Source: a virus. Taken from it: a stretch of DNA of 64,000 nt. The notes beneath the pieces are model-generated. The model was not told the DNA's origin and searched no databases. It saw only the letters and a list, made by a program, of their open reading frames with translations. The stretch covers positions 16,784 to 80,783 of IMG/VR virus record IMGVR_UViG_3300033142_000925; one strand, written 5' to 3'. The position numbers and the translations under genes are program-made. Below are positions 1 to 64,000 of this stretch, one piece after another (position 1 is the stretch's first letter; the number at the start of each line of letters is the position of its first letter).

Positions 1-991
1 CCTTTTTGGAGGTAGACGCTGGTTTTCCAGTAGTCCTCTTCGGAGGGTCCTCAGCTTCTTCTTCCTCTTCCCACGGGATATCGTCTTCGAAGTCGTCATC
101 TGCGGGCGTTTCATCGTCGCCGGGTTCCTCATCGTCTTCAACATCGTCAAGGTAGGAATCGTCGGGCTCATCCTCGGAGTCGTCTTCCAATTCCACCTCT
201 TCATCGTCGTCCACGTCTTCGGAGTCCTGACCAGTAAGGTACGCTGCAACCTTGGTCACTTCGTCCACATCGATTACACCCAGTTCGTCAAGATCGAGTT
301 CATCAAGTTCCTTCGATATTTCTACCTCGGGCATGTCAGTCTCTTCTTTCTCGGCTCCCCAGACCACAGCAGTGTACTTGGTAGTCTTCCCTTTCCGACG
401 TTCTTTCTTAGTGAAGAGAACCCGTGTTGCAAGCTGCTTACCATCTTTAATGAACGGTGTATGTTCACCATTGATCATACCAGTGAGTCCTTCCCACTGG
501 GCCTCGCTCAGGCTGAGCAATCCCACGTCTACATTGGAATCCTCATTGTCCGGGTCCAGTTCGAAGTCGGCTTCCTGATGCTTCTTGCCATTCTTATCTT
601 TGATCAGAACGTACTGACCACGGATCGCTTTCAGCACCACAGCGCCCTTGCCACGGATGTCATTCGCCCTGTTTTTGAGCTTGTTACCCGCTGCCTGCTC
701 GTTCTCCTCTTCACGAAGACGTTTGCCTTCCTGATAGAGTTCGAGGGTGTGTTCACAGATTTCGCAGTCGTCAGTAGCGAACCCGCCACCTTCAACGCCC
801 CCGGCGCACACTACTGAACGCCTGCCCTGCGGACCTTCGTACCAGTGTGAGAAAAAGCTGGTGTATTCCAACCCCAACAGATACCACGGAGTCTTCGAAT
901 CGGGTATGCTCAGATAGAGGCTCTGCCCGCCTGATTCCATAGAAGCACTGGTCTGTTGTATGTCTTCGGTTTTCCCAAGACTTTTAGCCAT
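1..991 (-). CDS. gp32-like single-stranded DNA-binding protein (3' end beyond window)
   Basis: This open frame starts with ATG at 991, preceded by an AGGAGGCC ribosome site, and runs off the left edge. It was translated directly from the minus strand (about 330 residues visible). Residues 62-81 hold a Cys-x13-Cys-x2-Cys-x-His cluster, a plausible zinc site like the one in T4 gp32. From about residue 240 the chain becomes very acidic (long Asp/Glu runs), and near the visible end it contains a DDIPW segment similar to the acidic protein-interaction tips of SSB proteins. A basic Lys/Ser/Thr stretch follows at the window edge. The inferred role is to coat ssDNA and recruit replication or recombination partners. 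Its place last in the helicase-primase operon supports this. The family assignment rests on architecture only; no close homologue was recognised. Confidence 0.5.
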   Translation of the reverse strand, partial: MAKSLGKTEDIQQTSASMESGGQSLYLSIPDSKTPWYLLGLEYTSFFSHWYEGPQGRRSVVCAGGVEGGGFATDDCEICEHTLELYQEGKRLREEENEQAAGNKLKNRANDIRGKGAVVLKAIRGQYVLIKDKNGKKHQEADFELDPDNEDSNVDVGLLSLSEAQWEGLTGMINGEHTPFIKDGKQLATRVLFTKKERRKGKTTKYTAVVWGAEKEETDMPEVEISKELDELDLDELGVIDVDEVTKVAAYLTGQDSEDVDDDEEVELEDDSEDEPDDSYLDDVEDDEEPGDDETPADDDFEDDIPWEEEEEAEDPPKRTTGKPASTSKK

Positions 992-1004
992 AATCGGCCT
1001 CCTA

Positions 1005-1517
1005 CTATAATTCGGCGAGCGACCCGCTACCCTTCAACGAAGAGGCCGACAGGTTCCGAATCTCGGAGTCTGTCAGACGGGCGATCTCGCGCAGTGTCCA
1101 AACTTTTGTATTGTAACCACTCACCAAAATATTGACCTTTTTGGTGATATCCTTCAGGTCGCGGAGAGCGGCTTTCTTCGCTCTATACTCACTGGCGTTT
1201 TCCAGCATGACTTTGGATTTCTTAAACCCCTCAGTCTTCTTACCAAACTCCGTGTCCACATCCATATATTTTTCCTGAAACCAGAGTTCAAAGTCTTCTT
1301 CCCCTTCTTCGATCTCACGTTCCAGAGGAATGAGAAATGTCTTCCAGTACGATATACGCGCCGGGAGTTCGTTCAATCCCTGTTTGATTTCATCCACTGA
1401 CATATCATCAAGGAACATAGAGTCCACCACAGGGGCCGAATACTTCTTACCCTTGTAAGTAAACTCAATATCGATATTCTCAATGCCCTTGATACCTATT
1501 AAACTCTTTTTTGCCAC
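1005..1517 (-). CDS. helical protein, possible UvsY-like recombination mediator
   Basis: The frame is open upstream to 1637, but GTG at 1517 is the better start. It has AGGAGGCC five bases ahead and avoids overlapping the end of the tubulin gene. The product is 170 residues, mostly charged helix after a short beta-rich N-terminus (residues 1-40). The middle and C-terminal part has the pattern Tyr-Trp, LEREIEEGEEDFE, then KKTEGFKKSK, then AALRDLKDITKK and a final helix. This resembles small helical recombination-mediator proteins of large phages (UvsY type). The adjacent ssDNA-binding protein gene 13 bases downstream fits a mediator that loads a recombinase on coated ssDNA. That role is an inference from pattern and neighbourhood. 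It could equally be an unrelated helical accessory protein. Confidence 0.45.
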   Translation of the reverse strand: MAKKSLIGIKGIENIDIEFTYKGKKYSAPVVDSMFLDDMSVDEIKQGLNELPARISYWKTFLIPLEREIEEGEEDFELWFQEKYMDVDTEFGKKTEGFKKSKVMLENASEYRAKKAALRDLKDITKKVNILVSGYNTKVWTLREIARLTDSEIRNLSASSLKGSGSLAEL

Positions 1518-1542
1518 TTCACGGCCTCCTATATAGTAATAA

Positions 1543-2649
1543 TCACTGTTTTCGAGATTTCCTAACAACTGAATTGATATCCAATCGATCAACCCCTTTC
1601 CGGTCGTCGAGCCGCTGCTGATCTTTCTCAGTTCCACGGATCATCTTATCGATACCCTTGCTGCGAGCCATACCGGACAACAACAGGTGAACCTGTAGCT
1701 CAGTTATCCGGGAATTGTAGTAGCTGGTCCGAATCACCGAAGGGGTGTGTCGGGTAGCCTTGCTCACAGATGTGAATATTTCCTCAATGAACTCCGCAGT
1801 CCACGACCACCGTTTCCAACTCATCGGGACCCCGATGGATATCACATACTGCTTTGCTGTTCTGATATCGAGGGACCCGAACACGAGGCTCGACTCTCTG
1901 ATCGCACGCATCAACCCTCCATCCTCATCGACCCTCGCTGAAAATACCATCCGACGCAGATCGATATAGCCATTCTTGGCGAACAGCATTCTGCGAAGGT
2001 CATTGGCATCCAACGCCTTGTACCCCGCGGATACATCAATAAAGTCAGAGTACTTTTCCAACTGGGTCAGCACATGGAACCGCTTCAGACTGGTCACTAT
2101 CCCGGCGTTCACTGCGCCCCAGTAATCCCCGTCTTCCGACCGGCCGTACCTCTGGACGCAGAAATCGTTGTCAATCAGAAGAGTCGATACCCGTTCTCTC
2201 TGGATATACTCTTTGATCAACCGGTCCAGTGCTTCCAAAGCGTTCGGCTTGGTCGGCAATCCTTCCCGACTCTCAGGCAACGTGTAGATCAGGAAAATGT
2301 CTTTCCCGAGTTCGATCAGATAGTCCAGCACCGGGAACAGGAATCCAGTTCCAGCACCTCCGCCTCCACCAATAGTGACAAGCACGCTGCGAGCAGGGCC
2401 AAAGTTCTTCCGGTTGTTCAGAAACTCTTCAATATCCTCAATCCTCTCACTGGCAAGTTGTTCACCAAAGTGAGGATCACGACCCGTCCCACCCGTCTCG
2501 AATACAAGCCGCTCATACCGACCCATACCCATATGGGCAAAGTCGATCCCGGCAAGGTTCATCACCACTGCCGGGATCTCCATACCCTCTTTGAAAGCCT
2601 TGGCGAGTCGTCCCCCGCCTTGGCCCAAACCTATTACGAAGTCAAACAT
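1543..2649 (-). CDS. tubulin/FtsZ/TubZ-family GTPase
   Basis: A 368-residue protein with tubulin-superfamily landmarks in order: an N-terminal glycine loop IGLGQGGGRLA (residues 6-16), a GGTG turn (53-56), the tubulin signature loop GGGGGAGTG (94-102), a TLP loop near 123, an IDNDF strand (159-163) in the position of the FtsZ nucleotide-contacting Asn-Asp, and a T7-loop-like SDFID (Asp202, Asp205) that should complete the GTPase site of the neighbouring subunit. The last about 30 residues are basic and probably disordered, as in TubZ, where the tail contacts the DNA-bound adaptor. FtsZ-sized tubulins in phages and plasmids form cytomotive filaments that move DNA or centre a phage nucleus. The start overlaps the preceding DUF3102-like coiled-coil gene by 8 bases, indicating coupled translation. 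Filament function and partner are inferred. Family membership is well supported; subfamily (TubZ, PhuZ or other) is not resolved. Confidence 0.88.
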   Translation of the reverse strand: MFDFVIGLGQGGGRLAKAFKEGMEIPAVVMNLAGIDFAHMGMGRYERLVFETGGTGRDPHFGEQLASERIEDIEEFLNNRKNFGPARSVLVTIGGGGGAGTGFLFPVLDYLIELGKDIFLIYTLPESREGLPTKPNALEALDRLIKEYIQRERVSTLLIDNDFCVQRYGRSEDGDYWGAVNAGIVTSLKRFHVLTQLEKYSDFIDVSAGYKALDANDLRRMLFAKNGYIDLRRMVFSARVDEDGGLMRAIRESSLVFGSLDIRTAKQYVISIGVPMSWKRWSWTAEFIEEIFTSVSKATRHTPSVIRTSYYNSRITELQVHLLLSGMARSKGIDKMIRGTEKDQQRLDDRKGVDRLDINSVVRKSRKQ

Positions 2650-3454
2650 CGAACTTCTCCTTCATCGCAGTCACCCAATTCTCCATGAGTTCCACAAGAG
2701 CTTCCACGTCTCCGGCAGTGTGCTTGATCACTGCTTTCGAGATTTTCAAGGTAGGTACCAGAGCAATTTCTCTGGCAAAGAAGTCGCGAGTCTTTTTCAG
2801 CATCCTCGCAAGGTCTTCCATCCCGCTCACATCCTTACGGAGTTTTTCCCGCATCTTCTTGAGCTTTTCGATGGCCGCCTCTACATCAGAATCCGTTTCA
2901 TGCCCCTGCTTCTTGAGTTCTTCCAGTTCGGTAAGAACCTCATCATACGAAATCTGCAAATCATCATTCGAAGAATCGTTCTGGAACTCGTCAACCTGTA
3001 ACTGCGCCTCTTTCAACTTCTCTTCGAGGTCGGCAATCCGCTGGTCCCGTTCGTCCTCGGGCTCCATGTCCATGTCAATATCGAGATCGTCGTCTTCAGG
3101 CGGCGCGATCTGAGCGAGAGCCTTATTCATACTCGTTGCATCGATCTTCAGGATCACATTCCGGTCAGCATAGATTTTCATATACCTCGACGCCTGCTGG
3201 CGACCAAAGTTCAGGTGCTTGTCAACAAACGGAATCCACTGTCCATGAGGTGTCTTTTCCTTATAAGCAGTGAGGGCCGCACCCACATCGATCCACATCT
3301 TGACCGATTCCATAGTATGAATCGCAGCATTATTATGAAGCTCATTGATCTTAACCGCAGCTTTGACTGCCGCTGCGTTGGCAGGTTTCGTCGTTACCAC
3401 AGCCTTTGTCTTAGCTGGGGTTTTCTTCTTCGTCGCTGTCTTTGTACTGGCCAT
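2642..3454 (-). CDS. DUF3102-like DNA-binding plus coiled-coil protein, coupled to the tubulin
   Basis: A 270-residue protein starting at ATG 3454 (GGAGG six bases ahead). Residues 1-33 are a Lys/Ala/Thr-rich basic tail. Residues about 38-98 match the DUF3102 pattern (IDVGAALTAYKEKTPHGQW, then GRQQASRYMKIY), a helix-turn-helix-like module often found in mobile-element replication or partition proteins. An acidic linker (about 119-138) is followed by a long heptad-rich coiled coil (about 140-215) and a helical C-terminus. Its 3' end overlaps the tubulin start by 8 bases. DNA-binding head plus coiled coil, fixed next to a tubulin, is the architecture expected of an adaptor (compare TubR and TubY of type III partition systems), but the DNA-binding family here is different. 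The DUF3102 assignment is by pattern; the adaptor role is inference. Confidence 0.6.
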   Translation of the reverse strand: MASTKTATKKKTPAKTKAVVTTKPANAAAVKAAVKINELHNNAAIHTMESVKMWIDVGAALTAYKEKTPHGQWIPFVDKHLNFGRQQASRYMKIYADRNVILKIDATSMNKALAQIAPPEDDDLDIDMDMEPEDERDQRIADLEEKLKEAQLQVDEFQNDSSNDDLQISYDEVLTELEELKKQGHETDSDVEAAIEKLKKMREKLRKDVSGMEDLARMLKKTRDFFAREIALVPTLKISKAVIKHTAGDVEALVELMENWVTAMKEKFDV

Positions 3455-4361
3455 ATATTTCCTCCACTTGGTCAGGTTCTAATTGATTGGGGTCCATCCC
3501 CTCTGGTAACTCTACTGATACGGTAGGAACATGGCGGTTCAATAATTTGTACTGCCCCACTTTCTTCTCAGTGCCGTACATCCCATCACCCCCGGCATCG
3601 TCACCGTCATAGCTTAGTACCACTTTCTTGGCATACTTTCGTAGAAGCCGGATCTTCTCCGGCGTCATCGCCATTGTACCCATATTCGCCACGGCAGCTA
3701 TTCCAAACTGCTGAAGGTAGATAGCATCAAACTCACCTTCTACCACTACAACAGTAAATAATCGTCGGTTCGGTGAATACCTTACAACCTGTCTCAATCC
3801 GAATAGCGCCCGATGAGGTGATCTGCTCTTCCTCGTTTTCGGTGCCATCTCCGGTTTCACCGCTCTTCCTACATATGAAACCAGCCTCCCTTCCGGCGTA
3901 TAAATTGGAAGCACTACACGGTCGTGATATTTCTTCACACCTGACCGCATATCAAATCGCCGGATCATGCTCTCGTCTATCCCACGCCGGAGAATGTACT
4001 GCCATTCCGGGGAGCCCTCTTCCAGCTTAGGGAATACTTTATGGAATGATTTGATATTGAAATACTTAAATCGGTTGTCGTCAGAATGCAGCTTCTCCCG
4101 GATACGCTCTTCCAGTTCTGAAATGTCATCCTGACCTCGAACCAATCTACGAGCCAGTGACATGGGAATACCCACAGTCTCCACAAGGAACTCCGCAAGA
4201 CCGGCCTCAGCACCGCAAGCGAAGCACCTGAAATAACCACTATCGGCCCAGATTCCCCCGGACGGATTGTGATCGTCGTGAAATGGACAGATCACCATGA
4301 GGCGCTTATCGCCATCCTCGTAATCAACACCTTGACCACGTAAGATCGCTTCAACTTCCAA
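3411..4361 (-). CDS. short DnaG-type primase (CHC2 zinc finger plus TOPRIM)
   Basis: A 316-residue primase. Zinc-binding CPFH (Cys25, His28) and CFAC (Cys46, Cys49) form the CHC2-type finger at the N-terminus. The TOPRIM domain shows VVVVEGEFDA (Glu208/Glu210) and YDGDDAG (Asp252, Asp254), the metal-binding acidic residues for primer synthesis. It lacks the C-terminal helicase-interaction domain of bacterial DnaG, so interaction with the helicase encoded just upstream must differ. The start appears to be TTG at 4361, overlapping the helicase stop by 11 bases. The ribosome site GGGGAAG is modest. The 3' end overlaps the DUF3102-like gene by 44 bases. Role: laying down RNA primers for phage DNA replication. 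Confidence 0.88.
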   Translation of the reverse strand: MEVEAILRGQGVDYEDGDKRLMVICPFHDDHNPSGGIWADSGYFRCFACGAEAGLAEFLVETVGIPMSLARRLVRGQDDISELEERIREKLHSDDNRFKYFNIKSFHKVFPKLEEGSPEWQYILRRGIDESMIRRFDMRSGVKKYHDRVVLPIYTPEGRLVSYVGRAVKPEMAPKTRKSRSPHRALFGLRQVVRYSPNRRLFTVVVVEGEFDAIYLQQFGIAAVANMGTMAMTPEKIRLLRKYAKKVVLSYDGDDAGGDGMYGTEKKVGQYKLLNRHVPTVSVELPEGMDPNQLEPDQVEEIYGQYKDSDEEENPS

Positions 4362-5811
4362 GGCTCTTCTTCCCCGCTCTCGGTTTAGGTTTCGGCTTCC
4401 TCGCCTTTCGTTCCATGTCTATAGAGTGCCCAGTCATACCGGCAAGCGTACTGGTTCTCTTGACCTCTTCATTCAATCGCATGATCGACAGGTTAGGACT
4501 CAGCTTGATCGGTTTCTTCGGCGGCTCAGCATTACGCATCTTGACTACCTGAAACTTCATCCGACCCTCAATCACATCCTTATCCGTACGGATCAATGCT
4601 ACAATCACCGGGGCGGCCTCTGATATTGCTCGGGCATACTTCAGGTCCGACGCGTCGTACAGTTCCTTTCCATAGGCTTCATCAATCACCTGTCCAGCGG
4701 TCCACCCTACAAGGTCATGCTCATTACAGAATGCCTTGAAATCCCAGACCACCTCGCTCTGATCCTTCCAATCGCTCCGGCCTTTCATGATAGGCTCAAC
4801 GATGTTAATATAATCCAACCCGACCACATCAATCCGCTTCCCCGTCTCTTCCTCGAAGCGCAGCTTATCCCGTTCTAAATCAGCTACCGTCCACCGGCGA
4901 GGATATCCACACAAGGCCAACACGTTATCACGTGATGCTTTGTACTGGATGATCGTTTCGTCCCATCTCTTGTAGTCGGCTGGATCAAGATCGGCGGTCC
5001 TGAACTTCATCCCGTGTATCCGAGTGAGCCGGGAGTCAATCCTGAATGCCAATTCATCTACTGACATCTCACCGGAACCTATCATCACATTGTGGCCGTG
5101 TTCGTAAGCAGTCACACAGAACTCAATGATGGCGGCTGTCTTCCCTACTCCGGTCACCCCTGCTACCAGTGCAAACTCTTTCGGCATGATACCGCCAGTC
5201 ATCCGATCAAACGCATAGATACCGGTACGGATACCAGCCTCCCCATCCTCGGACTCGTCCTTTGCCGCTTCCTTCTCTTCCATCACTTCCTTTCTATGGG
5301 CATAATGATCCAGATACAGGACAGCGTTCTCAGAGTCTCGAATTACGGCTTCTCTGGATACACTTGATAGGGTACGTTTCGAAGAGTCCAAATCAAACTG
5401 ACGTATCGATCCAATCACAGACCCACACGCAACAAGGACCCGGCGCGACTCCGACAACCGAAGAAGCTGGGTCATCATATGCCGTACCGTCTTAGGACTG
5501 ATCGGCGCGGTGTTCACTTCGTATAACTGTTCCAGAGCTTCAGCAAATAATCCCTGCTCTGACTTGCTCATGATCCCTCGATCTCGTAGCTCATTCAGGA
5601 CCATGGCTTTTGACAAGGTTATCCGAAGGTCCTCGGCTACCGTGTACACGTCCTGTAACAGAATGTCAGAAAACCAGTCTTTCTCTACTGTACCCAACAC
5701 AGCGGGATTTTCCCGGAGGGCATAAGCAAGCAATTGGTATTCAATCTCGATGTCTCTAAAATCTGAAGCCCTCTCAGTGACTTCCTGCTCAATACTCTTT
5801 TTCCCAGCCAA
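4351..5811 (-). CDS. DnaB-like replicative helicase
   Basis: A 486-residue protein using TTG at 5811, chosen because AGGAGG sits six bases ahead. The frame is open 14 codons further, but that would lie deeper inside the upstream loader gene. The N-terminal about 150 residues are helical, like the DnaB N-terminal domain. The RecA-like ATPase core has Walker A GVTGVGKT (about residues 218-225), the phrase IGSGEMS after it, and a Walker-B-like VVGLDYINI. The C-terminal about 40 residues are basic and lysine-rich. Role: ring helicase unwinding the phage fork. It overlaps the DnaC-like loader (upstream, 23 bases) and the primase (downstream), giving a compact loader-helicase-primase operon. Confidence 0.88.
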   Translation of the reverse strand: MAGKKSIEQEVTERASDFRDIEIEYQLLAYALRENPAVLGTVEKDWFSDILLQDVYTVAEDLRITLSKAMVLNELRDRGIMSKSEQGLFAEALEQLYEVNTAPISPKTVRHMMTQLLRLSESRRVLVACGSVIGSIRQFDLDSSKRTLSSVSREAVIRDSENAVLYLDHYAHRKEVMEEKEAAKDESEDGEAGIRTGIYAFDRMTGGIMPKEFALVAGVTGVGKTAAIIEFCVTAYEHGHNVMIGSGEMSVDELAFRIDSRLTRIHGMKFRTADLDPADYKRWDETIIQYKASRDNVLALCGYPRRWTVADLERDKLRFEEETGKRIDVVGLDYINIVEPIMKGRSDWKDQSEVVWDFKAFCNEHDLVGWTAGQVIDEAYGKELYDASDLKYARAISEAAPVIVALIRTDKDVIEGRMKFQVVKMRNAEPPKKPIKLSPNLSIMRLNEEVKRTSTLAGMTGHSIDMERKARKPKPKPRAGKKSLGS

Positions 5812-6592
5812 TTGCTTCCTCCTGAGTTTCCCGGTCGTACAGTTCACTCGCAAACTTCACGATGTGTGGGTTCATATAATCAATATCCTCTTCCATTCTA
5901 TCCGACCAATCCGAGTTCTGAGTCTTCCGGTAATCCTCACCAGCCATAATCAGGAAGCGAAGGTGCCCCCGCAACATGGACATAGTAGATTCCCCGAACA
6001 TCCTTCCCAGTTCCTCTTCATGAAGGTTGGTACAGATGATAAACGCGACACCTCCCGATATCATCCGGCGGATAAACTCTTCCAGAGTCTTCGCCACGAA
6101 GTTTGATTTCTGGGCGATGTATACCTTATCTAACTCATCGAACAATATGATTTTTCCTGACTCATATTCTTCTAAAAGTTCGCTATCTTTTACCTTCACC
6201 GCTTCCACATACTGCTGGGCCGTGAAGTACTGAACAGAATAGCCCTGTACAACCGCAGCTTTTCCGATAGCACACTGAATCGAAGTCTTTCCACGGCCAT
6301 TCGGACCCATGAGCAGCATACCCAGAGATTTCCGAGTCGCTATCTTCAGCTTGTCGATGTATCTGGAAGCCACAACAAGCATCTGCTCCGGGCGGACCTC
6401 AGTCAGGTCTTCCAGTGCGAGATCCCAGTATTCCGTCGGTATCTTCGCCTCGATCAGACCGTTCAGATAACGCTGTACGATCCGACAGGAACACTCATGC
6501 TCCCCGATGAAGCCTACACCTTGACAGATCGTACAGCCGTCGACCAACTCAGCTTTCAGGTCTGTCATCTGATCAATCAGTTTCTTTCTCAT
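5789..6592 (-). CDS. DnaC/IstB-like AAA+ helicase loader
   Basis: A 267-residue AAA+ protein. Start ATG 6592 has GGGAGGG shortly upstream; the frame is open eight codons further but with no better site. Four cysteines near the N-terminus (CTIC and CSC, residues about 20-36) suggest a zinc knuckle. Walker A is GPNGRGKT (about 96-103) and Walker B is IILFDELDK. A sensor-1-like IICTN follows, typical of DnaC/DnaI/IstB proteins. The inferred role is to deliver the DnaB-like helicase encoded immediately downstream. It overlaps the winged-helix replication gene upstream by 20 bases. Confidence 0.82.
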   Translation of the reverse strand: MRKKLIDQMTDLKAELVDGCTICQGVGFIGEHECSCRIVQRYLNGLIEAKIPTEYWDLALEDLTEVRPEQMLVVASRYIDKLKIATRKSLGMLLMGPNGRGKTSIQCAIGKAAVVQGYSVQYFTAQQYVEAVKVKDSELLEEYESGKIILFDELDKVYIAQKSNFVAKTLEEFIRRMISGGVAFIICTNLHEEELGRMFGESTMSMLRGHLRFLIMAGEDYRKTQNSDWSDRMEEDIDYMNPHIVKFASELYDRETQEEAIGWEKEY

Positions 6593-7364
6593 TCTTTCCC
6601 TCCCCAAACTCTGCAATCAACGTCTTCTCCTGTTCATCCAGTAGTTTTTTATACGCTGCACTGTTCTCCATGTTCGTAGATACGTTCAGATAAGTATCGT
6701 CATCCTCCATAGCATCCTCGAACTCTGAAAGCATACTCGGATACAAGAACAGCCCAAAGTTAAACTTCATCCTCGGGTACTTCTCCACACGATACCATTT
6801 ACAGTACGCATCGAAGTCCACTTGACCCACAACTTCCAGCAGTGTAGCAAACTTGTTCTTCTTCGTCAGGAACACGGGGTTGATTTGTGAAGGTCTGAAA
6901 TACTTCAGTAGGATGACTTCCACCTTCTGCCAATCCTCATCATCCCTGATATCCTCAGCACTCCACTGACCTTTCAAATGTACACCCGAGTGACCATTTG
7001 CCAAACTTTTAGGTTTAGCCGTAGCCGTCCCGTTCTCTCTCTCTTCTCTTATACTATTACTATATACCTTTAAGATAAGAGGAACAGACTCGGCTATAGC
7101 TAAACCTAATTTATTTAGCACCCGCACCTCCTTTCTGTTACCCTTGGCAGTGGCCACCTCAATAAAACCGGTTGCTGCCAGTGCGCGAGTAGTGTGTGTG
7201 ATCATCTGCTTAGATAACCCTGTAGCTTTCCTGATCTCGTCCTGTGTGGGAGCATCCTGACCGTGGTCCTCGAAGTAACTGAATAGCAGCAGTAGTTGAT
7301 ACCGGTCACTGGCGGCTGCCAGCTTCCATAGATTTGTACGTGTCTTCGCCGATAGCGCCCTCAT
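6573..7364 (-). CDS. winged-helix replication-initiation-like protein
   Basis: A 263-residue protein starting at ATG 7364 in a TAATG overlap with the stop of the previous gene. The N-terminal about 95 residues form a winged-helix pattern (PTQDEIRKATGLSKQMITHT, then TGFIEV and RKEVRVL), as in MarR-like or DnaD/replication-initiator DNA-binding domains. A polar linker (about 105-135) leads to a helical C-terminal domain (about 140-230) and an acidic tail. Its position directly before loader, helicase and primase fits an origin-recognition or helicase-recruiting role, by analogy with phage O/DnaD-type proteins; this is inferred. The gene contains one of the 26-bp dyad elements at 6975-7000, which encodes the linker. 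Confidence 0.55.
   Translation of the reverse strand: MRALSAKTRTNLWKLAAASDRYQLLLLFSYFEDHGQDAPTQDEIRKATGLSKQMITHTTRALAATGFIEVATAKGNRKEVRVLNKLGLAIAESVPLILKVYSNSIREERENGTATAKPKSLANGHSGVHLKGQWSAEDIRDDEDWQKVEVILLKYFRPSQINPVFLTKKNKFATLLEVVGQVDFDAYCKWYRVEKYPRMKFNFGLFLYPSMLSEFEDAMEDDDTYLNVSTNMENSAAYKKLLDEQEKTLIAEFGEGKNEKETD
6975..7000. repeat. 26-bp dyad element E1 (inside replication gene)
   Basis: A 26-base semi-palindrome bounded by CAAATG and CATTTG. On the minus strand it differs from element E5 (61656-61681) at only one position and shares its first 16 bases with E3 (45755-45780). The inner CACTCGGGTG bases are also largely dyad-symmetric. It lies in coding sequence for a polar linker of the winged-helix protein. 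Confidence 0.8.
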
Positions 7365-7726
7365 TACAGAAGATCCTCCTCAGCAGATACTGAAGGTGGA
7401 GCCACTTGATGGACGGTAGTTGTCATCTCTAAGCTGGACCGTCTTCTCTTTCTGGGATTCTGATACATACCAGAGAATGAGGTATACACCAGTGTCTCGG
7501 CAGTTCGCCTACCTATCCGGGGATCATGCTCGACAAGGGCTCTGGCCGCCTGCCGCTTGTTCATTCCCCTTACCAGACAATCCTCAAGGTACTCGACCCG
7601 CTGCATAGTAACGGTCATACTCTCCCGGTGCTCACTATACGCCTTTGACAACTCCATCATATCTGGATCATTTACCGTCCCCTGTACAATAACAGTTTCG
7701 ATAGCTGTGCGCAATCGTTTCGTCAT
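7364..7726 (-). CDS. small putative helix-turn-helix protein
   Basis: A 120-residue basic protein of unrecognised family. It is mainly helical, with a segment around residues 55-80 (MNKRQAARALVEHDPRIGRR) that looks like a recognition-helix pair of the sort seen in small terminase or regulator proteins, followed by a basic RKRRRS stretch and an unstructured tail. It lies between the sigma-like gene (26 bases upstream) and the winged-helix gene, sharing a TAATG stop/start. A DNA-binding role is only a guess from composition and neighbours. The ORF is supported by its place in a tight gene chain. Confidence 0.5.
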   Translation of the reverse strand: MTKRLRTAIETVIVQGTVNDPDMMELSKAYSEHRESMTVTMQRVEYLEDCLVRGMNKRQAARALVEHDPRIGRRTAETLVYTSFSGMYQNPRKRRRSSLEMTTTVHQVAPPSVSAEEDLL

Positions 7727-7751
7727 AGAGACCCCCTTTAATAAGAACTAA

Positions 7752-8336
7752 TCACACGAGCGGGAGATTTCTAACAACACTTTTGAAAACACGGCGGTGA
7801 ATTACGTACAGATAGTCCACGGGGATCGACAATTCGTCCGCCGATTCTTGGGCAGAGTATCCCTTACGCATGAGTCGAAACCAGTCCAAAGCAGTTCGGT
7901 ATAGTTTTGGACTGTTAGCCTTTTTCAAAGCAGTTCGGTATTGTCTTGGACGGTTTGCTTCCGTACTGAGTATTTCTTCGATACGGTCAAGGGTGATGTT
8001 CGCTTCCACAAGCTCATAACATGGGTCATGGTCCGCGAACTCTTGCGGGTGTGCATACTGATCATAGTGGGCCATCTTCTCGTTGAATGGTAGCTTCCTC
8101 AGCCGTCCATCGATCATATGGCCATACTTGGAAAATGCTGCGGAGCGGGCAGTCTCCACCGGGGTCTTGCGCCCGTCGTACTTATTCATCGCCTTGATGA
8201 TCGCTTCCCATATCTCCTGTTCAGCATCCTCTCTGTCCATGGAATTAGGGAATCTTCGGGCGACCTTGTACGCGTGGTATCCTACATAATTCTTCAGATA
8301 CCCATCTGTCATTACTTCATTTAATACGGCAGTCAT
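7752..8336 (-). CDS. sigma-70-family (ECF-like) sigma factor
   Basis: A 194-residue protein with the two-part layout of small sigma factors. Residues about 15-55 resemble region 2 (VARRFPNSMDREDAEQEIWEAII), the segment that binds the polymerase clamp and the -10 element. The C-terminal about 35 residues carry a region-4-like helix-turn-helix (KGYSAQESADELSIPVDYLY). Between them lies a 13-codon tandem duplication with RQYRTALKK and KLYRTALDW. It is the first gene after the promoter at 8369-8397, so it is placed to be made early and could redirect host RNA polymerase to phage promoters. Family assignment is by pattern. An alternative is a sigma-like DNA-binding regulator without polymerase activity. 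Confidence 0.6.
   Translation of the reverse strand: MTAVLNEVMTDGYLKNYVGYHAYKVARRFPNSMDREDAEQEIWEAIIKAMNKYDGRKTPVETARSAAFSKYGHMIDGRLRKLPFNEKMAHYDQYAHPQEFADHDPCYELVEANITLDRIEEILSTEANRPRQYRTALKKANSPKLYRTALDWFRLMRKGYSAQESADELSIPVDYLYVIHRRVFKSVVRNLPLV
7888..7955. repeat. 39-bp in-frame tandem duplication within the sigma-like gene
   Basis: Two copies of a 29-base segment beginning aaagcagttcggtat lie at 7888-7916 and 7927-7955. Their offset is exactly 39 bases (13 codons), so the duplication keeps the reading frame and gives two YRTAL motifs. The copies differ at a few positions, so it is not a brand-new event. Confidence 0.75.
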
Positions 8337-8368
8337 AGCTTCCTCCTCAAGAAACTTGTTCTGCTATA

Positions 8369-8397
8369 ATAGTACCACATTGACAAGTCTGTGTCAA
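8369..8397 (-). promoter_or_regulatory. consensus sigma-70 promoter with inverted repeat over the -35
   Basis: On the minus strand TTGACA (8392-8397) is followed after exactly 17 bases by TACTAT (8369-8374), and the sigma-like gene starts at 8336. The -35 hexamer is one arm of a perfect 6-bp inverted repeat, TTGACA/TGTCAA with a six-base spacer (8380-8397), so a dimeric repressor could occlude the polymerase. This is the best promoter in the window and follows directly after the terminator of the lysis operon. It is inferred to drive the replication operon. Confidence 0.8.
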
Positions 8398-8423
8398 GTC
8401 GTGTTTTTTCGTGTTCTTCGGGA

Positions 8424-8455
8424 GATAAAAGAGGTGACTCCATTACAGAGCCACC
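8424..8455 (-). terminator. Rho-independent terminator of the tail/lysis transcript
   Basis: On the minus strand an 8-bp stem GGTGGCTC/GAGTCACC (one G-T pair, seven-base loop) is followed by TCTTTTAT. A second small stem with a UUCG loop lies just upstream around the lysis gene stop (about 8480-8494). It separates the lysis genes from the replication promoter. Confidence 0.75.
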
Positions 8456-8489
8456 CCAAAGAGAAGAGAGACCACCCCGAAGGGCGATG

Positions 8490-9005
8490 TTATCTTGTAC
8501 CAAAGTAGATACCGACACCGATCAACACAGTCTCCACGATAACTACTACAAACAGAGTATCCCGCTGAGACTTCAGCTTGCCCTGTTTGATTTCATATTC
8601 CGTCACGAGATCAATTATTGCCTGCTCGTGAACGCCTTCATTCGCCTTCAGTTCCGCCAGTGTATCTGTCAAAGATATCCCCAAGTCGGTCAATTGTTCC
8701 TCCAAGCTCAGTATGTGAGATTCCAAGCTTGCTTGTCTCACTAAGGCCCTCGCTAATACTCTGTTCAAGTCGTCTATTTTCTGCTGCGAGGTCACCTGAG
8801 ATTCCGAGGCTTCTATCAAGGTCCGCTCTAAGTTCTTGATTATCCCGCTTTGTGTCTGCCACTGTTGTTTCAAGGTCTGATACTCGGACATTAGCGTCTT
8901 CCAGTCCTCGTTTGTAACTGTCACGCTCTGCGCGAAGGCTATCGGCAAGTTCATTAGCAGCAGTGAGATCAGGATCAGGCCGGAGACGAACCGCAATCGA
9001 GTCAT
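8490..9005 (-). CDS. exported coiled-coil protein with C-terminal membrane anchor, spanin-like
   Basis: A 171-residue protein: N-terminal signal peptide (hydrophobic about 8-25, likely cut after AFA), a periplasmic heptad-rich coiled coil (about 30-145), and a C-terminal membrane segment LFVVVIVETVLIGVGIYFG ending in two residues. The start ATG at 9005 overlaps the holin stop as ATGA, so it should be translated by reinitiation. For 368 bases it shares DNA with another membrane/coiled-coil gene in a different frame (8638-9069). Spanins link inner and outer membranes in the last step of lysis of Gram-negative hosts. This one lacks the lipobox cysteine expected of an o-spanin or u-spanin, so the role is inferred from topology and position only. 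Confidence 0.55.
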   Translation of the reverse strand: MTRLRFVSGLILISLLLMNLPIAFAQSVTVTNEDWKTLMSEYQTLKQQWQTQSGIIKNLERTLIEASESQVTSQQKIDDLNRVLARALVRQASLESHILSLEEQLTDLGISLTDTLAELKANEGVHEQAIIDLVTEYEIKQGKLKSQRDTLFVVVIVETVLIGVGIYFGTR

Positions 9006-9069
9006 AGACCGCCACCATCAGCAGAATTATTACCAGCGCTGCTATCGCCTTCCACATCCACGGTTTCAT
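8638..9069 (-). CDS. Rz-like i-spanin candidate (N-terminal anchor plus coiled coil)
   Basis: A 143-residue protein with an N-terminal membrane anchor (residues about 7-25, ALVIILLMVAVYDSIAV) and a long charged coiled coil (about 35-130), the classic inner-membrane spanin layout. Its ATG at 9069 has a strong AGGAGG six bases ahead, yet lies inside the last 23 codons of the holin gene. Its last 368 bases coincide with the first part of the neighbouring exported coiled-coil gene in another frame. Nested spanin genes are known (lambda Rz/Rz1), which makes real double coding plausible. If only one frame is used, the ribosome site favours this one. Confidence 0.6.
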   Translation of the reverse strand: MKPWMWKAIAALVIILLMVAVYDSIAVRLRPDPDLTAANELADSLRAERDSYKRGLEDANVRVSDLETTVADTKRDNQELRADLDRSLGISGDLAAENRRLEQSISEGLSETSKLGISHTELGGTIDRLGDIFDRYTGGTEGE

Positions 9070-9400
9070 TCTTACCTCCTGTTACTGTTCGTGCTTGCAT
9101 ACCTGCCCCGATATTCTTCGAGGTTTCCCGGAGTCCATACCGGGCTGCGATTGCTATGAGAACTCCCGACAACGATGCGAGGACCGTGCCGAACTTCATG
9201 TTATCAATGAGTTGTGAGTAGAACATCACCGGCACTTCCATGAACCTGCCTTCCTCGTCAGTCATGGCCGCAAGTTCCTTCATATCGCCCATGGCTTGGA
9301 CTGTTAAAAAGCTCATCAATACCAGTACACCAATACAGATCAACGTGAATGTCAGTGCGATCCTGAACAACCGCCCTCCTGACTGTTTGAATAATGCCAT
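9002..9400 (-). CDS. holin-like two-helix membrane protein
   Basis: A 132-residue protein with two predicted membrane helices: residues about 11-37 (ending VLVLMSFLTVQAM) and about 66-88 (FGTVLASLSGVLIAIAARYG). A hydrophilic Gly/Asn/Ser-rich tail (about 100-132) is exactly the part overlapped by the downstream spanin-like gene. Small size, two helices, charged tail and spanin-like neighbours suggest a holin that permeabilises the inner membrane at lysis. No endolysin gene is recognisable next to it. Its stop overlaps the next ATG as ATGA. The start is ATG 9400, 14 bases after the tail fibre stop. Confidence 0.6.
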   Translation of the reverse strand: MALFKQSGGRLFRIALTFTLICIGVLVLMSFLTVQAMGDMKELAAMTDEEGRFMEVPVMFYSQLIDNMKFGTVLASLSGVLIAIAARYGLRETSKNIGAGMQARTVTGGKNETVDVEGDSSAGNNSADGGGL

Positions 9401-9414
9401 CTTATCCCCCTACT

Positions 9415-11997
9415 TTACCATCTTGATTTGTCTAATATCAACATTGTGGTTGTTGACAAAGCCAACCCTACCGGCTCATTCACAATACTCTCAAGAGTGT
9501 AATCCTCAAATGCTTTGAACTGAGAATACCAACCCTCCTCTACATTATATCCATAAACAGTTCCAGAGACTAAACTCGACAACCCGGTCAAAATACCTCC
9601 GGGTACAACTACTTCACAAGTTGCCCCGTCCGCCGCTGCTGTTTGGGCAAAACCAACACATCGTTTAATACCCTCACCAACAACACGAATCAACGAAAGA
9701 AATGAAGGATCAGCATCGTTATCTATAGCAAGTACCTGTCTATCCGAATAAGCTATTTCTCCGGCAGTACCCATGGGAAAAGGTGTTCCAAAAGTGACAA
9801 CGTAAGTACTTGTATCATATTCTATAAGCATCCCCTCAGTACTCGAACAGATCAGATACTTTGATTTAGTCAGCCTATGAAGCCTGCTTGCTTGACTGAA
9901 CGCTGACGGAGTATATATTGTACCCCCAGAAAGGGTCCCTCCTGATTCAGTTACAGTAACAAGCCTGAACCCAGCCGCACCAGTATCTCGCATAACCAAT
10001 AAAACATGCGTATCATCGATCATGGATGTGCCTGTGATCCATAACGCAGGAGACGCCCACGCCGCCGCATCTATCGTTGCGATAGAACCCAAAGAAGGAT
10101 TGACACCTGACGTATCTATTACAACCCCACGAATACCTGTTCCTGACTTGAACCAGAAACCATACGCCTTATCTTCAGAAACTATACAGTGTATTGGATA
10201 TCCCATAGATGAATCCCCAACCGTATCAGGAGTGTTTTTTGTGATAGTCATATCACTGATATCATAATGATTGGCCTTAAATGTTGCACCACTGACCCAA
10301 GTAACTAACACCTTATCCGCAGATAACAACGATGCTTTATTAAATGCTCCACCACTGGCTTCTTCAGTAACTGGTGTTCCTTCTGTAAGAGAATCAGTAC
10401 CATTTCTCTTAACAACTTTCCCTATGATTGTACCTGCACCTACAGTAGAAAGGTATGCCCGTTCATCGTCTAAAGCTACAATACCTGTACGATTTCCAGC
10501 AATGTCTCCGGTATTATACATAGGCCAGATACCAACTTCACCTTTAGCATCTAAATCAAGGATACCTACAAATTGGATTCCAGTTCCAATAGCAGTAAAC
10601 CAGATCGTATTGTTCGTTCCTTGAAAGAAGAAAGGGGTTGTAAACGTATCTGTACCACTATAGATATCCTGTGACAGTCTACGTCTTGTTATTTTTGTGA
10701 ACTCATCCATAGTACTACCGTCCCATGTTTTCACAGTACCATTGATAAGTCTCTCTATCATATCTCCAATTTCGACACTTTCACCGGCAGCTACTTCATA
10801 TTCGCCAACAGGTGCAAGTATTGAAAACCCCAGATGATATTCTTCAATAGCCCCGGCCTGAATCCCTGTACCATCCTCCACATCATCCAACCGCGTCCGT
10901 ATATCCCACCCCACTGGCAGAGTGTTATCAATACCGAAATCCGACCACTGTTCCAAAGTTTCCCATGTGAAAATGGGATCGTCCCCAAAGAAGATCCCCA
11001 AATCAGAGGCCCCTTCCACTATCTCCACTTCGGCAATCTTTATCCAGCCTGCGGTACGTGCCGGAGGTGCTGAGTATGCGCCTGCTTGAGTATCACTCAC
11101 AAGGGATGTCAAACCTGTTGCTGTCCCTCCAAACGACAAGATACCGGTCTTTGCAGCAAAGAAGGTGATCGTATCTGTACTTCTGGAAGTTGTAAACGGT
11201 TTATCAAAAGCGAACCCTGTAAAGGCAGCGTCTACCGCCGTTGCTATCACCGTACCTGAATCCAAACTGGTAACAGCAATCTCAGCATACAGGAGATTAT
11301 CACTCTCCACCAAGTCGAGAACACTCTGAGGAACCGGATTGCTACCATCGGTATTGAACCAGAGAAGAACCGATTGTCTGAATATGGTCCCTGCTGCATT
11401 CCGGGACATAATAAACAGCATGTACCTACCGTCATACATATTCGACGCCCCGGTCTCTGCCGGGAACTGAAGGTCTGATTCCTGTGTGAGTATCGCCGCC
11501 CCTTTCTTTATTGTGAACTCGAAGCCATATTCCAGCCCGGTATTCACAACCGCAGTACTGACCAGCCCTGTTACAGGGTCCTTAAAGTTTCTGGACAACG
11601 CGTTGTACCCTGCTTCTGTCGGTCTGATCTCAAGTGAATCCCTACGATCTCCGGTCTGCGCAGTCGCATCATCAAACGCTATAAGCGTGTCTACCGGTAC
11701 CGGAACTATAAATGGAGATTTAGCTTCCGATACAAATCCAAATGTGCCGTTCACCATATACGGACCTTGGTAATCTATGACAACCCCCGTCTTCAGACTC
11801 GCGGTAAAATCGGTTGTGTGAACAAGCTGTAATCCACGAAATACTTCAGCGTGGGTCTCCTGATCCGAGAGTGATGCAAGAAGATCAATCAAGTTCTGAT
11901 ACTGCTGCGTCCCTACCCGATTGATATCAGCATCTCTGAATATTTCGTTAGGGAACCATTGCTGGGTCTTAACCCCTCGTCCATCTCCGTATTTCAT
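9415..11997 (-). CDS. tail fibre / receptor-binding protein, paralogue of the next gene
   Basis: An 860-residue fibre. Residues 1-about 180 match the N-terminus of the 1397-residue fibre encoded immediately upstream (shared phrases QWFPNE, DPVTGLV, VEYGF/LEYGF), which is presumably the baseplate attachment domain. A linker near residues 370-400 (GTGIQAGAIEEYHLGF) has a counterpart in the other fibre (GQGIQDKAILERHLGF). The C-terminal part is a repetitive beta-rich region, probably a propeller, and the last about 60 residues again resemble the other fibre (GILTGLSSL versus GILEGLVGL). Role: host recognition at the tail tip. Transcribed with the baseplate genes and followed by the holin. Confidence 0.75.
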   Translation of the reverse strand: MKYGDGRGVKTQQWFPNEIFRDADINRVGTQQYQNLIDLLASLSDQETHAEVFRGLQLVHTTDFTASLKTGVVIDYQGPYMVNGTFGFVSEAKSPFIVPVPVDTLIAFDDATAQTGDRRDSLEIRPTEAGYNALSRNFKDPVTGLVSTAVVNTGLEYGFEFTIKKGAAILTQESDLQFPAETGASNMYDGRYMLFIMSRNAAGTIFRQSVLLWFNTDGSNPVPQSVLDLVESDNLLYAEIAVTSLDSGTVIATAVDAAFTGFAFDKPFTTSRSTDTITFFAAKTGILSFGGTATGLTSLVSDTQAGAYSAPPARTAGWIKIAEVEIVEGASDLGIFFGDDPIFTWETLEQWSDFGIDNTLPVGWDIRTRLDDVEDGTGIQAGAIEEYHLGFSILAPVGEYEVAAGESVEIGDMIERLINGTVKTWDGSTMDEFTKITRRRLSQDIYSGTDTFTTPFFFQGTNNTIWFTAIGTGIQFVGILDLDAKGEVGIWPMYNTGDIAGNRTGIVALDDERAYLSTVGAGTIIGKVVKRNGTDSLTEGTPVTEEASGGAFNKASLLSADKVLVTWVSGATFKANHYDISDMTITKNTPDTVGDSSMGYPIHCIVSEDKAYGFWFKSGTGIRGVVIDTSGVNPSLGSIATIDAAAWASPALWITGTSMIDDTHVLLVMRDTGAAGFRLVTVTESGGTLSGGTIYTPSAFSQASRLHRLTKSKYLICSSTEGMLIEYDTSTYVVTFGTPFPMGTAGEIAYSDRQVLAIDNDADPSFLSLIRVVGEGIKRCVGFAQTAAADGATCEVVVPGGILTGLSSLVSGTVYGYNVEEGWYSQFKAFEDYTLESIVNEPVGLALSTTTMLILDKSRW

Positions 11998-12020
11998 CTA
12001 TCTCTCCTCAATACCTATAA

Positions 12021-15000
12021 CTATTTCACAACTAAAGCTGTAGTTGTTACTGCTTTCCCTACAGCTATACCCTTAAAGCTTTCAACTAAAGAAGCATCTG
12101 TAAAATCAGCTCTATACTCGTGCCCTATATTCAAACCAACCAATCCTTCAAGGATACCACCATGAACCACATCAACTGTATCCCCAGATCCGGCAGTCTC
12201 TTTAGCAAGACCTAAATATTTTGGTACTTCAAAAGTGCGGTAATGTACATCTGCTGATCCATCATTATATCTGTAGAAACCCAAACATATACCGGGAGCA
12301 ACCATAGCAAACTTTCCTTCTCCGACTATGGATGCTGCAAGTGCGCTTACGTCTATTTCATCAGTTAAAAATACAACTCCTGATGGGCTAATTTTAGCTA
12401 ACATAGCTCTCATCTGTAATACTGAACCAGACGATGATGTTTTACTTTGATATGTAAATACTACATATCCACCGCCCAGTACTATAAGTGACGCATCTGT
12501 TGAAGATGTACTGTAATAAATCCCAGAAAATGAAACATCACTGAATAGTACTTGTAATGTTTTAGGACTTGCAGTAGTTCCATCTAAAGCTTCATGTTTT
12601 AAAAGTGCAATTCGACATTGATAATCTTCTCTTGCAAATATAACTAAATACCCATCTCCCATATGTCGTAGTCTGACCTCATTAACTCCTGTCCAACCCG
12701 GTAGCACAAGAGTGTTTCGTGTCCATGGAGTAAACGAAGTCCCTGTAAAATAAACCATACCATAACCAACGGTTGAAGCAGTAGTATACGCAAAGGCAAA
12801 CCATTTATCATTTATTTCAATACAATCAATCTTTGTTGCTGTACCAGTAATAAGCGTTTGTTTTGAAGCTATTATAGATATAGATGAACCATTAAAATTA
12901 AACCCGACACATTTTACATCCGAATCAGTACCATCTTTGTAAACAACAACAAAATCATCATTTGTCATATTACAAACAGCGATACTATTTGTTCCATTTA
13001 CTTCAAAATTAAGTAGCGCACCTTCAATTGTTATAGTGCCGCCACCTGAATTATATTTGACAACAATAACTTCACCATCATTCGATCCACCTGTATCATT
13101 ATATGCAATTACAACATACTCATTACCTAAATAACAGGTATTATGATAATAAGCTGATTCTGTTTGTAATATTGTCTCAGAAGTTTTCCATACTATATCA
13201 CCATCAACCAGTTCTCCTACTCTGGCATAAAAATCAGTAACCCCTATATTACACCATGAAACCATAAAAAAGTTGGTTTCCATTGGTGTTACTACAAATT
13301 GCACCAGAGTCCCCGTATCATAGAGTTGTTCGGCTATCAGCATGTTTAGTTTACACTTTTTATATTCATCATTCTTTTCAAAATAACCTATGGGATCTCC
13401 TTTTGTTACAGCTTCACTAATTGTAACAGGGACAGACATTATTGACGGATCAAACCCTAAATGCCTTTCTAAAATAGCCTTATCCTGAATCCCCTGACCT
13501 GTTCGCATATCATCAGTGGCCTTTTGAATCGCCAAACTTATTGGAGTACCTGAAGCAATCGCTCTTGGAATAAACGCATCAGGTAAGGCTTCAAAAATCT
13601 TACTCTGCTTATTGAAATATATATCAGCTTCAAGATTAGTCGTAATGCTTTCGGTCAATAAACCACTATAAATATCAAAGAAGTTTAAGTCACCATTCAT
13701 ACCCAAATAATAAGGTAAATGGTATGCGTAGAAATCAAGATCCCCAGCAATAAAACGATTATTACCGTAAGCCACATACATATCATCGGCTCCGATAACC
13801 CCAGCATCGAACCAATCAATTCCATTGTAAGAATAAGAAACATGGAAAGCATCATCACCCGCCATGAACACACCATTTCCAAACGCAATTGATCTAACGG
13901 CTCCGGGTATTACAATTCCCCGAGATGTCCATGTTCCGGTTGGGTCTGTTGCTGTATATATTTCACCAGTAGACAGTCCAGCTACATAGATACCATTTCC
14001 ATAACTTAGGGATATAGCAGCCGCACCAGCAAACTTATCACCTTGATCAGTCCACGCTCCTGTCGGATCAGCAGTAGTATATATATGGCCAGTACTCTCA
14101 CCGACGATGTACAGACTTTCCGCATACAAAGAAGAGCTTCCAGTTAGAACATAACCCGCCCACGTTGCGTTTGCAGTCCAAGTCACCCCGGTCGGTGAGG
14201 TATACATGACATTGGAAGTTCCAGTCATAACAAAGTAACTGGGACTCGCCATTAAAGTATGCCAATAATTATGCACACTTCCTTGGTCAACCCAAGTAAA
14301 CCCGTCAGTAGAAGTAAACGCATTACTATCACCACAAACTACAAGAATTGTTCCATTATAAGCAAAATAACGACCTCGAAGTGTACCTCCTCCCAGAGTA
14401 TGCTCATCAGTCCAATTCACACCATCAATTGAAGCCCATATCGAAGTCGACGTTATCATTACAAAAGCACCCGCACCATATCCCGTTCTTTTTATAGGTG
14501 TTGCAGTTATAATTCCATTAGCAATCCAAGCCTCTGGATCTGAACCACCAAATCGTAGGAGATCCGTGAAATTACTATGCGTATCTGGCGTACCTGACCA
14601 CGCTGTGTCCTCATTAACTGATCCACTTTCTGACGGTATTACAATAAATGTAGAATCGTTTATTCCCCCAGATCCTAAATCTAATGAGGCTATAAACCTC
14701 AATGTCTGATTCAATACCGTGTACGTAGATCCATTATCAAACTGCTGACTGATTAACTCACGTATAGCTGTTCCATCATACCAACTGAGAATAAACTTAT
14801 CGGTTGCAAAATCGTATTTCAATATTAAATGTGTAGATCCCACATCCCAACCAGCAATAAACTGATCTACAATGGTATCATACTGAAATCTGGGATAATA
14901 CTCAGTATCAATAGTAAACTCATCTAAAAAAAGATGATCGGCACTCACCGCTTCCGGTCCGTGTATACCATTCACAAACGGATAATAAGCCCAACCGGGA

Positions 15001-16214
15001 GTGATCTGTATATCCTGCCAGTAAGTGTATACCGCATCTGTTCCAACCCAATTTGCAAAAACATACGCATGAATGGTATTGCCAATATAAGCTCCAATAT
15101 CAACTCTGATCTCTAAATCAAGAGTATCATCATCCAACCATGTATATTTAAACTCAGTTGTAAAATAATCCGTCACCGTATGTGCAACCCAATCAACAAT
15201 AACACCAAACTTATGTGACTGGTCACTATTGAATATCTGCAATTGTGTATTCGGTGAAGTTCCTCTTTTAGCTCTACCTCTTACTGTATAAAACTGAACA
15301 TCTGATACAATATCTTCTGATATTACGCCTCTATATGAAAATCCACTTATCGCTACCTTATTCCAGACCTCACCATTGAGAGTTTCTTGAGTTACAACCA
15401 CACCGTCGGTGACTGCATCCCAGTTAGCAGTGGTCAAGTCTGTAGGATCGGTGACAATATTCGTATATCTACCACCAATAAAATGAGGTATAATCACACT
15501 ACCCAATCCCGGTCGTTTTACGTTATCAACATCCACTCCCAGACTCGGATCAAAAAATACGAGGCTTCCTGAATCCACATCCCACGAATCAGAATCCCGA
15601 ACATCCTTAATATTAGCCTGAGTGATCGCAGTCGCGCTCTGAGCCACATACACTTCAGCTACCTTGATCCATCCAGCCGTCGACGCGGGAGCTACAGGTG
15701 TCGCTGATGGAGTTCCTGCGAGTACTTGAAAATCAAATCCGTACTCCACCTTTGTGTCGGTCGGAGCCGTTGTAACAAGACCCGTTACCGGGTCCTTGTA
15801 CGCTCTGGATAAACTGTCATATTCGGTTCGGTTAGGTCGTACTTCTACAATATCAATACGATCATTGGAGCCATCACCCGTCGTCACTGCGATATTGGTA
15901 TCCACTGGAACATTGACAACAAACACATCGCCCGGAGATCCAACAAAAGCCCATACCCCATCCTGCATATAATACCCAGACACGGACAGGCATATCCCCA
16001 TTCCCAATGACATAGTTAAGAGGGTGCTATGCGTCAGCCGCAAGCCATTCACCGCGATATTGGGCGATGCATCTTTTAGACTCAAAGTGTTCATCAAGGA
16101 CACTATCAGATTCGTATATTCCTTCTCGTTCAGGAAGTTTACATCACCGTCTACTAACTGTTCATTGGGAAACCACTGAGGTGCCCTGATTCCTTTACCT
16201 TCTGGAAATTGCAT
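12021..16214 (-). CDS. large tail fibre with propeller-like domains
   Basis: A 1397-residue fibre. Residues 1-about 215 are the attachment domain shared with the 860-residue fibre downstream. Residues about 240-560 look like one or two beta-sandwich (concanavalin/laminin-G-like) domains. Residues about 590-850 carry repeated blades with phrases such as TSTDGFTWVDQG, YTSPTGVTWTAN, YTTADPTGAWTDQG and YTATDPTGTWTSRG, like BNR/sialidase-type propeller repeats. The homologous linker GQGIQDKAILERHLGF follows, then a second propeller-like region and a shared C-terminal module. The DNA is visibly more A+T-rich than the flanking baseplate genes, consistent with exchange of receptor-binding modules. 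Sugar binding is inferred; no catalytic residues are claimed. Confidence 0.78.
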   Translation of the reverse strand: MQFPEGKGIRAPQWFPNEQLVDGDVNFLNEKEYTNLIVSLMNTLSLKDASPNIAVNGLRLTHSTLLTMSLGMGICLSVSGYYMQDGVWAFVGSPGDVFVVNVPVDTNIAVTTGDGSNDRIDIVEVRPNRTEYDSLSRAYKDPVTGLVTTAPTDTKVEYGFDFQVLAGTPSATPVAPASTAGWIKVAEVYVAQSATAITQANIKDVRDSDSWDVDSGSLVFFDPSLGVDVDNVKRPGLGSVIIPHFIGGRYTNIVTDPTDLTTANWDAVTDGVVVTQETLNGEVWNKVAISGFSYRGVISEDIVSDVQFYTVRGRAKRGTSPNTQLQIFNSDQSHKFGVIVDWVAHTVTDYFTTEFKYTWLDDDTLDLEIRVDIGAYIGNTIHAYVFANWVGTDAVYTYWQDIQITPGWAYYPFVNGIHGPEAVSADHLFLDEFTIDTEYYPRFQYDTIVDQFIAGWDVGSTHLILKYDFATDKFILSWYDGTAIRELISQQFDNGSTYTVLNQTLRFIASLDLGSGGINDSTFIVIPSESGSVNEDTAWSGTPDTHSNFTDLLRFGGSDPEAWIANGIITATPIKRTGYGAGAFVMITSTSIWASIDGVNWTDEHTLGGGTLRGRYFAYNGTILVVCGDSNAFTSTDGFTWVDQGSVHNYWHTLMASPSYFVMTGTSNVMYTSPTGVTWTANATWAGYVLTGSSSLYAESLYIVGESTGHIYTTADPTGAWTDQGDKFAGAAAISLSYGNGIYVAGLSTGEIYTATDPTGTWTSRGIVIPGAVRSIAFGNGVFMAGDDAFHVSYSYNGIDWFDAGVIGADDMYVAYGNNRFIAGDLDFYAYHLPYYLGMNGDLNFFDIYSGLLTESITTNLEADIYFNKQSKIFEALPDAFIPRAIASGTPISLAIQKATDDMRTGQGIQDKAILERHLGFDPSIMSVPVTISEAVTKGDPIGYFEKNDEYKKCKLNMLIAEQLYDTGTLVQFVVTPMETNFFMVSWCNIGVTDFYARVGELVDGDIVWKTSETILQTESAYYHNTCYLGNEYVVIAYNDTGGSNDGEVIVVKYNSGGGTITIEGALLNFEVNGTNSIAVCNMTNDDFVVVYKDGTDSDVKCVGFNFNGSSISIIASKQTLITGTATKIDCIEINDKWFAFAYTTASTVGYGMVYFTGTSFTPWTRNTLVLPGWTGVNEVRLRHMGDGYLVIFAREDYQCRIALLKHEALDGTTASPKTLQVLFSDVSFSGIYYSTSSTDASLIVLGGGYVVFTYQSKTSSSGSVLQMRAMLAKISPSGVVFLTDEIDVSALAASIVGEGKFAMVAPGICLGFYRYNDGSADVHYRTFEVPKYLGLAKETAGSGDTVDVVHGGILEGLVGLNIGHEYRADFTDASLVESFKGIAVGKAVTTTALVVK

Positions 16215-16225
16215 ATTATCCTCTC

Positions 16226-16972
16226 CTATACCACAGTCGCGTCTGAAGTCTTCGTCATCTGTACTGTCCCCCGAACGACTGCATCAATGGTTTTATAGAA
16301 CTGAACGGTCCCGATAAACGCATCAATAGTCTTTGTAAACCTAAACTGTTTGATAAATACAAGGTCGAAATCAACTCCCGCTGCTCGTATTCTATCTATA
16401 AGTTCACCGACATAAGAAATAACAGCACCAACACCGTCACCCCCCACAAAGTTCTGATTAACGTATGCTTGATTTGTATTGTTCAGAAATATCGATTCGG
16501 TGAAATCCTGCGCACCCTCGATCCTAACCTGAAAATACAGATTCTTAGAGTCAAACTGCTCAACAACCTGAATGGTAGTCGTATCCACAATGAAGTACGT
16601 AAGCGCATCGATAATCGCCCACCGAGTAGTCCTGCGTGGGTTACTCTGCTGGATCGCAATCGCACGGTACCTCTTCCTGAACGTTTCATCCGGCTCCGCT
16701 CTGTTACGTCGAGGGAGATTCAAAAAAGCGCTCACAAGGATATCCAGATTCTCATCTTCAGCTATATCTAAATCAAACGACTGAACAAAATAATTTGATA
16801 CCGTCCGCAAGTACTCCAACTCGTTACATAATGCCCCACAATTGAAGTCTGAAGACTCCTCAATGACCGGTTCCGGTGTGAAATCTTCAGATCCTATGAT
16901 GGCAACATACGTTTCCCCGGTCTTATTCACCGCGTCGGATACTGCTTTGTTGAAAGTACTTATAATTCCCAT
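16226..16972 (-). CDS. baseplate protein (gpI-like position) with C-terminal short repeats
   Basis: A 248-residue protein encoded between baseplate J and the fibres, the usual place of P2 gpI-like tail-tip proteins. The N-terminal half is helical (ELEYLRTVSNYFVQSF, then NLPRRNRAEPDETFRKRYRAIA, typical of baseplate wedge proteins that count several conserved Arg/Tyr). The C-terminal about 45 residues consist of three related units (FTKTIDAFIGTVQ, FYKTIDAVVRGTVQ, MTKTSDATVV), which may bind the fibres. Function as fibre-attachment part of the baseplate is inferred from order. Confidence 0.6.
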   Translation of the reverse strand: MGIISTFNKAVSDAVNKTGETYVAIIGSEDFTPEPVIEESSDFNCGALCNELEYLRTVSNYFVQSFDLDIAEDENLDILVSAFLNLPRRNRAEPDETFRKRYRAIAIQQSNPRRTTRWAIIDALTYFIVDTTTIQVVEQFDSKNLYFQVRIEGAQDFTESIFLNNTNQAYVNQNFVGGDGVGAVISYVGELIDRIRAAGVDFDLVFIKQFRFTKTIDAFIGTVQFYKTIDAVVRGTVQMTKTSDATVV

Positions 16973-16974
16973 AA

Positions 16975-18054
16975 TTACACCAATGATACGGAGATCGTAC
17001 CGGCACGCCCTACCTGAGTGGCCGCAATAGTCACATTGGCCGCAGGCACCGTAAGGTCCACATCCACAACACCGTACACACCCATGATCGCACCTACGAT
17101 CTCGTTATAAATGATATCAACACCTACTCCCAGCGTATTCACGTATCCGCTCACAGCGTCAACGATATCGTTCTCAAGCTGGTCAGTATCGACCCCTGAT
17201 AATACTTCGACACTCATAGTAATATCCTGAGTTACAATGCTCGGAGCCTGTACTACCACATTCACACCGGCTGACCTGTATCCGGGATTATCCTCAGTGC
17301 CATCCCCGTCAATGACTCCCTGAACTTCCAGCACCTTAGCCGCTGAAACTTCCACCGCCGACCCATCATCCACATATAGATCCACATTGACATTTCCTAC
17401 AGGGGGAAACAACTCAACAACAGATACACTGGTTATTCCCTCAACACTCAGAGCGCCCGCTGTCAATCCAGCAATATTGGACCGTCCGAGTCCTTCAATA
17501 TAAGCTTGAAACCGGGTTTTATAGGCAATATCAGATTCCTGATCCACACCACCAGTCGCGGCCAGTGAGTTAGTCACCGTATCGACGCCTGCAATACTGT
17601 CTTCAAGAACCGTAAGAGTTCCACTACCGATATTATATGAACTACCCGCACTCTCGGCTTCACAGGATACAGCGTTCGAATTGACCTGTCCCGCAGCAAT
17701 CGTGCCTATTTCAGTCGTCAGGAAGCGCAGCCCGGAAGCCGTCTTAACCCGCGTCCCTATTGGAATTGTAATCTCCCCGTTTGCTATTGCTCGGGAGAAC
17801 ACCACATCAACCGCCGCTTTCGTACCGTTCTTCCTCTCGAAGTCAAAAGCGGTCTCCTGTACGTTGTCAAGATATCGCCGGAATCCAAGATAGATTCCTA
17901 CATATATCTCCTCCATACTGAGTGCGGACCCTTCAACAAATGACCTGATCACCGATCCCGGCGACAGGTCAGTGATTGAGCTTGAGTTCGCAATGATATA
18001 CGCAACCATATCAGAAACAATATCATCAAACTGTTTTGTCGTAAATCCTGCCAT
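16975..18054 (-). CDS. baseplate J-like protein
   Basis: A 359-residue protein with the baseplate J pattern: an N-terminal helical segment with SPGSVIRSFVEGSALSMEE, then the FERKNGTKAAVDVVFSR region leading into a beta-rich core (GEITIPIGTRVKTASGLRF, SCEAESAGSSYNIGSGT), the ESDIAYKTRFQAYIEGLGRS helix, and a C-terminal VEVLSGVDTDQLENDIVDAV repeat domain. This family forms the baseplate wedge that changes shape when the tail contracts. AGGAG lies just ahead of the start, directly after a perfect 26-bp palindrome (18068-18093). Confidence 0.9.
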   Translation of the reverse strand: MAGFTTKQFDDIVSDMVAYIIANSSSITDLSPGSVIRSFVEGSALSMEEIYVGIYLGFRRYLDNVQETAFDFERKNGTKAAVDVVFSRAIANGEITIPIGTRVKTASGLRFLTTEIGTIAAGQVNSNAVSCEAESAGSSYNIGSGTLTVLEDSIAGVDTVTNSLAATGGVDQESDIAYKTRFQAYIEGLGRSNIAGLTAGALSVEGITSVSVVELFPPVGNVNVDLYVDDGSAVEVSAAKVLEVQGVIDGDGTEDNPGYRSAGVNVVVQAPSIVTQDITMSVEVLSGVDTDQLENDIVDAVSGYVNTLGVGVDIIYNEIVGAIMGVYGVVDVDLTVPAANVTIAATQVGRAGTISVSLV

Positions 18055-18067
18055 TCTCCTCTCCCTT

Positions 18068-18093
18068 CAAATGGTGCACGCGTGCACCATTTG
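18068..18093. repeat. 26-bp dyad element E2 (perfect palindrome)
   Basis: Every one of the 13 base pairs of the dyad matches (half-site CAAATGGTGCACG). It fills most of the 41-base gap between the LysM/gp25-like gene and the baseplate J ribosome site. No T-run follows on either strand, so it is not a terminator. It shares ends and length with E1, E3, E4 and E5. Confidence 0.88.
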
Positions 18094-18095
18094 GA

Positions 18096-19832
18096 TTATG
18101 TAACCACCGTCACGGGGAGGCTTTCTTCAGCCCCTATAACGTTGATATTCATACTGATATTCAATACATCCGAATCAAGGCTTACTATCATATTCTCCAC
18201 AGACTCGATTCTCGGGTCCTGTGTGAGTGAGTTCCTGATTGCCGTTTTCAGATACTTGATTGCGAGTTCCGTGCCCGCTATTCCCGCCTGCGCAGTGATA
18301 CCGAAAGCACTCTGCTTGATCATACTTCCAGCCATGGTATTGAGTCGGAGGTCTATCGCCTGTTGAATATTCTCAATTCCGCTGATCAAGGCTACATCAC
18401 TATTTTCTTGAATCACAATATCCCCATTAGCATCAATCCTGATATCGGTACCATACGGATCTCGTGTGAAATCCTCAGTAAGAATAAATTGTTCCTTGTT
18501 GACACCATCCCCCGGATCAACCTGTACGGGTAAGAAAATCTCTTCGCCCGGAGTAAGGTCTTCATTGGAAGTGATCCCAGCATTGACTGAGGCGATATAC
18601 GGCCACAGATTCTCATCACCCAGTTCATTCAATGCGATCCGTTGAAGAGTGTCATCTCCCTTCACCGTATATACTTTCAATCCTGAATATTCATACGATG
18701 CCAGTGAGACCGATCTTTCAACAGTATCTCCTGATACGTCCACGCCTGCATCTTCTTCAATTTCCACGGTGTTGGACTGCTGCCAGCCTACACTGATTTG
18801 AAATCCGTAAGTCTTCAGAGCTTGAATGATGGTCTCCCGAAATAACTCCTGAGCGTTCGCATACCGTTCGAATGTGATCTTCCCAGCCCGGTACGTATCA
18901 AACAACGTACCCGTAGCTATCATCCCGATATCGATCATATTCTTAGAAATGTCCAGCGGAGCGGTCAACACACGAGTGGTCTGATTCAGAAACCGGTTGT
19001 ACCTCGTTCGGAGTTCCAAAGATTTGGCTTTCAAGAGAGCAACTGAATTGAGAATACCCTGAACATCTTGATACACGTTCAACAGCGTGTCCAGAAAACC
19101 GTCAGCGTCATCGAGGGCGCTGATCGGGTCCTTGGAGATATTAACCACGCGACCTTTCTTCACTCTCAGCTTGTCAAGTTTTTCATATACAAACAGACTG
19201 ATCGTGAAAGGATACCTGAGTGGATTGTCCGCATTCCGGTCCAGTGTGAAATCGAGAAGCACACATTTGTAAGCTTGCTCATCCGCCAGATCGTAAACCC
19301 GAAGCTCTTTCTTATCCCAATCCTTTTTGTCTTTGTAGCGCATGATCTTATCACGGAACTCATAAAAAGCATTCCTGCCTGTGAACCCTACCCGATTACT
19401 CGAAGCCTTATCCGCACCTGATACCGCAGCCGCCACATCGGTGAATGCGCTCACTACAGCATTGGAATAAGTTGGGAATACGTGCGTGGTCCCGGATATT
19501 GCTTTGAGGGTTATCTGAATATTGTCTGCCCCGTATTCATCCACAAAGGCATTCCCAAAGGTCTTCGTGATCGCGGTCCGCTGAGGTTCCTTAATGGTCA
19601 GACTGTTCGGAGGCATAAGAAGAGTAAACGACTCAACAACATTCCCACTATTTTTATCTACTATTTCAAACAACCAACTCTTGCTCAAAACAGAATCTAA
19701 ACTACCTCGCGCAGCATGGGTACCATATTTTGAGGTGTTGCCCAACCAAGACTGTCCAATCTTGAAGTTAGCTGCACCGGCTCCCGGCTGAGGTCCTGCA
19801 TTTCCAAAAAGATTCGCTATTATATCACTCAT
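18096..19832 (-). CDS. tail/baseplate protein with LysM-like and gp25-like domains
   Basis: A 578-residue protein. Start ATG 19832 overlaps the preceding stop as ATGA and has AGGTGAG ahead; the frame is open 20 codons further. The N-terminal about 350 residues resemble tail-tube-initiator/T4 gp53-like proteins of LysM type (PPNSLTIKEPQR, then a mixed structural domain). A LysM-like segment follows (YTVKGDDTLQRIALNELGDENLWPYI, about residues 385-440 with LTPGEEIFLP). The C-terminal about 110 residues fit the GPW/gp25 wedge family (DVALISGIENIQQAIDLRL, then TQDPRIESVENM). Fusion of LysM hub and gp25-like wedge saves one gene relative to most myophages. Role in baseplate assembly is inferred. 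Confidence 0.75.
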   Translation of the reverse strand: MSDIIANLFGNAGPQPGAGAANFKIGQSWLGNTSKYGTHAARGSLDSVLSKSWLFEIVDKNSGNVVESFTLLMPPNSLTIKEPQRTAITKTFGNAFVDEYGADNIQITLKAISGTTHVFPTYSNAVVSAFTDVAAAVSGADKASSNRVGFTGRNAFYEFRDKIMRYKDKKDWDKKELRVYDLADEQAYKCVLLDFTLDRNADNPLRYPFTISLFVYEKLDKLRVKKGRVVNISKDPISALDDADGFLDTLLNVYQDVQGILNSVALLKAKSLELRTRYNRFLNQTTRVLTAPLDISKNMIDIGMIATGTLFDTYRAGKITFERYANAQELFRETIIQALKTYGFQISVGWQQSNTVEIEEDAGVDVSGDTVERSVSLASYEYSGLKVYTVKGDDTLQRIALNELGDENLWPYIASVNAGITSNEDLTPGEEIFLPVQVDPGDGVNKEQFILTEDFTRDPYGTDIRIDANGDIVIQENSDVALISGIENIQQAIDLRLNTMAGSMIKQSAFGITAQAGIAGTELAIKYLKTAIRNSLTQDPRIESVENMIVSLDSDVLNISMNINVIGAEESLPVTVVT

Positions 19833-20209
19833 TCTGCTCTCACCTTTGTCTGTCCTGCGTCCGTGATCTTGACCGTTGTGGATATGACACAAGCACCTCC
19901 ACCGTCCAGAACACCCGGTACGTTTAATGTTCCCGTCTCGTCGTCAACCCGAAGGGGTTCAACTCCATCCACCCTGTTTTTCACAGCGGACGCCGGAACA
20001 TTCGTCGGGAAGGGCGCAACTGAAGTACACAGCCCCGGCGTATCTCGCAATCCCGTAGGGATCGTAACAGACAGATTATCTTTATACACTCCGTTAGCTT
20101 CAGCTTTCACCTTCGTTGACGGGGTGCCCAGTACAGTTACAGACCCGGAAATACCGGCTCCCGTAATCCCTATTGTCATTCCCTGAACAGCAACTTCCTT
20201 CAGTGCCAT
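19829..20209 (-). CDS. PAAR-like spike-tip protein
   Basis: A 126-residue beta-rich protein with phrases typical of phage and secretion-system PAAR-like tips: STKVKAEANGVYKDNLSVTIPTG and a C-terminal GGGACVISTTVKITDAGQTKVRAE. It lies immediately after the gpV-like spike gene and would cap the spike that pierces the host envelope. The start ATG 20209 forms a TAATG overlap with the spike gene. Metal ligands are not certain (two cysteines are visible), so classification as PAAR-like rests on pattern and position. Confidence 0.6.
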   Translation of the reverse strand: MALKEVAVQGMTIGITGAGISGSVTVLGTPSTKVKAEANGVYKDNLSVTIPTGLRDTPGLCTSVAPFPTNVPASAVKNRVDGVEPLRVDDETGTLNVPGVLDGGGACVISTTVKITDAGQTKVRAE

Positions 20210-20808
20210 TACTGGTCCACCTCCAAGTTCCCGTTTATCGTTACTGTTGAAGCACTCGATACAATCGTATTACCGTTTGAATCAGTAAGCTCAAAAGTCC
20301 CGGCTGCCACGTCCAACTTGAAAAACGTACCGTCCGGGGTCTCTATAGTTATTGTACCATCTTCTTCGATCAGAACCGAAGTACCTGATTTCAAGATGAT
20401 TTTATCTTCGAGAGGCTTGTCCGCTTCAAGCATCGTGGTCGCTGTGGTCTTGCTGCCGGAGTTCACCGGAGGCTTGCTAAACTCGTTAGCCAGATACGGA
20501 AAGATGGTACCAACTATCACTTTGTGCCGGGTACCGTAAGAAGCGTACATAACTACTACGAAATCCTCGATAGCGGGCAAACTAACGGTACCATAAGGCG
20601 CTCCGGCAATCGTTCCAGCCTGAGACATTACCGGTATATTCTGAAGCACTTGACCATCATGCGTCTTCAAATCACAGGTCACCCGCTGGGAATACACCTC
20701 GATCACCTGAGCGATGAATGCAGACCGCCCATGAGGGGCCATCGTGGTTCGGTTAGGGAATTGCACGGCACTCTGTTCTACCTGTACATCCCGCTTCTGC
20801 TTTCTCAT
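20209..20808 (-). CDS. gpV-like baseplate spike (OB-fold plus beta-helix)
   Basis: A 199-residue protein. Residues about 30-110 form an OB-fold-like barrel (FIAQVIEVYSQRVTCDLKT, then YGTVSLPAIEDFVVVMYASYGTRHKVIVG), and residues about 135-199 are short repetitive strands (TSVLIEEDGTITIETPDG, FELTDSNGNTIVSSASTVTI) that should form the triple beta-helix needle. This matches P2 gpV/gp45-type central spikes. Flanked by hub and PAAR-like genes. The 3' end joins the PAAR-like gene by TAATG and the 5' end overlaps the hub gene by four bases. Confidence 0.82.
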   Translation of the reverse strand: MRKQKRDVQVEQSAVQFPNRTTMAPHGRSAFIAQVIEVYSQRVTCDLKTHDGQVLQNIPVMSQAGTIAGAPYGTVSLPAIEDFVVVMYASYGTRHKVIVGTIFPYLANEFSKPPVNSGSKTTATTMLEADKPLEDKIILKSGTSVLIEEDGTITIETPDGTFFKLDVAAGTFELTDSNGNTIVSSASTVTINGNLEVDQ

Positions 20809-22208
20809 GACATCGCGTTCCTTCTGAAGATTTTATCCTTCAGTTCGATAGGCTTAGTTCTATTAAAGCCACGGGTTACAGTAAGGTTGCTCTTCAGGGC
20901 CCCTTGATACTGCCACGTATGCGCAACGCCCTCCACATAGAAGAATCCCTCAATTCCGTACACTTCGATCTTGTCACCAATCTTCGGATCGTCGTCGGAG
21001 TTTGAGGGTACCATGTGAGTAATCGCGCCTGACAGGTAATTCTCATTATCCGTAAACCAATTCAACAGAGTTATGGCCGCTTCCTTGCTGACCGTCTCCG
21101 CCGCCCCTTGCGTGATCTCCCGATCTTCCCCCACAATTTCCTCTATGCGGGTGTAGAACAGTTCTGTGATCAACGGCTTGAACAGGTACTTCCCTACAAG
21201 CGGCTTATCAACCTCGGCCTGTCCCAGCAGGAGACGAGCAAGATCGGAAAGCTCGAAGGCCGGTTGCTTCACAGAGTAAAACGTATAAACCTCATCCATG
21301 CTCTTGGCCAGATCAAACTGAAGTAGATGGTTCTGATCAATCCGCTTTGCCGGGAGACTGTCGAATGCGTTCCCTACAACTCCGTTGGTTTTGGTACCAT
21401 TAAACGGTGTTTCTCTGAATACCAGACACGCTTTCTCCGGGAGTGTCACTTCCTTATTATCGATGGTCACTTTCCTCGGCCCGTTGTCGATCCAGAACTC
21501 ATTGAACGGTTTCTGAACCAACTGCTCAGCCAACTGCCAGAAGGTGAGGGTCTGCTCTGTACCGTTGAAAAGTTCAAACGTTCTCGGGATCGCCGGAGCG
21601 AGGCTGCTGGTCAGTCCTGACCCTACATCGAGATAAGCATCGAGATAGGTAATGAACTTGGTCGCATCGATAGCCGTCAAGTAGTCTATGAATGCTTCAA
21701 TCAGGACCCTTACCATCTCAGCAAAAGACACCCCGTCAATCGAAGCGTCAAGGATGGCTTTACTCAGGGCCGCAGCCGCGTCAATCAGACCGTCAGATTC
21801 GAGGCCCAGTGCGGTGCCCAGTCCAAGGCCGACATTTGCGGTTACGAGTAAGCCGCCGAATTGCTGGCATGTGAGTGTCGCGGTTCTGGTAGGCTTTCCA
21901 TCGGACGGGTTGATCGATCCTGAATATGACACCCTTGTGATATACCCCAGAAACTTGAGCGTTCCGAACTCGTAGATTCGAATCACATCCATAAGGTTGA
22001 GAACATCCAGAATATGAGTATCCGCGCTCTGAGGAAGCACGGCTAACTGACAGGACCCTTGCGGATTCTTAATGGTTTTCTGAAACCGGTAATTCATAAT
22101 GTCCGGCGTAACGTCGAGGGTATCTTTCTTGTTCCCGGCAGGCCACTCCCACCGGTCAATCTCTACCCTTATGGACATTCGTCGTATTGTATCAATAACA
22201 GCGGCCAT
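20805..22208 (-). CDS. baseplate hub protein (gp27/gpD-like)
   Basis: A 467-residue protein with an N-terminal beta-barrel start (SIRVEIDRWEWPAG, then PDIMNYRFQKTIKNPQGSCQLAVLPQ), a recurring DVIRIYEFGTLKFLGYIT strand pair seen in phage hub proteins, and a C-terminal domain ending YGIEGFFYVEGVAHTWQYQGALKSNLTVTRGF, a hallmark-like ending of gpD/gp27-type hubs. It forms the threefold to sixfold adaptor between tail tube and spike. Gene order tape measure, hub, spike agrees. Confidence 0.78.
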   Translation of the reverse strand: MAAVIDTIRRMSIRVEIDRWEWPAGNKKDTLDVTPDIMNYRFQKTIKNPQGSCQLAVLPQSADTHILDVLNLMDVIRIYEFGTLKFLGYITRVSYSGSINPSDGKPTRTATLTCQQFGGLLVTANVGLGLGTALGLESDGLIDAAAALSKAILDASIDGVSFAEMVRVLIEAFIDYLTAIDATKFITYLDAYLDVGSGLTSSLAPAIPRTFELFNGTEQTLTFWQLAEQLVQKPFNEFWIDNGPRKVTIDNKEVTLPEKACLVFRETPFNGTKTNGVVGNAFDSLPAKRIDQNHLLQFDLAKSMDEVYTFYSVKQPAFELSDLARLLLGQAEVDKPLVGKYLFKPLITELFYTRIEEIVGEDREITQGAAETVSKEAAITLLNWFTDNENYLSGAITHMVPSNSDDDPKIGDKIEVYGIEGFFYVEGVAHTWQYQGALKSNLTVTRGFNRTKPIELKDKIFRRNAMS

Positions 22209-24280
22209 TAGTTACCCACCGTCGGAATGACCATTTCGCCATCCGTAAATACGATACCAGCTTCACTCAATGCGGTCACAAGTTCCCGGATCGCTGTTGA
22301 AAGTTCACCCTCAGTAGTTGTCTGCCGGTTATAGAACTGCATAAGGATCGGATCGATTACATCTGTAATTTCACCTTTCTCTCTGATCTTACCCCCGATA
22401 TCAAACAATCCAAGCCCCTCAACCGCTTCCTTCTTAGCCTGTCCACGGACCGCAGAGAGAATATCATTAAACAAACTACTAAACCCTCCAACACCTCCGC
22501 CGAATGATTGAAAGTCACCCTCTTTTAATGATCGCCACGCCCCCATCCATCCGGGAGTAGCATCTGATATTTCATTGATCTGCCCCTGAAGACCTTCATT
22601 CTCCCGAAGTGACCGTATGGTCGACGCGTTGGTTGCAAAGTTAGGATTTTGAAGCCAAGGGTCAACCGCATTCATATCTTTAATAGTCAAATTGGCTTCA
22701 TCAATCTCAGCAGTAAGATTACTAACATCCTGCGCAGTTATCGTATTCACTTCTTCAATGGTCTGATTTATTTGACCTTGAGCCGCTTCCATAAGGTCCC
22801 GGCGCACTCCACCAAACTGAACATTGGTCGCATTGGTGTTGATCGGGTTTCCTGTGATCCATGCCGCCACACCCCCGAGCATTGTAGTCAATTCAAGGGC
22901 TGCATCCTGAACACCCTTGAGAGCTTCAATCTGTCTGGCTGCTGTCACTTCCCGAGCCTGATCATAATCAACAAGATTTCCATCGTCATCGTAAATCTTT
23001 CCTCTGACTCCGGCGGTAGCAACCCCTTTACCCGCTGCCGTGGAATATTCTCTACCCGATGATTGGATGAACGCATCAACCATGCTCATGCTGGTCCCGG
23101 CTCCCATATACTTCTGGACCCTCATTCTCATAAGGTCCTCATCCCCGCCCGTCGACCGCTGAAGGTACTGAAATACAGCTTCATTGGTTTCGGTAGGATT
23201 CTGTTCCATCCGCATCATAGTATCGGTCACACTCTCACCCGATTTTCTCATAGCCTGAAATGCTATGATGTCTTCCGGTGTTTGAAGCTGTGCCGCGCTC
23301 TGGGCTCTATTTGTTGCCAACTGATTCAAGGCCACTGCGCCGGTTGGTGACAGTCCGCCAAATTGGGCATATCCCGCCAATACGTTGCCTCGTTGATTCA
23401 CCTCATCCTGAGACAGCTTGATCCCGCTGGTCATCGCGCCTTCGATGGTTCTGTTCATTTCTGTGAGGAAGGTTCCGAGACTTCCCCGGCCAAACGTTCC
23501 CGCGCCCCCGGCCAAGGTCCCGTATTCCATATTGACCCCGGCCCGCTGTGTAGTACCGAGAAGCTGTCCAAGCAAGCCAGCGTCAACACCTGCCCCTGTC
23601 ATTACATCAGCAAACAGGCCAAACTGCCCCGCTGTGCCCTTCGTAAACTGGGCACCCGAAGTGCTGGCCGATGTCATGAGCGCATTTACCATACCAATAG
23701 GCACACCCGTACGTCCGAGTTCAGTCATATAATTCTGAGTGTTTTCGTACGATGCTCCAAGTCGCTGGGAGATCCCCCCACCGAAGACGTTTTCCATACG
23801 TCCATATGAACTTTCTGCGAACTTCTGTACTCCCATGGCCCCTGCTCCGAGTGCCATGAGTGCGATTCCTATAGGACCGCCGACGAGACCGCCAGCCATG
23901 TTCGCGAGGCCACCGGCTGCGGCACCTCCACGACCTGCGCCTGCGGCCTCAGCAGTAGAGAAAGCGCCACCGACCGCACCGGGCCGGATGGCGTTATTGT
24001 ATCCACTATTCGAGGATTGTCTCTGTCTGGATTGTTCCTGATAATCCCGGTTCCGGGTTTCACGTGCGGCTACATCTGCATTCGACTGACCACCCGCCAT
24101 GACTCCTGAGTTCGGAGATACAGCCTTCGAGAAGGGGTCACCTCCACCAATAGCACCGGGTGACAACCCCTTTGCGGAGGCTGCCACCTGATCATAGGCT
24201 TCTTTGAGCTTTCGTATTTCTCGTGCCGCTTGGTCTGCGCCTTGCGCCTCGACCTTAATCCGGCTGACTATATCCGGCAT
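22208..24280 (-). CDS. tape measure protein
   Basis: A 690-residue protein in the standard slot between tail chaperones and hub. It starts with a helix (ADQAAREIRKLKEAYDQVAAS), has Gly/Ala-rich membrane-like stretches (about 120-155, GGLANMAGGLVGGPIGIALMALG), long helical regions with many Gln/Asn, and a helical C-terminus. Its length would set a tail of roughly 100 nm by the usual 1.5 angstrom per residue rule. No lytic domain is recognisable. The 5' end overlaps the frameshifted chaperone frame by 26 bases and the stop touches the hub start. Confidence 0.8.
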   Translation of the reverse strand: MPDIVSRIKVEAQGADQAAREIRKLKEAYDQVAASAKGLSPGAIGGGDPFSKAVSPNSGVMAGGQSNADVAARETRNRDYQEQSRQRQSSNSGYNNAIRPGAVGGAFSTAEAAGAGRGGAAAGGLANMAGGLVGGPIGIALMALGAGAMGVQKFAESSYGRMENVFGGGISQRLGASYENTQNYMTELGRTGVPIGMVNALMTSASTSGAQFTKGTAGQFGLFADVMTGAGVDAGLLGQLLGTTQRAGVNMEYGTLAGGAGTFGRGSLGTFLTEMNRTIEGAMTSGIKLSQDEVNQRGNVLAGYAQFGGLSPTGAVALNQLATNRAQSAAQLQTPEDIIAFQAMRKSGESVTDTMMRMEQNPTETNEAVFQYLQRSTGGDEDLMRMRVQKYMGAGTSMSMVDAFIQSSGREYSTAAGKGVATAGVRGKIYDDDGNLVDYDQAREVTAARQIEALKGVQDAALELTTMLGGVAAWITGNPINTNATNVQFGGVRRDLMEAAQGQINQTIEEVNTITAQDVSNLTAEIDEANLTIKDMNAVDPWLQNPNFATNASTIRSLRENEGLQGQINEISDATPGWMGAWRSLKEGDFQSFGGGVGGFSSLFNDILSAVRGQAKKEAVEGLGLFDIGGKIREKGEITDVIDPILMQFYNRQTTTEGELSTAIRELVTALSEAGIVFTDGEMVIPTVGN

Positions 24281-24617
24281 TTGCCAACTGCTCCTTCATC
24301 CGTTCAATCTGTTCCGGCGTATACCCCGCTCTCGCGAAGTTCTTCTCCGCCGTCTCGTCGATCACCGGATCACCCGCTTTCCTGTCATGGAAGCGCTTTA
24401 TCTGTTCCGACGATGGCAGTTCAGTCCAGCCATAGAACATCAAAACCTTCTGGTTTTCAGTTAGCTTCTTGAACCTCTCATCCGTCGGCAGTATTCGAAA
24501 ATGATGCATGATCCATAGGTCAAGACTTTCGTCCCTTGCTAAGGTCTTCCAGTCCGCCCGATTTAAGTTTTGATTGAAACTCGCCGCGAAACCGCAAATA
24601 GGATGTGTACAGTTCCC
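24255..24617 (-). CDS. tail assembly chaperone downstream part (gpT-like), made by frameshift
   Basis: This frame is open from 24617 (just after a TAG at 24618-24620) to its stop at 24255. It overlaps the end of the gpG-like gene in the +1 frame relative to it and continues 265 bases beyond that gene. It reads NRADWKTLARDESLDLWIMH and then a helical domain, the LDxW pattern typical of gpT parts. An ATG exists at 24509 but without a convincing ribosome site. A GT fusion therefore most likely arises by +1 or -2 ribosomal frameshift somewhere between 24617 and 24520. The exact slip site was not identified; an AAAACTTAAA stretch lies within the window. Function: binding tape measure and tube protein during tail assembly. 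Confidence 0.65.
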   Translation of the reverse strand, partial: GNCTHPICGFAASFNQNLNRADWKTLARDESLDLWIMHHFRILPTDERFKKLTENQKVLMFYGWTELPSSEQIKRFHDRKAGDPVIDETAEKNFARAGYTPEQIERMKEQLANAGYSQPD

Positions 24618-24909
24618 CTATGCACGCCTCATCATAACACGTCCAAGCGGATTTAAACCACTCAGGCGACTCCTCACGGATGACGAGGTTATCCGCGTAG
24701 GCTGTAGCTTCGACAAGCGCGAGGTGATCCGCTGGGTAAGTATCCCGTGCAAATCCTCCGAGCTTCCTTGAGATGTCTGCTTCTATTCCTGCTTTTTCAA
24801 ACGGGCTTGGGTACTTCATTGTGAAGACCTCGCCGTTATACTCGACCGTGAACTTCAGATCATCTTCATGAATAATCTGTTGTCCGATTCTGATATCTTT
24901 CTTCGCCAT
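24520..24909 (-). CDS. tail assembly chaperone (gpG-like)
   Basis: A 129-residue acidic protein. Start ATG 24909 has GAGGAG five bases ahead; the frame is open six codons further. The N-terminus (IRIGQQIIHEDDLKFTVEYNGEVFTMKYPSPFEKAGIE) and C-terminal helical region fit the tape-measure chaperones encoded in this slot, including the habit of being extended by a frameshift into the next frame (24617-24255). It is encoded between the tail tube and tape measure. A hairpin at 24940-24961 lies upstream. Confidence 0.72.
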   Translation of the reverse strand: MAKKDIRIGQQIIHEDDLKFTVEYNGEVFTMKYPSPFEKAGIEADISRKLGGFARDTYPADHLALVEATAYADNLVIREESPEWFKSAWTCYDEACIGELYTSYLRFRGEFQSKLKSGGLEDLSKGRKS

Positions 24910-24939
24910 TGTGTCTCCTCTTCTCAAAAGGAATACCCA

Positions 24940-24961
24940 GTGGGGCTGGACGTAACCCCAC
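24940..24961 (-). terminator. hairpin between tail tube and chaperone genes (attenuator candidate)
   Basis: A 6-bp perfect stem GTGGGG/CCCCAC with a ten-base loop, followed on the minus strand by a weak ATTCCTTTT tract. It could reduce expression of the chaperone and tape measure relative to the abundant tube and sheath, or protect the tube mRNA 3' end. The T-tract is poor, so full termination is doubtful. Confidence 0.4.
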
Positions 24962-24978
24962 CGAGTTTAAAACGATGG

Positions 24979-25686
24979 TTAGATCGTTCGCTCTACACTC
25001 ATCATCCGCAGATTCGCGGTTATGTAACTGTTGGGCGTGATCTGAACCCCATTACTCGCAATCATAACCTTTCGGAACTGATTTACGAGTTGACCGGTTG
25101 CGGTGTTCAGGAATTGCAGTGTATCGAACTCACCCGGTTTCCCGTCATTCGACTGCACCTGACTCCGTGTCGGTATAAACTCAGCCAAGGCGACCGCGCC
25201 GCCATCTGGCCATGGACCCTCGCCCGGTCTCTCCGGGAGAAAGGTTGATAGTGTAACAGTACACGAGTATCCCTGCGAATCATAGTCAACAGGACCATGA
25301 TAGTTCAGGACGTTGGCTGGATTAACCAATTTTGTTATCCTAAAGGCTTTTTATCCCTTAGTTCTACACCTTCATTTCAGTGTAGTTCAGCATATCTTTT
25401 CAACTCAATGAGTTGGTGCGGCCTCGTGGAAGGATTATATTCTGCCTTAGCAGGTTCACCTTCTATGCGTTGCCCCTGACCAGCCGTTTAAAGCATAGCC
25501 TTCGGTTCGGATTCCCATCTCAGGGTTCCCGCTTCATTCCGCACTTTCTTACCCCTATATCGCTACAGGGGAGGCCGTCAATCCAGCCCAATCCTCGTCG
25601 TAGGAAGCCCCGGTCGCGAGACCTACAGGCTGTCCGTTAATAAGAACTTGTACCCATGCACCACCAGCAAGTATTTTCTGCGCCAT
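24979..25686 (-). CDS. tail tube protein, split gene: exon 1 25585-25686, exon 2 24979-25326
   Basis: Exon 1 (34 codons, ATG 25686 with AGGAGG ahead) encodes MAQKILAGGAWVQVLINGQP and ends ASYDEDWA. Read straight through, it stops after eight more codons. Removing bases 25327-25584 joins DWA to VNPANVLNYHGPVDYDSQG in frame and gives 149 residues, the normal length of a myovirus tail tube protein. The gene follows the sheath gene and precedes the tail chaperones, exactly where the tube belongs. The tube forms the inner channel of the contractile tail. The intervening sequence is described separately as a group I intron. The tube assignment itself rests on gene order and size; the sequence has no motif I can name. 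Confidence 0.82.
25327..25584 (-). ncRNA. group I self-splicing intron (258 nt, no internal ORF)
   Basis: Several independent features agree. The 5' exon ends GGGCU and pairs with intron GGCCU, giving P1 with the obligatory U-G pair at the splice site. The eight bases just before that guide, GGAUUGAC, pair completely with the first eight bases of the 3' exon, GUUAAUCC (P10). The intron ends in G. Within it I see a GNRA-capped 8-bp hairpin (P2), a P4/P5 arrangement (CGG..CCG, CCC..GGG), P3 GUGCG/CGCAU, P7 UCAG/CUGA, a J8/7-like AAAAGAUAUG, a CUACAC/GUGUAG hairpin (P9) and a further CUAAGG/CCUUUAG hairpin. Splicing restores the tail tube frame. There is no homing endonuclease gene inside. Subgroup is not determined. 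A pseudogene insertion would not explain the P1/P10 match. Confidence 0.88.
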
Positions 25687-25695
25687 GCGATCCTC

Positions 25696-27426
25696 CTATA
25701 CGCTCGCCACGAGTTCGTGGAAGTGGTTCGTTATGAAATTGAAATTGACTGGCAGTGTCACGTACGCATCGTAATCGATGAATACCTGATCAGCGTTCAA
25801 TGTGATCTGTACACCCCACCATGAGAGCCCGTCAGCCGGGTTCTTGATGAAGATGCCAAGGTCCTGATAGATTGCCAGTCTCGCTTCTACCGCCCCTTTC
25901 AAAACACCGCCCGTGACTGCCGTTCCCGGCTGCCCAACAAACTGCAATTCCAGTGATTCTCTCAGGTCCCGTGATGCAAAGAACATCTCGGTTACTACTG
26001 AGAACTCATTCCACTTCAGATCGTTTGTCTGGTAAGTGTTAAACTGTCGCACCAGTCGAGGCCGACCAGTCGGTGCGTAGTTGATCGCGGCAACACCTTC
26101 CTGTAACAGAGCTTCAAGGTTGCTGTCAGTTAGCTTGTATTCAAGCTCTATGAAGTCCAATTCCTTGAAGGTGAGAGGTTGGTTGATTGCCAAGGTACAT
26201 TTCATACCCATCAGCATACAGGCCGCATACGACCCGGAATAATTCTGGATTACTCCATTCACATCCCTTCGAGTACCACCATTGAAGGCGTATAACCCGG
26301 CCTTGCTGTTAAGCGTCTGTGCTGCCGTAACCGCCGCTGCGATATCGGTTGCCAAGACTCCCGTCTTCCACGGAGCCCCTACAAGGAACTGCCGTTCTTT
26401 CCGTCCGGTCACTGCGCTCATTGCCTCACAATGGGTTTTGATAGGCGCGTGTACCGCCGCCAGCGGGTCAGGTGTCGAGATGAACTGCACATTCTCCGCT
26501 TCCATCTGCAACAAGGCCGCTGTCCACTGGGTCGTATCATAGTCACCCTCAACCGCTCCAACAAGGAACTCTGCGACACTGTTGTCCACGATTTCTACAT
26601 TGGTTGCGAGGTTTCCCGCCGCCGCTGATACTCTCGCAGACTGCGCGTTGATAACATCAAGCATCGCGTACATTGAAGATTCTGCTTCAACGGCTGCGGC
26701 GTTGATGTCCGCTGCGGTTACTCCGTCCAGTTCCAGTGGGCTATCATTCTCACTGCCCGCAATCGCAAAACAGGTATAGCCAGTCTGGGCGTTGATGTAC
26801 GTCGCCAATTCGCCGATAGTGCCATAATCATTCAAGTCGATACTCAGTGGATTCGTGACATCTGTATCGAGTGTTTGTGCTGCACTGGTATTCACGATGG
26901 TCATACTGGACGCGCCGCCCGTATTCTCAATCGAAAAACTCTTCTTCCAGATGTTGTCAAACTCCTCAACCGGATCGCTCTGAAACTCTATGGTGACTTT
27001 TTTACCGAACGTGTCGGTACTGGTCGCCACAGTCACTTTAATCTGATTCGTATAGAGACCGTAATCCCTACTGGCCAGATTGATCTTTGTGACTGCCGAC
27101 GCAACCAAGGCGAGCGCTGCCTGTGTTGCGGCGTTTACACGCATCGCGAAGATGCGCTGGGGGCTTAGTCCTCCCCCCGGACTGAATGCAAGTCGAACAG
27201 CCTCCATCAAAGGTCCGCCACGAAGAGCGTCCACTGCTTCGGCGATGGTATTGAACTGTAGAAGGGTAGCGGGCTGACCCCCCGTACATTGGCCCATAAC
27301 CACGCCATTGTTAGCAGAGGCAAGCCCCGCAGCACCTTTCACCGAGTCGATACGTGAGTATGCTCCCGGTATGATGTGCGAACTGATCTGACCAGCACTT
27401 TGGAATGTGCGATAATTCAGACTCAT
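25696..27426 (-). CDS. contractile tail sheath protein
   Basis: A 576-residue protein with sheath-family features: N-terminal PGAYSRIDSVKGAAGLASANN (arm interacting with neighbours), an internal variable domain, a conserved-looking KTHCEAMSAVTGRKERQFLVGAP stretch, and the C-terminal domain with KWNEFSVVTEMFFASRDLRE, GAVEARLAIYQDLGI and NFNFITNHFHELV, typical for subtilisin-like sheath folds whose last strand handshakes with adjacent subunits. It lies next to the tube gene and is the clearest evidence for a myovirus. Four-base ATGA overlap with the small gene upstream. Confidence 0.9.
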   Translation of the reverse strand: MSLNYRTFQSAGQISSHIIPGAYSRIDSVKGAAGLASANNGVVMGQCTGGQPATLLQFNTIAEAVDALRGGPLMEAVRLAFSPGGGLSPQRIFAMRVNAATQAALALVASAVTKINLASRDYGLYTNQIKVTVATSTDTFGKKVTIEFQSDPVEEFDNIWKKSFSIENTGGASSMTIVNTSAAQTLDTDVTNPLSIDLNDYGTIGELATYINAQTGYTCFAIAGSENDSPLELDGVTAADINAAAVEAESSMYAMLDVINAQSARVSAAAGNLATNVEIVDNSVAEFLVGAVEGDYDTTQWTAALLQMEAENVQFISTPDPLAAVHAPIKTHCEAMSAVTGRKERQFLVGAPWKTGVLATDIAAAVTAAQTLNSKAGLYAFNGGTRRDVNGVIQNYSGSYAACMLMGMKCTLAINQPLTFKELDFIELEYKLTDSNLEALLQEGVAAINYAPTGRPRLVRQFNTYQTNDLKWNEFSVVTEMFFASRDLRESLELQFVGQPGTAVTGGVLKGAVEARLAIYQDLGIFIKNPADGLSWWGVQITLNADQVFIDYDAYVTLPVNFNFITNHFHELVASV

Positions 27427-27611
27427 TTGTTACCCTCCAATACTGATTTTAAGGTTTTTGCCCACTCAGCTTTTGTTTTTAGTATACCACGATACTGCCC
27501 TTCAACATAGGCCCTCGTGTACGGATGTATATCCGGTACTTCGAGTTCTATGTACTTAAAGGCAGGGTATTTCGGTTCTTTTTTAGTTCTGGTAGAACTT
27601 GTCTTAGCCAT
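27423..27611 (-). CDS. small basic protein, unknown
   Basis: A 62-residue protein with a Lys/Thr/Ser-rich N-terminus (residues 1-15) followed by a folded-looking segment with several aromatic residues (YPAFKYIELEVPDIHPYTRA, then an amphipathic C-terminal helix). It lies between a neck/tail structural gene and the sheath, and its stop overlaps the sheath ATG as ATGA, so it is translated with sheath. Unrecognised; short Lys/Thr-rich starts of this kind recur in this phage (37281-37604, 2642-3454). Confidence 0.6.
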   Translation of the reverse strand: MAKTSSTRTKKEPKYPAFKYIELEVPDIHPYTRAYVEGQYRGILKTKAEWAKTLKSVLEGNK

Positions 27612-27619
27612 ATAACCCC

Positions 27620-28399
27620 CTATACAGCCCCCAACGTGAAATACGTCGGTAAGGTCTGTGTATCTATTGATGCGATACTCGTCAATGAGGTATCAAATAC
27701 CGTTGCCCGATGGTTCATAGCGAGCGTCACAGTAATATTTGATCCATATAGAAGAGTCCCAAAATCGAGGTTTATATCCCCCGAACGTCGTCCTTGTATT
27801 CCTGACAGGTCATACCCATCCACATTGTGTAGATCAATTCTCTTCTGAGTTACAAAGTGGGCAACCATATCAAACAGAAAACTCGTTACCTCTTTGCTCT
27901 CACTCCACACATTGAAATCGATGCTATGACTCGTATGATATTGCTTTGTTATCCCTACAATCGACCCGGTTGCTGCGACCCTTGCCAGAACCTTTGCCCA
28001 GCCTGCGTCAGAGCAGAACACTTCCTTCGCGTCCCGGTAACCGCCCATGTTTACAATATCTTCCTCACTCCAAATGGCCGCTGTGTATTCGTCGCCCATA
28101 ACCTCAACATCTTCTTGCATTGTCGAGTCGACCACGGTCACTGCCGGAAATACGTTCGTACTCTGACTCTGCCCCAGTACCTCCTGAGACAGAAGGATCG
28201 CGAACGGGTGGACCGTACCCACTCTGATATTGTCAAAGTTGGGGAACAGTTGAGAATATCCAACCGTCTGAAGAAAGTCCCTGACCTCTCGGGCCAGCTT
28301 GATCTCTGGATTCTCAGACTCCAACAAATAGATGAATCGATCATTTGCAGCTACGGGTCTGACCTCTGCTCTGGATGTCTTGTAAATATTTCCCATCAC
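27620..28399 (-). CDS. neck/tail-completion structural protein
   Basis: A 259-residue protein, mixed alpha/beta, with no motif I can name. It is encoded in the neck gene block, one gene ahead of the tail sheath, where tail terminator or sheath-completion proteins usually lie. It shows conserved-looking stretches such as LFPNFDNIRVGTVHPFAILL and INLDFGTLLYGSNITVTLAMN. Four-base overlap with the preceding gene. A tail terminator or head-tail joining role is inferred only from order. Confidence 0.5.
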   Translation of the reverse strand: MMGNIYKTSRAEVRPVAANDRFIYLLESENPEIKLAREVRDFLQTVGYSQLFPNFDNIRVGTVHPFAILLSQEVLGQSQSTNVFPAVTVVDSTMQEDVEVMGDEYTAAIWSEEDIVNMGGYRDAKEVFCSDAGWAKVLARVAATGSIVGITKQYHTSHSIDFNVWSESKEVTSFLFDMVAHFVTQKRIDLHNVDGYDLSGIQGRRSGDINLDFGTLLYGSNITVTLAMNHRATVFDTSLTSIASIDTQTLPTYFTLGAV

Positions 28400-29274
28400 T
28401 TCATATCCTGTTCGAGCGCACGCTGTAGAATCTCTTCAGCATACGGTCGCATGTAATCTACTACCGCCTGACGCACGGGCCATGGCGGTTGCTCAGGTAC
28501 GATCCACGACATCGGGTCACTCCCAGCCGATACGACCCTGAAGGTAAGGTAGCTTGATGACTTCGCTTTCTGAGTCGACGCCTGCATTGCTACCATACCC
28601 GCATATCGTCCAGCCTTCTGAGTGTATTCACCCATCGTCTTGCCGCCCTTGGTTATGGTCTTTTTCTGGATTCCCCGCTTAGACTTCCTATCAAACCGAG
28701 TCCCCCATGAATAATCCCGTCCTCCCTGACTATTGTTATCCACTGTGGACCGTCCCCCGGTAGGTGACGCCCCGGCTGCTTTCTTCTGATCCGCATCCTT
28801 AACCTGTGAACTGAAACTCTTATATACAGATATCGGCATAGGGTTATTCCTGAACTGATCGCTTCCCGGAGTCCCGTGCCTGAATGCCACTATGTTATAT
28901 CGGCCTTTCTTACCTACCTTACTCTTCGGACCCTTCAACAGTCCTTCCTTCAGATCAATCAGACCGTGCCCTCTTTCCAGAAGGTCTGTGACTGACATAC
29001 CGTTCTTTGTCGTATACGATGTGAAAACTTCCCATGATGTCGGGCTGATCTGCCTCCGTTCAATAGTCCTGTGATACTGCTTTGAGTTGACCACAAACGG
29101 CAATCCGGGAAGGTGCCCACCGGCAGCTACCCTCATCCACGCTTCCTGATACATCGTACTGAGCTTTTCGACTGCCAGCATCGTAGTGCTGAGTACCAGA
29201 TTCCCTTTGCCCTTCGACATGAGTTGAACGAACTCGGGAACGATCTCTTGTGCTGTTACAGTCAGGGTCTTCAT
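28396..29274 (-). CDS. neck protein, possibly HK97 gp10-like
   Basis: A 292-residue basic protein. The N-terminal part includes a helix ending in LSTMYQEAWMRVAAGG and then PFVVNSKQYHRTIERRQ, resembling phage gp10-type neck proteins. A Ser/Gly/Lys-rich central stretch (about 145-215) looks unstructured. The C-terminal helix VRQAVVDYMRPYAEEILQRALEQD is amphipathic. It is bounded by a shared base with the upstream gene (29274) and a four-base overlap downstream. Function as head-tail joining component is inferred from order. Confidence 0.45.
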   Translation of the reverse strand: MKTLTVTAQEIVPEFVQLMSKGKGNLVLSTTMLAVEKLSTMYQEAWMRVAAGGHLPGLPFVVNSKQYHRTIERRQISPTSWEVFTSYTTKNGMSVTDLLERGHGLIDLKEGLLKGPKSKVGKKGRYNIVAFRHGTPGSDQFRNNPMPISVYKSFSSQVKDADQKKAAGASPTGGRSTVDNNSQGGRDYSWGTRFDRKSKRGIQKKTITKGGKTMGEYTQKAGRYAGMVAMQASTQKAKSSSYLTFRVVSAGSDPMSWIVPEQPPWPVRQAVVDYMRPYAEEILQRALEQDMK

Positions 29275-30392
29275 CAGTATATCACCTTATCATGGAGCCG
29301 GTCCTTCAGTTTAACACTGACACGGTTCACGAACGCTTTATTCTCTGAGTTCCGCAGCGTATGAAGGTTGGTCAAGGCTGTGAACGTCGGATGGTAGGTA
29401 AACTGGGCCGTATATGGAATTGCAGGCTTCGTAACGTTCCATTTTAGTTCATTTCGACCAAAAACCTCTACATCGTTGCCCGGACCGGTCGTATAATCGG
29501 TTCCGTCCTTCGTGATCACCCTCAAAACCCTACTCAGATCATAATAGGCTGTCACCACGTCGTTTCCTGCCACTAACGAGGGTTGAATTACCACCGAACC
29601 GATCTGCTCCTGCGAGAGGGCTGTGAATAGGTCCTCTGGCGCTGGTTGAGCCCAGTAAGGAACCACAAGTATTGCATCCGCATCTTCAAGGACATACGGC
29701 TGCTCGTACCTGATTCTCCCGGAGACGCCGGTAAGCATGAAGTCAAACGGCTTCACATACGTATAATCCACTTCTAAAACGTCACCAACTTCCCATGTAC
29801 CCATAGCAGTGAGGGTGATATATTCCTTTGTAGCACTCGCAACCGTATAGGTCTCTGTCTTGGTCGTATTATATACTCGGGTTACCTCATCAACAGATCC
29901 CTCATATGATTTGCCCTTCTCTATGAACCGGGCGGCCACTACTCTCAACACGTTGGTAGCGTAGACATCAGAGTTCTCGTCGGTCACGGCTACCAGTGGT
30001 GAATAGGTATAGGTTGTAGTCAGAAGCCGGTGCAATGCTGGATAAGGTGGGTCGAGTTGAATATAGGACCCATCAGCCGGTTGCGATACAGCCAGCACAA
30101 GCGGCACATCCTTATGAAAGACTTGCGGCGTTCCTATTACAGGTATGTACTTTGGATATACTCGACCGGTGCTGCTATGCCTTGCCACCTCATCAAGAAT
30201 CTGAAAGCTGTCCGGGTTCCTATAAATCGAACCACGTCCCGCACATACGGTACAATTCGGATCGGGTCTCATCGTGTCAGGGTTCAGACAGGAACATTTG
30301 ACAGCCTGCGTCCACCGGAGCCACTGTCCGTGTCGGGCGAGAGCTTCTTCATATCTGCGAACGGTTTGAAATGTCCTGAAGGCGTCAGCCAT
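29274..30392 (-). CDS. structural protein with Cys cluster
   Basis: A 372-residue, beta-rich protein. Near the N-terminus it has a four-cysteine cluster (CSC at about residues 33-35 and CTVC at about 48-51) likely to bind zinc. The remainder alternates strands with many Thr/Val/Tyr residues, as in neck or tail-attachment proteins. It sits between the putative connector (30403-31533) and gp10-like protein. No family recognised. An early Cys-rich finger in a neck protein is unusual and is the best handle for identifying homologues. Confidence 0.5.
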   Translation of the reverse strand: MADAFRTFQTVRRYEEALARHGQWLRWTQAVKCSCLNPDTMRPDPNCTVCAGRGSIYRNPDSFQILDEVARHSSTGRVYPKYIPVIGTPQVFHKDVPLVLAVSQPADGSYIQLDPPYPALHRLLTTTYTYSPLVAVTDENSDVYATNVLRVVAARFIEKGKSYEGSVDEVTRVYNTTKTETYTVASATKEYITLTAMGTWEVGDVLEVDYTYVKPFDFMLTGVSGRIRYEQPYVLEDADAILVVPYWAQPAPEDLFTALSQEQIGSVVIQPSLVAGNDVVTAYYDLSRVLRVITKDGTDYTTGPGNDVEVFGRNELKWNVTKPAIPYTAQFTYHPTFTALTNLHTLRNSENKAFVNRVSVKLKDRLHDKVIY

Positions 30393-30402
30393 ATCCTCTC
30401 CC

Positions 30403-31533
30403 CTACGTTATGATGCTGATCGGTATCGGTGCAAACTTGTACCGGTTCTTTTCCAACCATGAAGTAATTTCATCTGAATACTGTTTGATCCTCGCTCCAA
30501 AATAGGCGCTCGTTGCACTTTGAGTTGAGCTAAAGCTCTCACTGAGCCCATCCAGACTGACCGACTGGCTTGAGAATCCTGCCAGCAGCCCATCACCGAT
30601 GACCGAGAGACACTTAATTGTAGCATATTTAGCTATCACACTTCTAAGCCCGTCCGGTACGAGGTCGGCATTCTTGTATCCGGTCTCATAATCGAACTCG
30701 AAAGCGTCAGGGTACTTGGCTCCATTATTTCTTGTCCATAAGGGACCATACACAGAGTACGGACCATAACTGAAACCGCCCTGCGGGAACATATGAACCT
30801 GTCCGAGTTGCTTCTCTACCCTGAGCCAGTCATTCGCGATCATGTCCATAATCTCACCGCCGACCGGAGAGTTCCACTTCGCTCGGGTGACCTTGATGAT
30901 CGGAAAATGCCTGAACTGAATGAAGCCATACTTGGTCCACAGTTGTGGATCGAACTCATAAGGCTCATCCTCATTGGTATAATCCACACCTTCTCGCCAG
31001 AGCCTCGACTGTACCAGTGAATCCGCTGGTCGTGTGACCCATGACTTTCGTCGGATGTCCATAGTCAAAAGGGATTCGAACTCGCTCACGGCTTCCCGTG
31101 CAATCTGCCGGAACTGCTCATCCTCCCATTCACTCTGCGCAATGTCAGAACCGATACTATCGATTCCCCACATCATGGTATATCGTAAATCGTCAGGGGT
31201 GTAGATGTCTCCCCACTCTCCCGGAGGTGGTTTGTAATTTCCAAAGGTGTACCCGATCTTATCGACCTCTGTCCCACCCTGAATCGCTGCGGACTGATCA
31301 CTCTCCGCCCCCGCCGGTTCTTTAAAATAGGAGGTCTTATACCACTTCGTACTGTCGCCTGCCGCATCATCATAATAGTATTTTGTCTGTTCAGGAATAA
31401 GCGGAAGCCGTGTATTTACATCAGTAATCTCAACATACGCACCACCCTCAGTATCAGATCGATATATCTTGATCCGGTCATAGTATTCCAAAACATGAGA
31501 GATGTTATTTACGTCTACTAATAGTCTTACCAT
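30403..31533 (-). CDS. head-tail connector-like protein with N-terminal Ig-like domain
   Basis: A 376-residue protein. Residues about 1-75 look like a fibronectin/Ig-type beta-sandwich (YYDRIKIYRSDTEGGAYVEI, ending KWYKTSYFKEP). The central region has helices ending in DGLRSVIAKYATIKCLSVIG, as in head-tail adaptor proteins that dock under the portal, and the C-terminus is a helix (ARIKQYSDEITSWLEKNRYKF). Position at the start of the neck gene block supports a connector role; no catalytic features. The stop is followed by the next gene after 10 bases. Confidence 0.5.
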   Translation of the reverse strand: MVRLLVDVNNISHVLEYYDRIKIYRSDTEGGAYVEITDVNTRLPLIPEQTKYYYDDAAGDSTKWYKTSYFKEPAGAESDQSAAIQGGTEVDKIGYTFGNYKPPPGEWGDIYTPDDLRYTMMWGIDSIGSDIAQSEWEDEQFRQIAREAVSEFESLLTMDIRRKSWVTRPADSLVQSRLWREGVDYTNEDEPYEFDPQLWTKYGFIQFRHFPIIKVTRAKWNSPVGGEIMDMIANDWLRVEKQLGQVHMFPQGGFSYGPYSVYGPLWTRNNGAKYPDAFEFDYETGYKNADLVPDGLRSVIAKYATIKCLSVIGDGLLAGFSSQSVSLDGLSESFSSTQSATSAYFGARIKQYSDEITSWLEKNRYKFAPIPISIIT

Positions 31534-31718
31534 CAGTTTCCTCCTGTCAGGGCGCTCGTTATTTCAGGGGCAACAATCTTCGCCCCTGCTGCATCGGGTT
31601 CACCCGTAACCTCTGCCTCCGCTATCTCCGGCTCTTTGGGAATACTCGCCCCTGCCACACTGGGAGACCCCGGAAGTGACGCAATCGTCAACGGTGTGAA
31701 TGCCGGATCAGTAGCCAT
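31533..31718 (-). CDS. small Pro/Ala-rich protein, unknown
   Basis: A 61-residue low-complexity protein rich in Pro, Ala, Glu and Ser, without hydrophobic core. The ORF joins its neighbours tightly (TAATG with the connector gene at 31533, 11-base overlap with the upstream small gene), which is the main reason to accept it. Some phrases (LPGSPSVAG) echo the neighbouring 70-residue protein (LPGGPELVK), so the two may be related structural peptides. Confidence 0.4.
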   Translation of the reverse strand: MATDPAFTPLTIASLPGSPSVAGASIPKEPEIAEAEVTGEPDAAGAKIVAPEITSALTGGN

Positions 31719-31920
31719 AAACCAAACCCCTTATTATCAATTGTAACACACGATATACAGATGTCGGAGTGTGGGCCTTAACAAGCTCGGGACCTCCCGG
31801 AAGTGCCGCCCTTTCCAAGCTCGGAGTGAATGTGGGTAGAATACCCGCTCCCACACCCTCACCAAACCCATCCGTAATAATAAGATTGCTGTCTCCATAC
31901 CCTTCAAGAATCAAACTCAC
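31708..31920 (-). CDS. small structural peptide, unknown
   Basis: A 70-residue protein with an N-terminal SLILEGYGDSNLIITDGFG, which resembles the start of short beta-rich phage structural or fibre-associated peptides, then a Pro/Gly linker and a hydrophobic end. Overlaps the large beta-helix-like gene upstream by four bases and the Pro/Ala-rich gene downstream by 11. Unrecognised; accepted because of gene packing. Confidence 0.45.
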   Translation of the reverse strand: MSLILEGYGDSNLIITDGFGEGVGAGILPTFTPSLERAALPGGPELVKAHTPTSVYRVLQLIIRGLVYGY

Positions 31921-34166
31921 ACCCGAACCCTCTCAAAAACATTCTGATAGGCAGGGTTACCATCTACATCCAATAAATTAAAACGCATGACCTCAGTCAC
32001 ATTATCAGCCTTATAGAAAATCTCTTGATTGGCGTCCTCATCTATGAGCCTTCGTCCACCAGCCTGATCCCACAATAGGACCATAAACTCACCCATGCTT
32101 CCAGATATCGGAGTACCCGGAACAAGGTCCCACACCGCCGCAGATATGGTATTCAGAGACTTAATGGTATCTATCACTGTCATCCCGGCTGAGTTGTCAG
32201 TCACGATTCCTGTACCTTTGATTATTGCCAAACCACCTGTACAGGAAGCATCCAGTATGATAGTTACCTCACGGGCGCTTATATCAACAACACATCCCGC
32301 CACCGCATTCACTATCTGAACAGTTCCCGCATCGGCTATTAAAGAAACTGTCGAAGCTACACCGTTGAAGTCGATGATCGTCGGCACGCTTCCAAATGAT
32401 ACATTCCGTCCACTGACAAGACTCCCTGCTCCGAGCGTTATGGTATTGTACAGTCCACAACCCTCCATCAGGAGACTTGCCGTCACGGTGATCCCGTCAA
32501 CGAGACAATCAATAAACTGACAGTTGACCAGTGCGGCAGCCCCGGCGATATACAGTCTTTCAAATCCACAATTGGTATACGTATCAGCAACCCCGAGCGT
32601 GAATACATCCGAGACTACTGCCCCGGCTCCGAAGAAACTGTACCCGCTAAACGATTGTCCCGGCGTAACCGCTCCTTTGACTGAATACCTATACAGGTTG
32701 TAGTTGGCAGCTATCAAGATCGCATCAGCAAAGTCATCTACCGGAGCGCTTATCGTACCGAACGGAAATACCGTTCCTGAATCGCCACTACCAGAATCAT
32801 AATAAACCTGATCCCACGTCGGAATCGTAATGCTCTCAGGATTGATCAACTCGTTATCGACCGTCGCACCGTTAGAATTATCAGTGAGTTTCGCAGTACC
32901 TCGACAAACAATCGTTCCACCGGTCACCGTCGATTCCAAGATGATCTGCCCTGTAGCCATATCAATACTGACCGCATCGGCTCCTGTCTTGTTGATGAGT
33001 CTAATCCCACCATTGTACCCACGAAGTGCCAGCGGTTGACCTGCTCCACCGCAATCTATTGTCGGAGTCGCTTGTCCCGGCACACCACTGAAACAGTTCA
33101 GGATATGAGCAACTGCTGACCCACCTAACGTGATTATTCCAAGAAGAATAGAGTCGTGAATCTCTCCGTTGACATAGTTCAGCGTACCTACATGACAATG
33201 CTCTATCGTCGTCCCACCATCCAGCACCCCTGAAACGGTACAGTCTCGTATCTCACAGTTGAGAGTTAGTGCATCTGTACCTATAACCAAAGCAGTCTGG
33301 GTAGCATTCCTGCCGATCAGCGTGAAGTTCGCTACGTTGTCTCCCGATCCTAATGTGATATTGGACAACATCTGTAGCGTATCAAATCCTTTCACGTTAG
33401 CAATCAGAACCGCATCAGGTATGTTGTCCACCGGAAACTCTCTCGTACCTATTGGATAACCAATACCAGAGATTCCAGAACCGGTATCCACCCACACCGC
33501 ATTCTGATAACTACTGTACTGGATTGCTTCAAGTTCCTGCGTGGTACCCGATGATGATGATTCCTTCGAGACTGTGGTAAACGCGGTTGATATGAGCGCC
33601 GGTATCGGGTCGCCTACGTCATCAACCGCTACCAGATTCCCAGATTTAATATCGCACTCTACCACATGATAAAAGCTATACCCGTCTCCCGATTCCCACG
33701 TATCATCTGACCCACCCGTTAGTGGGTAGGTTTTCACGTGGGTCGCGTCTATCCGCTCAATGACTGTCGCCAGTGAACCATCGGTGTTGTTGAAAGCGAC
33801 ATCCCCCGGCTCGATCAGATCTGAAACGAAGTCAGCCAAACCATCGGTAAGGATAACGCCGGGGAGTCCATTTGTTGTTTCTCCTGCTGTGGTGGTCCCT
33901 GTAGAGGAAACGGTAACCCGTTGCTCAAACGCCAGTTGAGCATTCTGCAACGTAGCGGTGATACTTACTAACGAAGCCCCACCAAGCGCTTCCTTTCCAC
34001 CAGCATCGAGTAATGGTTTATCGTCAAGGCTTTCCTGTGCTGGCTCAAGTATACCGCGAATGGTATCCACCAAATCTTGAACTGAGATGGTAATGGACGG
34101 AGCCTCGACTACTATTACCCGAGGACTCCTCCACCATTCTACATGAACATCTGACCGTTCAGCCAC
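31917..34166 (-). CDS. beta-helix-like fibre or head-decoration protein
   Basis: A 749-residue protein. After an N-terminal mixed domain (about 1-110) the chain consists of two similar halves, each with repeated short strands and Asn/Gly/Cys turns (for example NCEIRDCTVSGVLDGGTTIEHCHVG, and NCQFIDCLVDGITVTASLLM), the signature of right-handed parallel beta-helices. Each half is introduced by a related phrase (WVDTGSGISGIGYPIGTREFPVD, and YYDSGSGDSGTVFPFGTISAPVD), so the protein contains an internal duplication. Located between capsid and neck genes, it could be a capsid or neck fibre. Carbohydrate binding is possible but not shown. Confidence 0.6.
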   Translation of the reverse strand: MAERSDVHVEWWRSPRVIVVEAPSITISVQDLVDTIRGILEPAQESLDDKPLLDAGGKEALGGASLVSITATLQNAQLAFEQRVTVSSTGTTTAGETTNGLPGVILTDGLADFVSDLIEPGDVAFNNTDGSLATVIERIDATHVKTYPLTGGSDDTWESGDGYSFYHVVECDIKSGNLVAVDDVGDPIPALISTAFTTVSKESSSSGTTQELEAIQYSSYQNAVWVDTGSGISGIGYPIGTREFPVDNIPDAVLIANVKGFDTLQMLSNITLGSGDNVANFTLIGRNATQTALVIGTDALTLNCEIRDCTVSGVLDGGTTIEHCHVGTLNYVNGEIHDSILLGIITLGGSAVAHILNCFSGVPGQATPTIDCGGAGQPLALRGYNGGIRLINKTGADAVSIDMATGQIILESTVTGGTIVCRGTAKLTDNSNGATVDNELINPESITIPTWDQVYYDSGSGDSGTVFPFGTISAPVDDFADAILIAANYNLYRYSVKGAVTPGQSFSGYSFFGAGAVVSDVFTLGVADTYTNCGFERLYIAGAAALVNCQFIDCLVDGITVTASLLMEGCGLYNTITLGAGSLVSGRNVSFGSVPTIIDFNGVASTVSLIADAGTVQIVNAVAGCVVDISAREVTIILDASCTGGLAIIKGTGIVTDNSAGMTVIDTIKSLNTISAAVWDLVPGTPISGSMGEFMVLLWDQAGGRRLIDEDANQEIFYKADNVTEVMRFNLLDVDGNPAYQNVFERVRV

Positions 34167-34175
34167 ACTTTCTCC

Positions 34176-37100
34176 CTACGGTAGATTTACTACCGAGTCA
34201 GTATTCAATACCGCACCTATGGACACTCCCGCCTCACCGAAGATAGCGTCCGTTTCGAACGGTTCCTTTCCCTTAACCCTCGCTACCGCAACAAGATTGA
34301 TCGGCGCTACATACTGGATCAGATTACTCAAGCTCGCGCCACCCGCAGTTGTCTCGATAAACACGACGTGTGCATTATCGGTAGGTGTAAGATCCACACC
34401 TCCGGTGATATCTCCAATGGTTCCCGAGGCCAACGTGTAAATGTTGGTTACCCGGTCCACTGAACTATAGATAAAACTTAGATAGTTTCCCGTGTCGTTC
34501 GGGTCCAAAATCCTTATGACCCCTGAATCAGGTACGTCATTCGGTGTTGGAGATACCGAGCGGGTTCCAAGCGCCAGCAAGATTGTCGCGTCTCCCAGCC
34601 TATTATTCGGGTTCAATGTTCCGACTGTAAACTCACCGCGCAGGATAGCTCTACTTCCTACTCCATCAGATCGATATGCCGCTGCCTTAACCCCAGAAGT
34701 CAAACCAATAATCGCCAAGGTCTGAAGGTTCGGTGGATCGTAGGTGTCACCAGCATTGTCGATAAGCTGGATATTCCTAACATCTGCCGTAGCAAGGTAA
34801 CCCTTCTCGATGTACACACCCTGAGCGCCCTGAACCAGTGTACCGGCTCTTGCACCCATCTGAGATGCACCACGCACCTCTGTAAAGGTAGACCATGCCC
34901 GCCTGTAGATTCTGCCCTCGGTATAATCGGCATCCGTCAGACCGGCCACATTTACCTGATAAACCGATTCCTTCATTAAGATGAACTTCCAGTACTCATA
35001 CACGGCCTTGACCGCCTGAGCGTTTACCGGGGTTCCAGCAACCGTTCGAGTAATATCACCCGAAACAACTATCTTGTAGTTCTTGTCGCCCACACCCCCA
35101 CCGATGTCTTTCGGTGCGCCATCAGCCGCCGCCGCATCACCCCAATCTGCCACCACTGAGGGGGTAAAAGTTCCACCGGAACCGGCCCCTGTCACAAGGT
35201 TTACAGCGTTGAACGGAGTAGCATTTGCCATCTCAACATAAACGTAGGTGTCATCGTACTCCATGAAATATCCCTGAGCCCCCGAAGTGGCCTGAGTCAA
35301 AAGCTCGCCAAGAACAAGGGCAATCGAGGGGGTCGCAGAGGTGAGACGCTTCTGAACCATCATGACCCGAATATCGGTATCGTATCCAGCTACCTCATCA
35401 GCGACCGCATTCACGGTACTGGTAGCGCCAGAAACTACTCCGGTGATTGTATCAGTGTTGACAAGGTTCGTAGCGCCCTTATTGTTCCAATAAATTGTTC
35501 CTGTTCCACCGACCGTAGCCTCAGTAACTACAACCCGTTTCGTAATAACCCCCGCGCCATCAACTATGATCGCCTCTTCACCGGCTTCGAAGGTTCCTGT
35601 TCCACCACTCTGCGTGGATGAATACTGCGCGGTATTGTTGTTCAAACTATCAGAACCGTTCGAGATGAATACTGCATTCTGACCACCAGCAGGGGTGTTA
35701 ACCTGTGCGGAGTCATAGGTACTGAAGTATGGCCGCAAGTGCCATGTCAGCGATCCCGCGTTGATCAACTGTCCCAGTGCTGGAACGGTCGGGTTGATAT
35801 ATCTCGGATTTGTAGATGTCTTGATTTTCACCAGCGCATCCACATGACCTTCCAACCACCACGAGTCCTGAACCTCTTCGTCCTGCTCTAAGAATAGATC
35901 CGGCTGCGGAGTCGGGTTCGAAATACTGTAGAAGAATCCATGATCCCCGATAGCGTTGACAACTCCCGCTGACTGGTAGTTTCCGATGAGGTTGTTTCCA
36001 GCACTATCCTTGAAAGCTCCCTTTTCAATGAACCTGAAAGAAAGGTCCGGGATAAGATAGTCATTCAGAATCGTATACAACTGGTCTCGTACATCACCAT
36101 CAAGGGCCGGTTTGTCATCCAACTGCCCAAGCTCTTGAAATAGCTCAACCGCGTATGTGTAAAAGGCATTCGCACTTCTCACAAGGTTCAAACTGAGAGT
36201 GGGGAAGATACCTCCCTGATTCACTCTCTGTTGTTTCCGTGAACCGTCCGGGATGTTTACCAGTGCCCCGGTATCCAGATAGAAGTTCTGAGCATTCTCA
36301 ACCTCTGCAACTTTAAGCCATGTATCATCGGACTGAAGCACTTCGATGTCTGCCGCGTCGTTCCAGTTTGCTCCTGTCTTTCCAGCAAGTATAAGTTTTC
36401 CACTGGCGTCACCGTCGTCGATCACCGCAAGGACACGTCCCTGAATGGTATTGGCAACCGAATCCTGTATGACATCCCCTACCGAGAAAACCGAACCGGC
36501 AACAAGGTTGTCGTAATACACAACATCTTGAATGTAGAGCGCATTGTTATTGATCCATGCTGCCGCTGAAACGTCCGAGTCGATCACACGTATGGACCCA
36601 AGTAGCGCTGTCCCGAACACTTTCTGAGCGTACCCTTGAGCCCCTGTCACTCCTGTAGTATCAGATATACGTGCATCGTCCGGTACAATGAGCGTTCCAG
36701 CATCATCGTAGTGGATGATCTCACAGTTGTTCGTATCTGTCGCTCCCGGAACTTCAAGAATCCCAGCAACCTGAGTGGTCCCGAGTTTCACACTATTATC
36801 CGTCTCAGTTCCGTCTGCCGCACATACGTTTGTGGCACTGATATCCAGAGTCTCATCATTCACAAAACCCGTTGTCAGTGTGTCTCCGTAGAATGTACCA
36901 TGCCCTGCTACCCCATCAATATTGTACTCGATGAACCGGATCGTCATGATCCCGGTCGCGCCCGATATCACAGCCCCGATCCTGATCAGGTCCTTTCCAG
37001 CTTCGATCACTCCATCAAAATCAAGTGTGCTTAGGACTTCGATGAGTTCGTTGTCCTCGAATTGTCCAAGTACGTTGGTGAGGGCCAACACACCGGTAAC

Positions 37101-37277
37101 AATCGGAGTTCCACCGGTTACCGACAAAATCTTTCCAAGCGCCCCGCTGTCTGCTCCCCGAACGTAGTCGCCGACTTCAGGGGCATTCGATGTACCAATA
37201 TCATAGGTCAGGAGACCGTCGATATGTGATATAACTTTAGCACTGTAATTAAAATCCCAACAATCTGATATAGCCAT
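34176..37277 (-). CDS. large structural protein, unknown family
   Basis: A 1033-residue beta-rich protein. It starts MAISDCWDFNYSAKVISHID and contains several repeated short domains with Gly/Asp/Thr phrases (DYVRGADSGALGKILSVTGG, SGATGIMTI, SVGDVIQDSVANTIQGRVL, SGAQGYFMEY), similar to modules that recur in phage decoration and fibre proteins. A helical segment near residues 390-440 (NAFYTYAVELFQELGQLDDKPALDG) is distinct. It lies among the presumed head/neck fibre genes. Its expression level and location in the virion are not deducible from sequence. No catalytic motif seen. Confidence 0.5.
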   Translation of the reverse strand: MAISDCWDFNYSAKVISHIDGLLTYDIGTSNAPEVGDYVRGADSGALGKILSVTGGTPIVTGVLALTNVLGQFEDNELIEVLSTLDFDGVIEAGKDLIRIGAVISGATGIMTIRFIEYNIDGVAGHGTFYGDTLTTGFVNDETLDISATNVCAADGTETDNSVKLGTTQVAGILEVPGATDTNNCEIIHYDDAGTLIVPDDARISDTTGVTGAQGYAQKVFGTALLGSIRVIDSDVSAAAWINNNALYIQDVVYYDNLVAGSVFSVGDVIQDSVANTIQGRVLAVIDDGDASGKLILAGKTGANWNDAADIEVLQSDDTWLKVAEVENAQNFYLDTGALVNIPDGSRKQQRVNQGGIFPTLSLNLVRSANAFYTYAVELFQELGQLDDKPALDGDVRDQLYTILNDYLIPDLSFRFIEKGAFKDSAGNNLIGNYQSAGVVNAIGDHGFFYSISNPTPQPDLFLEQDEEVQDSWWLEGHVDALVKIKTSTNPRYINPTVPALGQLINAGSLTWHLRPYFSTYDSAQVNTPAGGQNAVFISNGSDSLNNNTAQYSSTQSGGTGTFEAGEEAIIVDGAGVITKRVVVTEATVGGTGTIYWNNKGATNLVNTDTITGVVSGATSTVNAVADEVAGYDTDIRVMMVQKRLTSATPSIALVLGELLTQATSGAQGYFMEYDDTYVYVEMANATPFNAVNLVTGAGSGGTFTPSVVADWGDAAAADGAPKDIGGGVGDKNYKIVVSGDITRTVAGTPVNAQAVKAVYEYWKFILMKESVYQVNVAGLTDADYTEGRIYRRAWSTFTEVRGASQMGARAGTLVQGAQGVYIEKGYLATADVRNIQLIDNAGDTYDPPNLQTLAIIGLTSGVKAAAYRSDGVGSRAILRGEFTVGTLNPNNRLGDATILLALGTRSVSPTPNDVPDSGVIRILDPNDTGNYLSFIYSSVDRVTNIYTLASGTIGDITGGVDLTPTDNAHVVFIETTAGGASLSNLIQYVAPINLVAVARVKGKEPFETDAIFGEAGVSIGAVLNTDSVVNLP

Positions 37278-37280
37278 AGT

Positions 37281-37604
37281 TTACTCCTTAAACTCTTTGG
37301 GCCACTCGTCTTCAGGTATGCCCCACTGCTTCGCCATCTCTACGAAGGCTTGCTTTTCGTCATGGAACGCCTTTATGAGCCTGCCATTACGCATCCAGAT
37401 AAGATTCCCAGACACGGTATTTACTGTTTTCACAGCGCCGCACAAGCGACATCTGTGACCATCTATGAATACACCACAGGAGGGGCATATGGCATTAGCC
37501 CGTCCCTCCTCAGTAGATAGATCGGTACTTACTTCAACTTCGACCTCTCCTGAACCGTCCATGGCTCGTAAAGTTTCCTTCTTTGTAGTCTTCGTCTTAG
37601 CCAT
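37281..37604 (-). CDS. zinc-ribbon protein
   Basis: A 107-residue protein with a basic Lys/Thr start and two CxxC knuckles (CPSC near residue 40 and CRLC about ten residues later), a typical zinc ribbon, followed by an amphipathic helical C-terminus. It lies between two large beta-rich structural genes with only 4-10-base gaps. It may be a minor virion protein or DNA/RNA-binding regulator; nothing in the sequence decides this. Several other short Cys-knuckle proteins occur in this phage (45792-46190, 61552-61824, 63527-63829). Confidence 0.55.
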   Translation of the reverse strand: MAKTKTTKKETLRAMDGSGEVEVEVSTDLSTEEGRANAICPSCGVFIDGHRCRLCGAVKTVNTVSGNLIWMRNGRLIKAFHDEKQAFVEMAKQWGIPEDEWPKEFKE

Positions 37605-37613
37605 AAAACCCTC

Positions 37614-39878
37614 CTATGGTAAATTGACTGACTTATCTCTGATCATCGTAAAGGGAACACTGAAGGTTCCCGTTATGGTATCACTTGCTGCGTTGAACTT
37701 GAAGCCTTTCTTTCTGGCAATCACGCTCACAGCTTGACTTCCTTCATAATTATAGTTGTCCGTAAAGATGCCGCTCGCGTTCGTGACACCCTCCGTGATC
37801 AACACCCCTACATCAGTCTCAATTCTTACATTAACATCGGACACTGCCAACCCTGCTTCGTTTTTACAGGTCACTGTGAGAGACACCGTATTGACGATTA
37901 TCACCGCGCCTTGAGGACTGCCCGTAAAGTAATCGCTTCCGGGATTCGATGTTCCCGAAGCGTTGATTTTCACAATACCGTCCCGGTTGACCTGAAATCG
38001 GCAGTCATAGGTTTGTGATCCCCATGTTCCAGTATAGGTATTACACGTCTCGCTTCCTGAACCGGCAGCAAGGTACTCAACCTCCAACCTATTGGTAGCA
38101 TCCCCGCCTGAGTACTCGATAGCTATATGATATTCGGTCGCGGCGACTAAGGTATACTCGTCCTCGAACTCAAAAGATACATCTGCAAAAGAGGTTAGCA
38201 GTGTGGATATATCGAGCGTGTTGCTCGTTGCCAACGCGGTCCCGGTAGGCGCACCACCTGAATTGGCGTACAGCTTGCAAACTACATTTCCGGTCGGAGA
38301 GTTCTGCTTGCGGATACTCCAAATAGCCCGCGATAGACTTCCCGCCGTTCCTGTGAACTGCTGAGCTACTCGGGTTATCGAGCCTGAGTAGACATCAACA
38401 TCCCCATCCTCTGTAGGTTGGTAGGAATCGACCAACGTCGCGTTCGTCGAGTTCTCGATATCTCCGGTCACCGATCCGGTGAAGACCATATCGTCGTATC
38501 CGAAGGTTCCAACAACAGAATGATGAGCGCCTATAGTACACGCAACAAAGGAACAATCCTTTACATTGTGCGACGTGGACGCGAGCCGGACCGCTCTGCC
38601 CGGTGAATTGATAAACTGGCAGTATTGAACAAGCAAGGTAGATACAAGAATCTCAGCGCAGTTTTCAAAGGTGGATGAGAGTACCTTCTTGTCTATGTTC
38701 TCCACCTGTAGTGTGATTGTCGATAGATTCTGAAATATACAACCTCGAACACCGAACTTATCGACGTTCGTATCCGAAACATCCAACAACACGCCCACTG
38801 ATCCTGCGTCTTTGACGGTGAACCCTGAAATACCCCGTCCACCAGTTTCAGTTCCCATATAGATTTCGGTCGTACCTGTCCCATTGCCTACGAAATTGAG
38901 TTCGTAGAAGTCGGCCGGGAATGCGGTGTCTTTGAAAACCAGAATCTGGGACTCATCCTCAAAGAACGTGTTATCCGTCCCTACGTTATCCCCGATAATG
39001 ATCTTCCCTTGAATGAAATAAACTCCCTCTTTTTTTTCTATGATCCCGAACTTCTTGAGGTCCTCCCCATTGGAGGCATCGGTCATGAAGTCATCAAACG
39101 TAGCAGGAGCGCCAGAGGTGCCTTGCTCTAAGGTCAGACCTGTCCCATAGTACATAACATCCCACCAGCAGTTGATCTTTGAACCAAGAGCGGTAACCGT
39201 GAAGGACCAGCCCACATAATCGATATCTTCTGGATGCGGACCTATCGTGTAGGATGCTTCGATATTGTCATAGGCCGCATCCACGTGCATGGCAAACGGC
39301 ACCCATCCACCATCGTAACCCTGATCAGACCCGGCAAGCTCCCACTCCCCGTAGTTGTTGGTCGTGATCGTAGTAACTGAGTTAGTGGTCCCCGCTCCGG
39401 TCCCGGTTGGAATAGCCATCACGGAGCCTGAGACAATCTGTGTGGCACTCTCCACATACCACGTATTGGTCCCGTTATCATAGGACAACAGTTGCCCAAT
39501 CTGAACACCGTCATCAGTGACTTGTTTACCAACGTCAGAGGCCACACAGTTGATGTATCCCGCAGAAGATAGCGTGAACCATCTAACCTCGGCCTCGACC
39601 CTCATAATGATCCCACCATTGGCCTTGAGGTCAAACTGAGAGGGGGTAGCACCGAGCATCCATCCGACAATCAATCCCCCGCTCATATCAGTATGTGTGC
39701 CATCACCCGCTGACAGTAAATCGTAGAGATGGACGGAGGTCGTCTTGGATACCTTCTTGGAGAGCGAACCTGTTCCTTCGACATAGACCTCCTCATCCAG
39801 CGTGGGCGAACCACTCCAATCGGTGGTTGCGTCTGCTGCTGAGATTAAGGTCATATTAGGGACGACTACGCCTGCCAT
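37614..39878 (-). CDS. beta-helix-like structural protein with C-terminal Ig-like domain
   Basis: A 754-residue protein. Residues about 270-490 show repeated short strands with Asn/Cys/Ser turns (KFGVRGCIFQNLSTITLQV, VLSSTFENCAEIL, VQYCQFINSPGRAV, VKDCSFVACTIG), a parallel beta-helix pattern. A following domain (about 510-630) looks like a jelly-roll (TGNVVCKLYANSGGAPTG, then TEYHIAIEYSGG), and the C-terminal about 90 residues resemble a bacterial Ig-like/carboxypeptidase-regulatory-like domain (LTVTCKNEAGLAVSDVNVRIET). The set suggests a fibre or decoration protein that may bind surface polymers; inferred only. Its ATG overlaps the stop of the Cys-rich gene by 13 bases. Confidence 0.6.
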   Translation of the reverse strand: MAGVVVPNMTLISAADATTDWSGSPTLDEEVYVEGTGSLSKKVSKTTSVHLYDLLSAGDGTHTDMSGGLIVGWMLGATPSQFDLKANGGIIMRVEAEVRWFTLSSAGYINCVASDVGKQVTDDGVQIGQLLSYDNGTNTWYVESATQIVSGSVMAIPTGTGAGTTNSVTTITTNNYGEWELAGSDQGYDGGWVPFAMHVDAAYDNIEASYTIGPHPEDIDYVGWSFTVTALGSKINCWWDVMYYGTGLTLEQGTSGAPATFDDFMTDASNGEDLKKFGIIEKKEGVYFIQGKIIIGDNVGTDNTFFEDESQILVFKDTAFPADFYELNFVGNGTGTTEIYMGTETGGRGISGFTVKDAGSVGVLLDVSDTNVDKFGVRGCIFQNLSTITLQVENIDKKVLSSTFENCAEILVSTLLVQYCQFINSPGRAVRLASTSHNVKDCSFVACTIGAHHSVVGTFGYDDMVFTGSVTGDIENSTNATLVDSYQPTEDGDVDVYSGSITRVAQQFTGTAGSLSRAIWSIRKQNSPTGNVVCKLYANSGGAPTGTALATSNTLDISTLLTSFADVSFEFEDEYTLVAATEYHIAIEYSGGDATNRLEVEYLAAGSGSETCNTYTGTWGSQTYDCRFQVNRDGIVKINASGTSNPGSDYFTGSPQGAVIIVNTVSLTVTCKNEAGLAVSDVNVRIETDVGVLITEGVTNASGIFTDNYNYEGSQAVSVIARKKGFKFNAASDTITGTFSVPFTMIRDKSVNLP

Positions 39879-40282
39879 TCAGCCTCCCTCTTCTTTGCAA
39901 ACTCGGCGATCTCTACACGGTCGTCTCCCCGGCAGTCATAGGACAAGCACGAGGCTGGTGGGTTCGGCCATACAGAACATTTCCCATCGATATGATAAGG
40001 ACACCCTTTATGGGGATCGACCGCCAAGGTAGCGAGATGAGTAGGCCGACCTGTTTTCTCTTTGAGCCAGTCAGGTGTATCGATATAGTGCATCTTGAAC
40101 TTTCGGTTCAGGAACTCATCTCGATTCATGACGGGGAATAGACTCCCTTTGCAACACGGAGCCTCACACCCTTCACACATGGATGGTTGACGCGGACCTT
40201 GCTCTATGGTCGCTACTTTGAGTTTGTCGCCGTTAGCGGCTATCGTGATGTTCCACACTTGAACAAGGTGTTTATCTTCCAT
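39866..40282 (-). CDS. YkgJ-like Cys-cluster protein
   Basis: A 138-residue protein with CEGCEAPCC in its N-terminal third and further cysteines in GCPYHIDGKCSVWPNPPASC and SYDC, the arrangement of the YkgJ (CxxCxxxCC) family thought to hold a metal or Fe-S cluster. The family function is not settled. Finding it between structural genes is unusual. It overlaps the beta-helix-like gene downstream by 13 bases and follows the upstream gene with a 9-base gap, so it is co-expressed with virion proteins. It could modify or mature a virion protein, but no substrate is evident. Confidence 0.65.
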   Translation of the reverse strand: MEDKHLVQVWNITIAANGDKLKVATIEQGPRQPSMCEGCEAPCCKGSLFPVMNRDEFLNRKFKMHYIDTPDWLKEKTGRPTHLATLAVDPHKGCPYHIDGKCSVWPNPPASCLSYDCRGDDRVEIAEFAKKREAEWQA

Positions 40283-40291
40283 CCTGTTTTC

Positions 40292-41068
40292 CTACGGTAT
40301 CTGATCAAGTGTCAGATACGCAATTCCACCCGACGGGGCAGCTATAAGTTCAACCTCATGTACTGCCATCCGTACTTCAATCTGCTCCGTCAACCTTGAA
40401 GCCGCAGTAACTATAACGAACGTGGTGTTATTCAACCTCACAGAGTATGAGCCCTCTGTGGTCCCTGTTACAATAATACTAACTACGGGAGCGGGAACAC
40501 CTTCGATCACACCCCCACTGCTAACTTCAAGCAACTCAATAACACCGTCGGCATTTCTTCTTACAAATATCACGTTATACTTTGCATAAAACGCCGCGTT
40601 GTAACTATCCAAAGCCGTAGTGGGTACACCATACGGATCAGGAAGAGAACTTTGACCGGTCAGAGTTACACGTCTAAGGCCACCCGTGGTAGCCTCATCA
40701 TAATTGTTAGTAGCAGCACATTGAACTACTATCCAATAAGTAGCTCCGGCAACTAATGGAAAAGCTGCGATAACAGCAGAGTACCAACCCACCGTATTTA
40801 ATATCGTTGTACCCCTTCCGATGGCACTTACAATATTTCCGGGTCGATCATTTCCAGAATCATGATCATATAGAGCTATTTCAAAATCTTCAGAGGTATT
40901 CGACGCCAATGATTGATACCAGCCAAGTTCCTTAATTTCGTTTACACCCGCCGGGGCCGTGACCTTTATACCAATGGCGCTGTCACCCAAAGATTCACTT
41001 GTTCCAACGGGATCAACTGTAGGCGCAGTTAATACAAACCCCGCATTGGTTCCTGTTACTATAGCCAT
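40292..41068 (-). CDS. structural protein with jelly-roll-like N-terminus, paralogue of next
   Basis: A 258-residue protein. The N-terminal about 165 residues are beta-rich (NEIKELGWYQSLASNTSEDFEIALYDHD, then ATYWIVVQC), resembling lectin or carbohydrate-binding jelly-rolls. The C-terminal about 85 residues closely match the complete 95-residue product of the next gene (shared SYSVRLNNTTFVI and GGIAYLTLDQ endings). The C-terminal part is therefore probably the virion-anchoring domain and the N-terminal part an exposed add-on. Part of the capsid-decoration/fibre gene block. Start ATG at 41068. Confidence 0.55.
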   Translation of the reverse strand: MAIVTGTNAGFVLTAPTVDPVGTSESLGDSAIGIKVTAPAGVNEIKELGWYQSLASNTSEDFEIALYDHDSGNDRPGNIVSAIGRGTTILNTVGWYSAVIAAFPLVAGATYWIVVQCAATNNYDEATTGGLRRVTLTGQSSLPDPYGVPTTALDSYNAAFYAKYNVIFVRRNADGVIELLEVSSGGVIEGVPAPVVSIIVTGTTEGSYSVRLNNTTFVIVTAASRLTEQIEVRMAVHEVELIAAPSGGIAYLTLDQIP

Positions 41069-41083
41069 CTATTCGTCCCCCGC

Positions 41084-41371
41084 TTACGGCATCTGATCGA
41101 GAGTGAGATATGCAATTCCGCCTGCCGGTACAGCTACAAGTTCAACCTCGTTCACTGACATTCTAACAAAAATCTGCTTGGTCAACTGAGCCGCCGCCGT
41201 GAGTATCACAAACGTGGTATTGTTCAACCGAACAGAATACGATCCCGCTGTAGCCCCGGATACAATGATACTTGTTACCGGAGCCGGAATGCCGTCAAGA
41301 GGTGTAGCATCACTGTTCGTGGCATTCATCTCAATGATACCGTCTGCCCTTCTTAAAATTGCTAAAGCCAT
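41084..41371 (-). CDS. small structural protein, paralogue of the 258-residue protein's anchor
   Basis: A 95-residue beta-rich protein whose sequence aligns along nearly its whole length with the C-terminal part of the 40292-41068 product (RADGIIEM versus NADGVIELLEV, SYSVRLNNTTFVIL versus SYSVRLNNTTFVIV, GGIAYLTLDQMP versus GGIAYLTLDQIP). The two genes are adjacent, so one is a tandem duplicate. Likely a small capsid or neck surface protein. ATG 41371 has AGGAGTAAC ahead. Confidence 0.6.
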   Translation of the reverse strand: MALAILRRADGIIEMNATNSDATPLDGIPAPVTSIIVSGATAGSYSVRLNNTTFVILTAAAQLTKQIFVRMSVNEVELVAVPAGGIAYLTLDQMP

Positions 41372-41391
41372 TTGTTACTCCTCATGCTTAA

Positions 41392-41766
41392 TTATAGCAC
41401 GTTCCGCCACTCCCAAAGAGTGCCGGTCTTGTCTGCTTCTATCAATAGAACCTTATCCTCATCCACGCACCGTAACCCGATGAGCCACACATGACTTCTG
41501 CTTGTGGACCCTCCACTTACGGATACCTGAACTGAGGTTCTTTTCCTGTATTCAATTTTAGTCTTTCCCATCTCGGGGAACTTGATACGACGCCCACCGT
41601 GTATGATGAACGTGTTACTCACGCAATCCACATAAATGGAGTTCGCATTCCATAGGAACATGATCGACTTGATCTGATCCTTGATAGCGAATAGGTCTTC
41701 GAACTTTACTTCGTGAGGGCTGGGTTCATTCTCAACCGACACGATTATTTCCAGTTTATCTTCCAC
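41392..41766 (-). CDS. small structural protein, unknown
   Basis: A 124-residue protein with an acidic N-terminus, a helix (FEDLFAIKDQIKSIMFLW) and a beta-rich C-terminal half (YRKRTSVQVSVSGGSTSRSHVWLIGLRCV). No family recognised. It lies in the decoration-protein block after a small hairpin that follows the preceding gene, with ATG at 41766 just after GAAGTG-type weak ribosome signals (GAGAGAAG). A virion role is inferred from position. Confidence 0.45.
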   Translation of the reverse strand: MEDKLEIIVSVENEPSPHEVKFEDLFAIKDQIKSIMFLWNANSIYVDCVSNTFIIHGGRRIKFPEMGKTKIEYRKRTSVQVSVSGGSTSRSHVWLIGLRCVDEDKVLLIEADKTGTLWEWRNVL

Positions 41767-41792
41767 TTCTCTCTTCTCCTGAGAAAATGCAC

Positions 41793-41811
41793 AAACCCCC
41801 GATTAAGGGGG
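41793..41811 (-). terminator. hairpin, weak terminator candidate
   Basis: A 5-bp all-GC stem (CCCCC/GGGGG) with a six-base loop GATTAA, followed on the minus strand by TTTGTG. It lies in the 51-base gap between two structural genes. The T-run is only three bases, so it may attenuate rather than terminate. Confidence 0.45.
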
Positions 41812-41817
41812 TAGCGC

Positions 41818-42351
41818 TTACTGTTCGTCGTACTGGAAAGTGATCGTTTTTTGGTTGAGCCCTCCTGCGGGAGTGTTCTCGGTCACATCCAGTTGCAGAA
41901 CTATCCAATCGCTGTACGCCGGGGCCGCAGTGATCTGGCCCGAAAGCCCGCCGCCTATCCCGATGTTGGCGCTGGCCGGTTCTACTTCAGGCATGACTTG
42001 ATCCGCATCTGCCGAGTCCGCTTCAATAGGCCCACCTACAAGGTAGGACGCTGCTGAGTAACCCGATATACGTAGATTTGTAGACATGCCCTCTTCTGTT
42101 AGCCATCCACCACCGAGATTCGACAACCATATTTTGATGTTGTCCACGATGGTGGACCCACCCATATCAGACACGAATAACCGGAGCCACTTCTCGAAAG
42201 CGTGACCGTCGGCTTGCGCGGTTATAGGGTAAGTTGCAGGGACCAACTCCGAAGAGTCATCGGACCCCATATTGATATTGTTCGGATCGACCGTTTCTAC
42301 GGAACCGGCCTGCGGACCATTTGTCTCCGCTATGACGACTGTGGCAGCCAT
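41818..42351 (-). CDS. structural protein, probable capsid-associated
   Basis: A 177-residue beta-rich protein. Features include an early acidic turn (GSDDSSELVPATYPI), an aromatic region (KWLRLFVSDMGGSTIVDNIKIWLSN) and a C-terminal strand (YSDWIVLQLDVTEN). It is encoded right after the small capsid protein downstream of the major capsid gene (four-base spacing), so it is probably abundant in the virion. No family can be named. Strong ribosome signals are not evident; coupling to the upstream gene is likely. Confidence 0.5.
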   Translation of the reverse strand: MAATVVIAETNGPQAGSVETVDPNNINMGSDDSSELVPATYPITAQADGHAFEKWLRLFVSDMGGSTIVDNIKIWLSNLGGGWLTEEGMSTNLRISGYSAASYLVGGPIEADSADADQVMPEVEPASANIGIGGGLSGQITAAPAYSDWIVLQLDVTENTPAGGLNQKTITFQYDEQ

Positions 42352-42354
42352 GGG

Positions 42355-42678
42355 TTATTCAGCCCACGCAAGCCATGTCACGATCAGAGCATCCCCGGAG
42401 GTATCAGTTCCGCCTGTATTGTCAATTTCAGCGTCCACTCGGATCAACTGACCCTCATCAGTATTCAAAACAAACTCTGCGGTCCTATCTACCAGTGCAG
42501 CGGTTGTGGTTGTCACCTCAATAACGCTCACAAGCTGATCGCCCTTCTTGATGTCAGCAACAGTAAAAATACCTGCGGTGGAACCATCAATAGGTGCCTG
42601 ACGTACAAAAGGCGTCGGACGCTCAAGCATCTGTCGCCATATTGGAATAGCTCTCTGGATTCTTTCTTTAAAACTCAT
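42355..42678 (-). CDS. small capsid/decoration protein
   Basis: A 107-residue protein. Start ATG 42678 with GAGGAG ahead; the frame is open 13 codons further, but that stretch lies in the hairpin region after the capsid gene. The N-terminal helix (MSFKERIQRAIPIWRQML) precedes a beta-rich body (TAGIFTVADIKKGDQLVSVIEV, then LIRVDAEIDNTGG), the size and position of head decoration proteins next to the major capsid gene. This role is inferred from position; no direct family match. Confidence 0.55.
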   Translation of the reverse strand: MSFKERIQRAIPIWRQMLERPTPFVRQAPIDGSTAGIFTVADIKKGDQLVSVIEVTTTTAALVDRTAEFVLNTDEGQLIRVDAEIDNTGGTDTSGDALIVTWLAWAE

Positions 42679-42701
42679 TTCATTTTCTCCTCGATCAAGA
42701 T

Positions 42702-42731
42702 AACCGGGAGCCCTCATTGAGGACCCCCGTT
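42702..42731 (-). promoter_or_regulatory. strong hairpin after the major capsid gene
   Basis: On the minus strand AACGGGGGTCCTC and GAGGGCTCCCGGTT form a long interrupted stem (arms AACGGG/CCCGGTT and GTCCTC/GAGGGC, loop AAT). No T-run follows, so it is more likely an mRNA-stability or processing element that sets capsid mRNA level than a terminator. Confidence 0.45.
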
Positions 42732-42763
42732 ATGAATAATCTCAATTCAAAAGGTCAACGACC

Positions 42764-44158
42764 TTAGAACCAACCGAGATTAGCTGGACTGACATTTTTG
42801 ATGTAAGCGTGCTGCTCTTCTTTCTTCAGCGCCAAGGCACCAAATAAGAGCATGAGGAAAGGATACACGGCTTCATTTGTGGGATACAAATCGAATTTCA
42901 TTAATGGCAAAAATTGAAACCACTCTATCGCATCGTATATCTCATCCATGGTAAGGATGAAGATGTCAGATGTTCCGGGGAGGCTCGCATTGTCGTCAAC
43001 GATTGCATCTGCATCGCCGTCCACATAGGTTGAAAAATATCCCATGAAACGAACATCGCTGCCGTCGGCTGCACCCACTTTGGACCTGTATACCGCATAA
43101 GCGGTGATCGAGGCGTCAGGGGTAACCGATACGGAAAATACGTTCGTATCGCCGACAGTCGTAATAGTATCAGAATCTTCAGTGGAGGCAAGGCCCTCAC
43201 CATATCGATTCACTGCGGAAACTTTATAGTGATACTCACCAAGGTCCCCTGCTGCAAAGTACGAATCGCCGGTTGCTGTTCTGGTAATGCTGTTGATGGT
43301 GACCTGTGCAGGTCGAAGCGCTGTCAGGGTTGAAGCTACGGGAGCCGCACCTTCGTTGATGAATACGTCATCGAGCATTTCCAGTTTCCCGAATGGAGTC
43401 GGATACTCATTGAATATGGCAGCACCAACATCCTGACCTGACTGAAACCGCACGCGATCTCTGATCAAGTTCTGAAGATCCTGATGGACCATGGTGGAAG
43501 AAAGCAGCAAGCTACCTTTTCCATACTGATCACGAATCTGGCGTGAGCCATCATTGATCAGTTTTTCTACCGATGAACCGGAAGCAGTCGCCCCACGTGC
43601 ATCAAGCACATTGGATGTAGCCTGCTGTTTGATTCCTTTCGGCTGTTCGGGAAAGATTGTGTCATTCCCGTTAAACATTGCCTTCTCAACTTCGCGGATT
43701 ACCCACAAAGCTCCGGCATTCTGTTCAATGGTCAGGGCATTCTCGATCATGTTCGAGAGAGTCGCCTGCAAAGTCGCCTTTCGGAGAGTCTGCAAGTACT
43801 TGGCTGTCTCATACACACGAGCAATGGTCTGGTCAGCTTCCTGACTCTGGCCACCTTCAGGCACCCATGCTCCATCGCTGGAACCTACTGCCGTACGCTT
43901 GTCCCACTGGTGAACAGGGCTGGCTATGGGTTTCTTTTTCACCCGCTGGAAGAGGCGAGCCTCATCCTGCGACCACAACACGTTTACGAGCGTGTTTTCA
44001 AGGGATTCCGGGATCAATGCACGGCCACCAGCAAACCCGCTGGCGTCTACACCTGATCCGGCTTCTAACGCTTTAGTGAGTTCCTGTAGGACCTCAACGT
44101 TACCGAAGTCTCCGTGTCCCACGAAGTTCTGAGGGAATAGTTCAGGATTTATGTTCAT
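42764..44158 (-). CDS. major capsid protein, HK97 fold with Ig-like insertion
   Basis: A 464-residue protein in the slot after protease and scaffold. The N-terminal part carries LWSQDEARLFQRVKKKPIAS and QWDKRT-VG, then WVPEGGQSQEADQTIARVYETAKY, typical of the E-loop/N-arm region of phage HK97-fold capsid proteins, and a spine-like ALTIEQNAGALWVIREVEKAMF. Residues about 285-395 form an Ig/FN3-type insertion (GEYHYKVSAVNRYGEGLAS, then TPDASITAYAVYRSK) that should project from the capsid surface. The C-terminal domain ends with WFQFLPLMKFDLYPTNEAV. Residues about 35-55 (GVDASGFAGGRALIPESLE) closely resemble a segment of the protease gene product. Confidence 0.85.
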   Translation of the reverse strand: MNINPELFPQNFVGHGDFGNVEVLQELTKALEAGSGVDASGFAGGRALIPESLENTLVNVLWSQDEARLFQRVKKKPIASPVHQWDKRTAVGSSDGAWVPEGGQSQEADQTIARVYETAKYLQTLRKATLQATLSNMIENALTIEQNAGALWVIREVEKAMFNGNDTIFPEQPKGIKQQATSNVLDARGATASGSSVEKLINDGSRQIRDQYGKGSLLLSSTMVHQDLQNLIRDRVRFQSGQDVGAAIFNEYPTPFGKLEMLDDVFINEGAAPVASTLTALRPAQVTINSITRTATGDSYFAAGDLGEYHYKVSAVNRYGEGLASTEDSDTITTVGDTNVFSVSVTPDASITAYAVYRSKVGAADGSDVRFMGYFSTYVDGDADAIVDDNASLPGTSDIFILTMDEIYDAIEWFQFLPLMKFDLYPTNEAVYPFLMLLFGALALKKEEQHAYIKNVSPANLGWF

Positions 44159-44839
44159 TTAATTACCCTCCTTCATGAGCGCTTCAACCTTCTGGTCTAC
44201 CCGGTCATTCCGGTTTCCCAGTTGGTTCTTGTTGATGCGTCCCTCGATCATACCGGCCTCAGTGAGGTCGATCTTCCCGGCGCGGACCCATTCTCGTGAT
44301 TTCTGAAGCACGGTCATATTGTCGTACTCCACTTTCCCGCCTTCAAATCGGCTCTTATTCAGAACCTTGACGGACTGGCTTCGAACCGGAGTGCCCCCGA
44401 TCTGACGGATCATATCGGCTGTACTTTTTTCGAGTTTGGCAGTCATCAGGAGAACTTCTCCCTGACTCTTCACCATTTTCTCTACCCGGTTGAACTTTGC
44501 CTGCATGGACTTGCTTAGCTGCATGATGGTTTCATCCATCGCTTTAGTAAGCTGGCGCAGGAAAGGTTCGACATCAATTGCCGCAGCCGCGTTCGGATCT
44601 TCGGCAAGGATTTCAGAGATGGACTTTTCGTAATCCATATCCTCTTCTTCCTCTTCCTCAGACTCGTCTTCGTCTTCGGCATCTTTTGACTTGCCCTTGG
44701 GCTCGTCGTCATCTTTGGCCTTCCGAAGTGATTCTTCCGAATCGGATTCCAACGACTTCTGGAGGTCGGTCAAGGCGTCGTTGAAATCCTTTTCGATGAG
44801 TTCATCATCCAGAAGAACTTCTTGTATTGCTTCACTCAT
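44159..44839 (-). CDS. capsid scaffolding protein
   Basis: A 226-residue protein placed between protease and capsid genes. Residues about 38-70 are extremely acidic (EDEDESEEEEEEDMDYEKS), followed by a long helical/coiled-coil region (about 90-150, RQLTKAMDETIMQLSKSMQAKFNRVEKMV) and a basic C-terminus, the classic scaffold composition. Scaffold proteins nucleate prohead assembly and are then removed, often by the protease encoded just upstream. Stop and capsid start are separated by one base. Role based on composition and gene order. Confidence 0.7.
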   Translation of the reverse strand: MSEAIQEVLLDDELIEKDFNDALTDLQKSLESDSEESLRKAKDDDEPKGKSKDAEDEDESEEEEEEDMDYEKSISEILAEDPNAAAAIDVEPFLRQLTKAMDETIMQLSKSMQAKFNRVEKMVKSQGEVLLMTAKLEKSTADMIRQIGGTPVRSQSVKVLNKSRFEGGKVEYDNMTVLQKSREWVRAGKIDLTEAGMIEGRINKNQLGNRNDRVDQKVEALMKEGN

Positions 44840-44865
44840 ACTGTGAAACCCTCCAAGTGATATTT

Positions 44866-45663
44866 TTACCTTCCCGCCCCAACAACGTTAGGGATTTTCC
44901 GGGATAGGTAGTTGATAATTTTAGCTGCTGAATTGCCTTCATATCCTCTATCGTATACGAAGTTAAGCATGTCATTATAGCTACCAATCTTATTATCTCT
45001 GACTGCTTTTAAAAGGTCACCAAACATTCCCCGTAGTTCTTCCGGGGGAACCATATTGTCGACCGTTGATCCCTGAAGACTCTCAGGACTGAGGGCACGA
45101 CCGCCTGTAAATACAGACGCATCTACTCCACCACCCGCCATGAGTGCTTTAGCGAAAGCGGCGAACGGTACCATCTGAACACCACCAAGAGTCCCATCAT
45201 TGACGGGCCTATGTGTGATCGCGGTTTCGTCCCATATAACTTGCTTGATTGCATTCTCGCTCTTTTGGAGAATACCACCACCGATTGAAGCGCCGAGGCG
45301 CTTTGCCCCACTCTGGATATTCTTCCAAACCTTCTGTGCGATGTCGTTGGCCTGATACAGATAACCTTTTACAAGGGTCCTGTGATCTTTAGTGAACTTC
45401 ACTTCCAACGGTTCGCCGATGATGAATCCCGGATCATGTGTCGCTTTATGCTTGTGATCCCACGATAGAACACCGTGCGAGAGGAAGTAGTCGGCGGCTT
45501 TCTGTAAGGCCGCCATGTCTACGGTCTCTCCGTCCTGATCTTTCATCTCGTTAGAGGCTTGGAGATAGACTATCCACTGCCCATTTTCTTCGGCGCCCTT
45601 GATAAGGACATCGCTGAATGGGCTGTAGAATGGGTTGCTAAGCTGTGCAATTCCCTGTCTCAT
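44866..45663 (-). CDS. prohead maturation protease
   Basis: A 265-residue protein resembling phage prohead proteases of the XkdF/U35 type: VYLQASNEMKDQDGETVDMAALQKAADYF, then LSWDHKHK (candidate catalytic His), LVKGYLYQANDIAQKVWKNI and RLGASIGGGIL (candidate catalytic Ser). It precedes the scaffold, as usual. The C-terminal about 90 residues include GVDASVFTGGRALSPESLQ, nearly the same as an early segment of the major capsid protein (GVDASGFAGGRALIPESLE). This suggests a shared processing or assembly signal, or a past duplication. Catalytic residues are assigned by pattern only. Start ATG 45663 with GGGAGAG ahead, directly after a terminator hairpin. Confidence 0.75.
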   Translation of the reverse strand: MRQGIAQLSNPFYSPFSDVLIKGAEENGQWIVYLQASNEMKDQDGETVDMAALQKAADYFLSHGVLSWDHKHKATHDPGFIIGEPLEVKFTKDHRTLVKGYLYQANDIAQKVWKNIQSGAKRLGASIGGGILQKSENAIKQVIWDETAITHRPVNDGTLGGVQMVPFAAFAKALMAGGGVDASVFTGGRALSPESLQGSTVDNMVPPEELRGMFGDLLKAVRDNKIGSYNDMLNFVYDRGYEGNSAAKIINYLSRKIPNVVGAGR

Positions 45664-45680
45664 CGTTTCACTCTCCCATT

Positions 45681-45725
45681 AAAAAAACCCATCTCACCTG
45701 ATATTGCAATATCAGCCAAGATGGG
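45681..45725 (-). terminator. Rho-independent terminator/attenuator in front of the capsid operon
   Basis: On the minus strand a stem CCCATCT/AGATGGG encloses a second perfect 18-base palindrome (CTGATATTGCAATATCAG, 45698-45715), and seven T residues follow (45681-45687). The run ends only about 18 bases ahead of the protease start codon, leaving no room for a separate promoter after it. It is therefore probably a regulated attenuator or partial terminator controlling capsid gene expression. Confidence 0.7.
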
Positions 45726-45754
45726 GCTTCAATGAGCCTCTTTTAGTAAAGGTC

Positions 45755-45780
45755 CAAATGGTCACTCGGGAATCCATTTG
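45755..45780. repeat. 26-bp dyad element E3 (intergenic)
   Basis: Starts CAAATGGTCACTCGGG and ends CATTTG. The first 16 bases are identical to E1 read on the minus strand. It lies about 4-30 bases downstream of the possible transcription start of the promoter at 45791-45820 and just upstream of the terminator hairpin, a position where a bound protein or RNA hairpin could control the capsid operon. Confidence 0.82.
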
Positions 45781-45790
45781 CCTTAATTAA

Positions 45791-45820
45791 ACTATACCAC
45801 AGGATGGCCGTTTGAAACAA
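45791..45820 (-). promoter_or_regulatory. possible promoter ahead of the capsid operon
   Basis: On the minus strand TTGTTT (45815-45820), then 18 bases, then TATAGT (45791-45796), inside the last codons of the upstream Zn-finger gene. Two mismatches in the -35 and one in the -10, so only moderate support. Its context (a 26-bp dyad, then a terminator) makes it worth noting. Confidence 0.4.
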
Positions 45821-46190
45821 GTGCTTTGCAGTGGCGACATTTCACCTCCACAAGTGCCTTCTCTAACCCTCGACCTTTCAACAGAAGAGCGCCGCAATCA
45901 GGACACCGAAACTCATCAAGGTCCCCTCCAATCACAAGATTGAAACTCTTCTTGACTGTTTTCTTCCAATCCTTCTTGCCGCCCTTCCACTCATCCACTG
46001 TTTGCTTCTTCTTCGCTCGTTCCTTACTGAACTTCGGTTTGAACTCACCCGTCCGGGCCATACGTTTATAGATTCCTACAATGTACTCGTAGTCCTCACC
46101 GTGACCTTGTTCTTCGGCGCGTTCTTTGGCGAGCTTCCACTTCTCTTCGTCGAAGGGCTCACCATGTACCGTCTTCCAGTTAGGAGGCAT
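45792..46190 (-). CDS. small Zn-knuckle protein
   Basis: A 132-residue basic protein. The N-terminal half has EEKWKLAKERAEEQGHGEDYEYIVGIYKRM, a helical pattern I associate with small phage proteins encoded near portal and capsid genes. The C-terminal half holds CPDCG (about residues 96-100) and CRHC, a zinc ribbon, ending in a hydrophobic tail. Function unknown; nucleic-acid binding is plausible. It overlaps the promoter signal at 45791-45820 and ends just ahead of dyad E3. The gap to the next upstream gene is five bases. Confidence 0.55.
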   Translation of the reverse strand: MPPNWKTVHGEPFDEEKWKLAKERAEEQGHGEDYEYIVGIYKRMARTGEFKPKFSKERAKKKQTVDEWKGGKKDWKKTVKKSFNLVIGGDLDEFRCPDCGALLLKGRGLEKALVEVKCRHCKALVSNGHPVV

Positions 46191-46195
46191 TTGAT

Positions 46196-46507
46196 TTATT
46201 CGCCGAATACTTTCGGAAAGCTCTTCACCAAAAGGTCTAACTCCACGGCGGAAAGAGAGCGGGCTGCAAGTCTTTTCATTGCAACGCGAAGGTCTTCCAC
46301 ATCCAACGGTTTCACTTTCTTCGCTTTCGCTTTGGGTGCTTTCACAACTTCTGCTTCACTGGTTTTCTCAACCGCTCCCTCATCAGGCTCGGTTGCCGGG
46401 GTCTCAACGGTGGGAGTATCTGCTCCGGTTTCGTTGATCTCTTCGTCCTTAGATTTTTCGTCTCCTGCTGTCAGCACATCGGCCTCCTTGTCTTTGTCTC
46501 TTGCCAT
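46196..46507 (-). CDS. acidic/basic two-part small protein, unknown
   Basis: A 103-residue protein from ATG 46507 (AAGGAG eight bases ahead); the frame is open nine codons further. The first about 60 residues are very acidic and Thr/Glu/Asp-rich. The C-terminal about 40 residues are basic with a helix (DVEDLRVAMKRLAARSLSAVEL). It looks disordered with a single docking helix. Unknown role; placed at the start of the capsid gene block, it could be a scaffold- or portal-associated assembly factor, but this is a guess. Confidence 0.45.
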   Translation of the reverse strand: MARDKDKEADVLTAGDEKSKDEEINETGADTPTVETPATEPDEGAVEKTSEAEVVKAPKAKAKKVKPLDVEDLRVAMKRLAARSLSAVELDLLVKSFPKVFGE

Positions 46508-46583
46508 CGGTTTGTCTCCTTGCCCGCTCTTCACGGGTTATTTAATACTCTAAGTATATCACAGGTCCAACGGACCTCAAAAC

Positions 46584-46599
46584 CTTGTTCTGCTATAAT
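46584..46599 (-). promoter_or_regulatory. 16-bp element shared with the replication promoter
   Basis: The 16 bases ATTATAGCAGAACAAG (minus strand) occur identically here and at 8355-8370, overlapping the -10 and start of the replication promoter. Here they lie in the 98-base gap between the MuF gene stop and the next start. There is no good -35 at the expected distance (only TTGATC further upstream). It may be a promoter recognised by the phage's own sigma-like factor. An extended -10 (TGCTATAAT) can be read on the opposite strand, so direction is not settled. Confidence 0.5.
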
Positions 46600-46602
46600 T
46601 GT

Positions 46603-47766
46603 CTAATTCCACGGGGTCGGTTTGATCAATTTTTCAGGATCGTCTATAGGCTTCTGAAGCCTTGCGCCCTCCCGCATAGCCGCCTCCATAGACGCTCTGA
46701 ACTTCGCATCGATGTCCTCAAACCCCTGAATGTACTTCACCCACGTACATCGACAGTGCGGGTGCTGAGTCCCAGCAGCTACCCACCAGTCAGCACGTCG
46801 GCGGCCATAGTTGTCTTTCCCCGGCCAGATCGCAGTGTACATTGTACCATCTATCATTACCTGATCGCCACTGTCAGGGGGTTCCGGCAATAGGACCACG
46901 ACCCTATCATTCACTTGACCCACACAAAACGGGCACGCCTCCGATGAGGATATGCCCTTCATGAATATCGTTTCATCCGGTCGCGCCCGGTCCATCTCTG
47001 TAATGAGTTGACCGTTGTTCATGGAGTTTCCGATCTCGGTCTCAGCTATACGCCGCCAGTCCCGATTCATCTCTCCGAACTTATCGAATAGATTCTCCCG
47101 GAGTTCCCGGTGACTCTGCCGATTCTTGATACCAGTTTGTAGGGTGTCATGGATCTTTTTGTACTGGTTCTGCTTCAGGTCCACAATCAACTCACCAGCG
47201 TGTTGCTGAGCAAAAGCTACGGTGTTCTGCCATAGCGGACCCTTCAGTTTGTTCATAGTGTCATCTACTGCATCCCGGACACTCAGATATCCGGCAGACA
47301 GAGAATCGTCAATGCTCATACCTTTGAGCAGCTTCCCCAGCGCAAGAGCGTGAGATGCGATCCGTTCCTCTTCTGGTGCATAGATATAATTGAATACCTT
47401 CAGGATGTCCCGCTTGATGATCTTCCACTGGCCTTTTGTCAACGGCTTCCCACTCTTTGGATCTATGAATATTCGGTTGTTCAACAGGAAGGGATCAGTC
47501 GAGGCTTTCGCCATGCCGATCCACTTCGAGGATATGACATTGTACATCTTGATCAGGTGCCGCTCGATACGGTCCTTGCTGAATGCTTCCAGTTCCCGGA
47601 CAGATCGAAACGGGGAGACCTCTTTCTGCTGTCTCTCAGAGTCGTATCCCAGCGCCTTGGTCAGCGCTGTTATTGCTTTGTCAAACTTCAATTCGGGATG
47701 GTGATGAAGGTTCTTGAGTTCAAGTACTATATGTGATTCACGAGTTTGAGAGCAAAGTTCACACAC
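46603..47766 (-). CDS. MuF/SPP1 gp7-like minor head protein
   Basis: A 387-residue protein. GTG 47766, following AGGGAGGGG, is preferred; a TTG seven codons earlier is an alternative. A CELC knuckle lies at the N-terminus. The central part is helical with WKIIKRDILKVFNYIYAPEEERIA. The C-terminal MuF domain shows WRRIAETEIGNSMNNGQ, SEACPFCVGQ and HPHCRCTWVKY, hallmarks of the SPP1-gp7/MuF family. These proteins sit inside the head near the portal and influence DNA exit. In some phages they carry toxin domains; here the ADP-ribosyltransferase-like protein is a separate gene nearby. Confidence 0.82.
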   Translation of the reverse strand: MCELCSQTRESHIVLELKNLHHHPELKFDKAITALTKALGYDSERQQKEVSPFRSVRELEAFSKDRIERHLIKMYNVISSKWIGMAKASTDPFLLNNRIFIDPKSGKPLTKGQWKIIKRDILKVFNYIYAPEEERIASHALALGKLLKGMSIDDSLSAGYLSVRDAVDDTMNKLKGPLWQNTVAFAQQHAGELIVDLKQNQYKKIHDTLQTGIKNRQSHRELRENLFDKFGEMNRDWRRIAETEIGNSMNNGQLITEMDRARPDETIFMKGISSSEACPFCVGQVNDRVVVLLPEPPDSGDQVMIDGTMYTAIWPGKDNYGRRRADWWVAAGTQHPHCRCTWVKYIQGFEDIDAKFRASMEAAMREGARLQKPIDDPEKLIKPTPWN

Positions 47767-47968
47767 GTCCGTGGCCCCTCCCTGCAAGGAAGGAACAATA
47801 GTTCAACCAGATCGAGGTATCCGTGGTCAGGTAGTCTTTTATCATTCTGCTACCCTCATCCATACTCCGATTCAGTGCGGCTTTAATATTTTTAGGGGGA
47901 GCTTTCCGGCCCATGTACTTACACCACTTTGCGAACCTGTCACCGGTTCTTAATGCTTCTGATCTCAT
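47759..47968 (-). CDS. small basic protein, unknown
   Basis: A 69-residue Lys/Arg-rich helical protein with two Cys and several Trp/Tyr, no recognised family. Its ATG overlaps the upstream gene stop as ATGA, and its end overlaps the MuF start (GTGTGA), so the three genes are translationally coupled. Accepted because of this packing. Position between putative packaged proteins suggests an internal head or assembly protein. Confidence 0.5.
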   Translation of the reverse strand: MRSEALRTGDRFAKWCKYMGRKAPPKNIKAALNRSMDEGSRMIKDYLTTDTSIWLNYCSFLAGRGHGRV

Positions 47969-48867
47969 GCTCCATACCTCTCCATATAGTTCCGATACCC
48001 TGACGAATGCTCCATCCTGAAGATGAAGTTATTCCGGGTACGCTTACTCGCGATCTGGTTCAGTAGGAATGCCTTGGCGAACGAATATGGAATCTTGATC
48101 TCCGCCTTCGCTGTCGCCCGTGTACGTTCCTTCTTTTTAACAATCTGCTTCACTCGGATCGTGAGGCTATCACCTTTATATTTCAGGTCCATGTCCTCAG
48201 CTTTCTTCGGGAGAATCCATTTCTTCTTCCCATTCGGTAACCCGGCTGTCAGCTTCGCAACCTTGGTTTTTATCATAGCACGAATATGAGAAGTAGACAG
48301 GTCCCCGGTCACTGACCAGCCGCCCATCCTCTTCTTTTCAGTCTTCACTCGGGACGCTTTCATAACCGGCAGCGCCGTGTCGTGCTTGCCTTCCTCATAG
48401 GTCCTGTATTCCTTGCCTTTCTTCGAGGTCTTTGTAATCGTCAGCTTGACCTTGGGCTTGGTAGAAAATCGTTCCTTCAATTGAATCAGTGACCGACCGA
48501 TCAGGTCCACAACTGCTTTCTTGTCACCAACAGGTGCGGGGGTTGATTTTACCCGGTCGACCACATCCTTATAGATTTGATGGGCCGTATCCGCTGGACC
48601 GTTCTTGATCGCTTCTACCAGACCCTCGAATCCTTTGATGTTCCGGGCCTGCATAACAGCGTCAACCTCGCTGCCAAGGTTGGTTGTCATTGCATAGTTG
48701 AAATATTCCCGGCCACGTCGCCACGAGTCAGCGAGTACCTGCTTTTCACCTTTCTGACCGCCCTCTACGACAACCCATTTCTTGCCGACCTTCTTACGGG
48801 TTGTCCCGTCGGCCCATGTGTGGGTTTCGCCCTGTGCGGCTGCCTTAGCTTTCAGTATCAGGTTCAT
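47965..48867 (-). CDS. basic protein of the packaged-protein cluster, unknown
   Basis: A 300-residue Lys-rich protein. ATG 48867 with AGGAAG ahead is chosen; the frame is open 22 codons further into the ART gene. It opens with LILKAKAAAQGETHTWADGTTRKK and then VGKKWVVVEGG, the type of short aromatic/basic leader seen in several neighbours (TopIB, polyvalent protein, 56356-56850). The body is helical followed by a beta-rich, very basic domain (about 150-290). No enzyme motif recognised. Overlaps the ART-like gene by 23 bases. A virion-internal or DNA-associated role is inferred. Confidence 0.5.
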   Translation of the reverse strand: MNLILKAKAAAQGETHTWADGTTRKKVGKKWVVVEGGQKGEKQVLADSWRRGREYFNYAMTTNLGSEVDAVMQARNIKGFEGLVEAIKNGPADTAHQIYKDVVDRVKSTPAPVGDKKAVVDLIGRSLIQLKERFSTKPKVKLTITKTSKKGKEYRTYEEGKHDTALPVMKASRVKTEKKRMGGWSVTGDLSTSHIRAMIKTKVAKLTAGLPNGKKKWILPKKAEDMDLKYKGDSLTIRVKQIVKKKERTRATAKAEIKIPYSFAKAFLLNQIASKRTRNNFIFRMEHSSGYRNYMERYGA

Positions 48868-50623
48868 CTTTCTTCCTATGAAGCGGTTCGTCGAAGATGG
48901 ATTCCATTCTCGCGATCCGGTCGTCGAATGCATTCTGCATAGCCTTCAGCAAAGCCATCTCAGATACGGTGGCATATACCATATTATAAACGCCCTGCGT
49001 CTCAACCTTGGTGATCGTGATAGAGGGGGCCCTCACTATAAACTCATGCTCATGTGCATGTTCAGATATGCCACTGGCCTCAGCCGCGCTATAGTTGACT
49101 TCGTTCACATCCTCAATCAGTTCGTCAATATCAATACCTTTGATCTTCTTGCTCTCACTGGTAAAGTCGTTGGCCAGAACAATGACAGTTCCTCCGGCAT
49201 TCGCGAATCCTTTTGCTGTTGACTCCTGAGTAGAAAATGAAGCCATGCCTACAGGAATCACATCCCCTACCTTCGCTACCTTCCAGTCATCATTACCTGT
49301 TCCCCTGTACAGTTCATTATGAGTAGCGGTCATCATTTTAGCCAAGACCACATCCCCTGTATTGTTGTAAGCTACTGACCCCGGATCGAGCCCGTCCCGT
49401 CGTTTGGTATCCGCTTCCTTTACAATAGATCGAGTTTCCCTAACATTATTTCCACGGACCCATTCACCAATAGTATTCAGATCGTCAGCGTCCCATTCAA
49501 GATCACTACGATCAGTCATGGTAAAATCTTCAAGGTCACCTCCGGCCTCTTCCTCAGCCTCATCCAATACTTTTTGTACCCAGTCCTCAGTACCAGATAT
49601 GCTCATACCATTATTGATCATCATGGAAAGCGCTTCACCTTCCTCAACTTCTATATAATCATTCGAATCTGAAAAGCTCCATACATCACTATCGGACAAA
49701 ATCGGATTTCCTTGATGCTCCCACCAATCCTTGATTTGATCTATATCCACCTCGCCATACTCATCAGTAGCATTATTATTGATATACGCAAAAGCCTCAG
49801 ATGTAGCTACAGCATCATCCCAATCAAGATCCCCTTCCATAGCAAGGCCCATTTCAAACCATTGACTATCATTGGAGTTATCGATAAAACCTTGAATATC
49901 CTCATTCGTTTTCAGGTGTTCACGAATCCATGTCCGAGCATCCAATCGGAGACCTTCGTTGCCGTAGTCCTCATCCTCATCTTCCCGGTCCATAACCGTG
50001 TTAATGATATGAATGGTTGCTCGTTTGATATCGTCTTCAGTAATCGGTTTTGGTGCTTCTTTCATATCGAAGTCAGCCGTATCCTCAAACCAACTCTCGG
50101 CCTTGTCCTGAATGAGTCCCGCCTTGCCGATTATATCATTCATCTTGTCTTCGCCATGCGTATCCAATGTATTTATCGCACGCTCTTTGAGATCCGCCGC
50201 AGATTCCCCGGACCCGCCGGTTACTACTTTCAGACCGGTGGATACCTCAGTCACCACCACGTCAGGGCCTACGCTGTTGTTTCTCTCAATCTCCCGGTGA
50301 ACCACAAACGACTTACCGAACTTATCGAATCTCTCCACAATAGCTTTGTCAGGTATTCGTATCGCCTCTTTAACAACATTAGTGGAACCCTCGTCCGGCT
50401 GCTTGTCCCGGAGAACGTACACACGGTTATCGCCCTTCGGTCCTTTCGGTACCGGAGCCGGGAGCATAACAAGGTCTTGATGGTTGATGATCGTGGGATT
50501 CTTTGGGGCCTGATCAGGGCGCACATAGAATGTCTGGATAAAAGGCTTTCCCTTCCTTGAGACCATTCGTTTTACTGGCACGAGCCCTTTCCGACTCATG
50601 GTTGCCTTGATCAGTAGTCGCAT
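48845..50623 (-). CDS. ADP-ribosyltransferase-like protein, probably packaged in the head
   Basis: A 592-residue protein whose C-terminal about 170 residues contain the R-S-E signature of ADP-ribosyltransferases: Arg440 in ELYRGTG, the Ser-Thr-Gln motif at about 464-466 in ASFSTQEST followed by GFANAGGTVIVL, and Glu525-x-Glu527 in HEHEFIV. Such enzymes transfer ADP-ribose from NAD to host proteins; T4 Alt is injected with phage DNA and modifies RNA polymerase. The N-terminal about 110 residues are basic and could be a packaging region; the middle is acidic and helical (about 170-380). It is encoded two genes ahead of MuF, in a block of probable head-internal proteins. The target is unknown. 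Catalysis is inferred from motif pattern. Confidence 0.72.
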   Translation of the reverse strand: MRLLIKATMSRKGLVPVKRMVSRKGKPFIQTFYVRPDQAPKNPTIINHQDLVMLPAPVPKGPKGDNRVYVLRDKQPDEGSTNVVKEAIRIPDKAIVERFDKFGKSFVVHREIERNNSVGPDVVVTEVSTGLKVVTGGSGESAADLKERAINTLDTHGEDKMNDIIGKAGLIQDKAESWFEDTADFDMKEAPKPITEDDIKRATIHIINTVMDREDEDEDYGNEGLRLDARTWIREHLKTNEDIQGFIDNSNDSQWFEMGLAMEGDLDWDDAVATSEAFAYINNNATDEYGEVDIDQIKDWWEHQGNPILSDSDVWSFSDSNDYIEVEEGEALSMMINNGMSISGTEDWVQKVLDEAEEEAGGDLEDFTMTDRSDLEWDADDLNTIGEWVRGNNVRETRSIVKEADTKRRDGLDPGSVAYNNTGDVVLAKMMTATHNELYRGTGNDDWKVAKVGDVIPVGMASFSTQESTAKGFANAGGTVIVLANDFTSESKKIKGIDIDELIEDVNEVNYSAAEASGISEHAHEHEFIVRAPSITITKVETQGVYNMVYATVSEMALLKAMQNAFDDRIARMESIFDEPLHRKKDEPDTES

Positions 50624-50626
50624 CTG

Positions 50627-51055
50627 TTACCCCCTGAAGTATGTTATTATGACTATGAGGACCATACACACAGCCATAAACCCAGACAGAACTTCAACCC
50701 GGTGAGTCTTGAGCCATCTCTTTTCAGATTGTATCTTCATCTCCCGCTCATCCATCTTCCGATGGACAATGTTCTCAATCTGGTTCTGGTCCACTCCTCC
50801 ACGCTGATACATTTCTTTAACTGTCGTGGCTATCTCAGTCACCCGTTCATTGGTATTGCTGATCTTTGTATCGTATCCGTCAAATAGTTTCTCACGGACC
50901 TCTCCCACCTTTTCAGAAATCTCTTTCTGGTGGTTGTTTTGATTATGTTCCATTCTGTCCAACCGTTTATCCATAGCCGTCAATAACACCTCATGCTGTG
51001 ATATTAAATTAGCATTGTATAGGCACTGTTTACTTGCGCCGGGCGTATCACTCAT
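50627..51055 (-). CDS. coiled-coil protein with C-terminal membrane helix (XhlA-like layout)
   Basis: A 142-residue protein: an N-terminal helix, a coiled coil (about 25-110), the phrase IQSEKRWLKTHR, and a C-terminal membrane segment (about 119-139, VLSGFMAVCMVLIVIITYF). This arrangement resembles XhlA/haemolysin-like and phage membrane-associated coiled-coil proteins. It joins the next gene through TAATG. It could assist DNA entry or lysis. A function is not assignable. Confidence 0.5.
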   Translation of the reverse strand: MSDTPGASKQCLYNANLISQHEVLLTAMDKRLDRMEHNQNNHQKEISEKVGEVREKLFDGYDTKISNTNERVTEIATTVKEMYQRGGVDQNQIENIVHRKMDEREMKIQSEKRWLKTHRVEVLSGFMAVCMVLIVIITYFRG

Positions 51056-51393
51056 CAGTACTCACTCCTATCAAACTCTCCCGGAATTACGTTCAACTTC
51101 GCTGCGGAGATGCTTTCCTCTGCCATGATGCGGGCCTTCTGTAACGAGTCCCGCTCCCCCAACTTGTTTACATAGCGATCTTTCAGATCGTGGTACACTT
51201 CATCGTACGGTCCTTCCTTTTTCTGATCGAGCCGTTTTCGTAAAGCATCCATATCAGAGTTCAGTCGGTCGATCCCTTTATTGGCCGCTTCGATAACCTG
51301 TTCCTGTTCGCGAACAATGATAGCAGCTTTCGTATCCAGTTTTACCTTGACCGCATCGAGTTGGTCTGCGCTCTTCTCCGCCTGATTACGCAC
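51055..51393 (-). CDS. small coiled-coil protein, unknown
   Basis: A 112-residue charged protein that is almost one long coiled coil (residues 5-100) with many Lys/Glu/Asp heptads and no Cys or Trp. Its ATG overlaps the end of the polyvalent protein gene by eight bases and its stop overlaps the next ATG as TAATG. Probably a structural or assembly partner within the packaged-protein cluster. No family recognised. Confidence 0.5.
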   Translation of the reverse strand: MRNQAEKSADQLDAVKVKLDTKAAIIVREQEQVIEAANKGIDRLNSDMDALRKRLDQKKEGPYDEVYHDLKDRYVNKLGERDSLQKARIMAEESISAAKLNVIPGEFDRSEY

Positions 51394-54300
51394 TTCGGGC
51401 CTCCTCTTCGTATTTGTTCAGCATACCGATAAATCCCTTATCATCCAATGCCGTTACCGACCGAGGATTGCCGATGATATTCATTTCTTTCCGCTTCGTG
51501 GCCATCAAGTCTTCAGACCGCATATCCATAGGGTTCACACCGGACAGAACATAGGTCGAAGTATCCCTATCCTGACCCTTCCTGAATATCCGGGCGTTCC
51601 GCTGATCAAATGCGGCTGCGCTGTCCGGTATATCCAAGTGAAAAGTGACCGATCCCCCAGCCTGTAAGTTATGGCCGGATTCGAGAGTCTTAGTCCCTAC
51701 AATGAACCTGAGCGGATTGCCCGGATCATTAAATGCGGCCTTAGTCTTTGCCATCTCTCCGGGACCGGTCTCACCGTGAATCATCGCAACGGACCCTACA
51801 CCAAACTCTTTCTCAAGTCTCTTCTGAGCCGTTCGCATAGCCTTCAGTACGGGTTTACCCGGCTGGGATACGTGAACAACTGCCTTCTCTCCGGGATGGT
51901 TATTCTTCATCGTGTCGATAATCGTATCGACCTTAGCATTACTCTCGGTATAGCCGTCAGATAGAATCGAATAGTTTCTGGAATCTCTACGAGCCGAAGC
52001 TCCGGGAAGTTTCTGTTCCCGCTCATCCCTATATTGCCTCTCACTTGCCGCATACGCTTTCCGCTGTGGAGCAGACATTGGAATACGGAGTGTATTGACC
52101 TTGTTCTCAACCGGTAGTTGATTCTTCTGCGTGTAAACCCAGTCTCCGGTCTCTTTCCTGAACGCATCGTTGGCAGCGTCCTGAAATATGCCGGTACCTT
52201 GGTTGAGTCCCTTATATCGCTTCTCAAAATCAGCCATTGAACCCATACCATGTTCAGGATCAATGAAGTTGATCTTCCTGTAGAGTTCCTTCTTTGACGT
52301 TTTGATGTTCGTACCTGACATAGCCATCTTCAGAGGAACGTCTGCGAGTTGATCTAAAGCCTTATATCTCCCAGCCGCACCAGTACCGGCAGTCATTTCA
52401 TGAATCTCATCTAAAACAACCATATCGTATCCGGCATCTTTCAGGATCGAAGCGTCTTCCCTGAGTGCATCCTGTGAAACGATATGAATACCGTCCTGTT
52501 CAAGGTGTCGGCGGTGACGTTCAGTCTTCGAAGTGTTGGAGGTCGACTGCCTGACGAGCTTCTGCATATCCTTATCAAGGAAAGTCTCGCGTTGTTTGTG
52601 GAAGTCGCCACGAGTACCTGACGGGGTTACTACCAGAATCTTCTTAGCTCCCTTATTAGCCATAGCATCCATGATCCCCGCATAGGCAATTCCTGTCTTT
52701 CCAATACCCGCTTCAAAGTCTAACAGAACCCTACCCTTCTCATTGAAGAAACGGAGTCCGGCTTCCTGTGCTGCATCGAACTTGATACTGTCCTTAATAC
52801 CCGGTGGTTTATATCCGGTATTTGATTCATGAGCCTTGATAGCTGCAAGATTATCCTTCTCTGCCGACTTGTCAGCAGCACCCTGAAAGAAGTTGTTCAG
52901 AGACTCTTTCGGAATCTCCATGACCAGCCGCTTAGCGCGCCCTTTCTTAACGGTTCGTATCGAATAGGTACCTTTCTTCAAACCGGCATTCTTAGCCCTG
53001 TCACGAGCCCGTGCAAGGTCCTTACCCATATCTACCTGTACAACATCAGCCGGTGGATCTTCCAGCGCGTTGATCATATGCGCGGCTGCTCTCAGAGAAC
53101 CTACAGCCGTACCCAGTGCGCGCTGTGCTGCGGTGATCTGCTTCAGAGCATGACCATTAGCTGAGGCCATGGACAGGATTGCTTCGGCATCGTCTTTGTC
53201 CCGCGCCAGTCCCCTAATATCATCAGCGTTGGCCAGTCGTTTCTTGGTTTCCTTCAATGCACGGTCAACGACTTTCTCACGTTCTGTGGCTACATACTCT
53301 TCAAGGGCCTTACGCACGACTTCGCCCTTACCATCCAATTGGATCTTTGCGGTGACCGCTCGGGCCACAGCTTCAATCCCCAGTTCCTTTACAGTGTCAG
53401 TCGTGAAAGTAGCACCGGAACCGTACACATCTCCGATCAATCCGTTCAATGCGGAGATTGCACCTTGGTCAACATGCCCGTTGATCGCCTGACTCTGAGC
53501 ATTGAGGATGTCATACATCTGAATATTCTTTGCTGTCTCGGCCTGATCCTTGACCTGTCTCTGGATCTCATCCATTTCACTGGTCGTGGCTGCGGCAAAC
53601 ACCGCTCCAACCTTCAGGTCGGAAGGAATGTCAGCACTCTCCGCACCGATGGCCTTAATCGCTTTCCTGAACTGCTTTCTGGCTGCCAGTACTTCAAGAG
53701 CCTTGTCCTTATCGAGTAAGGTCTTCAGTTCCGGTGCTGCGTTAGGGTCCTCGGGCATATAGTCTTTCATCAGGGTGTTGAGCGCTTCCCGCTCCACATT
53801 CTTGACTTGCTTCTGGACCGCTTTCTTGAGTTCCTTCTCAGACTGCTTATCAACTTCGTTTTCAATAGCCTTCTCATCCATGGTCTTAAACGCCTTTCGC
53901 GCTTCAACCATCTTCCGGGCCTTGTCCTCAAGTTCTTTCATCTGCTTAGCACTAATATTATCTCTGATCTCATCAGGGGTAACACCCAGAATATCTGTAA
54001 CCACCTCAGTATAGGCGGCTCGGGCTGTCTTTCGTGCTGCGTGCTGAACTTTACGGGTTGCTGCGGCCTCGCTGATCTCTTCCTTGGTCAGCGCCTTCGT
54101 TTCTTCTTTTTTCTTAGCCTCGATCCGTTTCCGCTTCACAGTATAGTCTTCACGGCTCATGATATTGTCAATCTTCAGGTGATTCAGTTTCCCACCGGCC
54201 CCGCCGACCACGACATAGCCGCCGTCACTGGTTCCCTGCAACAGGACCCTTGCACCCCGGATCGTAACCCAGCGCATTCCACGAGCTTTCACTTCATCGG

Positions 54301-56359
54301 CTGAGTAATATTTCTTACCCTCGCCGTTTGCTTTCATAAGATCACCCAGCCAGAAGAACTTGATCAGCTTATGATTGCGATGGAGAAACCATTGTCCGCT
54401 ATCGCTCTTGAGCAAGTCCCCTTCTCCGAATGATTTGTTCACTCCGAACCTGTCTACCAGATTCGTAATTCTCTGTTCCATAATTCGCCTCAGTTTCGGG
54501 TCTTCAATACCCGCAAGGATTACGCCTTTCTTAGACAGTACGTTTGTCAGTTGTTCACGGATATCATTATCACTCACGAGGCCGAACACCGAGGAAGCCG
54601 AACGGGAGGGATCTCGAAGACTCTCGACTTCGGTAACATCCCCACCAAATGAATCGCCTTTCGGAGCGCCCTGTGCCCTGTAGCGTAATGATCCACCATT
54701 GTCGATTCTCCATGCTCTCGCACCGTCCCATATAACATTATCATTATCCATACCCAGAACATCCCAGTTACTCACCAACGCGTCGGCCAGAAACCCATCC
54801 CGAAGCTGCTTCATAGCCTCAGACTGTTCATCTCCATAGAGGTCGGAAAGTGGTACGCCCTCAATATAGTCGGCAACCTGTACGAGCTTCCCCTCACTGT
54901 CGTGTGAAAGTTGAACATCAGGGACCGCCACACCGAGCGTTTTGTAGATTCGGTTCGCCATGTATTCATCTTTGAGATGACCTTCACCGGTTGAACGTTT
55001 CAGGACCTTCTCTTCACCATTGGCCAGCCTGACATGGGCTGCGCCTCCGGTAGTCCCTCCAAGATTCTTGAGGGTGGCATAATGTCCCATACCTCTGGGC
55101 CGCTTCCCACCATTATCAGGATATGTATAATGCCATCGACCGTTCTTGAAGTACTTATTGATATACTTTGACTTCTGTAGCTTCATCGATTCTTTAATCT
55201 CATCAGGTCCGAACAGGTGCATAGCGTATTTCAAGGAAAGCTCTTCGAATGCGGTTGTCATGCCTTCTGACTTACTCTTCATAACCTTCGCCGGGTTCAA
55301 TTTCATATAGTTGACATTCGGCCTTCCATGCGCTTTATAGTCCCAAGCCTTCGGCGCGTACTGGTCATCCCATGCCACGGTCTCAGTCACCTCGAATCCA
55401 TATTTCGAATATATCTTAGGTAACACGTCACCCAGACAATCCAATGACTTCGCTCCATTCTTTATAGCCGTCTTCATGATTGAAGCGCCTTCATGGGCAC
55501 CCGGTTCAGAGAAAACAGATATAAGGTCTCCGTCACCGGTAACCGCATAGCCGCTCTTACCTGTCTCGGAGATATACGCCTTGGCACGCTTGCCCTCATA
55601 TTCTTTCGCAGTGTAGGAAGTAACAAACGCATCGAACTCTTTTGGAGTCTTTGCGTCTCGAACAGGTACAAACTCAGCTAAGGGAACATTGGAATAAGTT
55701 GTGACCAGTTTGATAGCGTCCTTCTTATCCACGAAGGTCGCCAGTTCTTTTTTAGCTGGCTTACGCCCTTTCTTGTCACCGGGGTATTCATAGTACCAGC
55801 GTCCATCCTTGCCCCGCCATCGTTTGGTATACTTTGCCTTCTCCAAGTGACCGATACTGTCATTATCCGCAGTCAGAATGTATGTTTTAGACTTCCGTAA
55901 TTTCTTAGGCGGCTTCAGAGTCAACCCTTTCCGGTCCTTCAACATCTGTTTGAAGGTTGCCATATCTACCTGATCACAGGACCCGTAATAATCTGATCGG
56001 TCATACTGTCTCTGGTATGCTGCCTTGGCTTCTACCTGACTGTTGAACCCGAGCATACACTTGTCTTCATCATAGTTACCGGTATATGGATCATTTTGGT
56101 GTACGATATATACCTTATCGGAGAACTTGCTGGGTCCCATATATACATCCACATGATCACCGTCGACACCGAGAGTAAGACGCACATAGCCATAAGCAAT
56201 ATGCATAAAAGTACGCCACATATTCCCATGATCGTCCTCCCCCTGCCTGTAAGTTCCTCGTTCATTCTCAATTGAGATGGGTAATCCCTGAAATGTGCAT
56301 TTGCCTTGGAGCTTGCGACTGCGCCAGTCTACTGCATTAGTAATAATGCCTCGTTTCAT
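51386..56359 (-). CDS. giant polyvalent protein: pyrophosphatase-like, acetyltransferase-like, kinase-like, SNF2 helicase
   Basis: A 1657-residue fusion. Residues about 1-145 match the inorganic-pyrophosphatase-like domain of phage polyvalent proteins (GDHVDVYMGP, VYIVHQNDPYTGNYDEDKCM). Residues about 205-355 resemble a GNAT-type domain (KYGFEVTETVAWDDQYAPKAWD, GRPNVNYMKL). Residues about 430-600 look like a HipA/PI-kinase-type domain (VPDVQLSHD, NWDVLGMDNDNVIW, WRIDNGGSLRYRAQG). A long charged coiled coil spans about 730-1130. The C-terminus is an SNF2-type helicase: FEAGIGKT (1215-1222), DEIH (1317-1320), and motif VI QRNARIFRKGQ (1586-1596). Short aromatic/basic motifs (about 176-195 and 398-415) separate the domains. 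Such proteins are thought to be injected with phage or plasmid DNA to counter host defence. Here location among head genes supports packaging; this is inferred. Confidence 0.8.
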   Translation of the reverse strand: MKRGIITNAVDWRSRKLQGKCTFQGLPISIENERGTYRQGEDDHGNMWRTFMHIAYGYVRLTLGVDGDHVDVYMGPSKFSDKVYIVHQNDPYTGNYDEDKCMLGFNSQVEAKAAYQRQYDRSDYYGSCDQVDMATFKQMLKDRKGLTLKPPKKLRKSKTYILTADNDSIGHLEKAKYTKRWRGKDGRWYYEYPGDKKGRKPAKKELATFVDKKDAIKLVTTYSNVPLAEFVPVRDAKTPKEFDAFVTSYTAKEYEGKRAKAYISETGKSGYAVTGDGDLISVFSEPGAHEGASIMKTAIKNGAKSLDCLGDVLPKIYSKYGFEVTETVAWDDQYAPKAWDYKAHGRPNVNYMKLNPAKVMKSKSEGMTTAFEELSLKYAMHLFGPDEIKESMKLQKSKYINKYFKNGRWHYTYPDNGGKRPRGMGHYATLKNLGGTTGGAAHVRLANGEEKVLKRSTGEGHLKDEYMANRIYKTLGVAVPDVQLSHDSEGKLVQVADYIEGVPLSDLYGDEQSEAMKQLRDGFLADALVSNWDVLGMDNDNVIWDGARAWRIDNGGSLRYRAQGAPKGDSFGGDVTEVESLRDPSRSASSVFGLVSDNDIREQLTNVLSKKGVILAGIEDPKLRRIMEQRITNLVDRFGVNKSFGEGDLLKSDSGQWFLHRNHKLIKFFWLGDLMKANGEGKKYYSADEVKARGMRWVTIRGARVLLQGTSDGGYVVVGGAGGKLNHLKIDNIMSREDYTVKRKRIEAKKKEETKALTKEEISEAAATRKVQHAARKTARAAYTEVVTDILGVTPDEIRDNISAKQMKELEDKARKMVEARKAFKTMDEKAIENEVDKQSEKELKKAVQKQVKNVEREALNTLMKDYMPEDPNAAPELKTLLDKDKALEVLAARKQFRKAIKAIGAESADIPSDLKVGAVFAAATTSEMDEIQRQVKDQAETAKNIQMYDILNAQSQAINGHVDQGAISALNGLIGDVYGSGATFTTDTVKELGIEAVARAVTAKIQLDGKGEVVRKALEEYVATEREKVVDRALKETKKRLANADDIRGLARDKDDAEAILSMASANGHALKQITAAQRALGTAVGSLRAAAHMINALEDPPADVVQVDMGKDLARARDRAKNAGLKKGTYSIRTVKKGRAKRLVMEIPKESLNNFFQGAADKSAEKDNLAAIKAHESNTGYKPPGIKDSIKFDAAQEAGLRFFNEKGRVLLDFEAGIGKTGIAYAGIMDAMANKGAKKILVVTPSGTRGDFHKQRETFLDKDMQKLVRQSTSNTSKTERHRRHLEQDGIHIVSQDALREDASILKDAGYDMVVLDEIHEMTAGTGAAGRYKALDQLADVPLKMAMSGTNIKTSKKELYRKINFIDPEHGMGSMADFEKRYKGLNQGTGIFQDAANDAFRKETGDWVYTQKNQLPVENKVNTLRIPMSAPQRKAYAASERQYRDEREQKLPGASARRDSRNYSILSDGYTESNAKVDTIIDTMKNNHPGEKAVVHVSQPGKPVLKAMRTAQKRLEKEFGVGSVAMIHGETGPGEMAKTKAAFNDPGNPLRFIVGTKTLESGHNLQAGGSVTFHLDIPDSAAAFDQRNARIFRKGQDRDTSTYVLSGVNPMDMRSEDLMATKRKEMNIIGNPRSVTALDDKGFIGMLNKYEEEARSA

Positions 56360-56850
56360 TCGACACCCTCCAACATCTTATTCGAATAGGTGGTCTTCCT
56401 CTTAGCGCTCCAATCTTTCCAGACTCCATTCAGACCGTAACCATATTTAAAATCCCCCGGAGCTAACGGGTTACTGGGTAGGCTGTTCTTGACATTGAAC
56501 GTCACCTCCCCAAAGTCGGCATACATCACCACGTACTTACCCGGATACTTCCTGCTCATAGCCGCACCGTACTTCTTAGCATCGGCGACCTTCCAGCCTT
56601 TCTTATTAGCGTCAATCCTCACGGATACATTGCCGGTGGTCCCACTACTCGAAGGTTTACCGGAGATTTCTAAAGGCATAGGCTTCTTATGCGCGGATTC
56701 ACGCCGCTTCGTTGGTGGGGGAGACTTAGGTCGGGGCGCGCTCTTTTTCTTCTTAGCCCCGTAGTAGTACTTATAGTTCCCCGGCGTGCCAGTCCGTTTC
56801 GTGTAATTAGACTTCAACAACTCGATGGGATCAACAATTATAATTCTCAT
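56356..56850 (-). CDS. basic protein of the packaged-protein cluster, unknown
   Basis: A 164-residue protein starting at ATG 56850. It begins with a hydrophobic MRIIIVDPIELL, then the aromatic/basic motif KSNYTKRTGTPGNYKYYYG shared in form with two segments of the polyvalent protein, a Lys/Pro/Ser-rich linker (about 32-75), and a C-terminal alpha/beta domain (SVRIDANKKGWKVADAKKYGA, then YGYGLNGVWKDWS). Unrecognised. Its stop overlaps the start of the polyvalent gene by four bases (ATGA). Confidence 0.5.
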   Translation of the reverse strand: MRIIIVDPIELLKSNYTKRTGTPGNYKYYYGAKKKKSAPRPKSPPPTKRRESAHKKPMPLEISGKPSSSGTTGNVSVRIDANKKGWKVADAKKYGAAMSRKYPGKYVVMYADFGEVTFNVKNSLPSNPLAPGDFKYGYGLNGVWKDWSAKRKTTYSNKMLEGVE

Positions 56851-56874
56851 CTACACCTCACCTTTATGAACGGT

Positions 56875-57741
56875 TTAGCTCCGTGGCTTTTTTACATTCT
56901 TAACCGGTGTGTGTTTTGTGGTTGACTCAGGTTTGCTCGACCCTATCTCTTCGGGTTTCACAATGATGGTCCTGCGACCAAAATTGTCATGAGCGCGGCT
57001 GCCTGAACCTGACGCACTGGCATTGTAGTTTTTGTGAGGTGCTTTCGCGCCCTTCACTCGACCCTTGCCATCAACACGTTTGGTGTCGGCGTACTTGCCC
57101 TCATCTTCGGGCTTGCTTGAGCCGATCATCCTTTCCGCTGCCATCTTCGCGAACTTCATTCGTTCGGCATGACCTTCGTAGGGAATCTTGCTCTTAGTCT
57201 TACCACTCACATTTGAGAGGCTTGCCGGATGGTCTGCTTTCTCCAAAGGTTCAATCTCTCCGGGAACCAGAATCAGTGCAAATCTTGTTTTCATATCACC
57301 CTCCAATAGTGACTTGTTCACGTTTTCATTTTCCATCTCGATGAGATGGGTATAGTATTTCGAATCTTCGTGCAAGTGATCCAACGCAATCTCTCGCGCT
57401 ACCCCTTTGCTTGAAGTGTGTTCCATTTCAATCTTGATCCCGAGCTTCAATTCTTTCGGGTCAACTTCCATTGTATCGCCTTCCTTGTGAAGACCTTCTT
57501 TCTTCAGGTGGTCAACTGCCGCTTTGGATTTAGAAAGACTGCTTACAATCGACTTAACATCGCGCGGACTCATTTTATACTTGGCTCCTATCGCATTGAG
57601 CGTAGACTCTGAAGGATTCGAGTTCTTGAGAAACAACTGAGCAATAGCTTTCGCAGTCATCTTGTATCCAATCTCATCACCACAAGAACCGGTCACAGGT
57701 CCTGTAGCTACGGACTCAAGTTTCTTCTTATTCATCGTCAT
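56875..57741 (-). CDS. DUF5661-like protein, probably head-internal
   Basis: About 288 residues. ATG 57741 is taken; ATG 57735 and TTG 57753 are alternatives and no ribosome site is decisive. A helical N-terminal region contains TLNAIGAKYKMSPRDVKSIVSSL, a possible HTH. Residues about 90-135 (ELKLGIKIEMEHTSSKGVA, then ALDHLHEDSKYYTHLIEME) match the DUF5661 pattern found in phage proteins. The C-terminal third is a Gly/Ser/Lys-rich tail with short motifs, probably flexible. Function of the domain is unknown. Placed between the small acidic ORF and the 56356-56850 gene within the packaged-protein cluster. Confidence 0.55.
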   Translation of the reverse strand: MTMNKKKLESVATGPVTGSCGDEIGYKMTAKAIAQLFLKNSNPSESTLNAIGAKYKMSPRDVKSIVSSLSKSKAAVDHLKKEGLHKEGDTMEVDPKELKLGIKIEMEHTSSKGVAREIALDHLHEDSKYYTHLIEMENENVNKSLLEGDMKTRFALILVPGEIEPLEKADHPASLSNVSGKTKSKIPYEGHAERMKFAKMAAERMIGSSKPEDEGKYADTKRVDGKGRVKGAKAPHKNYNASASGSGSRAHDNFGRRTIIVKPEEIGSSKPESTTKHTPVKNVKKPRS

Positions 57742-57871
57742 CCGCCGGATCAAATCCTAATATCTGAACAACCTCTTTCGGGGTTGACTCCTGCTTGTCA
57801 TCATCCGGGGAAGTATCGGGAGTCCATGCAACTTCCTCGGCTGATCCGATATACACATCAGGTGCTTTCAA
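57728..57871 (-). CDS. short acidic protein with TTG start, unknown
   Basis: A 47-codon frame beginning with TTG 57871, preceded by GGAGG seven bases ahead, inside the last codons of the topoisomerase gene. It reads LKAPDVYIGSAEEVAW at the start and ends ILGFDPADDDE. It fills an otherwise unassigned 100-base gap and overlaps the next gene start by 14 bases, fitting the coupled style of the operon. Evidence is packing and ribosome site only. Acidic residues concentrate at the C-terminus. Confidence 0.45.
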   Translation of the reverse strand: MKAPDVYIGSAEEVAWTPDTSPDDDKQESTPKEVVQILGFDPADDDE

Positions 57872-58748
57872 CTTTCCGCCTCCACTTTTCAAAGATCGCC
57901 GGGTTCACATAGCTGCCCAGCGCCACCACTCGGGTGTTGCCCAGTTGCTTAGCTACTGCATTGCCCACAGCAATCACAGCCTTCTTATACTCGACCATGG
58001 TCTTAGGGGCATTACCCCTCATTGCTTTCATAGCAACCTCAGTTCCGAGGTGGGTTCTGAAATCCTTGCTCTGGAACTTCGCCCCGTCTCCCAGTCGGTG
58101 GGTATATCTCAAAAGGCCGTCGCCGGTAACACCGAACAATCGACCTGTTTTTCCTGTCTCACGCTTCCTCTTCAGAAGCATCTTTGCCACACTCGCATCG
58201 GTTACGGGGATTTCCAAGTCGATCCCTTTCTTCCCGACGAACTTCAGGACCACACCAGAATCGGTACGTTTTACGTGTCGCCCTTCCAGTGTCGTAGCGC
58301 CGAATGCGTCGACGCTCCCTTTCGTATTCTTCTCGCTGCCCGGTCTGATCCCCGTACTCATGATCAACCATAAGACCGTCGCCGCCTCGTTCTTCCCCTT
58401 CACGTCGGCAGCAACCTCTTGATTGATCCCGTCGAAGGCTTTGTTCAGCGCTCGTATCCTTGCAAACTTTTCCTTGCTTGCCGAATCCACATGAGCCGGA
58501 TTGTAGATGTACTGCGTTCGCCCTTTGGCATCGTCGCCCTTCACCCACAGCTTGGATTTCGGATCGCTGAAATACTGAAGGTTCGTCCACGCGGGAGGAA
58601 CCTTGAACTTGTTCTGTATCCGGGCGGGCAGCTTGTCCCTGTTCTTCACAGGAACCCATCTCCCCTCGGCTATCTTTACATACTTGCCGCTCTTGCTTTT
58701 CGCACCGATGGCGGCCCGTTTTGCTTTGGTGAAGATGATCAGTTTCAT
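57858..58748 (-). CDS. type IB DNA topoisomerase
   Basis: A 296-residue protein with the poxvirus/bacterial topoisomerase IB layout. N-terminal domain: PPAWTNLQYFSDPKSKLWV and GRTQYIYNPAH. Catalytic domain: STGIRPGSE (Arg135), KFVGKKGI (Lys173/174), KDFRTHLGT (Arg231) and the likely nucleophile Tyr280 in SYVNP, matching the R-K-R-Y order of the family. It relaxes supercoils by a 3'-phosphotyrosine intermediate without ATP. The N-terminus carries the basic/aromatic leader SGKYVKIAEGRWVPVKN shared in form with neighbours. Position between portal-associated and packaged proteins suggests it may be packaged and act during DNA entry; inferred. Its ATG follows the previous TAA directly. Confidence 0.85.
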   Translation of the reverse strand: MKLIIFTKAKRAAIGAKSKSGKYVKIAEGRWVPVKNRDKLPARIQNKFKVPPAWTNLQYFSDPKSKLWVKGDDAKGRTQYIYNPAHVDSASKEKFARIRALNKAFDGINQEVAADVKGKNEAATVLWLIMSTGIRPGSEKNTKGSVDAFGATTLEGRHVKRTDSGVVLKFVGKKGIDLEIPVTDASVAKMLLKRKRETGKTGRLFGVTGDGLLRYTHRLGDGAKFQSKDFRTHLGTEVAMKAMRGNAPKTMVEYKKAVIAVGNAVAKQLGNTRVVALGSYVNPAIFEKWRRKVEST

Positions 58749-59102
58749 TTAGCCCCATACTCCCACAACCGTCATCCAGAAGAATCCATTATAGAATGCC
58801 GTCATCAAGATGCGCCCGATGGGTGTTTTCTTGTTGATGATCTTCATCCGATCCCCTTCAGTCTTCACATATGCAAACAAAGCTACCAGCAACGCACCGG
58901 CCAGTTGTCCCAGCTTCAAGGGCTGCCAGACCATAGTCAAATCACTTTTCAATATGAGCGCCTGACTTCCTAATACTCCCAGAACCAACATCCCGTATAC
59001 ACCGAACTTGATCATCCATCGCCGGTGTTTTGACTTCGCCTCTTCGATGACTCGTAATCGCTCTTCAAGGACTGCGCGGGGTATTGGTTTCCTTGCGGCC
59101 AT
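58749..59102 (-). CDS. small membrane protein
   Basis: A 117-residue protein. The N-terminal 28 residues are basic and helical (RAVLEERLRVIEEAKSKHRRW), followed by three hydrophobic segments: about 32-50, about 62-80 and about 96-115 (MTAFYNGFFWMTVVGVWG). Located directly after the portal (adjacent bases) and before the topoisomerase. It could be a holin-like or DNA-entry membrane protein. No family is recognised. TAAATG links it to the topoisomerase gene. Confidence 0.5.
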   Translation of the reverse strand: MAARKPIPRAVLEERLRVIEEAKSKHRRWMIKFGVYGMLVLGVLGSQALILKSDLTMVWQPLKLGQLAGALLVALFAYVKTEGDRMKIINKKTPIGRILMTAFYNGFFWMTVVGVWG

Positions 59103-60671
59103 CTACTCCACCAATATGCGGAGTGTCCGCTCTTTAGATTTAGTTAGGGTCTGTAATTCCTTCAAAGACTTCTCAGCCTTATCGTCATCTTTTTCCGTTC
59201 TGGTAGAATCTGGTTGTTCGGCGGCCTCTTCAGCCTCCTGACCCTGAGCGCTTTCGCCCTGATCTTCCTGACCAAATCCACCCATTCCCATGCCCTGTTC
59301 AGCCATTTCCTTCTGCTGCTCGGCCTGTTTGTCACCCATGGCCATCTGTACAGCCTGAGCATTCATAGGCATCTCTGACCAGTCTTCTTTGAAAGGGTCG
59401 AGTCCGTCCTCTTCACGGACCTCATCGATTGTTCTCCATCCCATGATCTGCTTGTTTCGGACTTCGGCTTTCTTCTGTTCGTCCTCACGTTCGAGACCGA
59501 CAAACTTAAACCGGTATTTCTGAGTGACCTTCCTGATCACCTTGTTGACGTGTTGTTCTGTGAATCCCAGCATTGAAGCAAGGCCCCGGTCCTTAGAGGA
59601 TTGTATCCGGGGCTCTGCATTCTCACCGATGATCGATGTGCTGTCGTCTGTTTTTATTCCAAGCTCTGCAAGGTCCATCGAGAATACAGCACCCACGAGC
59701 GAAGATACGAACATCATGGTTTTATGATATTCCATATCCTTGTTCGACGTGGACAGGTTCTTGAAGTCGACCCCCACACCGTCCTTTCCACTCGGTAAGA
59801 TAGGGATCGAGAATTGCGCTCCCGATCCGGTCATAGCTGCATACCAATAATTTCGTATGCTATCCAATTGAGGCTTGGCCACATCACCCATGACAGAAAT
59901 GAAACCTTTCGGTACACGGTCCTTAATCAACTGATCCCGGATGTAATTGTATCCAAATAGCAGCGTGGTAATAATGTTGATACACATCTCAACCGGGCTG
60001 TATCCATAACCACGATACTTGACATCAGACCGCTTGAACTTGTAGTCGAATATCAGATTCTCGCTCTTGTACTCTGCATATATTTTCTCATCGATCTTCT
60101 GAACGAAGCGGACCCCTTGGCCCCATCGCTTTTCGTCTATGACGCGTCCGATGGTTGCTCCGTCTAACCCCCAGAACGCCACCGGTTCACCCAGTCTGTT
60201 ATACTGGATTTCCGTGGCGACTTGATCGATTTCATACGTGTCGCGAACCAACATAGAAACATAATCCATGAAGTCGTCTTCACGTTCCCCGTCAAATACG
60301 AATCCAGTCTGCTCTATGAAGTTGGTCAACTCTATTATTTCACTTTCGTTCTCTTTCTCACCTCGGTACTCTTGCGTCCGGTTCTCAATCTCAAATCGAA
60401 AGCCGCGATCATTCTGTTCTGTCGCGTACTTCAGAAAGGGGAGAATCTGGTCCTGTCGGGTATTGATAATTCCATTGATCAACGGCAACTGACCAACAGA
60501 TCGTCTGAGCGTATCAAAGTTAAGTTGAAGTATCCGTTCCCGGACTCCCTGCGCTCCGCCCCAGAGCCATGTCTGGACCCTTGGATCGACGAGTTGACTG
60601 GTAAGTTTTCTGATTGTTGCATCCTCGTTAAAGGATACGGCTGTATTTGATTTCTTCCTTTTTCTTGCCAT
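59103..60671 (-). CDS. portal protein
   Basis: A 522-residue protein. ATG 60671 is used; the frame is open 15 codons further, but that region contains the -10 of a promoter. Features: N-terminal basic start, GGAQGVRERILQLNFDTLRRS (wing), LPLINGIINTRQDQILPF, a long stem/crown region with RGYGYSPVEMCINIITTLLFGYNYI and YWYAAMTGSGAQFSIPI, the helix FSMDLAELGIKTDDSTS, and a charged C-terminus (about 430-522, many Gln/Glu/Met). This is the pattern of phage portal proteins of the large-myovirus type that form the dodecameric DNA gate. A terminase gene is not in the window. Name given from overall pattern and gene order. Confidence 0.85.
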   Translation of the reverse strand: MARKRKKSNTAVSFNEDATIRKLTSQLVDPRVQTWLWGGAQGVRERILQLNFDTLRRSVGQLPLINGIINTRQDQILPFLKYATEQNDRGFRFEIENRTQEYRGEKENESEIIELTNFIEQTGFVFDGEREDDFMDYVSMLVRDTYEIDQVATEIQYNRLGEPVAFWGLDGATIGRVIDEKRWGQGVRFVQKIDEKIYAEYKSENLIFDYKFKRSDVKYRGYGYSPVEMCINIITTLLFGYNYIRDQLIKDRVPKGFISVMGDVAKPQLDSIRNYWYAAMTGSGAQFSIPILPSGKDGVGVDFKNLSTSNKDMEYHKTMMFVSSLVGAVFSMDLAELGIKTDDSTSIIGENAEPRIQSSKDRGLASMLGFTEQHVNKVIRKVTQKYRFKFVGLEREDEQKKAEVRNKQIMGWRTIDEVREEDGLDPFKEDWSEMPMNAQAVQMAMGDKQAEQQKEMAEQGMGMGGFGQEDQGESAQGQEAEEAAEQPDSTRTEKDDDKAEKSLKELQTLTKSKERTLRILVE

Positions 60672-60696
60672 GGGTATCTGGTACCTCCACAACTTG

Positions 60697-60724
60697 ATTA
60701 TAACATGATAGTCCACTCAAACAA
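60697..60724 (-). promoter_or_regulatory. promoter of the head/structural operon
   Basis: On the minus strand TTGTTT (60719-60724), 16 bases, then TATAAT (60697-60702), a perfect -10. The portal start lies 26 bases beyond the -10 (60671), with GGAGG in between. It follows immediately after the terminator at 60734-60759, so transcription is reset here. Confidence 0.7.
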
Positions 60725-60733
60725 AAGGGCATG

Positions 60734-60759
60734 AAAAAGGGGAGCCGTATAGACTCCCC
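60734..60759 (-). terminator. Rho-independent terminator after the accessory genes
   Basis: On the minus strand a 6-bp GC-rich stem GGGGAG/CTCCCC with a nine-base loop is followed by TTTTTC. Just upstream, at 60814-60831, a perfect 7-bp stem CAGCCCC/GGGGCTG with a UUCG tetraloop overlaps the stop codon of the exported protein gene and may add to termination or stabilise the mRNA end. Confidence 0.75.
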
Positions 60760-60812
60760 GGTGGGTTTCCCCAGTGGACTTGTAGCCCACTTAATTTATG
60801 TGAACATCCGTA

Positions 60813-61154
60813 TCAGCCCCCGAAGGGGCTGGGCAAAGGACCTTTCAGTCGGATACCTATGGCTGCCCAATTGGTCATCGCACCCGTTTGATAGGGTCCC
60901 AGAAGTAGCTGGGATTCTCCTATATAGTTGTCGGTTGCAACAGTTGTTTCGTTCGTTTCGATAACGGCTTCCGCATAGACCATATTCGCGAAGTCGTAGT
61001 CCAACGTATCGACGGTTTTGTGATCGGGAAGCATTAAGGCATTAACCGTCAAACCCGTTTCTTCAATGAACTGGTTGACGCCCCCGAACACGGGAAAACA
61101 GACGAGTACGAGTGCCATGATCACAAGGATCAACAGCAACATTCCGTGCTTCAC
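60813..61154 (-). CDS. exported protein with signal peptide, unknown
   Basis: A 113-residue protein starting at GTG 61154 with GGAGG seven bases ahead. The N-terminal segment (residues about 4-22, MLLLILVIMALVLVCFPVF) is a signal peptide or anchor. The mature part is beta-rich with many Thr/Asn/Tyr and no Cys. The end of the gene forms a UUCG hairpin. Unknown role: exported phage proteins of this kind can alter the host surface or exclude other phages, but nothing here shows it. It is the last gene before the terminator preceding the portal promoter. Confidence 0.55.
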   Translation of the reverse strand: MKHGMLLLILVIMALVLVCFPVFGGVNQFIEETGLTVNALMLPDHKTVDTLDYDFANMVYAEAVIETNETTVATDNYIGESQLLLGPYQTGAMTNWAAIGIRLKGPLPSPFGG

Positions 61155-61291
61155 TTCATATCCTCCTCCTGTTTTGATCTTAAAGTAAGCAGCGACGCGA
61201 GATTTCCCCGTACACTCGCCCGGTGCATGTTCGCCGCTGTTCCTACGGCCTTCCGCTCCCCTATCGTCCCACGCTGCATTGTTATTACTCT

Positions 61292-61320
61292 ATTCTACAC
61301 CGATAACCTCGTATCACCAA
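61292..61320 (-). promoter_or_regulatory. possible promoter of the exported-protein gene
   Basis: On the minus strand TTGGTG (61315-61320), 17 bases, then TAGAAT (61292-61297). It gives a leader of about 130 bases before the GTG 61154 start. That stretch (61155-61291) holds no supported ORF; a GCGAG/CTCGC inverted repeat is visible, so a structured leader is possible. Only moderate match to consensus. Confidence 0.4.
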
Positions 61321-61323
61321 GGG

Positions 61324-61500
61324 TTATCTGCTAACCGATGTGTCCAAAGGTTTCAATGCCATCACAATGAACACACAAAGTGGGGTAAGAAGAATCGTCA
61401 GAAAGAACCAACCTACTGCGCTCCTGTTCTTATTCGACGCAATGATTCCTGCCACGATTCCTGCTACAATCCAAATCACAAACACTGCAAATATTTCCAT
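61324..61500 (-). CDS. small two-helix membrane protein
   Basis: A 58-residue protein. ATG 61500 has AAGGAG six bases ahead; an ATG six codons earlier lacks one. It comprises two hydrophobic helices (about 3-20 VFVIWIVAGIVAGIIAS, about 30-50 WFFLTILLTPLCVFIVMAL) linked by NKNRSAVG, a layout seen in small superinfection-immunity-like or stress membrane peptides. Dyad E4 lies directly ahead of it. A role in superinfection exclusion or membrane effects is a guess. Confidence 0.55.
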   Translation of the reverse strand: MEIFAVFVIWIVAGIVAGIIASNKNRSAVGWFFLTILLTPLCVFIVMALKPLDTSVSR

Positions 61501-61522
61501 CTTTCTCTCCTTATACATTTCT

Positions 61523-61548
61523 CAAATGGGTCTTCGAGGACCCATTTG
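61523..61548. repeat. 26-bp dyad element E4 (intergenic)
   Basis: A nearly perfect dyad with 10-bp arms CAAATGGGTC/GACCCATTTG and a six-base centre TTCGAG. It sits in the gap between the stop at 61552 and the start at 61500. No T-run follows on either strand. It shares ends and length with the four other elements. Confidence 0.85.
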
Positions 61549-61551
61549 GAT

Positions 61552-61824
61552 TTATTTCAACACCTTCCGTAAGATGTCACAATTCGGATTTCCGGGACAC
61601 TTCTCAGGGTCCACACCTGTACATCCAATCTCTTTACACACTTCTTCAAATTGGTCAAATGGTAACTCGGGTGTACATTTGGTTTCTTCCTGCAAGGACA
61701 TGCCACACCACGGGCACACCTTAAACGTACTGCCGGTGTATTCCATTCCATGTATCCGGGCGAGGGTCTGCGCGCCGTCTATCTGCGGCATACTCAATTT
61801 CCATTCTTGACAATCACATATCAT
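61552..61824 (-). CDS. small Cys-rich (zinc-knuckle) protein
   Basis: A 90-residue protein from ATG 61824 (AGAGGTG seven bases ahead). It contains CDC near the start, CPWC in the middle and further Cys pairs (KCTPE, EVCKEIGCTG, KCPGNPNC), suggesting two zinc sites. The phrase FKVCPWCGMSL resembles phage zinc-ribbon proteins that bind nucleic acids. Overlaps the upstream gene by 11 bases. Dyad E5 is embedded in its coding sequence. Function unknown. Confidence 0.5.
   Translation of the reverse strand: MICDCQEWKLSMPQIDGAQTLARIHGMEYTGSTFKVCPWCGMSLQEETKCTPELPFDQFEEVCKEIGCTGVDPEKCPGNPNCDILRKVLK
61656..61681. repeat. 26-bp dyad element E5 (inside zinc-knuckle gene)
   Basis: Reads CAAATGGTAACTCGGG and ends TGTACATTTG. 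It differs at one base of 26 from E1 (minus-strand reading), although the two lie in unrelated genes and are translated in different frames and orientation. It is therefore conserved as DNA, not as protein. Confidence 0.82.
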
Positions 61825-62101
61825 AACTTGGCACCTCTGCACCCTCTGAGGTCCATCCCCAGTCTTTCTCTATCACCATCGTGATCCTGAACTCTGGACC
61901 CTTACGAGCCCACTTGTTGATACGAATCCTGAAGACCCGCCTCGGTATCACCGATTCGTACACATACGCTTTATGCCCTTCCTTATCGTCAAGGATCACA
62001 GCGTGGCCCGTGTAAATCGTTCCACCCCGGACCGTCTCGCTCTTATGAATATTGATCAGACAGAAACCATCCACATCGCGCCATATCCCGTCAACATTCA
62101 C
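61814..62101 (-). CDS. small basic beta-rich protein, unknown
   Basis: A 95-residue protein starting at GTG 62101, which overlaps the preceding TGA as GTGA. It is beta-rich (GTIYTGHAVILDD, then VIPRRVFRIRINKWARKG, FRITMVIEKDWGW) with no named motif. Packing with neighbours (four-base and 11-base overlaps) supports it. A nucleic-acid or protein-inhibitor role cannot be told from sequence. Confidence 0.5.
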   Translation of the reverse strand: MNVDGIWRDVDGFCLINIHKSETVRGGTIYTGHAVILDDKEGHKAYVYESVIPRRVFRIRINKWARKGPEFRITMVIEKDWGWTSEGAEVPSYDM

Positions 62102-62205
62102 CCGTTCTCTCTGAACTTCACAAGCCGATTGACCACCTGATCCACAGCCTTGTCCACTGCTTTCCGTAGTTCCGCATCCTGCTTAATATCAATCGTCAGT
62201 TTCAC
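62098..62205 (-). CDS. 35-codon small protein, unknown
   Basis: A short frame from GTG 62205 (GGAGG four bases ahead) to TGA 62098. The sequence VKLTIDIKQDAELRKAVDKA is strand-helix-like and charged. It overlaps the TOPRIM-protein stop upstream and the 95-residue gene start downstream by four bases each, exactly filling the gap. Small size leaves some doubt. Confidence 0.45.
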   Translation of the reverse strand: MKLTIDIKQDAELRKAVDKAVDQVVNRLVKFRENG

Positions 62206-63101
62206 ACACCCTCCGCGATCTCTTTCAATTTCTCCCTGCTGGCCACTTCCAAATCCACAGCCTGATCCCATGCAGCCATATCAATATGGTCGGTCACTGC
62301 GTCCTCAACCAGTGCTTCAAGTACTGAAGGTTGAAGCGCATCAAGCTCCCATGACTTCGTTCCGTACAGGTCCGCATAACCTTCGAATCGTGAGTCGGTC
62401 TGCTTGGCTGGATTCTCCGGGGGATTGTACTGCTGGACCTGATCCATATTCAGGGCAATCCGTTCCATGGTAACCGGTATATGTTCTTCGGCTATCCCAT
62501 CGCGCCAGTCCAAGAATGTAGCCATCCGATCAGAAACATCTCGTGTCATATCCATACCTGACGGATCGTGGTCTCCCAGATAAATCAAGTGCAAAACATG
62601 GCCCTCGAAATGTGCCGCCGTGAATCTCTGACTCGCCTCATACAGTGCGCTTTGAGATGAATATCCCCGGTTCGCCATGAACGTCACATCCCATTTGGAA
62701 CACACCGGCTGAATAATATTTGATACGGCATCCTTCTCACACCACACCTCAACGAAATGCTCTTGCGTAAGCCATCTGTTTTCGTAGTAGTTCTTGACTG
62801 CTGCATCAAGGATCTGTCTCGGGCTCTTCCAGTGAGTATTCGACTCGGGCTTCCGCACACGGTCCTCAATCATGGACCAATCGATCATCCCGGCAAGCCG
62901 TCCCTTATTCACTACGCTCCCGATCTTCTTATACTCACTCTGGCTATTCGGTATGAAGTCACCAGCAACCAGTTGATAGTAAAGCTGCCGCAATGTCAGT
63001 ATGTATCCTTGGCTTCTGTAGTCATCCAGAATATCATTTATTGTATCAATCAGATCCAAAGACCTCTGAGTCGGGTTCCAATCTATAAACTTGTCTTCCA
63101 T
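62202..63101 (-). CDS. TOPRIM-domain phage protein (topoisomerase VI A/Spo11-like)
   Basis: A 299-residue protein. The N-terminal half has TLRQLYYQLVAGDFIPNSQSE and IGSVVNKGRLAGMIDWSMIE, a recurrent phage pattern. The TOPRIM half shows WCEKDAVSNII (Glu) and IYLGDHDPSGMDMTRDV (Asp-x-Asp), the metal-binding acidic set of TOPRIM folds, closest in form to topoisomerase VI A/Spo11-type proteins. Such proteins may cut or rejoin DNA; whether this one is active is unknown. Start ATG 63101 with AGGGGGAGAG ahead. It is the largest gene of the early accessory block. Confidence 0.68.
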   Translation of the reverse strand: MEDKFIDWNPTQRSLDLIDTINDILDDYRSQGYILTLRQLYYQLVAGDFIPNSQSEYKKIGSVVNKGRLAGMIDWSMIEDRVRKPESNTHWKSPRQILDAAVKNYYENRWLTQEHFVEVWCEKDAVSNIIQPVCSKWDVTFMANRGYSSQSALYEASQRFTAAHFEGHVLHLIYLGDHDPSGMDMTRDVSDRMATFLDWRDGIAEEHIPVTMERIALNMDQVQQYNPPENPAKQTDSRFEGYADLYGTKSWELDALQPSVLEALVEDAVTDHIDMAAWDQAVDLEVASREKLKEIAEGV

Positions 63102-63119
63102 CTCTCCCCCTACCTGAAT

Positions 63120-63530
63120 CTATCGGACAGCCTCCGAACTTCTAACACCGGCCCATGAAGGTTCACACCAGTACCGGCCTTTCTGATCATACGTAAACTC
63201 TGAATACTCTTTCAAAAGTCTCTGACGATCAATCGCACGCTCAGCATGGCGTCTCAATCCTTTTGAATTAGAATACACCGTGAAAGCCTTAAACCGGATC
63301 ACACCATCCGGCTCACACCACACATCCTCAGTACTTTGTGGGGCAGTGTTACAAAAGACCTTAACCTTGTGTGCCCCGTCCTGAGCTAAAATATGCAGAA
63401 TCGTACCCACAACCACTCCACTGAATAACTGCGCACCACTCCGGTACACTTCAATGGATACCGGCATAACTAAATACTCTTCAGGAAAGTATATCGTCAG
63501 CATCCCCGGCTTGATGGGCCATCGACTCAT
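63120..63530 (-). CDS. hypothetical protein
   Basis: A 136-residue protein with a beta-rich first half (LTIYFPEEYLVMPVSIEVYRSG, then GAHKVKVFCNTAP), a helical region (KGLRRHAERAIDRQRLLKEY) and an aromatic C-terminus. No family recognised. The start overlaps the upstream zinc-ribbon gene as ATGA. Probably early accessory function. Confidence 0.5.
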   Translation of the reverse strand: MSRWPIKPGMLTIYFPEEYLVMPVSIEVYRSGAQLFSGVVVGTILHILAQDGAHKVKVFCNTAPQSTEDVWCEPDGVIRFKAFTVYSNSKGLRRHAERAIDRQRLLKEYSEFTYDQKGRYWCEPSWAGVRSSEAVR

Positions 63531-63829
63531 TCCTTACAATCCGGGCATGACCAAATATGATACCCGTGATAGTACCAACCATACTTCTCAGATCGGTAGT
63601 CAAGCCCGATAGCGTCACAACTCTCGCACTTGACTATACTGACCTTCGAGAAGGCGTTGAAACCCTCAATAAACTTTTTAATCGGTTCGAAGCGTACCTT
63701 CGGATCTGCAACAAGTCTTTTATACATTTGTCTTCGTAGGAAAGCAGATCGCCAGCAAACCCACGCTTTAATAAAGAGTACTTTATGTGCATAATAAGTT
63801 CCCCACTGGAATGCAGTTCTACTCATCAC
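63527..63829 (-). CDS. small zinc-ribbon protein
   Basis: A 100-residue protein. The N-terminal half is basic/aromatic and helical, and the C-terminal half has CESC and CPDC (the last at the very end), a typical zinc ribbon, with several Tyr/His between. Start assigned to ATG 63829; ATG 63826 and later ones are possible. Four-base overlap downstream. Nucleic-acid binding is plausible; no direct evidence. Confidence 0.5.
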   Translation of the reverse strand: MMSRTAFQWGTYYAHKVLFIKAWVCWRSAFLRRQMYKRLVADPKVRFEPIKKFIEGFNAFSKVSIVKCESCDAIGLDYRSEKYGWYYHGYHIWSCPDCKE

Positions 63830-63837
63830 AGACTCCC

Positions 63838-64000
63838 TTAAAACTTGTAAGCAAGTTCGGCCTCTGGATCACCCAGCGGCGCGTTGTCACTCATCAGGAC
63901 TTCCTCCGAATGCCACTCGATCAGACTCGTAGTCATGAACCCGTCCGGGTAGGTCGGCCCCAGTACTTTGTGAGCGCTGATCTTCATATCACCAAGCGAT
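63838..64000 (-). CDS. hypothetical protein, 5' end outside window
   Basis: An open frame from the right edge to TAA 63838, giving at least 53 residues with DMKISAHKVLGPTYPDGFMT and a C-terminal EAELAYKF. An internal ATG lies at 63987, so the gene may start inside the window or extend beyond it. No motif recognised. It ends 8 bases before the next gene's start region. Confidence 0.45.
   Translation of the reverse strand, partial: SLGDMKISAHKVLGPTYPDGFMTTSLIEWHSEEVLMSDNAPLGDPEAELAYKF

Follow-up and report, generated by a model that had tools for sequence, protein, structure and literature searches.

A type IB topoisomerase gene among head genes

The window, a 64-kb stretch out of an 80.8-kb viral record, carries on the minus strand an intact, free-standing gene (57858-58748; ATG at 58748, stop at 57858) for a type IB topoisomerase (TopIB) of 296 aa; the plus-strand frame of the same interval is interrupted by a stop. 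Pfam Topoisom_I (PF01028) matches the ORF with E = 7.3e-20, far beyond the cut-off of 23.7 bits, and the closest solved sequence is the Deinococcus TopIB 2f4q (E = 1.3e-17). An AlphaFold (AF2) model with 46 relatives in the input reached a mean pLDDT of 91.4, with values below 50 confined to residues 2-8, and a Foldseek search of this model against the PDB returned variola TopIB (3igc, 7.8e-14) at the top, Deinococcus TopIB at 1.2e-12 and human TopI at 2.7e-10. Tyrosine recombinases start in that list at 8.7e-3 with XerH and, as the sequence scores agree, a tyrosine integrase identity was rejected. The sequence-only reading had named a type IB enzyme with a full R-K-R-Y catalytic set; its ends were exact, and the set is present together with N271 of the bacterial pentad (R135, K173, R231, N271, Y280). 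Judged by pentad and fold, the window gene is that of a catalytically intact type IB topoisomerase, with predicted activity.

In transcription order, the portal gene is followed by genes for a transmembrane (TM) protein, TopIB, a DUF5661 protein, a 164-aa protein, a 1657-aa polyvalent protein and small or unassigned proteins, and then by genes for a MuF-like protein, the head maturation protease, the scaffold, the major capsid protein (MCP) and tail proteins, including a weak sheath match (Table 1). The portal, TM protein and TopIB genes follow one another with zero intergenic gaps, and GGAG precedes the TopIB ATG. Protease, scaffold and MCP genes are co-directional with TopIB and lie 12-16 kb downstream. 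The place claimed for TopIB, right after the portal and a membrane protein, was thus borne out; a family match for the hydrophobic protein at 58749-59102 was not found.

Table 1. Features of the head operon and of the TopIB gene in the window
Feature	Coordinates	Strand	Basis
Portal protein, TLTK↓S near C-terminus	59103..60716	-	Pfam Phage_portal 3.8e-17, phrog_12 1.8e-36
Short hydrophobic (TM) protein, 117 aa, between portal and TopIB	58749..59102	-	One strong hydrophobic stretch
Type IB topoisomerase, 296 aa	57858..58748	-	ORF, Pfam, 2f4q, AF2, Foldseek
Putative cleavable leader MKLIIFTK (↓A9), residues 1-8	58725..58748	-	Low pLDDT residues 2-8; motif enrichment
Shared tag, residues 9-37 (AKRAAIGAKSKSGKYVKIAEGRWVPVKNR)	58638..58724	-	HMM of five TopIB N-termini
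Catalytic Arg135	58344..58346	-	Alignments A3, A8
Catalytic Lys173	58230..58232	-	Alignments A3, A8
Catalytic Arg231	58056..58058	-	Alignments A3, A8
Pentad Asn271 (His in poxvirus enzymes)	57936..57938	-	Alignments A3, A8
Nucleophile Tyr280	57909..57911	-	Alignments A3, A8
DUF5661 protein downstream of TopIB	56875..57753	-	Pfam 1.8e-11; TTG start uncertain
164-aa protein, leader MRIIIVDPIELLK↓SNYTKR	56356..56850	-	ORF and motif; no family match
1657-aa polyvalent protein: InPase, unassigned middle, SNF2 helicase	51386..56359	-	InPase 1.3e-39, SNF2 1.4e-12 (Pfam), phrog_62 2e-53
592-aa head-operon protein, leader MRLLIK↓A	48845..50623	-	Homologue in L197; no family match
322-aa ORF, internal Met gives leader MNLILK↓A	47965..48933	-	Homologue in L197
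Minor head (MuF-like) protein	46603..47787	-	Weak PHROG head-morphogenesis 2e-5 to 2e-4; TIGR01641 0.0019
Head maturation protease	44866..45663	-	phrog_1028 1.1e-21
Scaffold, eight LxK↓[AS] sites (0.84 expected)	44159..44839	-	phrog_15087 2.3e-5
Major capsid protein (MCP)	42764..44158	-	phrog_752 1.5e-58, SU10_MCP 3.1e-11
Arrows mark putative cleavage points.

Primase- and DnaB-like genes of the window phage are about 52 kb away from TopIB, and the terminase lies at the opposite end of the record. A DnaB-like gene turned up in 13 of 37 records; many records are fragments, so that its absence from the others is uninformative. DnaB-like genes over the cut-off lie between about 8 kb (G030) and about 55 kb (G005) from TopIB. 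A replication-module gene was rejected on these distances, and the gene order of relatives, which had been named as a check on the sequence-only reading, did not refute that reading.

Two further observations concern this region. A 299-aa protein encoded at 62202-63101 (minus strand), about 3.5 kb upstream of TopIB, matches phrog_6247 "DNA topoisomerase" (1.7e-103) and is Topo VI-A/Spo11-like by eye, so that with TopIB the phage has two genes of topoisomerase type. A K↓ALxAGxGVDASxFxGGRALxPESL-like segment occurs both in the N-terminal arm of the MCP (42764-44158) and at the C-terminal end of the head protease (44866-45663; blastp about 1e-8 in L197) and is perhaps a protease-docking or processing element.

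Relatives of the enzyme and their fusions to head proteins

Narrow searches gave two near-identical relatives only, with a TopIB 100% identical in one contig and 84% in the second, and the portal adjoins TopIB in both. Alignment-based IMG/VR scans yielded 28 and then 115 matching stretches, of which 80 were kept, giving 79 distinct loci. Having been found by similarity to the window TopIB, these are not an unbiased sample; the contigs are metagenomic fragments, the fetched neighbourhood was 10 kb, and the local HMMs were small. All near relatives come from metagenomic contigs, and none was present in 50,697 GenBank phage records searched by tblastn, for which the window enzyme and two further members served as queries. 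The GenBank search returned only distant TopIBs of about 24-34% identity (PaBG, Lu11, Rhizobium phages, NCTB, BS162P1), and a species-genome scan returned bacterial-type TopIB with no more than 34% identity.

In a maximum-likelihood tree (quick method with SH-aLRT supports, no bootstrap), 77 phage sequences fall into a single group (SH-aLRT 94, stem 0.61), 48 bacterial rows lie on the other side (SH-aLRT 93), and the distant jumbo and Bacteroides phage enzymes are separate on long branches. The window TopIB does not group inside bacterial TopIB in this tree. An origin as a host gene at a prophage edge suits L019-L031, L033 and L035, which have bacterial-like TopIBs at contig edges or with prophage genes, and was rejected for the window; the members of this set that were included in the tree (L019, L021, L033, L035) cluster with the bacterial sequences.

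The pentad is kept in 77 of 78 TopIB domains, which indicates that catalytic activity is under selection in the clade. Only L034 lacks the catalytic tyrosine. This loss is what might be expected if TopIB served as a DNA-binding or structural, non-catalytic module; with all five residues retained everywhere else, we regard such a derivation as highly improbable. In L034 itself (6821-9103), the tyrosine is replaced by S, the ORF lies between a Mu-type portal and a weak capsid match, and its remainder resembles a Mu I-type protease-scaffold by eye.

TopIB forms the C-terminal domain of the portal protein in 20 of the 79 loci, in three portal families, and is fused to a DUF2213 head protein (taken as protease-like) in 3/79 and to MuF in 4/79. 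A further 39/79 loci have a portal, MuF, DUF2213 or XkdF protease gene within the fetched 10 kb, a neighbourhood that by itself is weak evidence for a head link, whereas the fusions are not. Local HMMs recognised no head gene within the fetched stretch in 13/79 loci (L015, L018, L041, L050, L070, L074, L077, L083, L089, L099, L105, L106, L111), several of which are short or end nearby. According to Pfam, Phage_portal_3 is joined to TopIB in L042, L046, L048, L081, L113 and 13 members of A6, Portal_Mu in L059, and lambda-type portal_2 in L061 and one A6 member; the other Pfam-supported partners are DUF2213 (L060, L075, L078), MuF (L109), NUDIX (L077, L086), ART-PolyVal (L102) and also InPase. 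Closer inspection of the L048 protein by AlphaFold revealed a portal fold at residues 77-487, a disordered linker at 488-556 and a TopIB fold, and this single chain matches both the Pam3 portal (4.7e-21) and TopIB (3.2e-13) in the PDB. The portal-fusion state changes 12 times on the tree, with at least five changes forced by supported branches; hence, joining and splitting of portal and TopIB recurred. With fusions to three unrelated portal families and 12 tree changes, chance adjacency of TopIB and head genes was rejected.

The frequency of portal fusions might suggest a swivel near the portal, in which TopIB, located within the capsid at the inner opening of the portal, would relieve torsion of DNA being pumped in or running out. 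Fusion would put up to 12 TopIB copies around the incoming DNA, the pentad is conserved, and in the window only the 117-aa TM protein separates TopIB from the portal. However, InPase domains are fused to the portal as well (9 of 55 portal ORFs: L013, L052, L058, L069, L079, L081, L086, L093, L094), so that the portal C-terminus seems to accept cargo in general; TopIB is joined to DUF2213, MuF or NUDIX in other relatives, and the window enzyme is free-standing. In addition, the disordered, tagged linker suggests release, and one end of the linear DNA in the capsid may be free. The varied partners, together with InPase at the portal C-terminus, favour general cargo over a portal-specific job, and we consider the swivel unlikely. 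The same low probability is given to its fullest form, an uncultured tailed-phage group in which a ring of portal-tethered TopIB would swivel the genome while free forms would arrive via a cleavable tag.

Leader, shared tag and putative cleavage site

An HMM built from five TopIB N-termini (window, L002, L012, L038, L039) matches six segments in unrelated non-TopIB neighbours in relatives, with E-values of 1.1e-9, 1.9e-7, 3.6e-7, 1e-4, 8e-4 and 0.067 (best reversed control, 5.7 bits). These segments sit at N-termini or between domains, and [LMV]xK↓[AS] precedes all of them. The tag region also aligns with N-terminal strands of bacterial TopIB, and part of it may therefore be native TopIB sequence.

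The motif [LIVMF]xK[AS] occurs 45 times in the window head genes versus 18.5 expected, and 33 times versus 25.5 elsewhere; the control motifs LxR[AS] and LxK[other] were flat. Enrichment is about tenfold in the scaffold (8 versus 0.84), and in the 1657-aa polyvalent protein LxK↓[AS] sites separate domains; the window TopIB taken alone is not enriched (2 versus 1.5). In the relative L012/L197, with a scaffold of 45% identity, the motif counts are 9 versus 0.71 in the scaffold, 4 versus 0.80 in the protease and 21 versus 9.7 in the polyvalent protein. We regard [LIVMF]xK↓[AS] as a putative head-protease site, although TopIB of L012 and L039 has K↓G at this position, not K↓[AS].

By analogy to the capsid-targeting sequence of T4, of which 10 residues suffice (PMC9026906), MKLIIFTK↓A is a putative cleavable leader. 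The T4 internal proteins (IPI-III, Alt) likewise combine a short N-terminal leader and a putative head-protease site with functionally unrelated cargo. They have no sequence relation to the proteins described here, and the window motif ends in K↓[AS], with targeting and cleavage in the window being putative.

A second kind of motif, HPR..GxF, PRD..GRW or N..HD..GRF, is present in the 110 residues before the TopIB domain in 46/75 loci, compared to 21/1446 random windows of other proteins and 4/3750 shuffles. It recurs on neighbouring portal, MuF, NUDIX and InPase proteins. The view that TopIB lies in a cluster of likely packaged proteins is strengthened by the tag and putative site common to its neighbours and by the fusions to portal, DUF2213, MuF and effectors.

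Proposed packaging and role of the topoisomerase

TopIB is encoded among head genes and either bears tags like those of internal head proteins or is fused to them. Since its front end is common to its neighbours and its relatives are joined to the portal, the window enzyme is probably among the packaged proteins and delivered with the DNA. With an intact pentad, a head-operon position, fusions, a shared tag and motif enrichment observed, we infer packaging, cleavage, delivery and a DNA target as follows. TopIB would be co-expressed with the head proteins and enter the prohead by means of its short leader and tag at the N-terminus or, in relatives, as the C-terminal domain of a portal, DUF2213, MuF or multi-effector protein. 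The head protease would probably trim it after Lys8, and the enzyme may then stay with the DNA until delivery into the host. There, it could relax positive and negative supercoils of the incoming genome without ATP, allowing early transcription, circularisation or the start of replication before phage-made enzymes exist. The TopIB of the vaccinia virion acts in early transcription. Among the candidate roles, relaxing the incoming genome ranked best, and we lean somewhat toward this complete reading of the window TopIB as head cargo that would enter with the DNA and relax it for early transcription, circularisation or replication. Because enzymes of type IB work by swivelling a single strand and cannot pass one duplex through another, an "untangling" of DNA, also put forward in the sequence-only reading, is mechanistically unlikely.

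It is imaginable that the enzyme is made late and is not a virion protein, sharing the operon for timing only and relaxing replicated concatemers before packaging. The window gene is free-standing, and among the 14 virion bands identified in PaBG its distantly related TopIB is missing (Coomassie-level detection). However, on this view neither the cargo tags in common with neighbours nor the joining of TopIB to portal, DUF2213 and MuF in relatives would have a role, and we give it only a small chance.

The packaged-cargo reading finds a parallel in the phage polyvalent proteins and the portal- or MuF-fused effectors described by Iyer et al. 2017 (PMC5512222). The window cluster is of the same type, with the same partners InPase, ART, SNF2, MuF and portal; TopIB is not among the domains listed there, as "topoisomerase" occurs in a reference title only. 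The proteins of L060, L075, L077, L081 and L102 have at least two disparate domains and are encoded with virion genes, and thus qualify as phage polyvalent proteins, whereas the window enzyme is a separate polypeptide of a single domain plus tag. At 11845-19506, L012 encodes a homologue of the window polyvalent protein, 2553 aa long, that has acquired a Zeta-toxin and a DUF5661 domain; in the window, DUF5661 is encoded by a gene of its own.

Such company raises the question of whether the injected enzyme is aimed at the host, relaxing its chromosome at entry and thereby altering supercoiling-sensitive transcription or a topology-dependent defence. TopIB is indeed co-located with or fused to the polyvalent effector domains InPase, SNF2, ART, NUDIX and Zeta toxin, but nothing indicates host targeting, type IB enzymes in general show little site preference, and phage DNA is the nearest substrate. 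Hence, we hold a host-directed effector to be rather doubtful.

As for cargo that relaxes the phage genome, the closest functional precedent is vaccinia H6R, a compact viral TopIB and known virion enzyme (PMC1540416). Vaccinia belongs to an unrelated virus realm with a different assembly and has no portal link, and packaging into the phage head is putative. Bacterial and poxviral TopIBs (Deinococcus 2f4q, variola 2h7f/3igc) share fold, pentad and catalytic-core size with the window enzyme, which differs in belonging to its own phage clade (best bacterial identity, 34%), in its head operon and in its phage leader and tag.

In the openly licensed papers searched, we found no report of a packaged phage TopIB or of a portal-topoisomerase fusion. 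The placement of a phage TopIB as head cargo appears to be new, while TopIB in phages and portal-fused effectors were already known. It would add a new enzyme class to the polyvalent and portal-linked cargo of phages and a DNA-topology enzyme to their injected effectors, in parallel with the poxvirus virion TopIB. The question of torsion in phage DNA while it is packaged or enters the cell is an old one, and we know of no phage enzyme dedicated to this torsion; a catalytically conserved TopIB fused to portal and head proteins makes this question directly testable. Furthermore, the recurring tags (LxK↓[AS] leader, HPR..GxF linkers) could help to predict packaged cargo in metagenomic phages.

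TopIB was already known in the phages PaBG, Lu11, NCTB and Motura (PMC7824862). These enzymes and that of Bacteroides phage BS162P1 are phage-encoded as well and have about 24-34% identity to the window clade; a portal fusion of TopIB was not found in the jumbo-phage and BS162P1 records examined. The record of L074, a jumbo-sized phage of 281 kb, has two TopIB genes about 6 kb apart (192552-199250).
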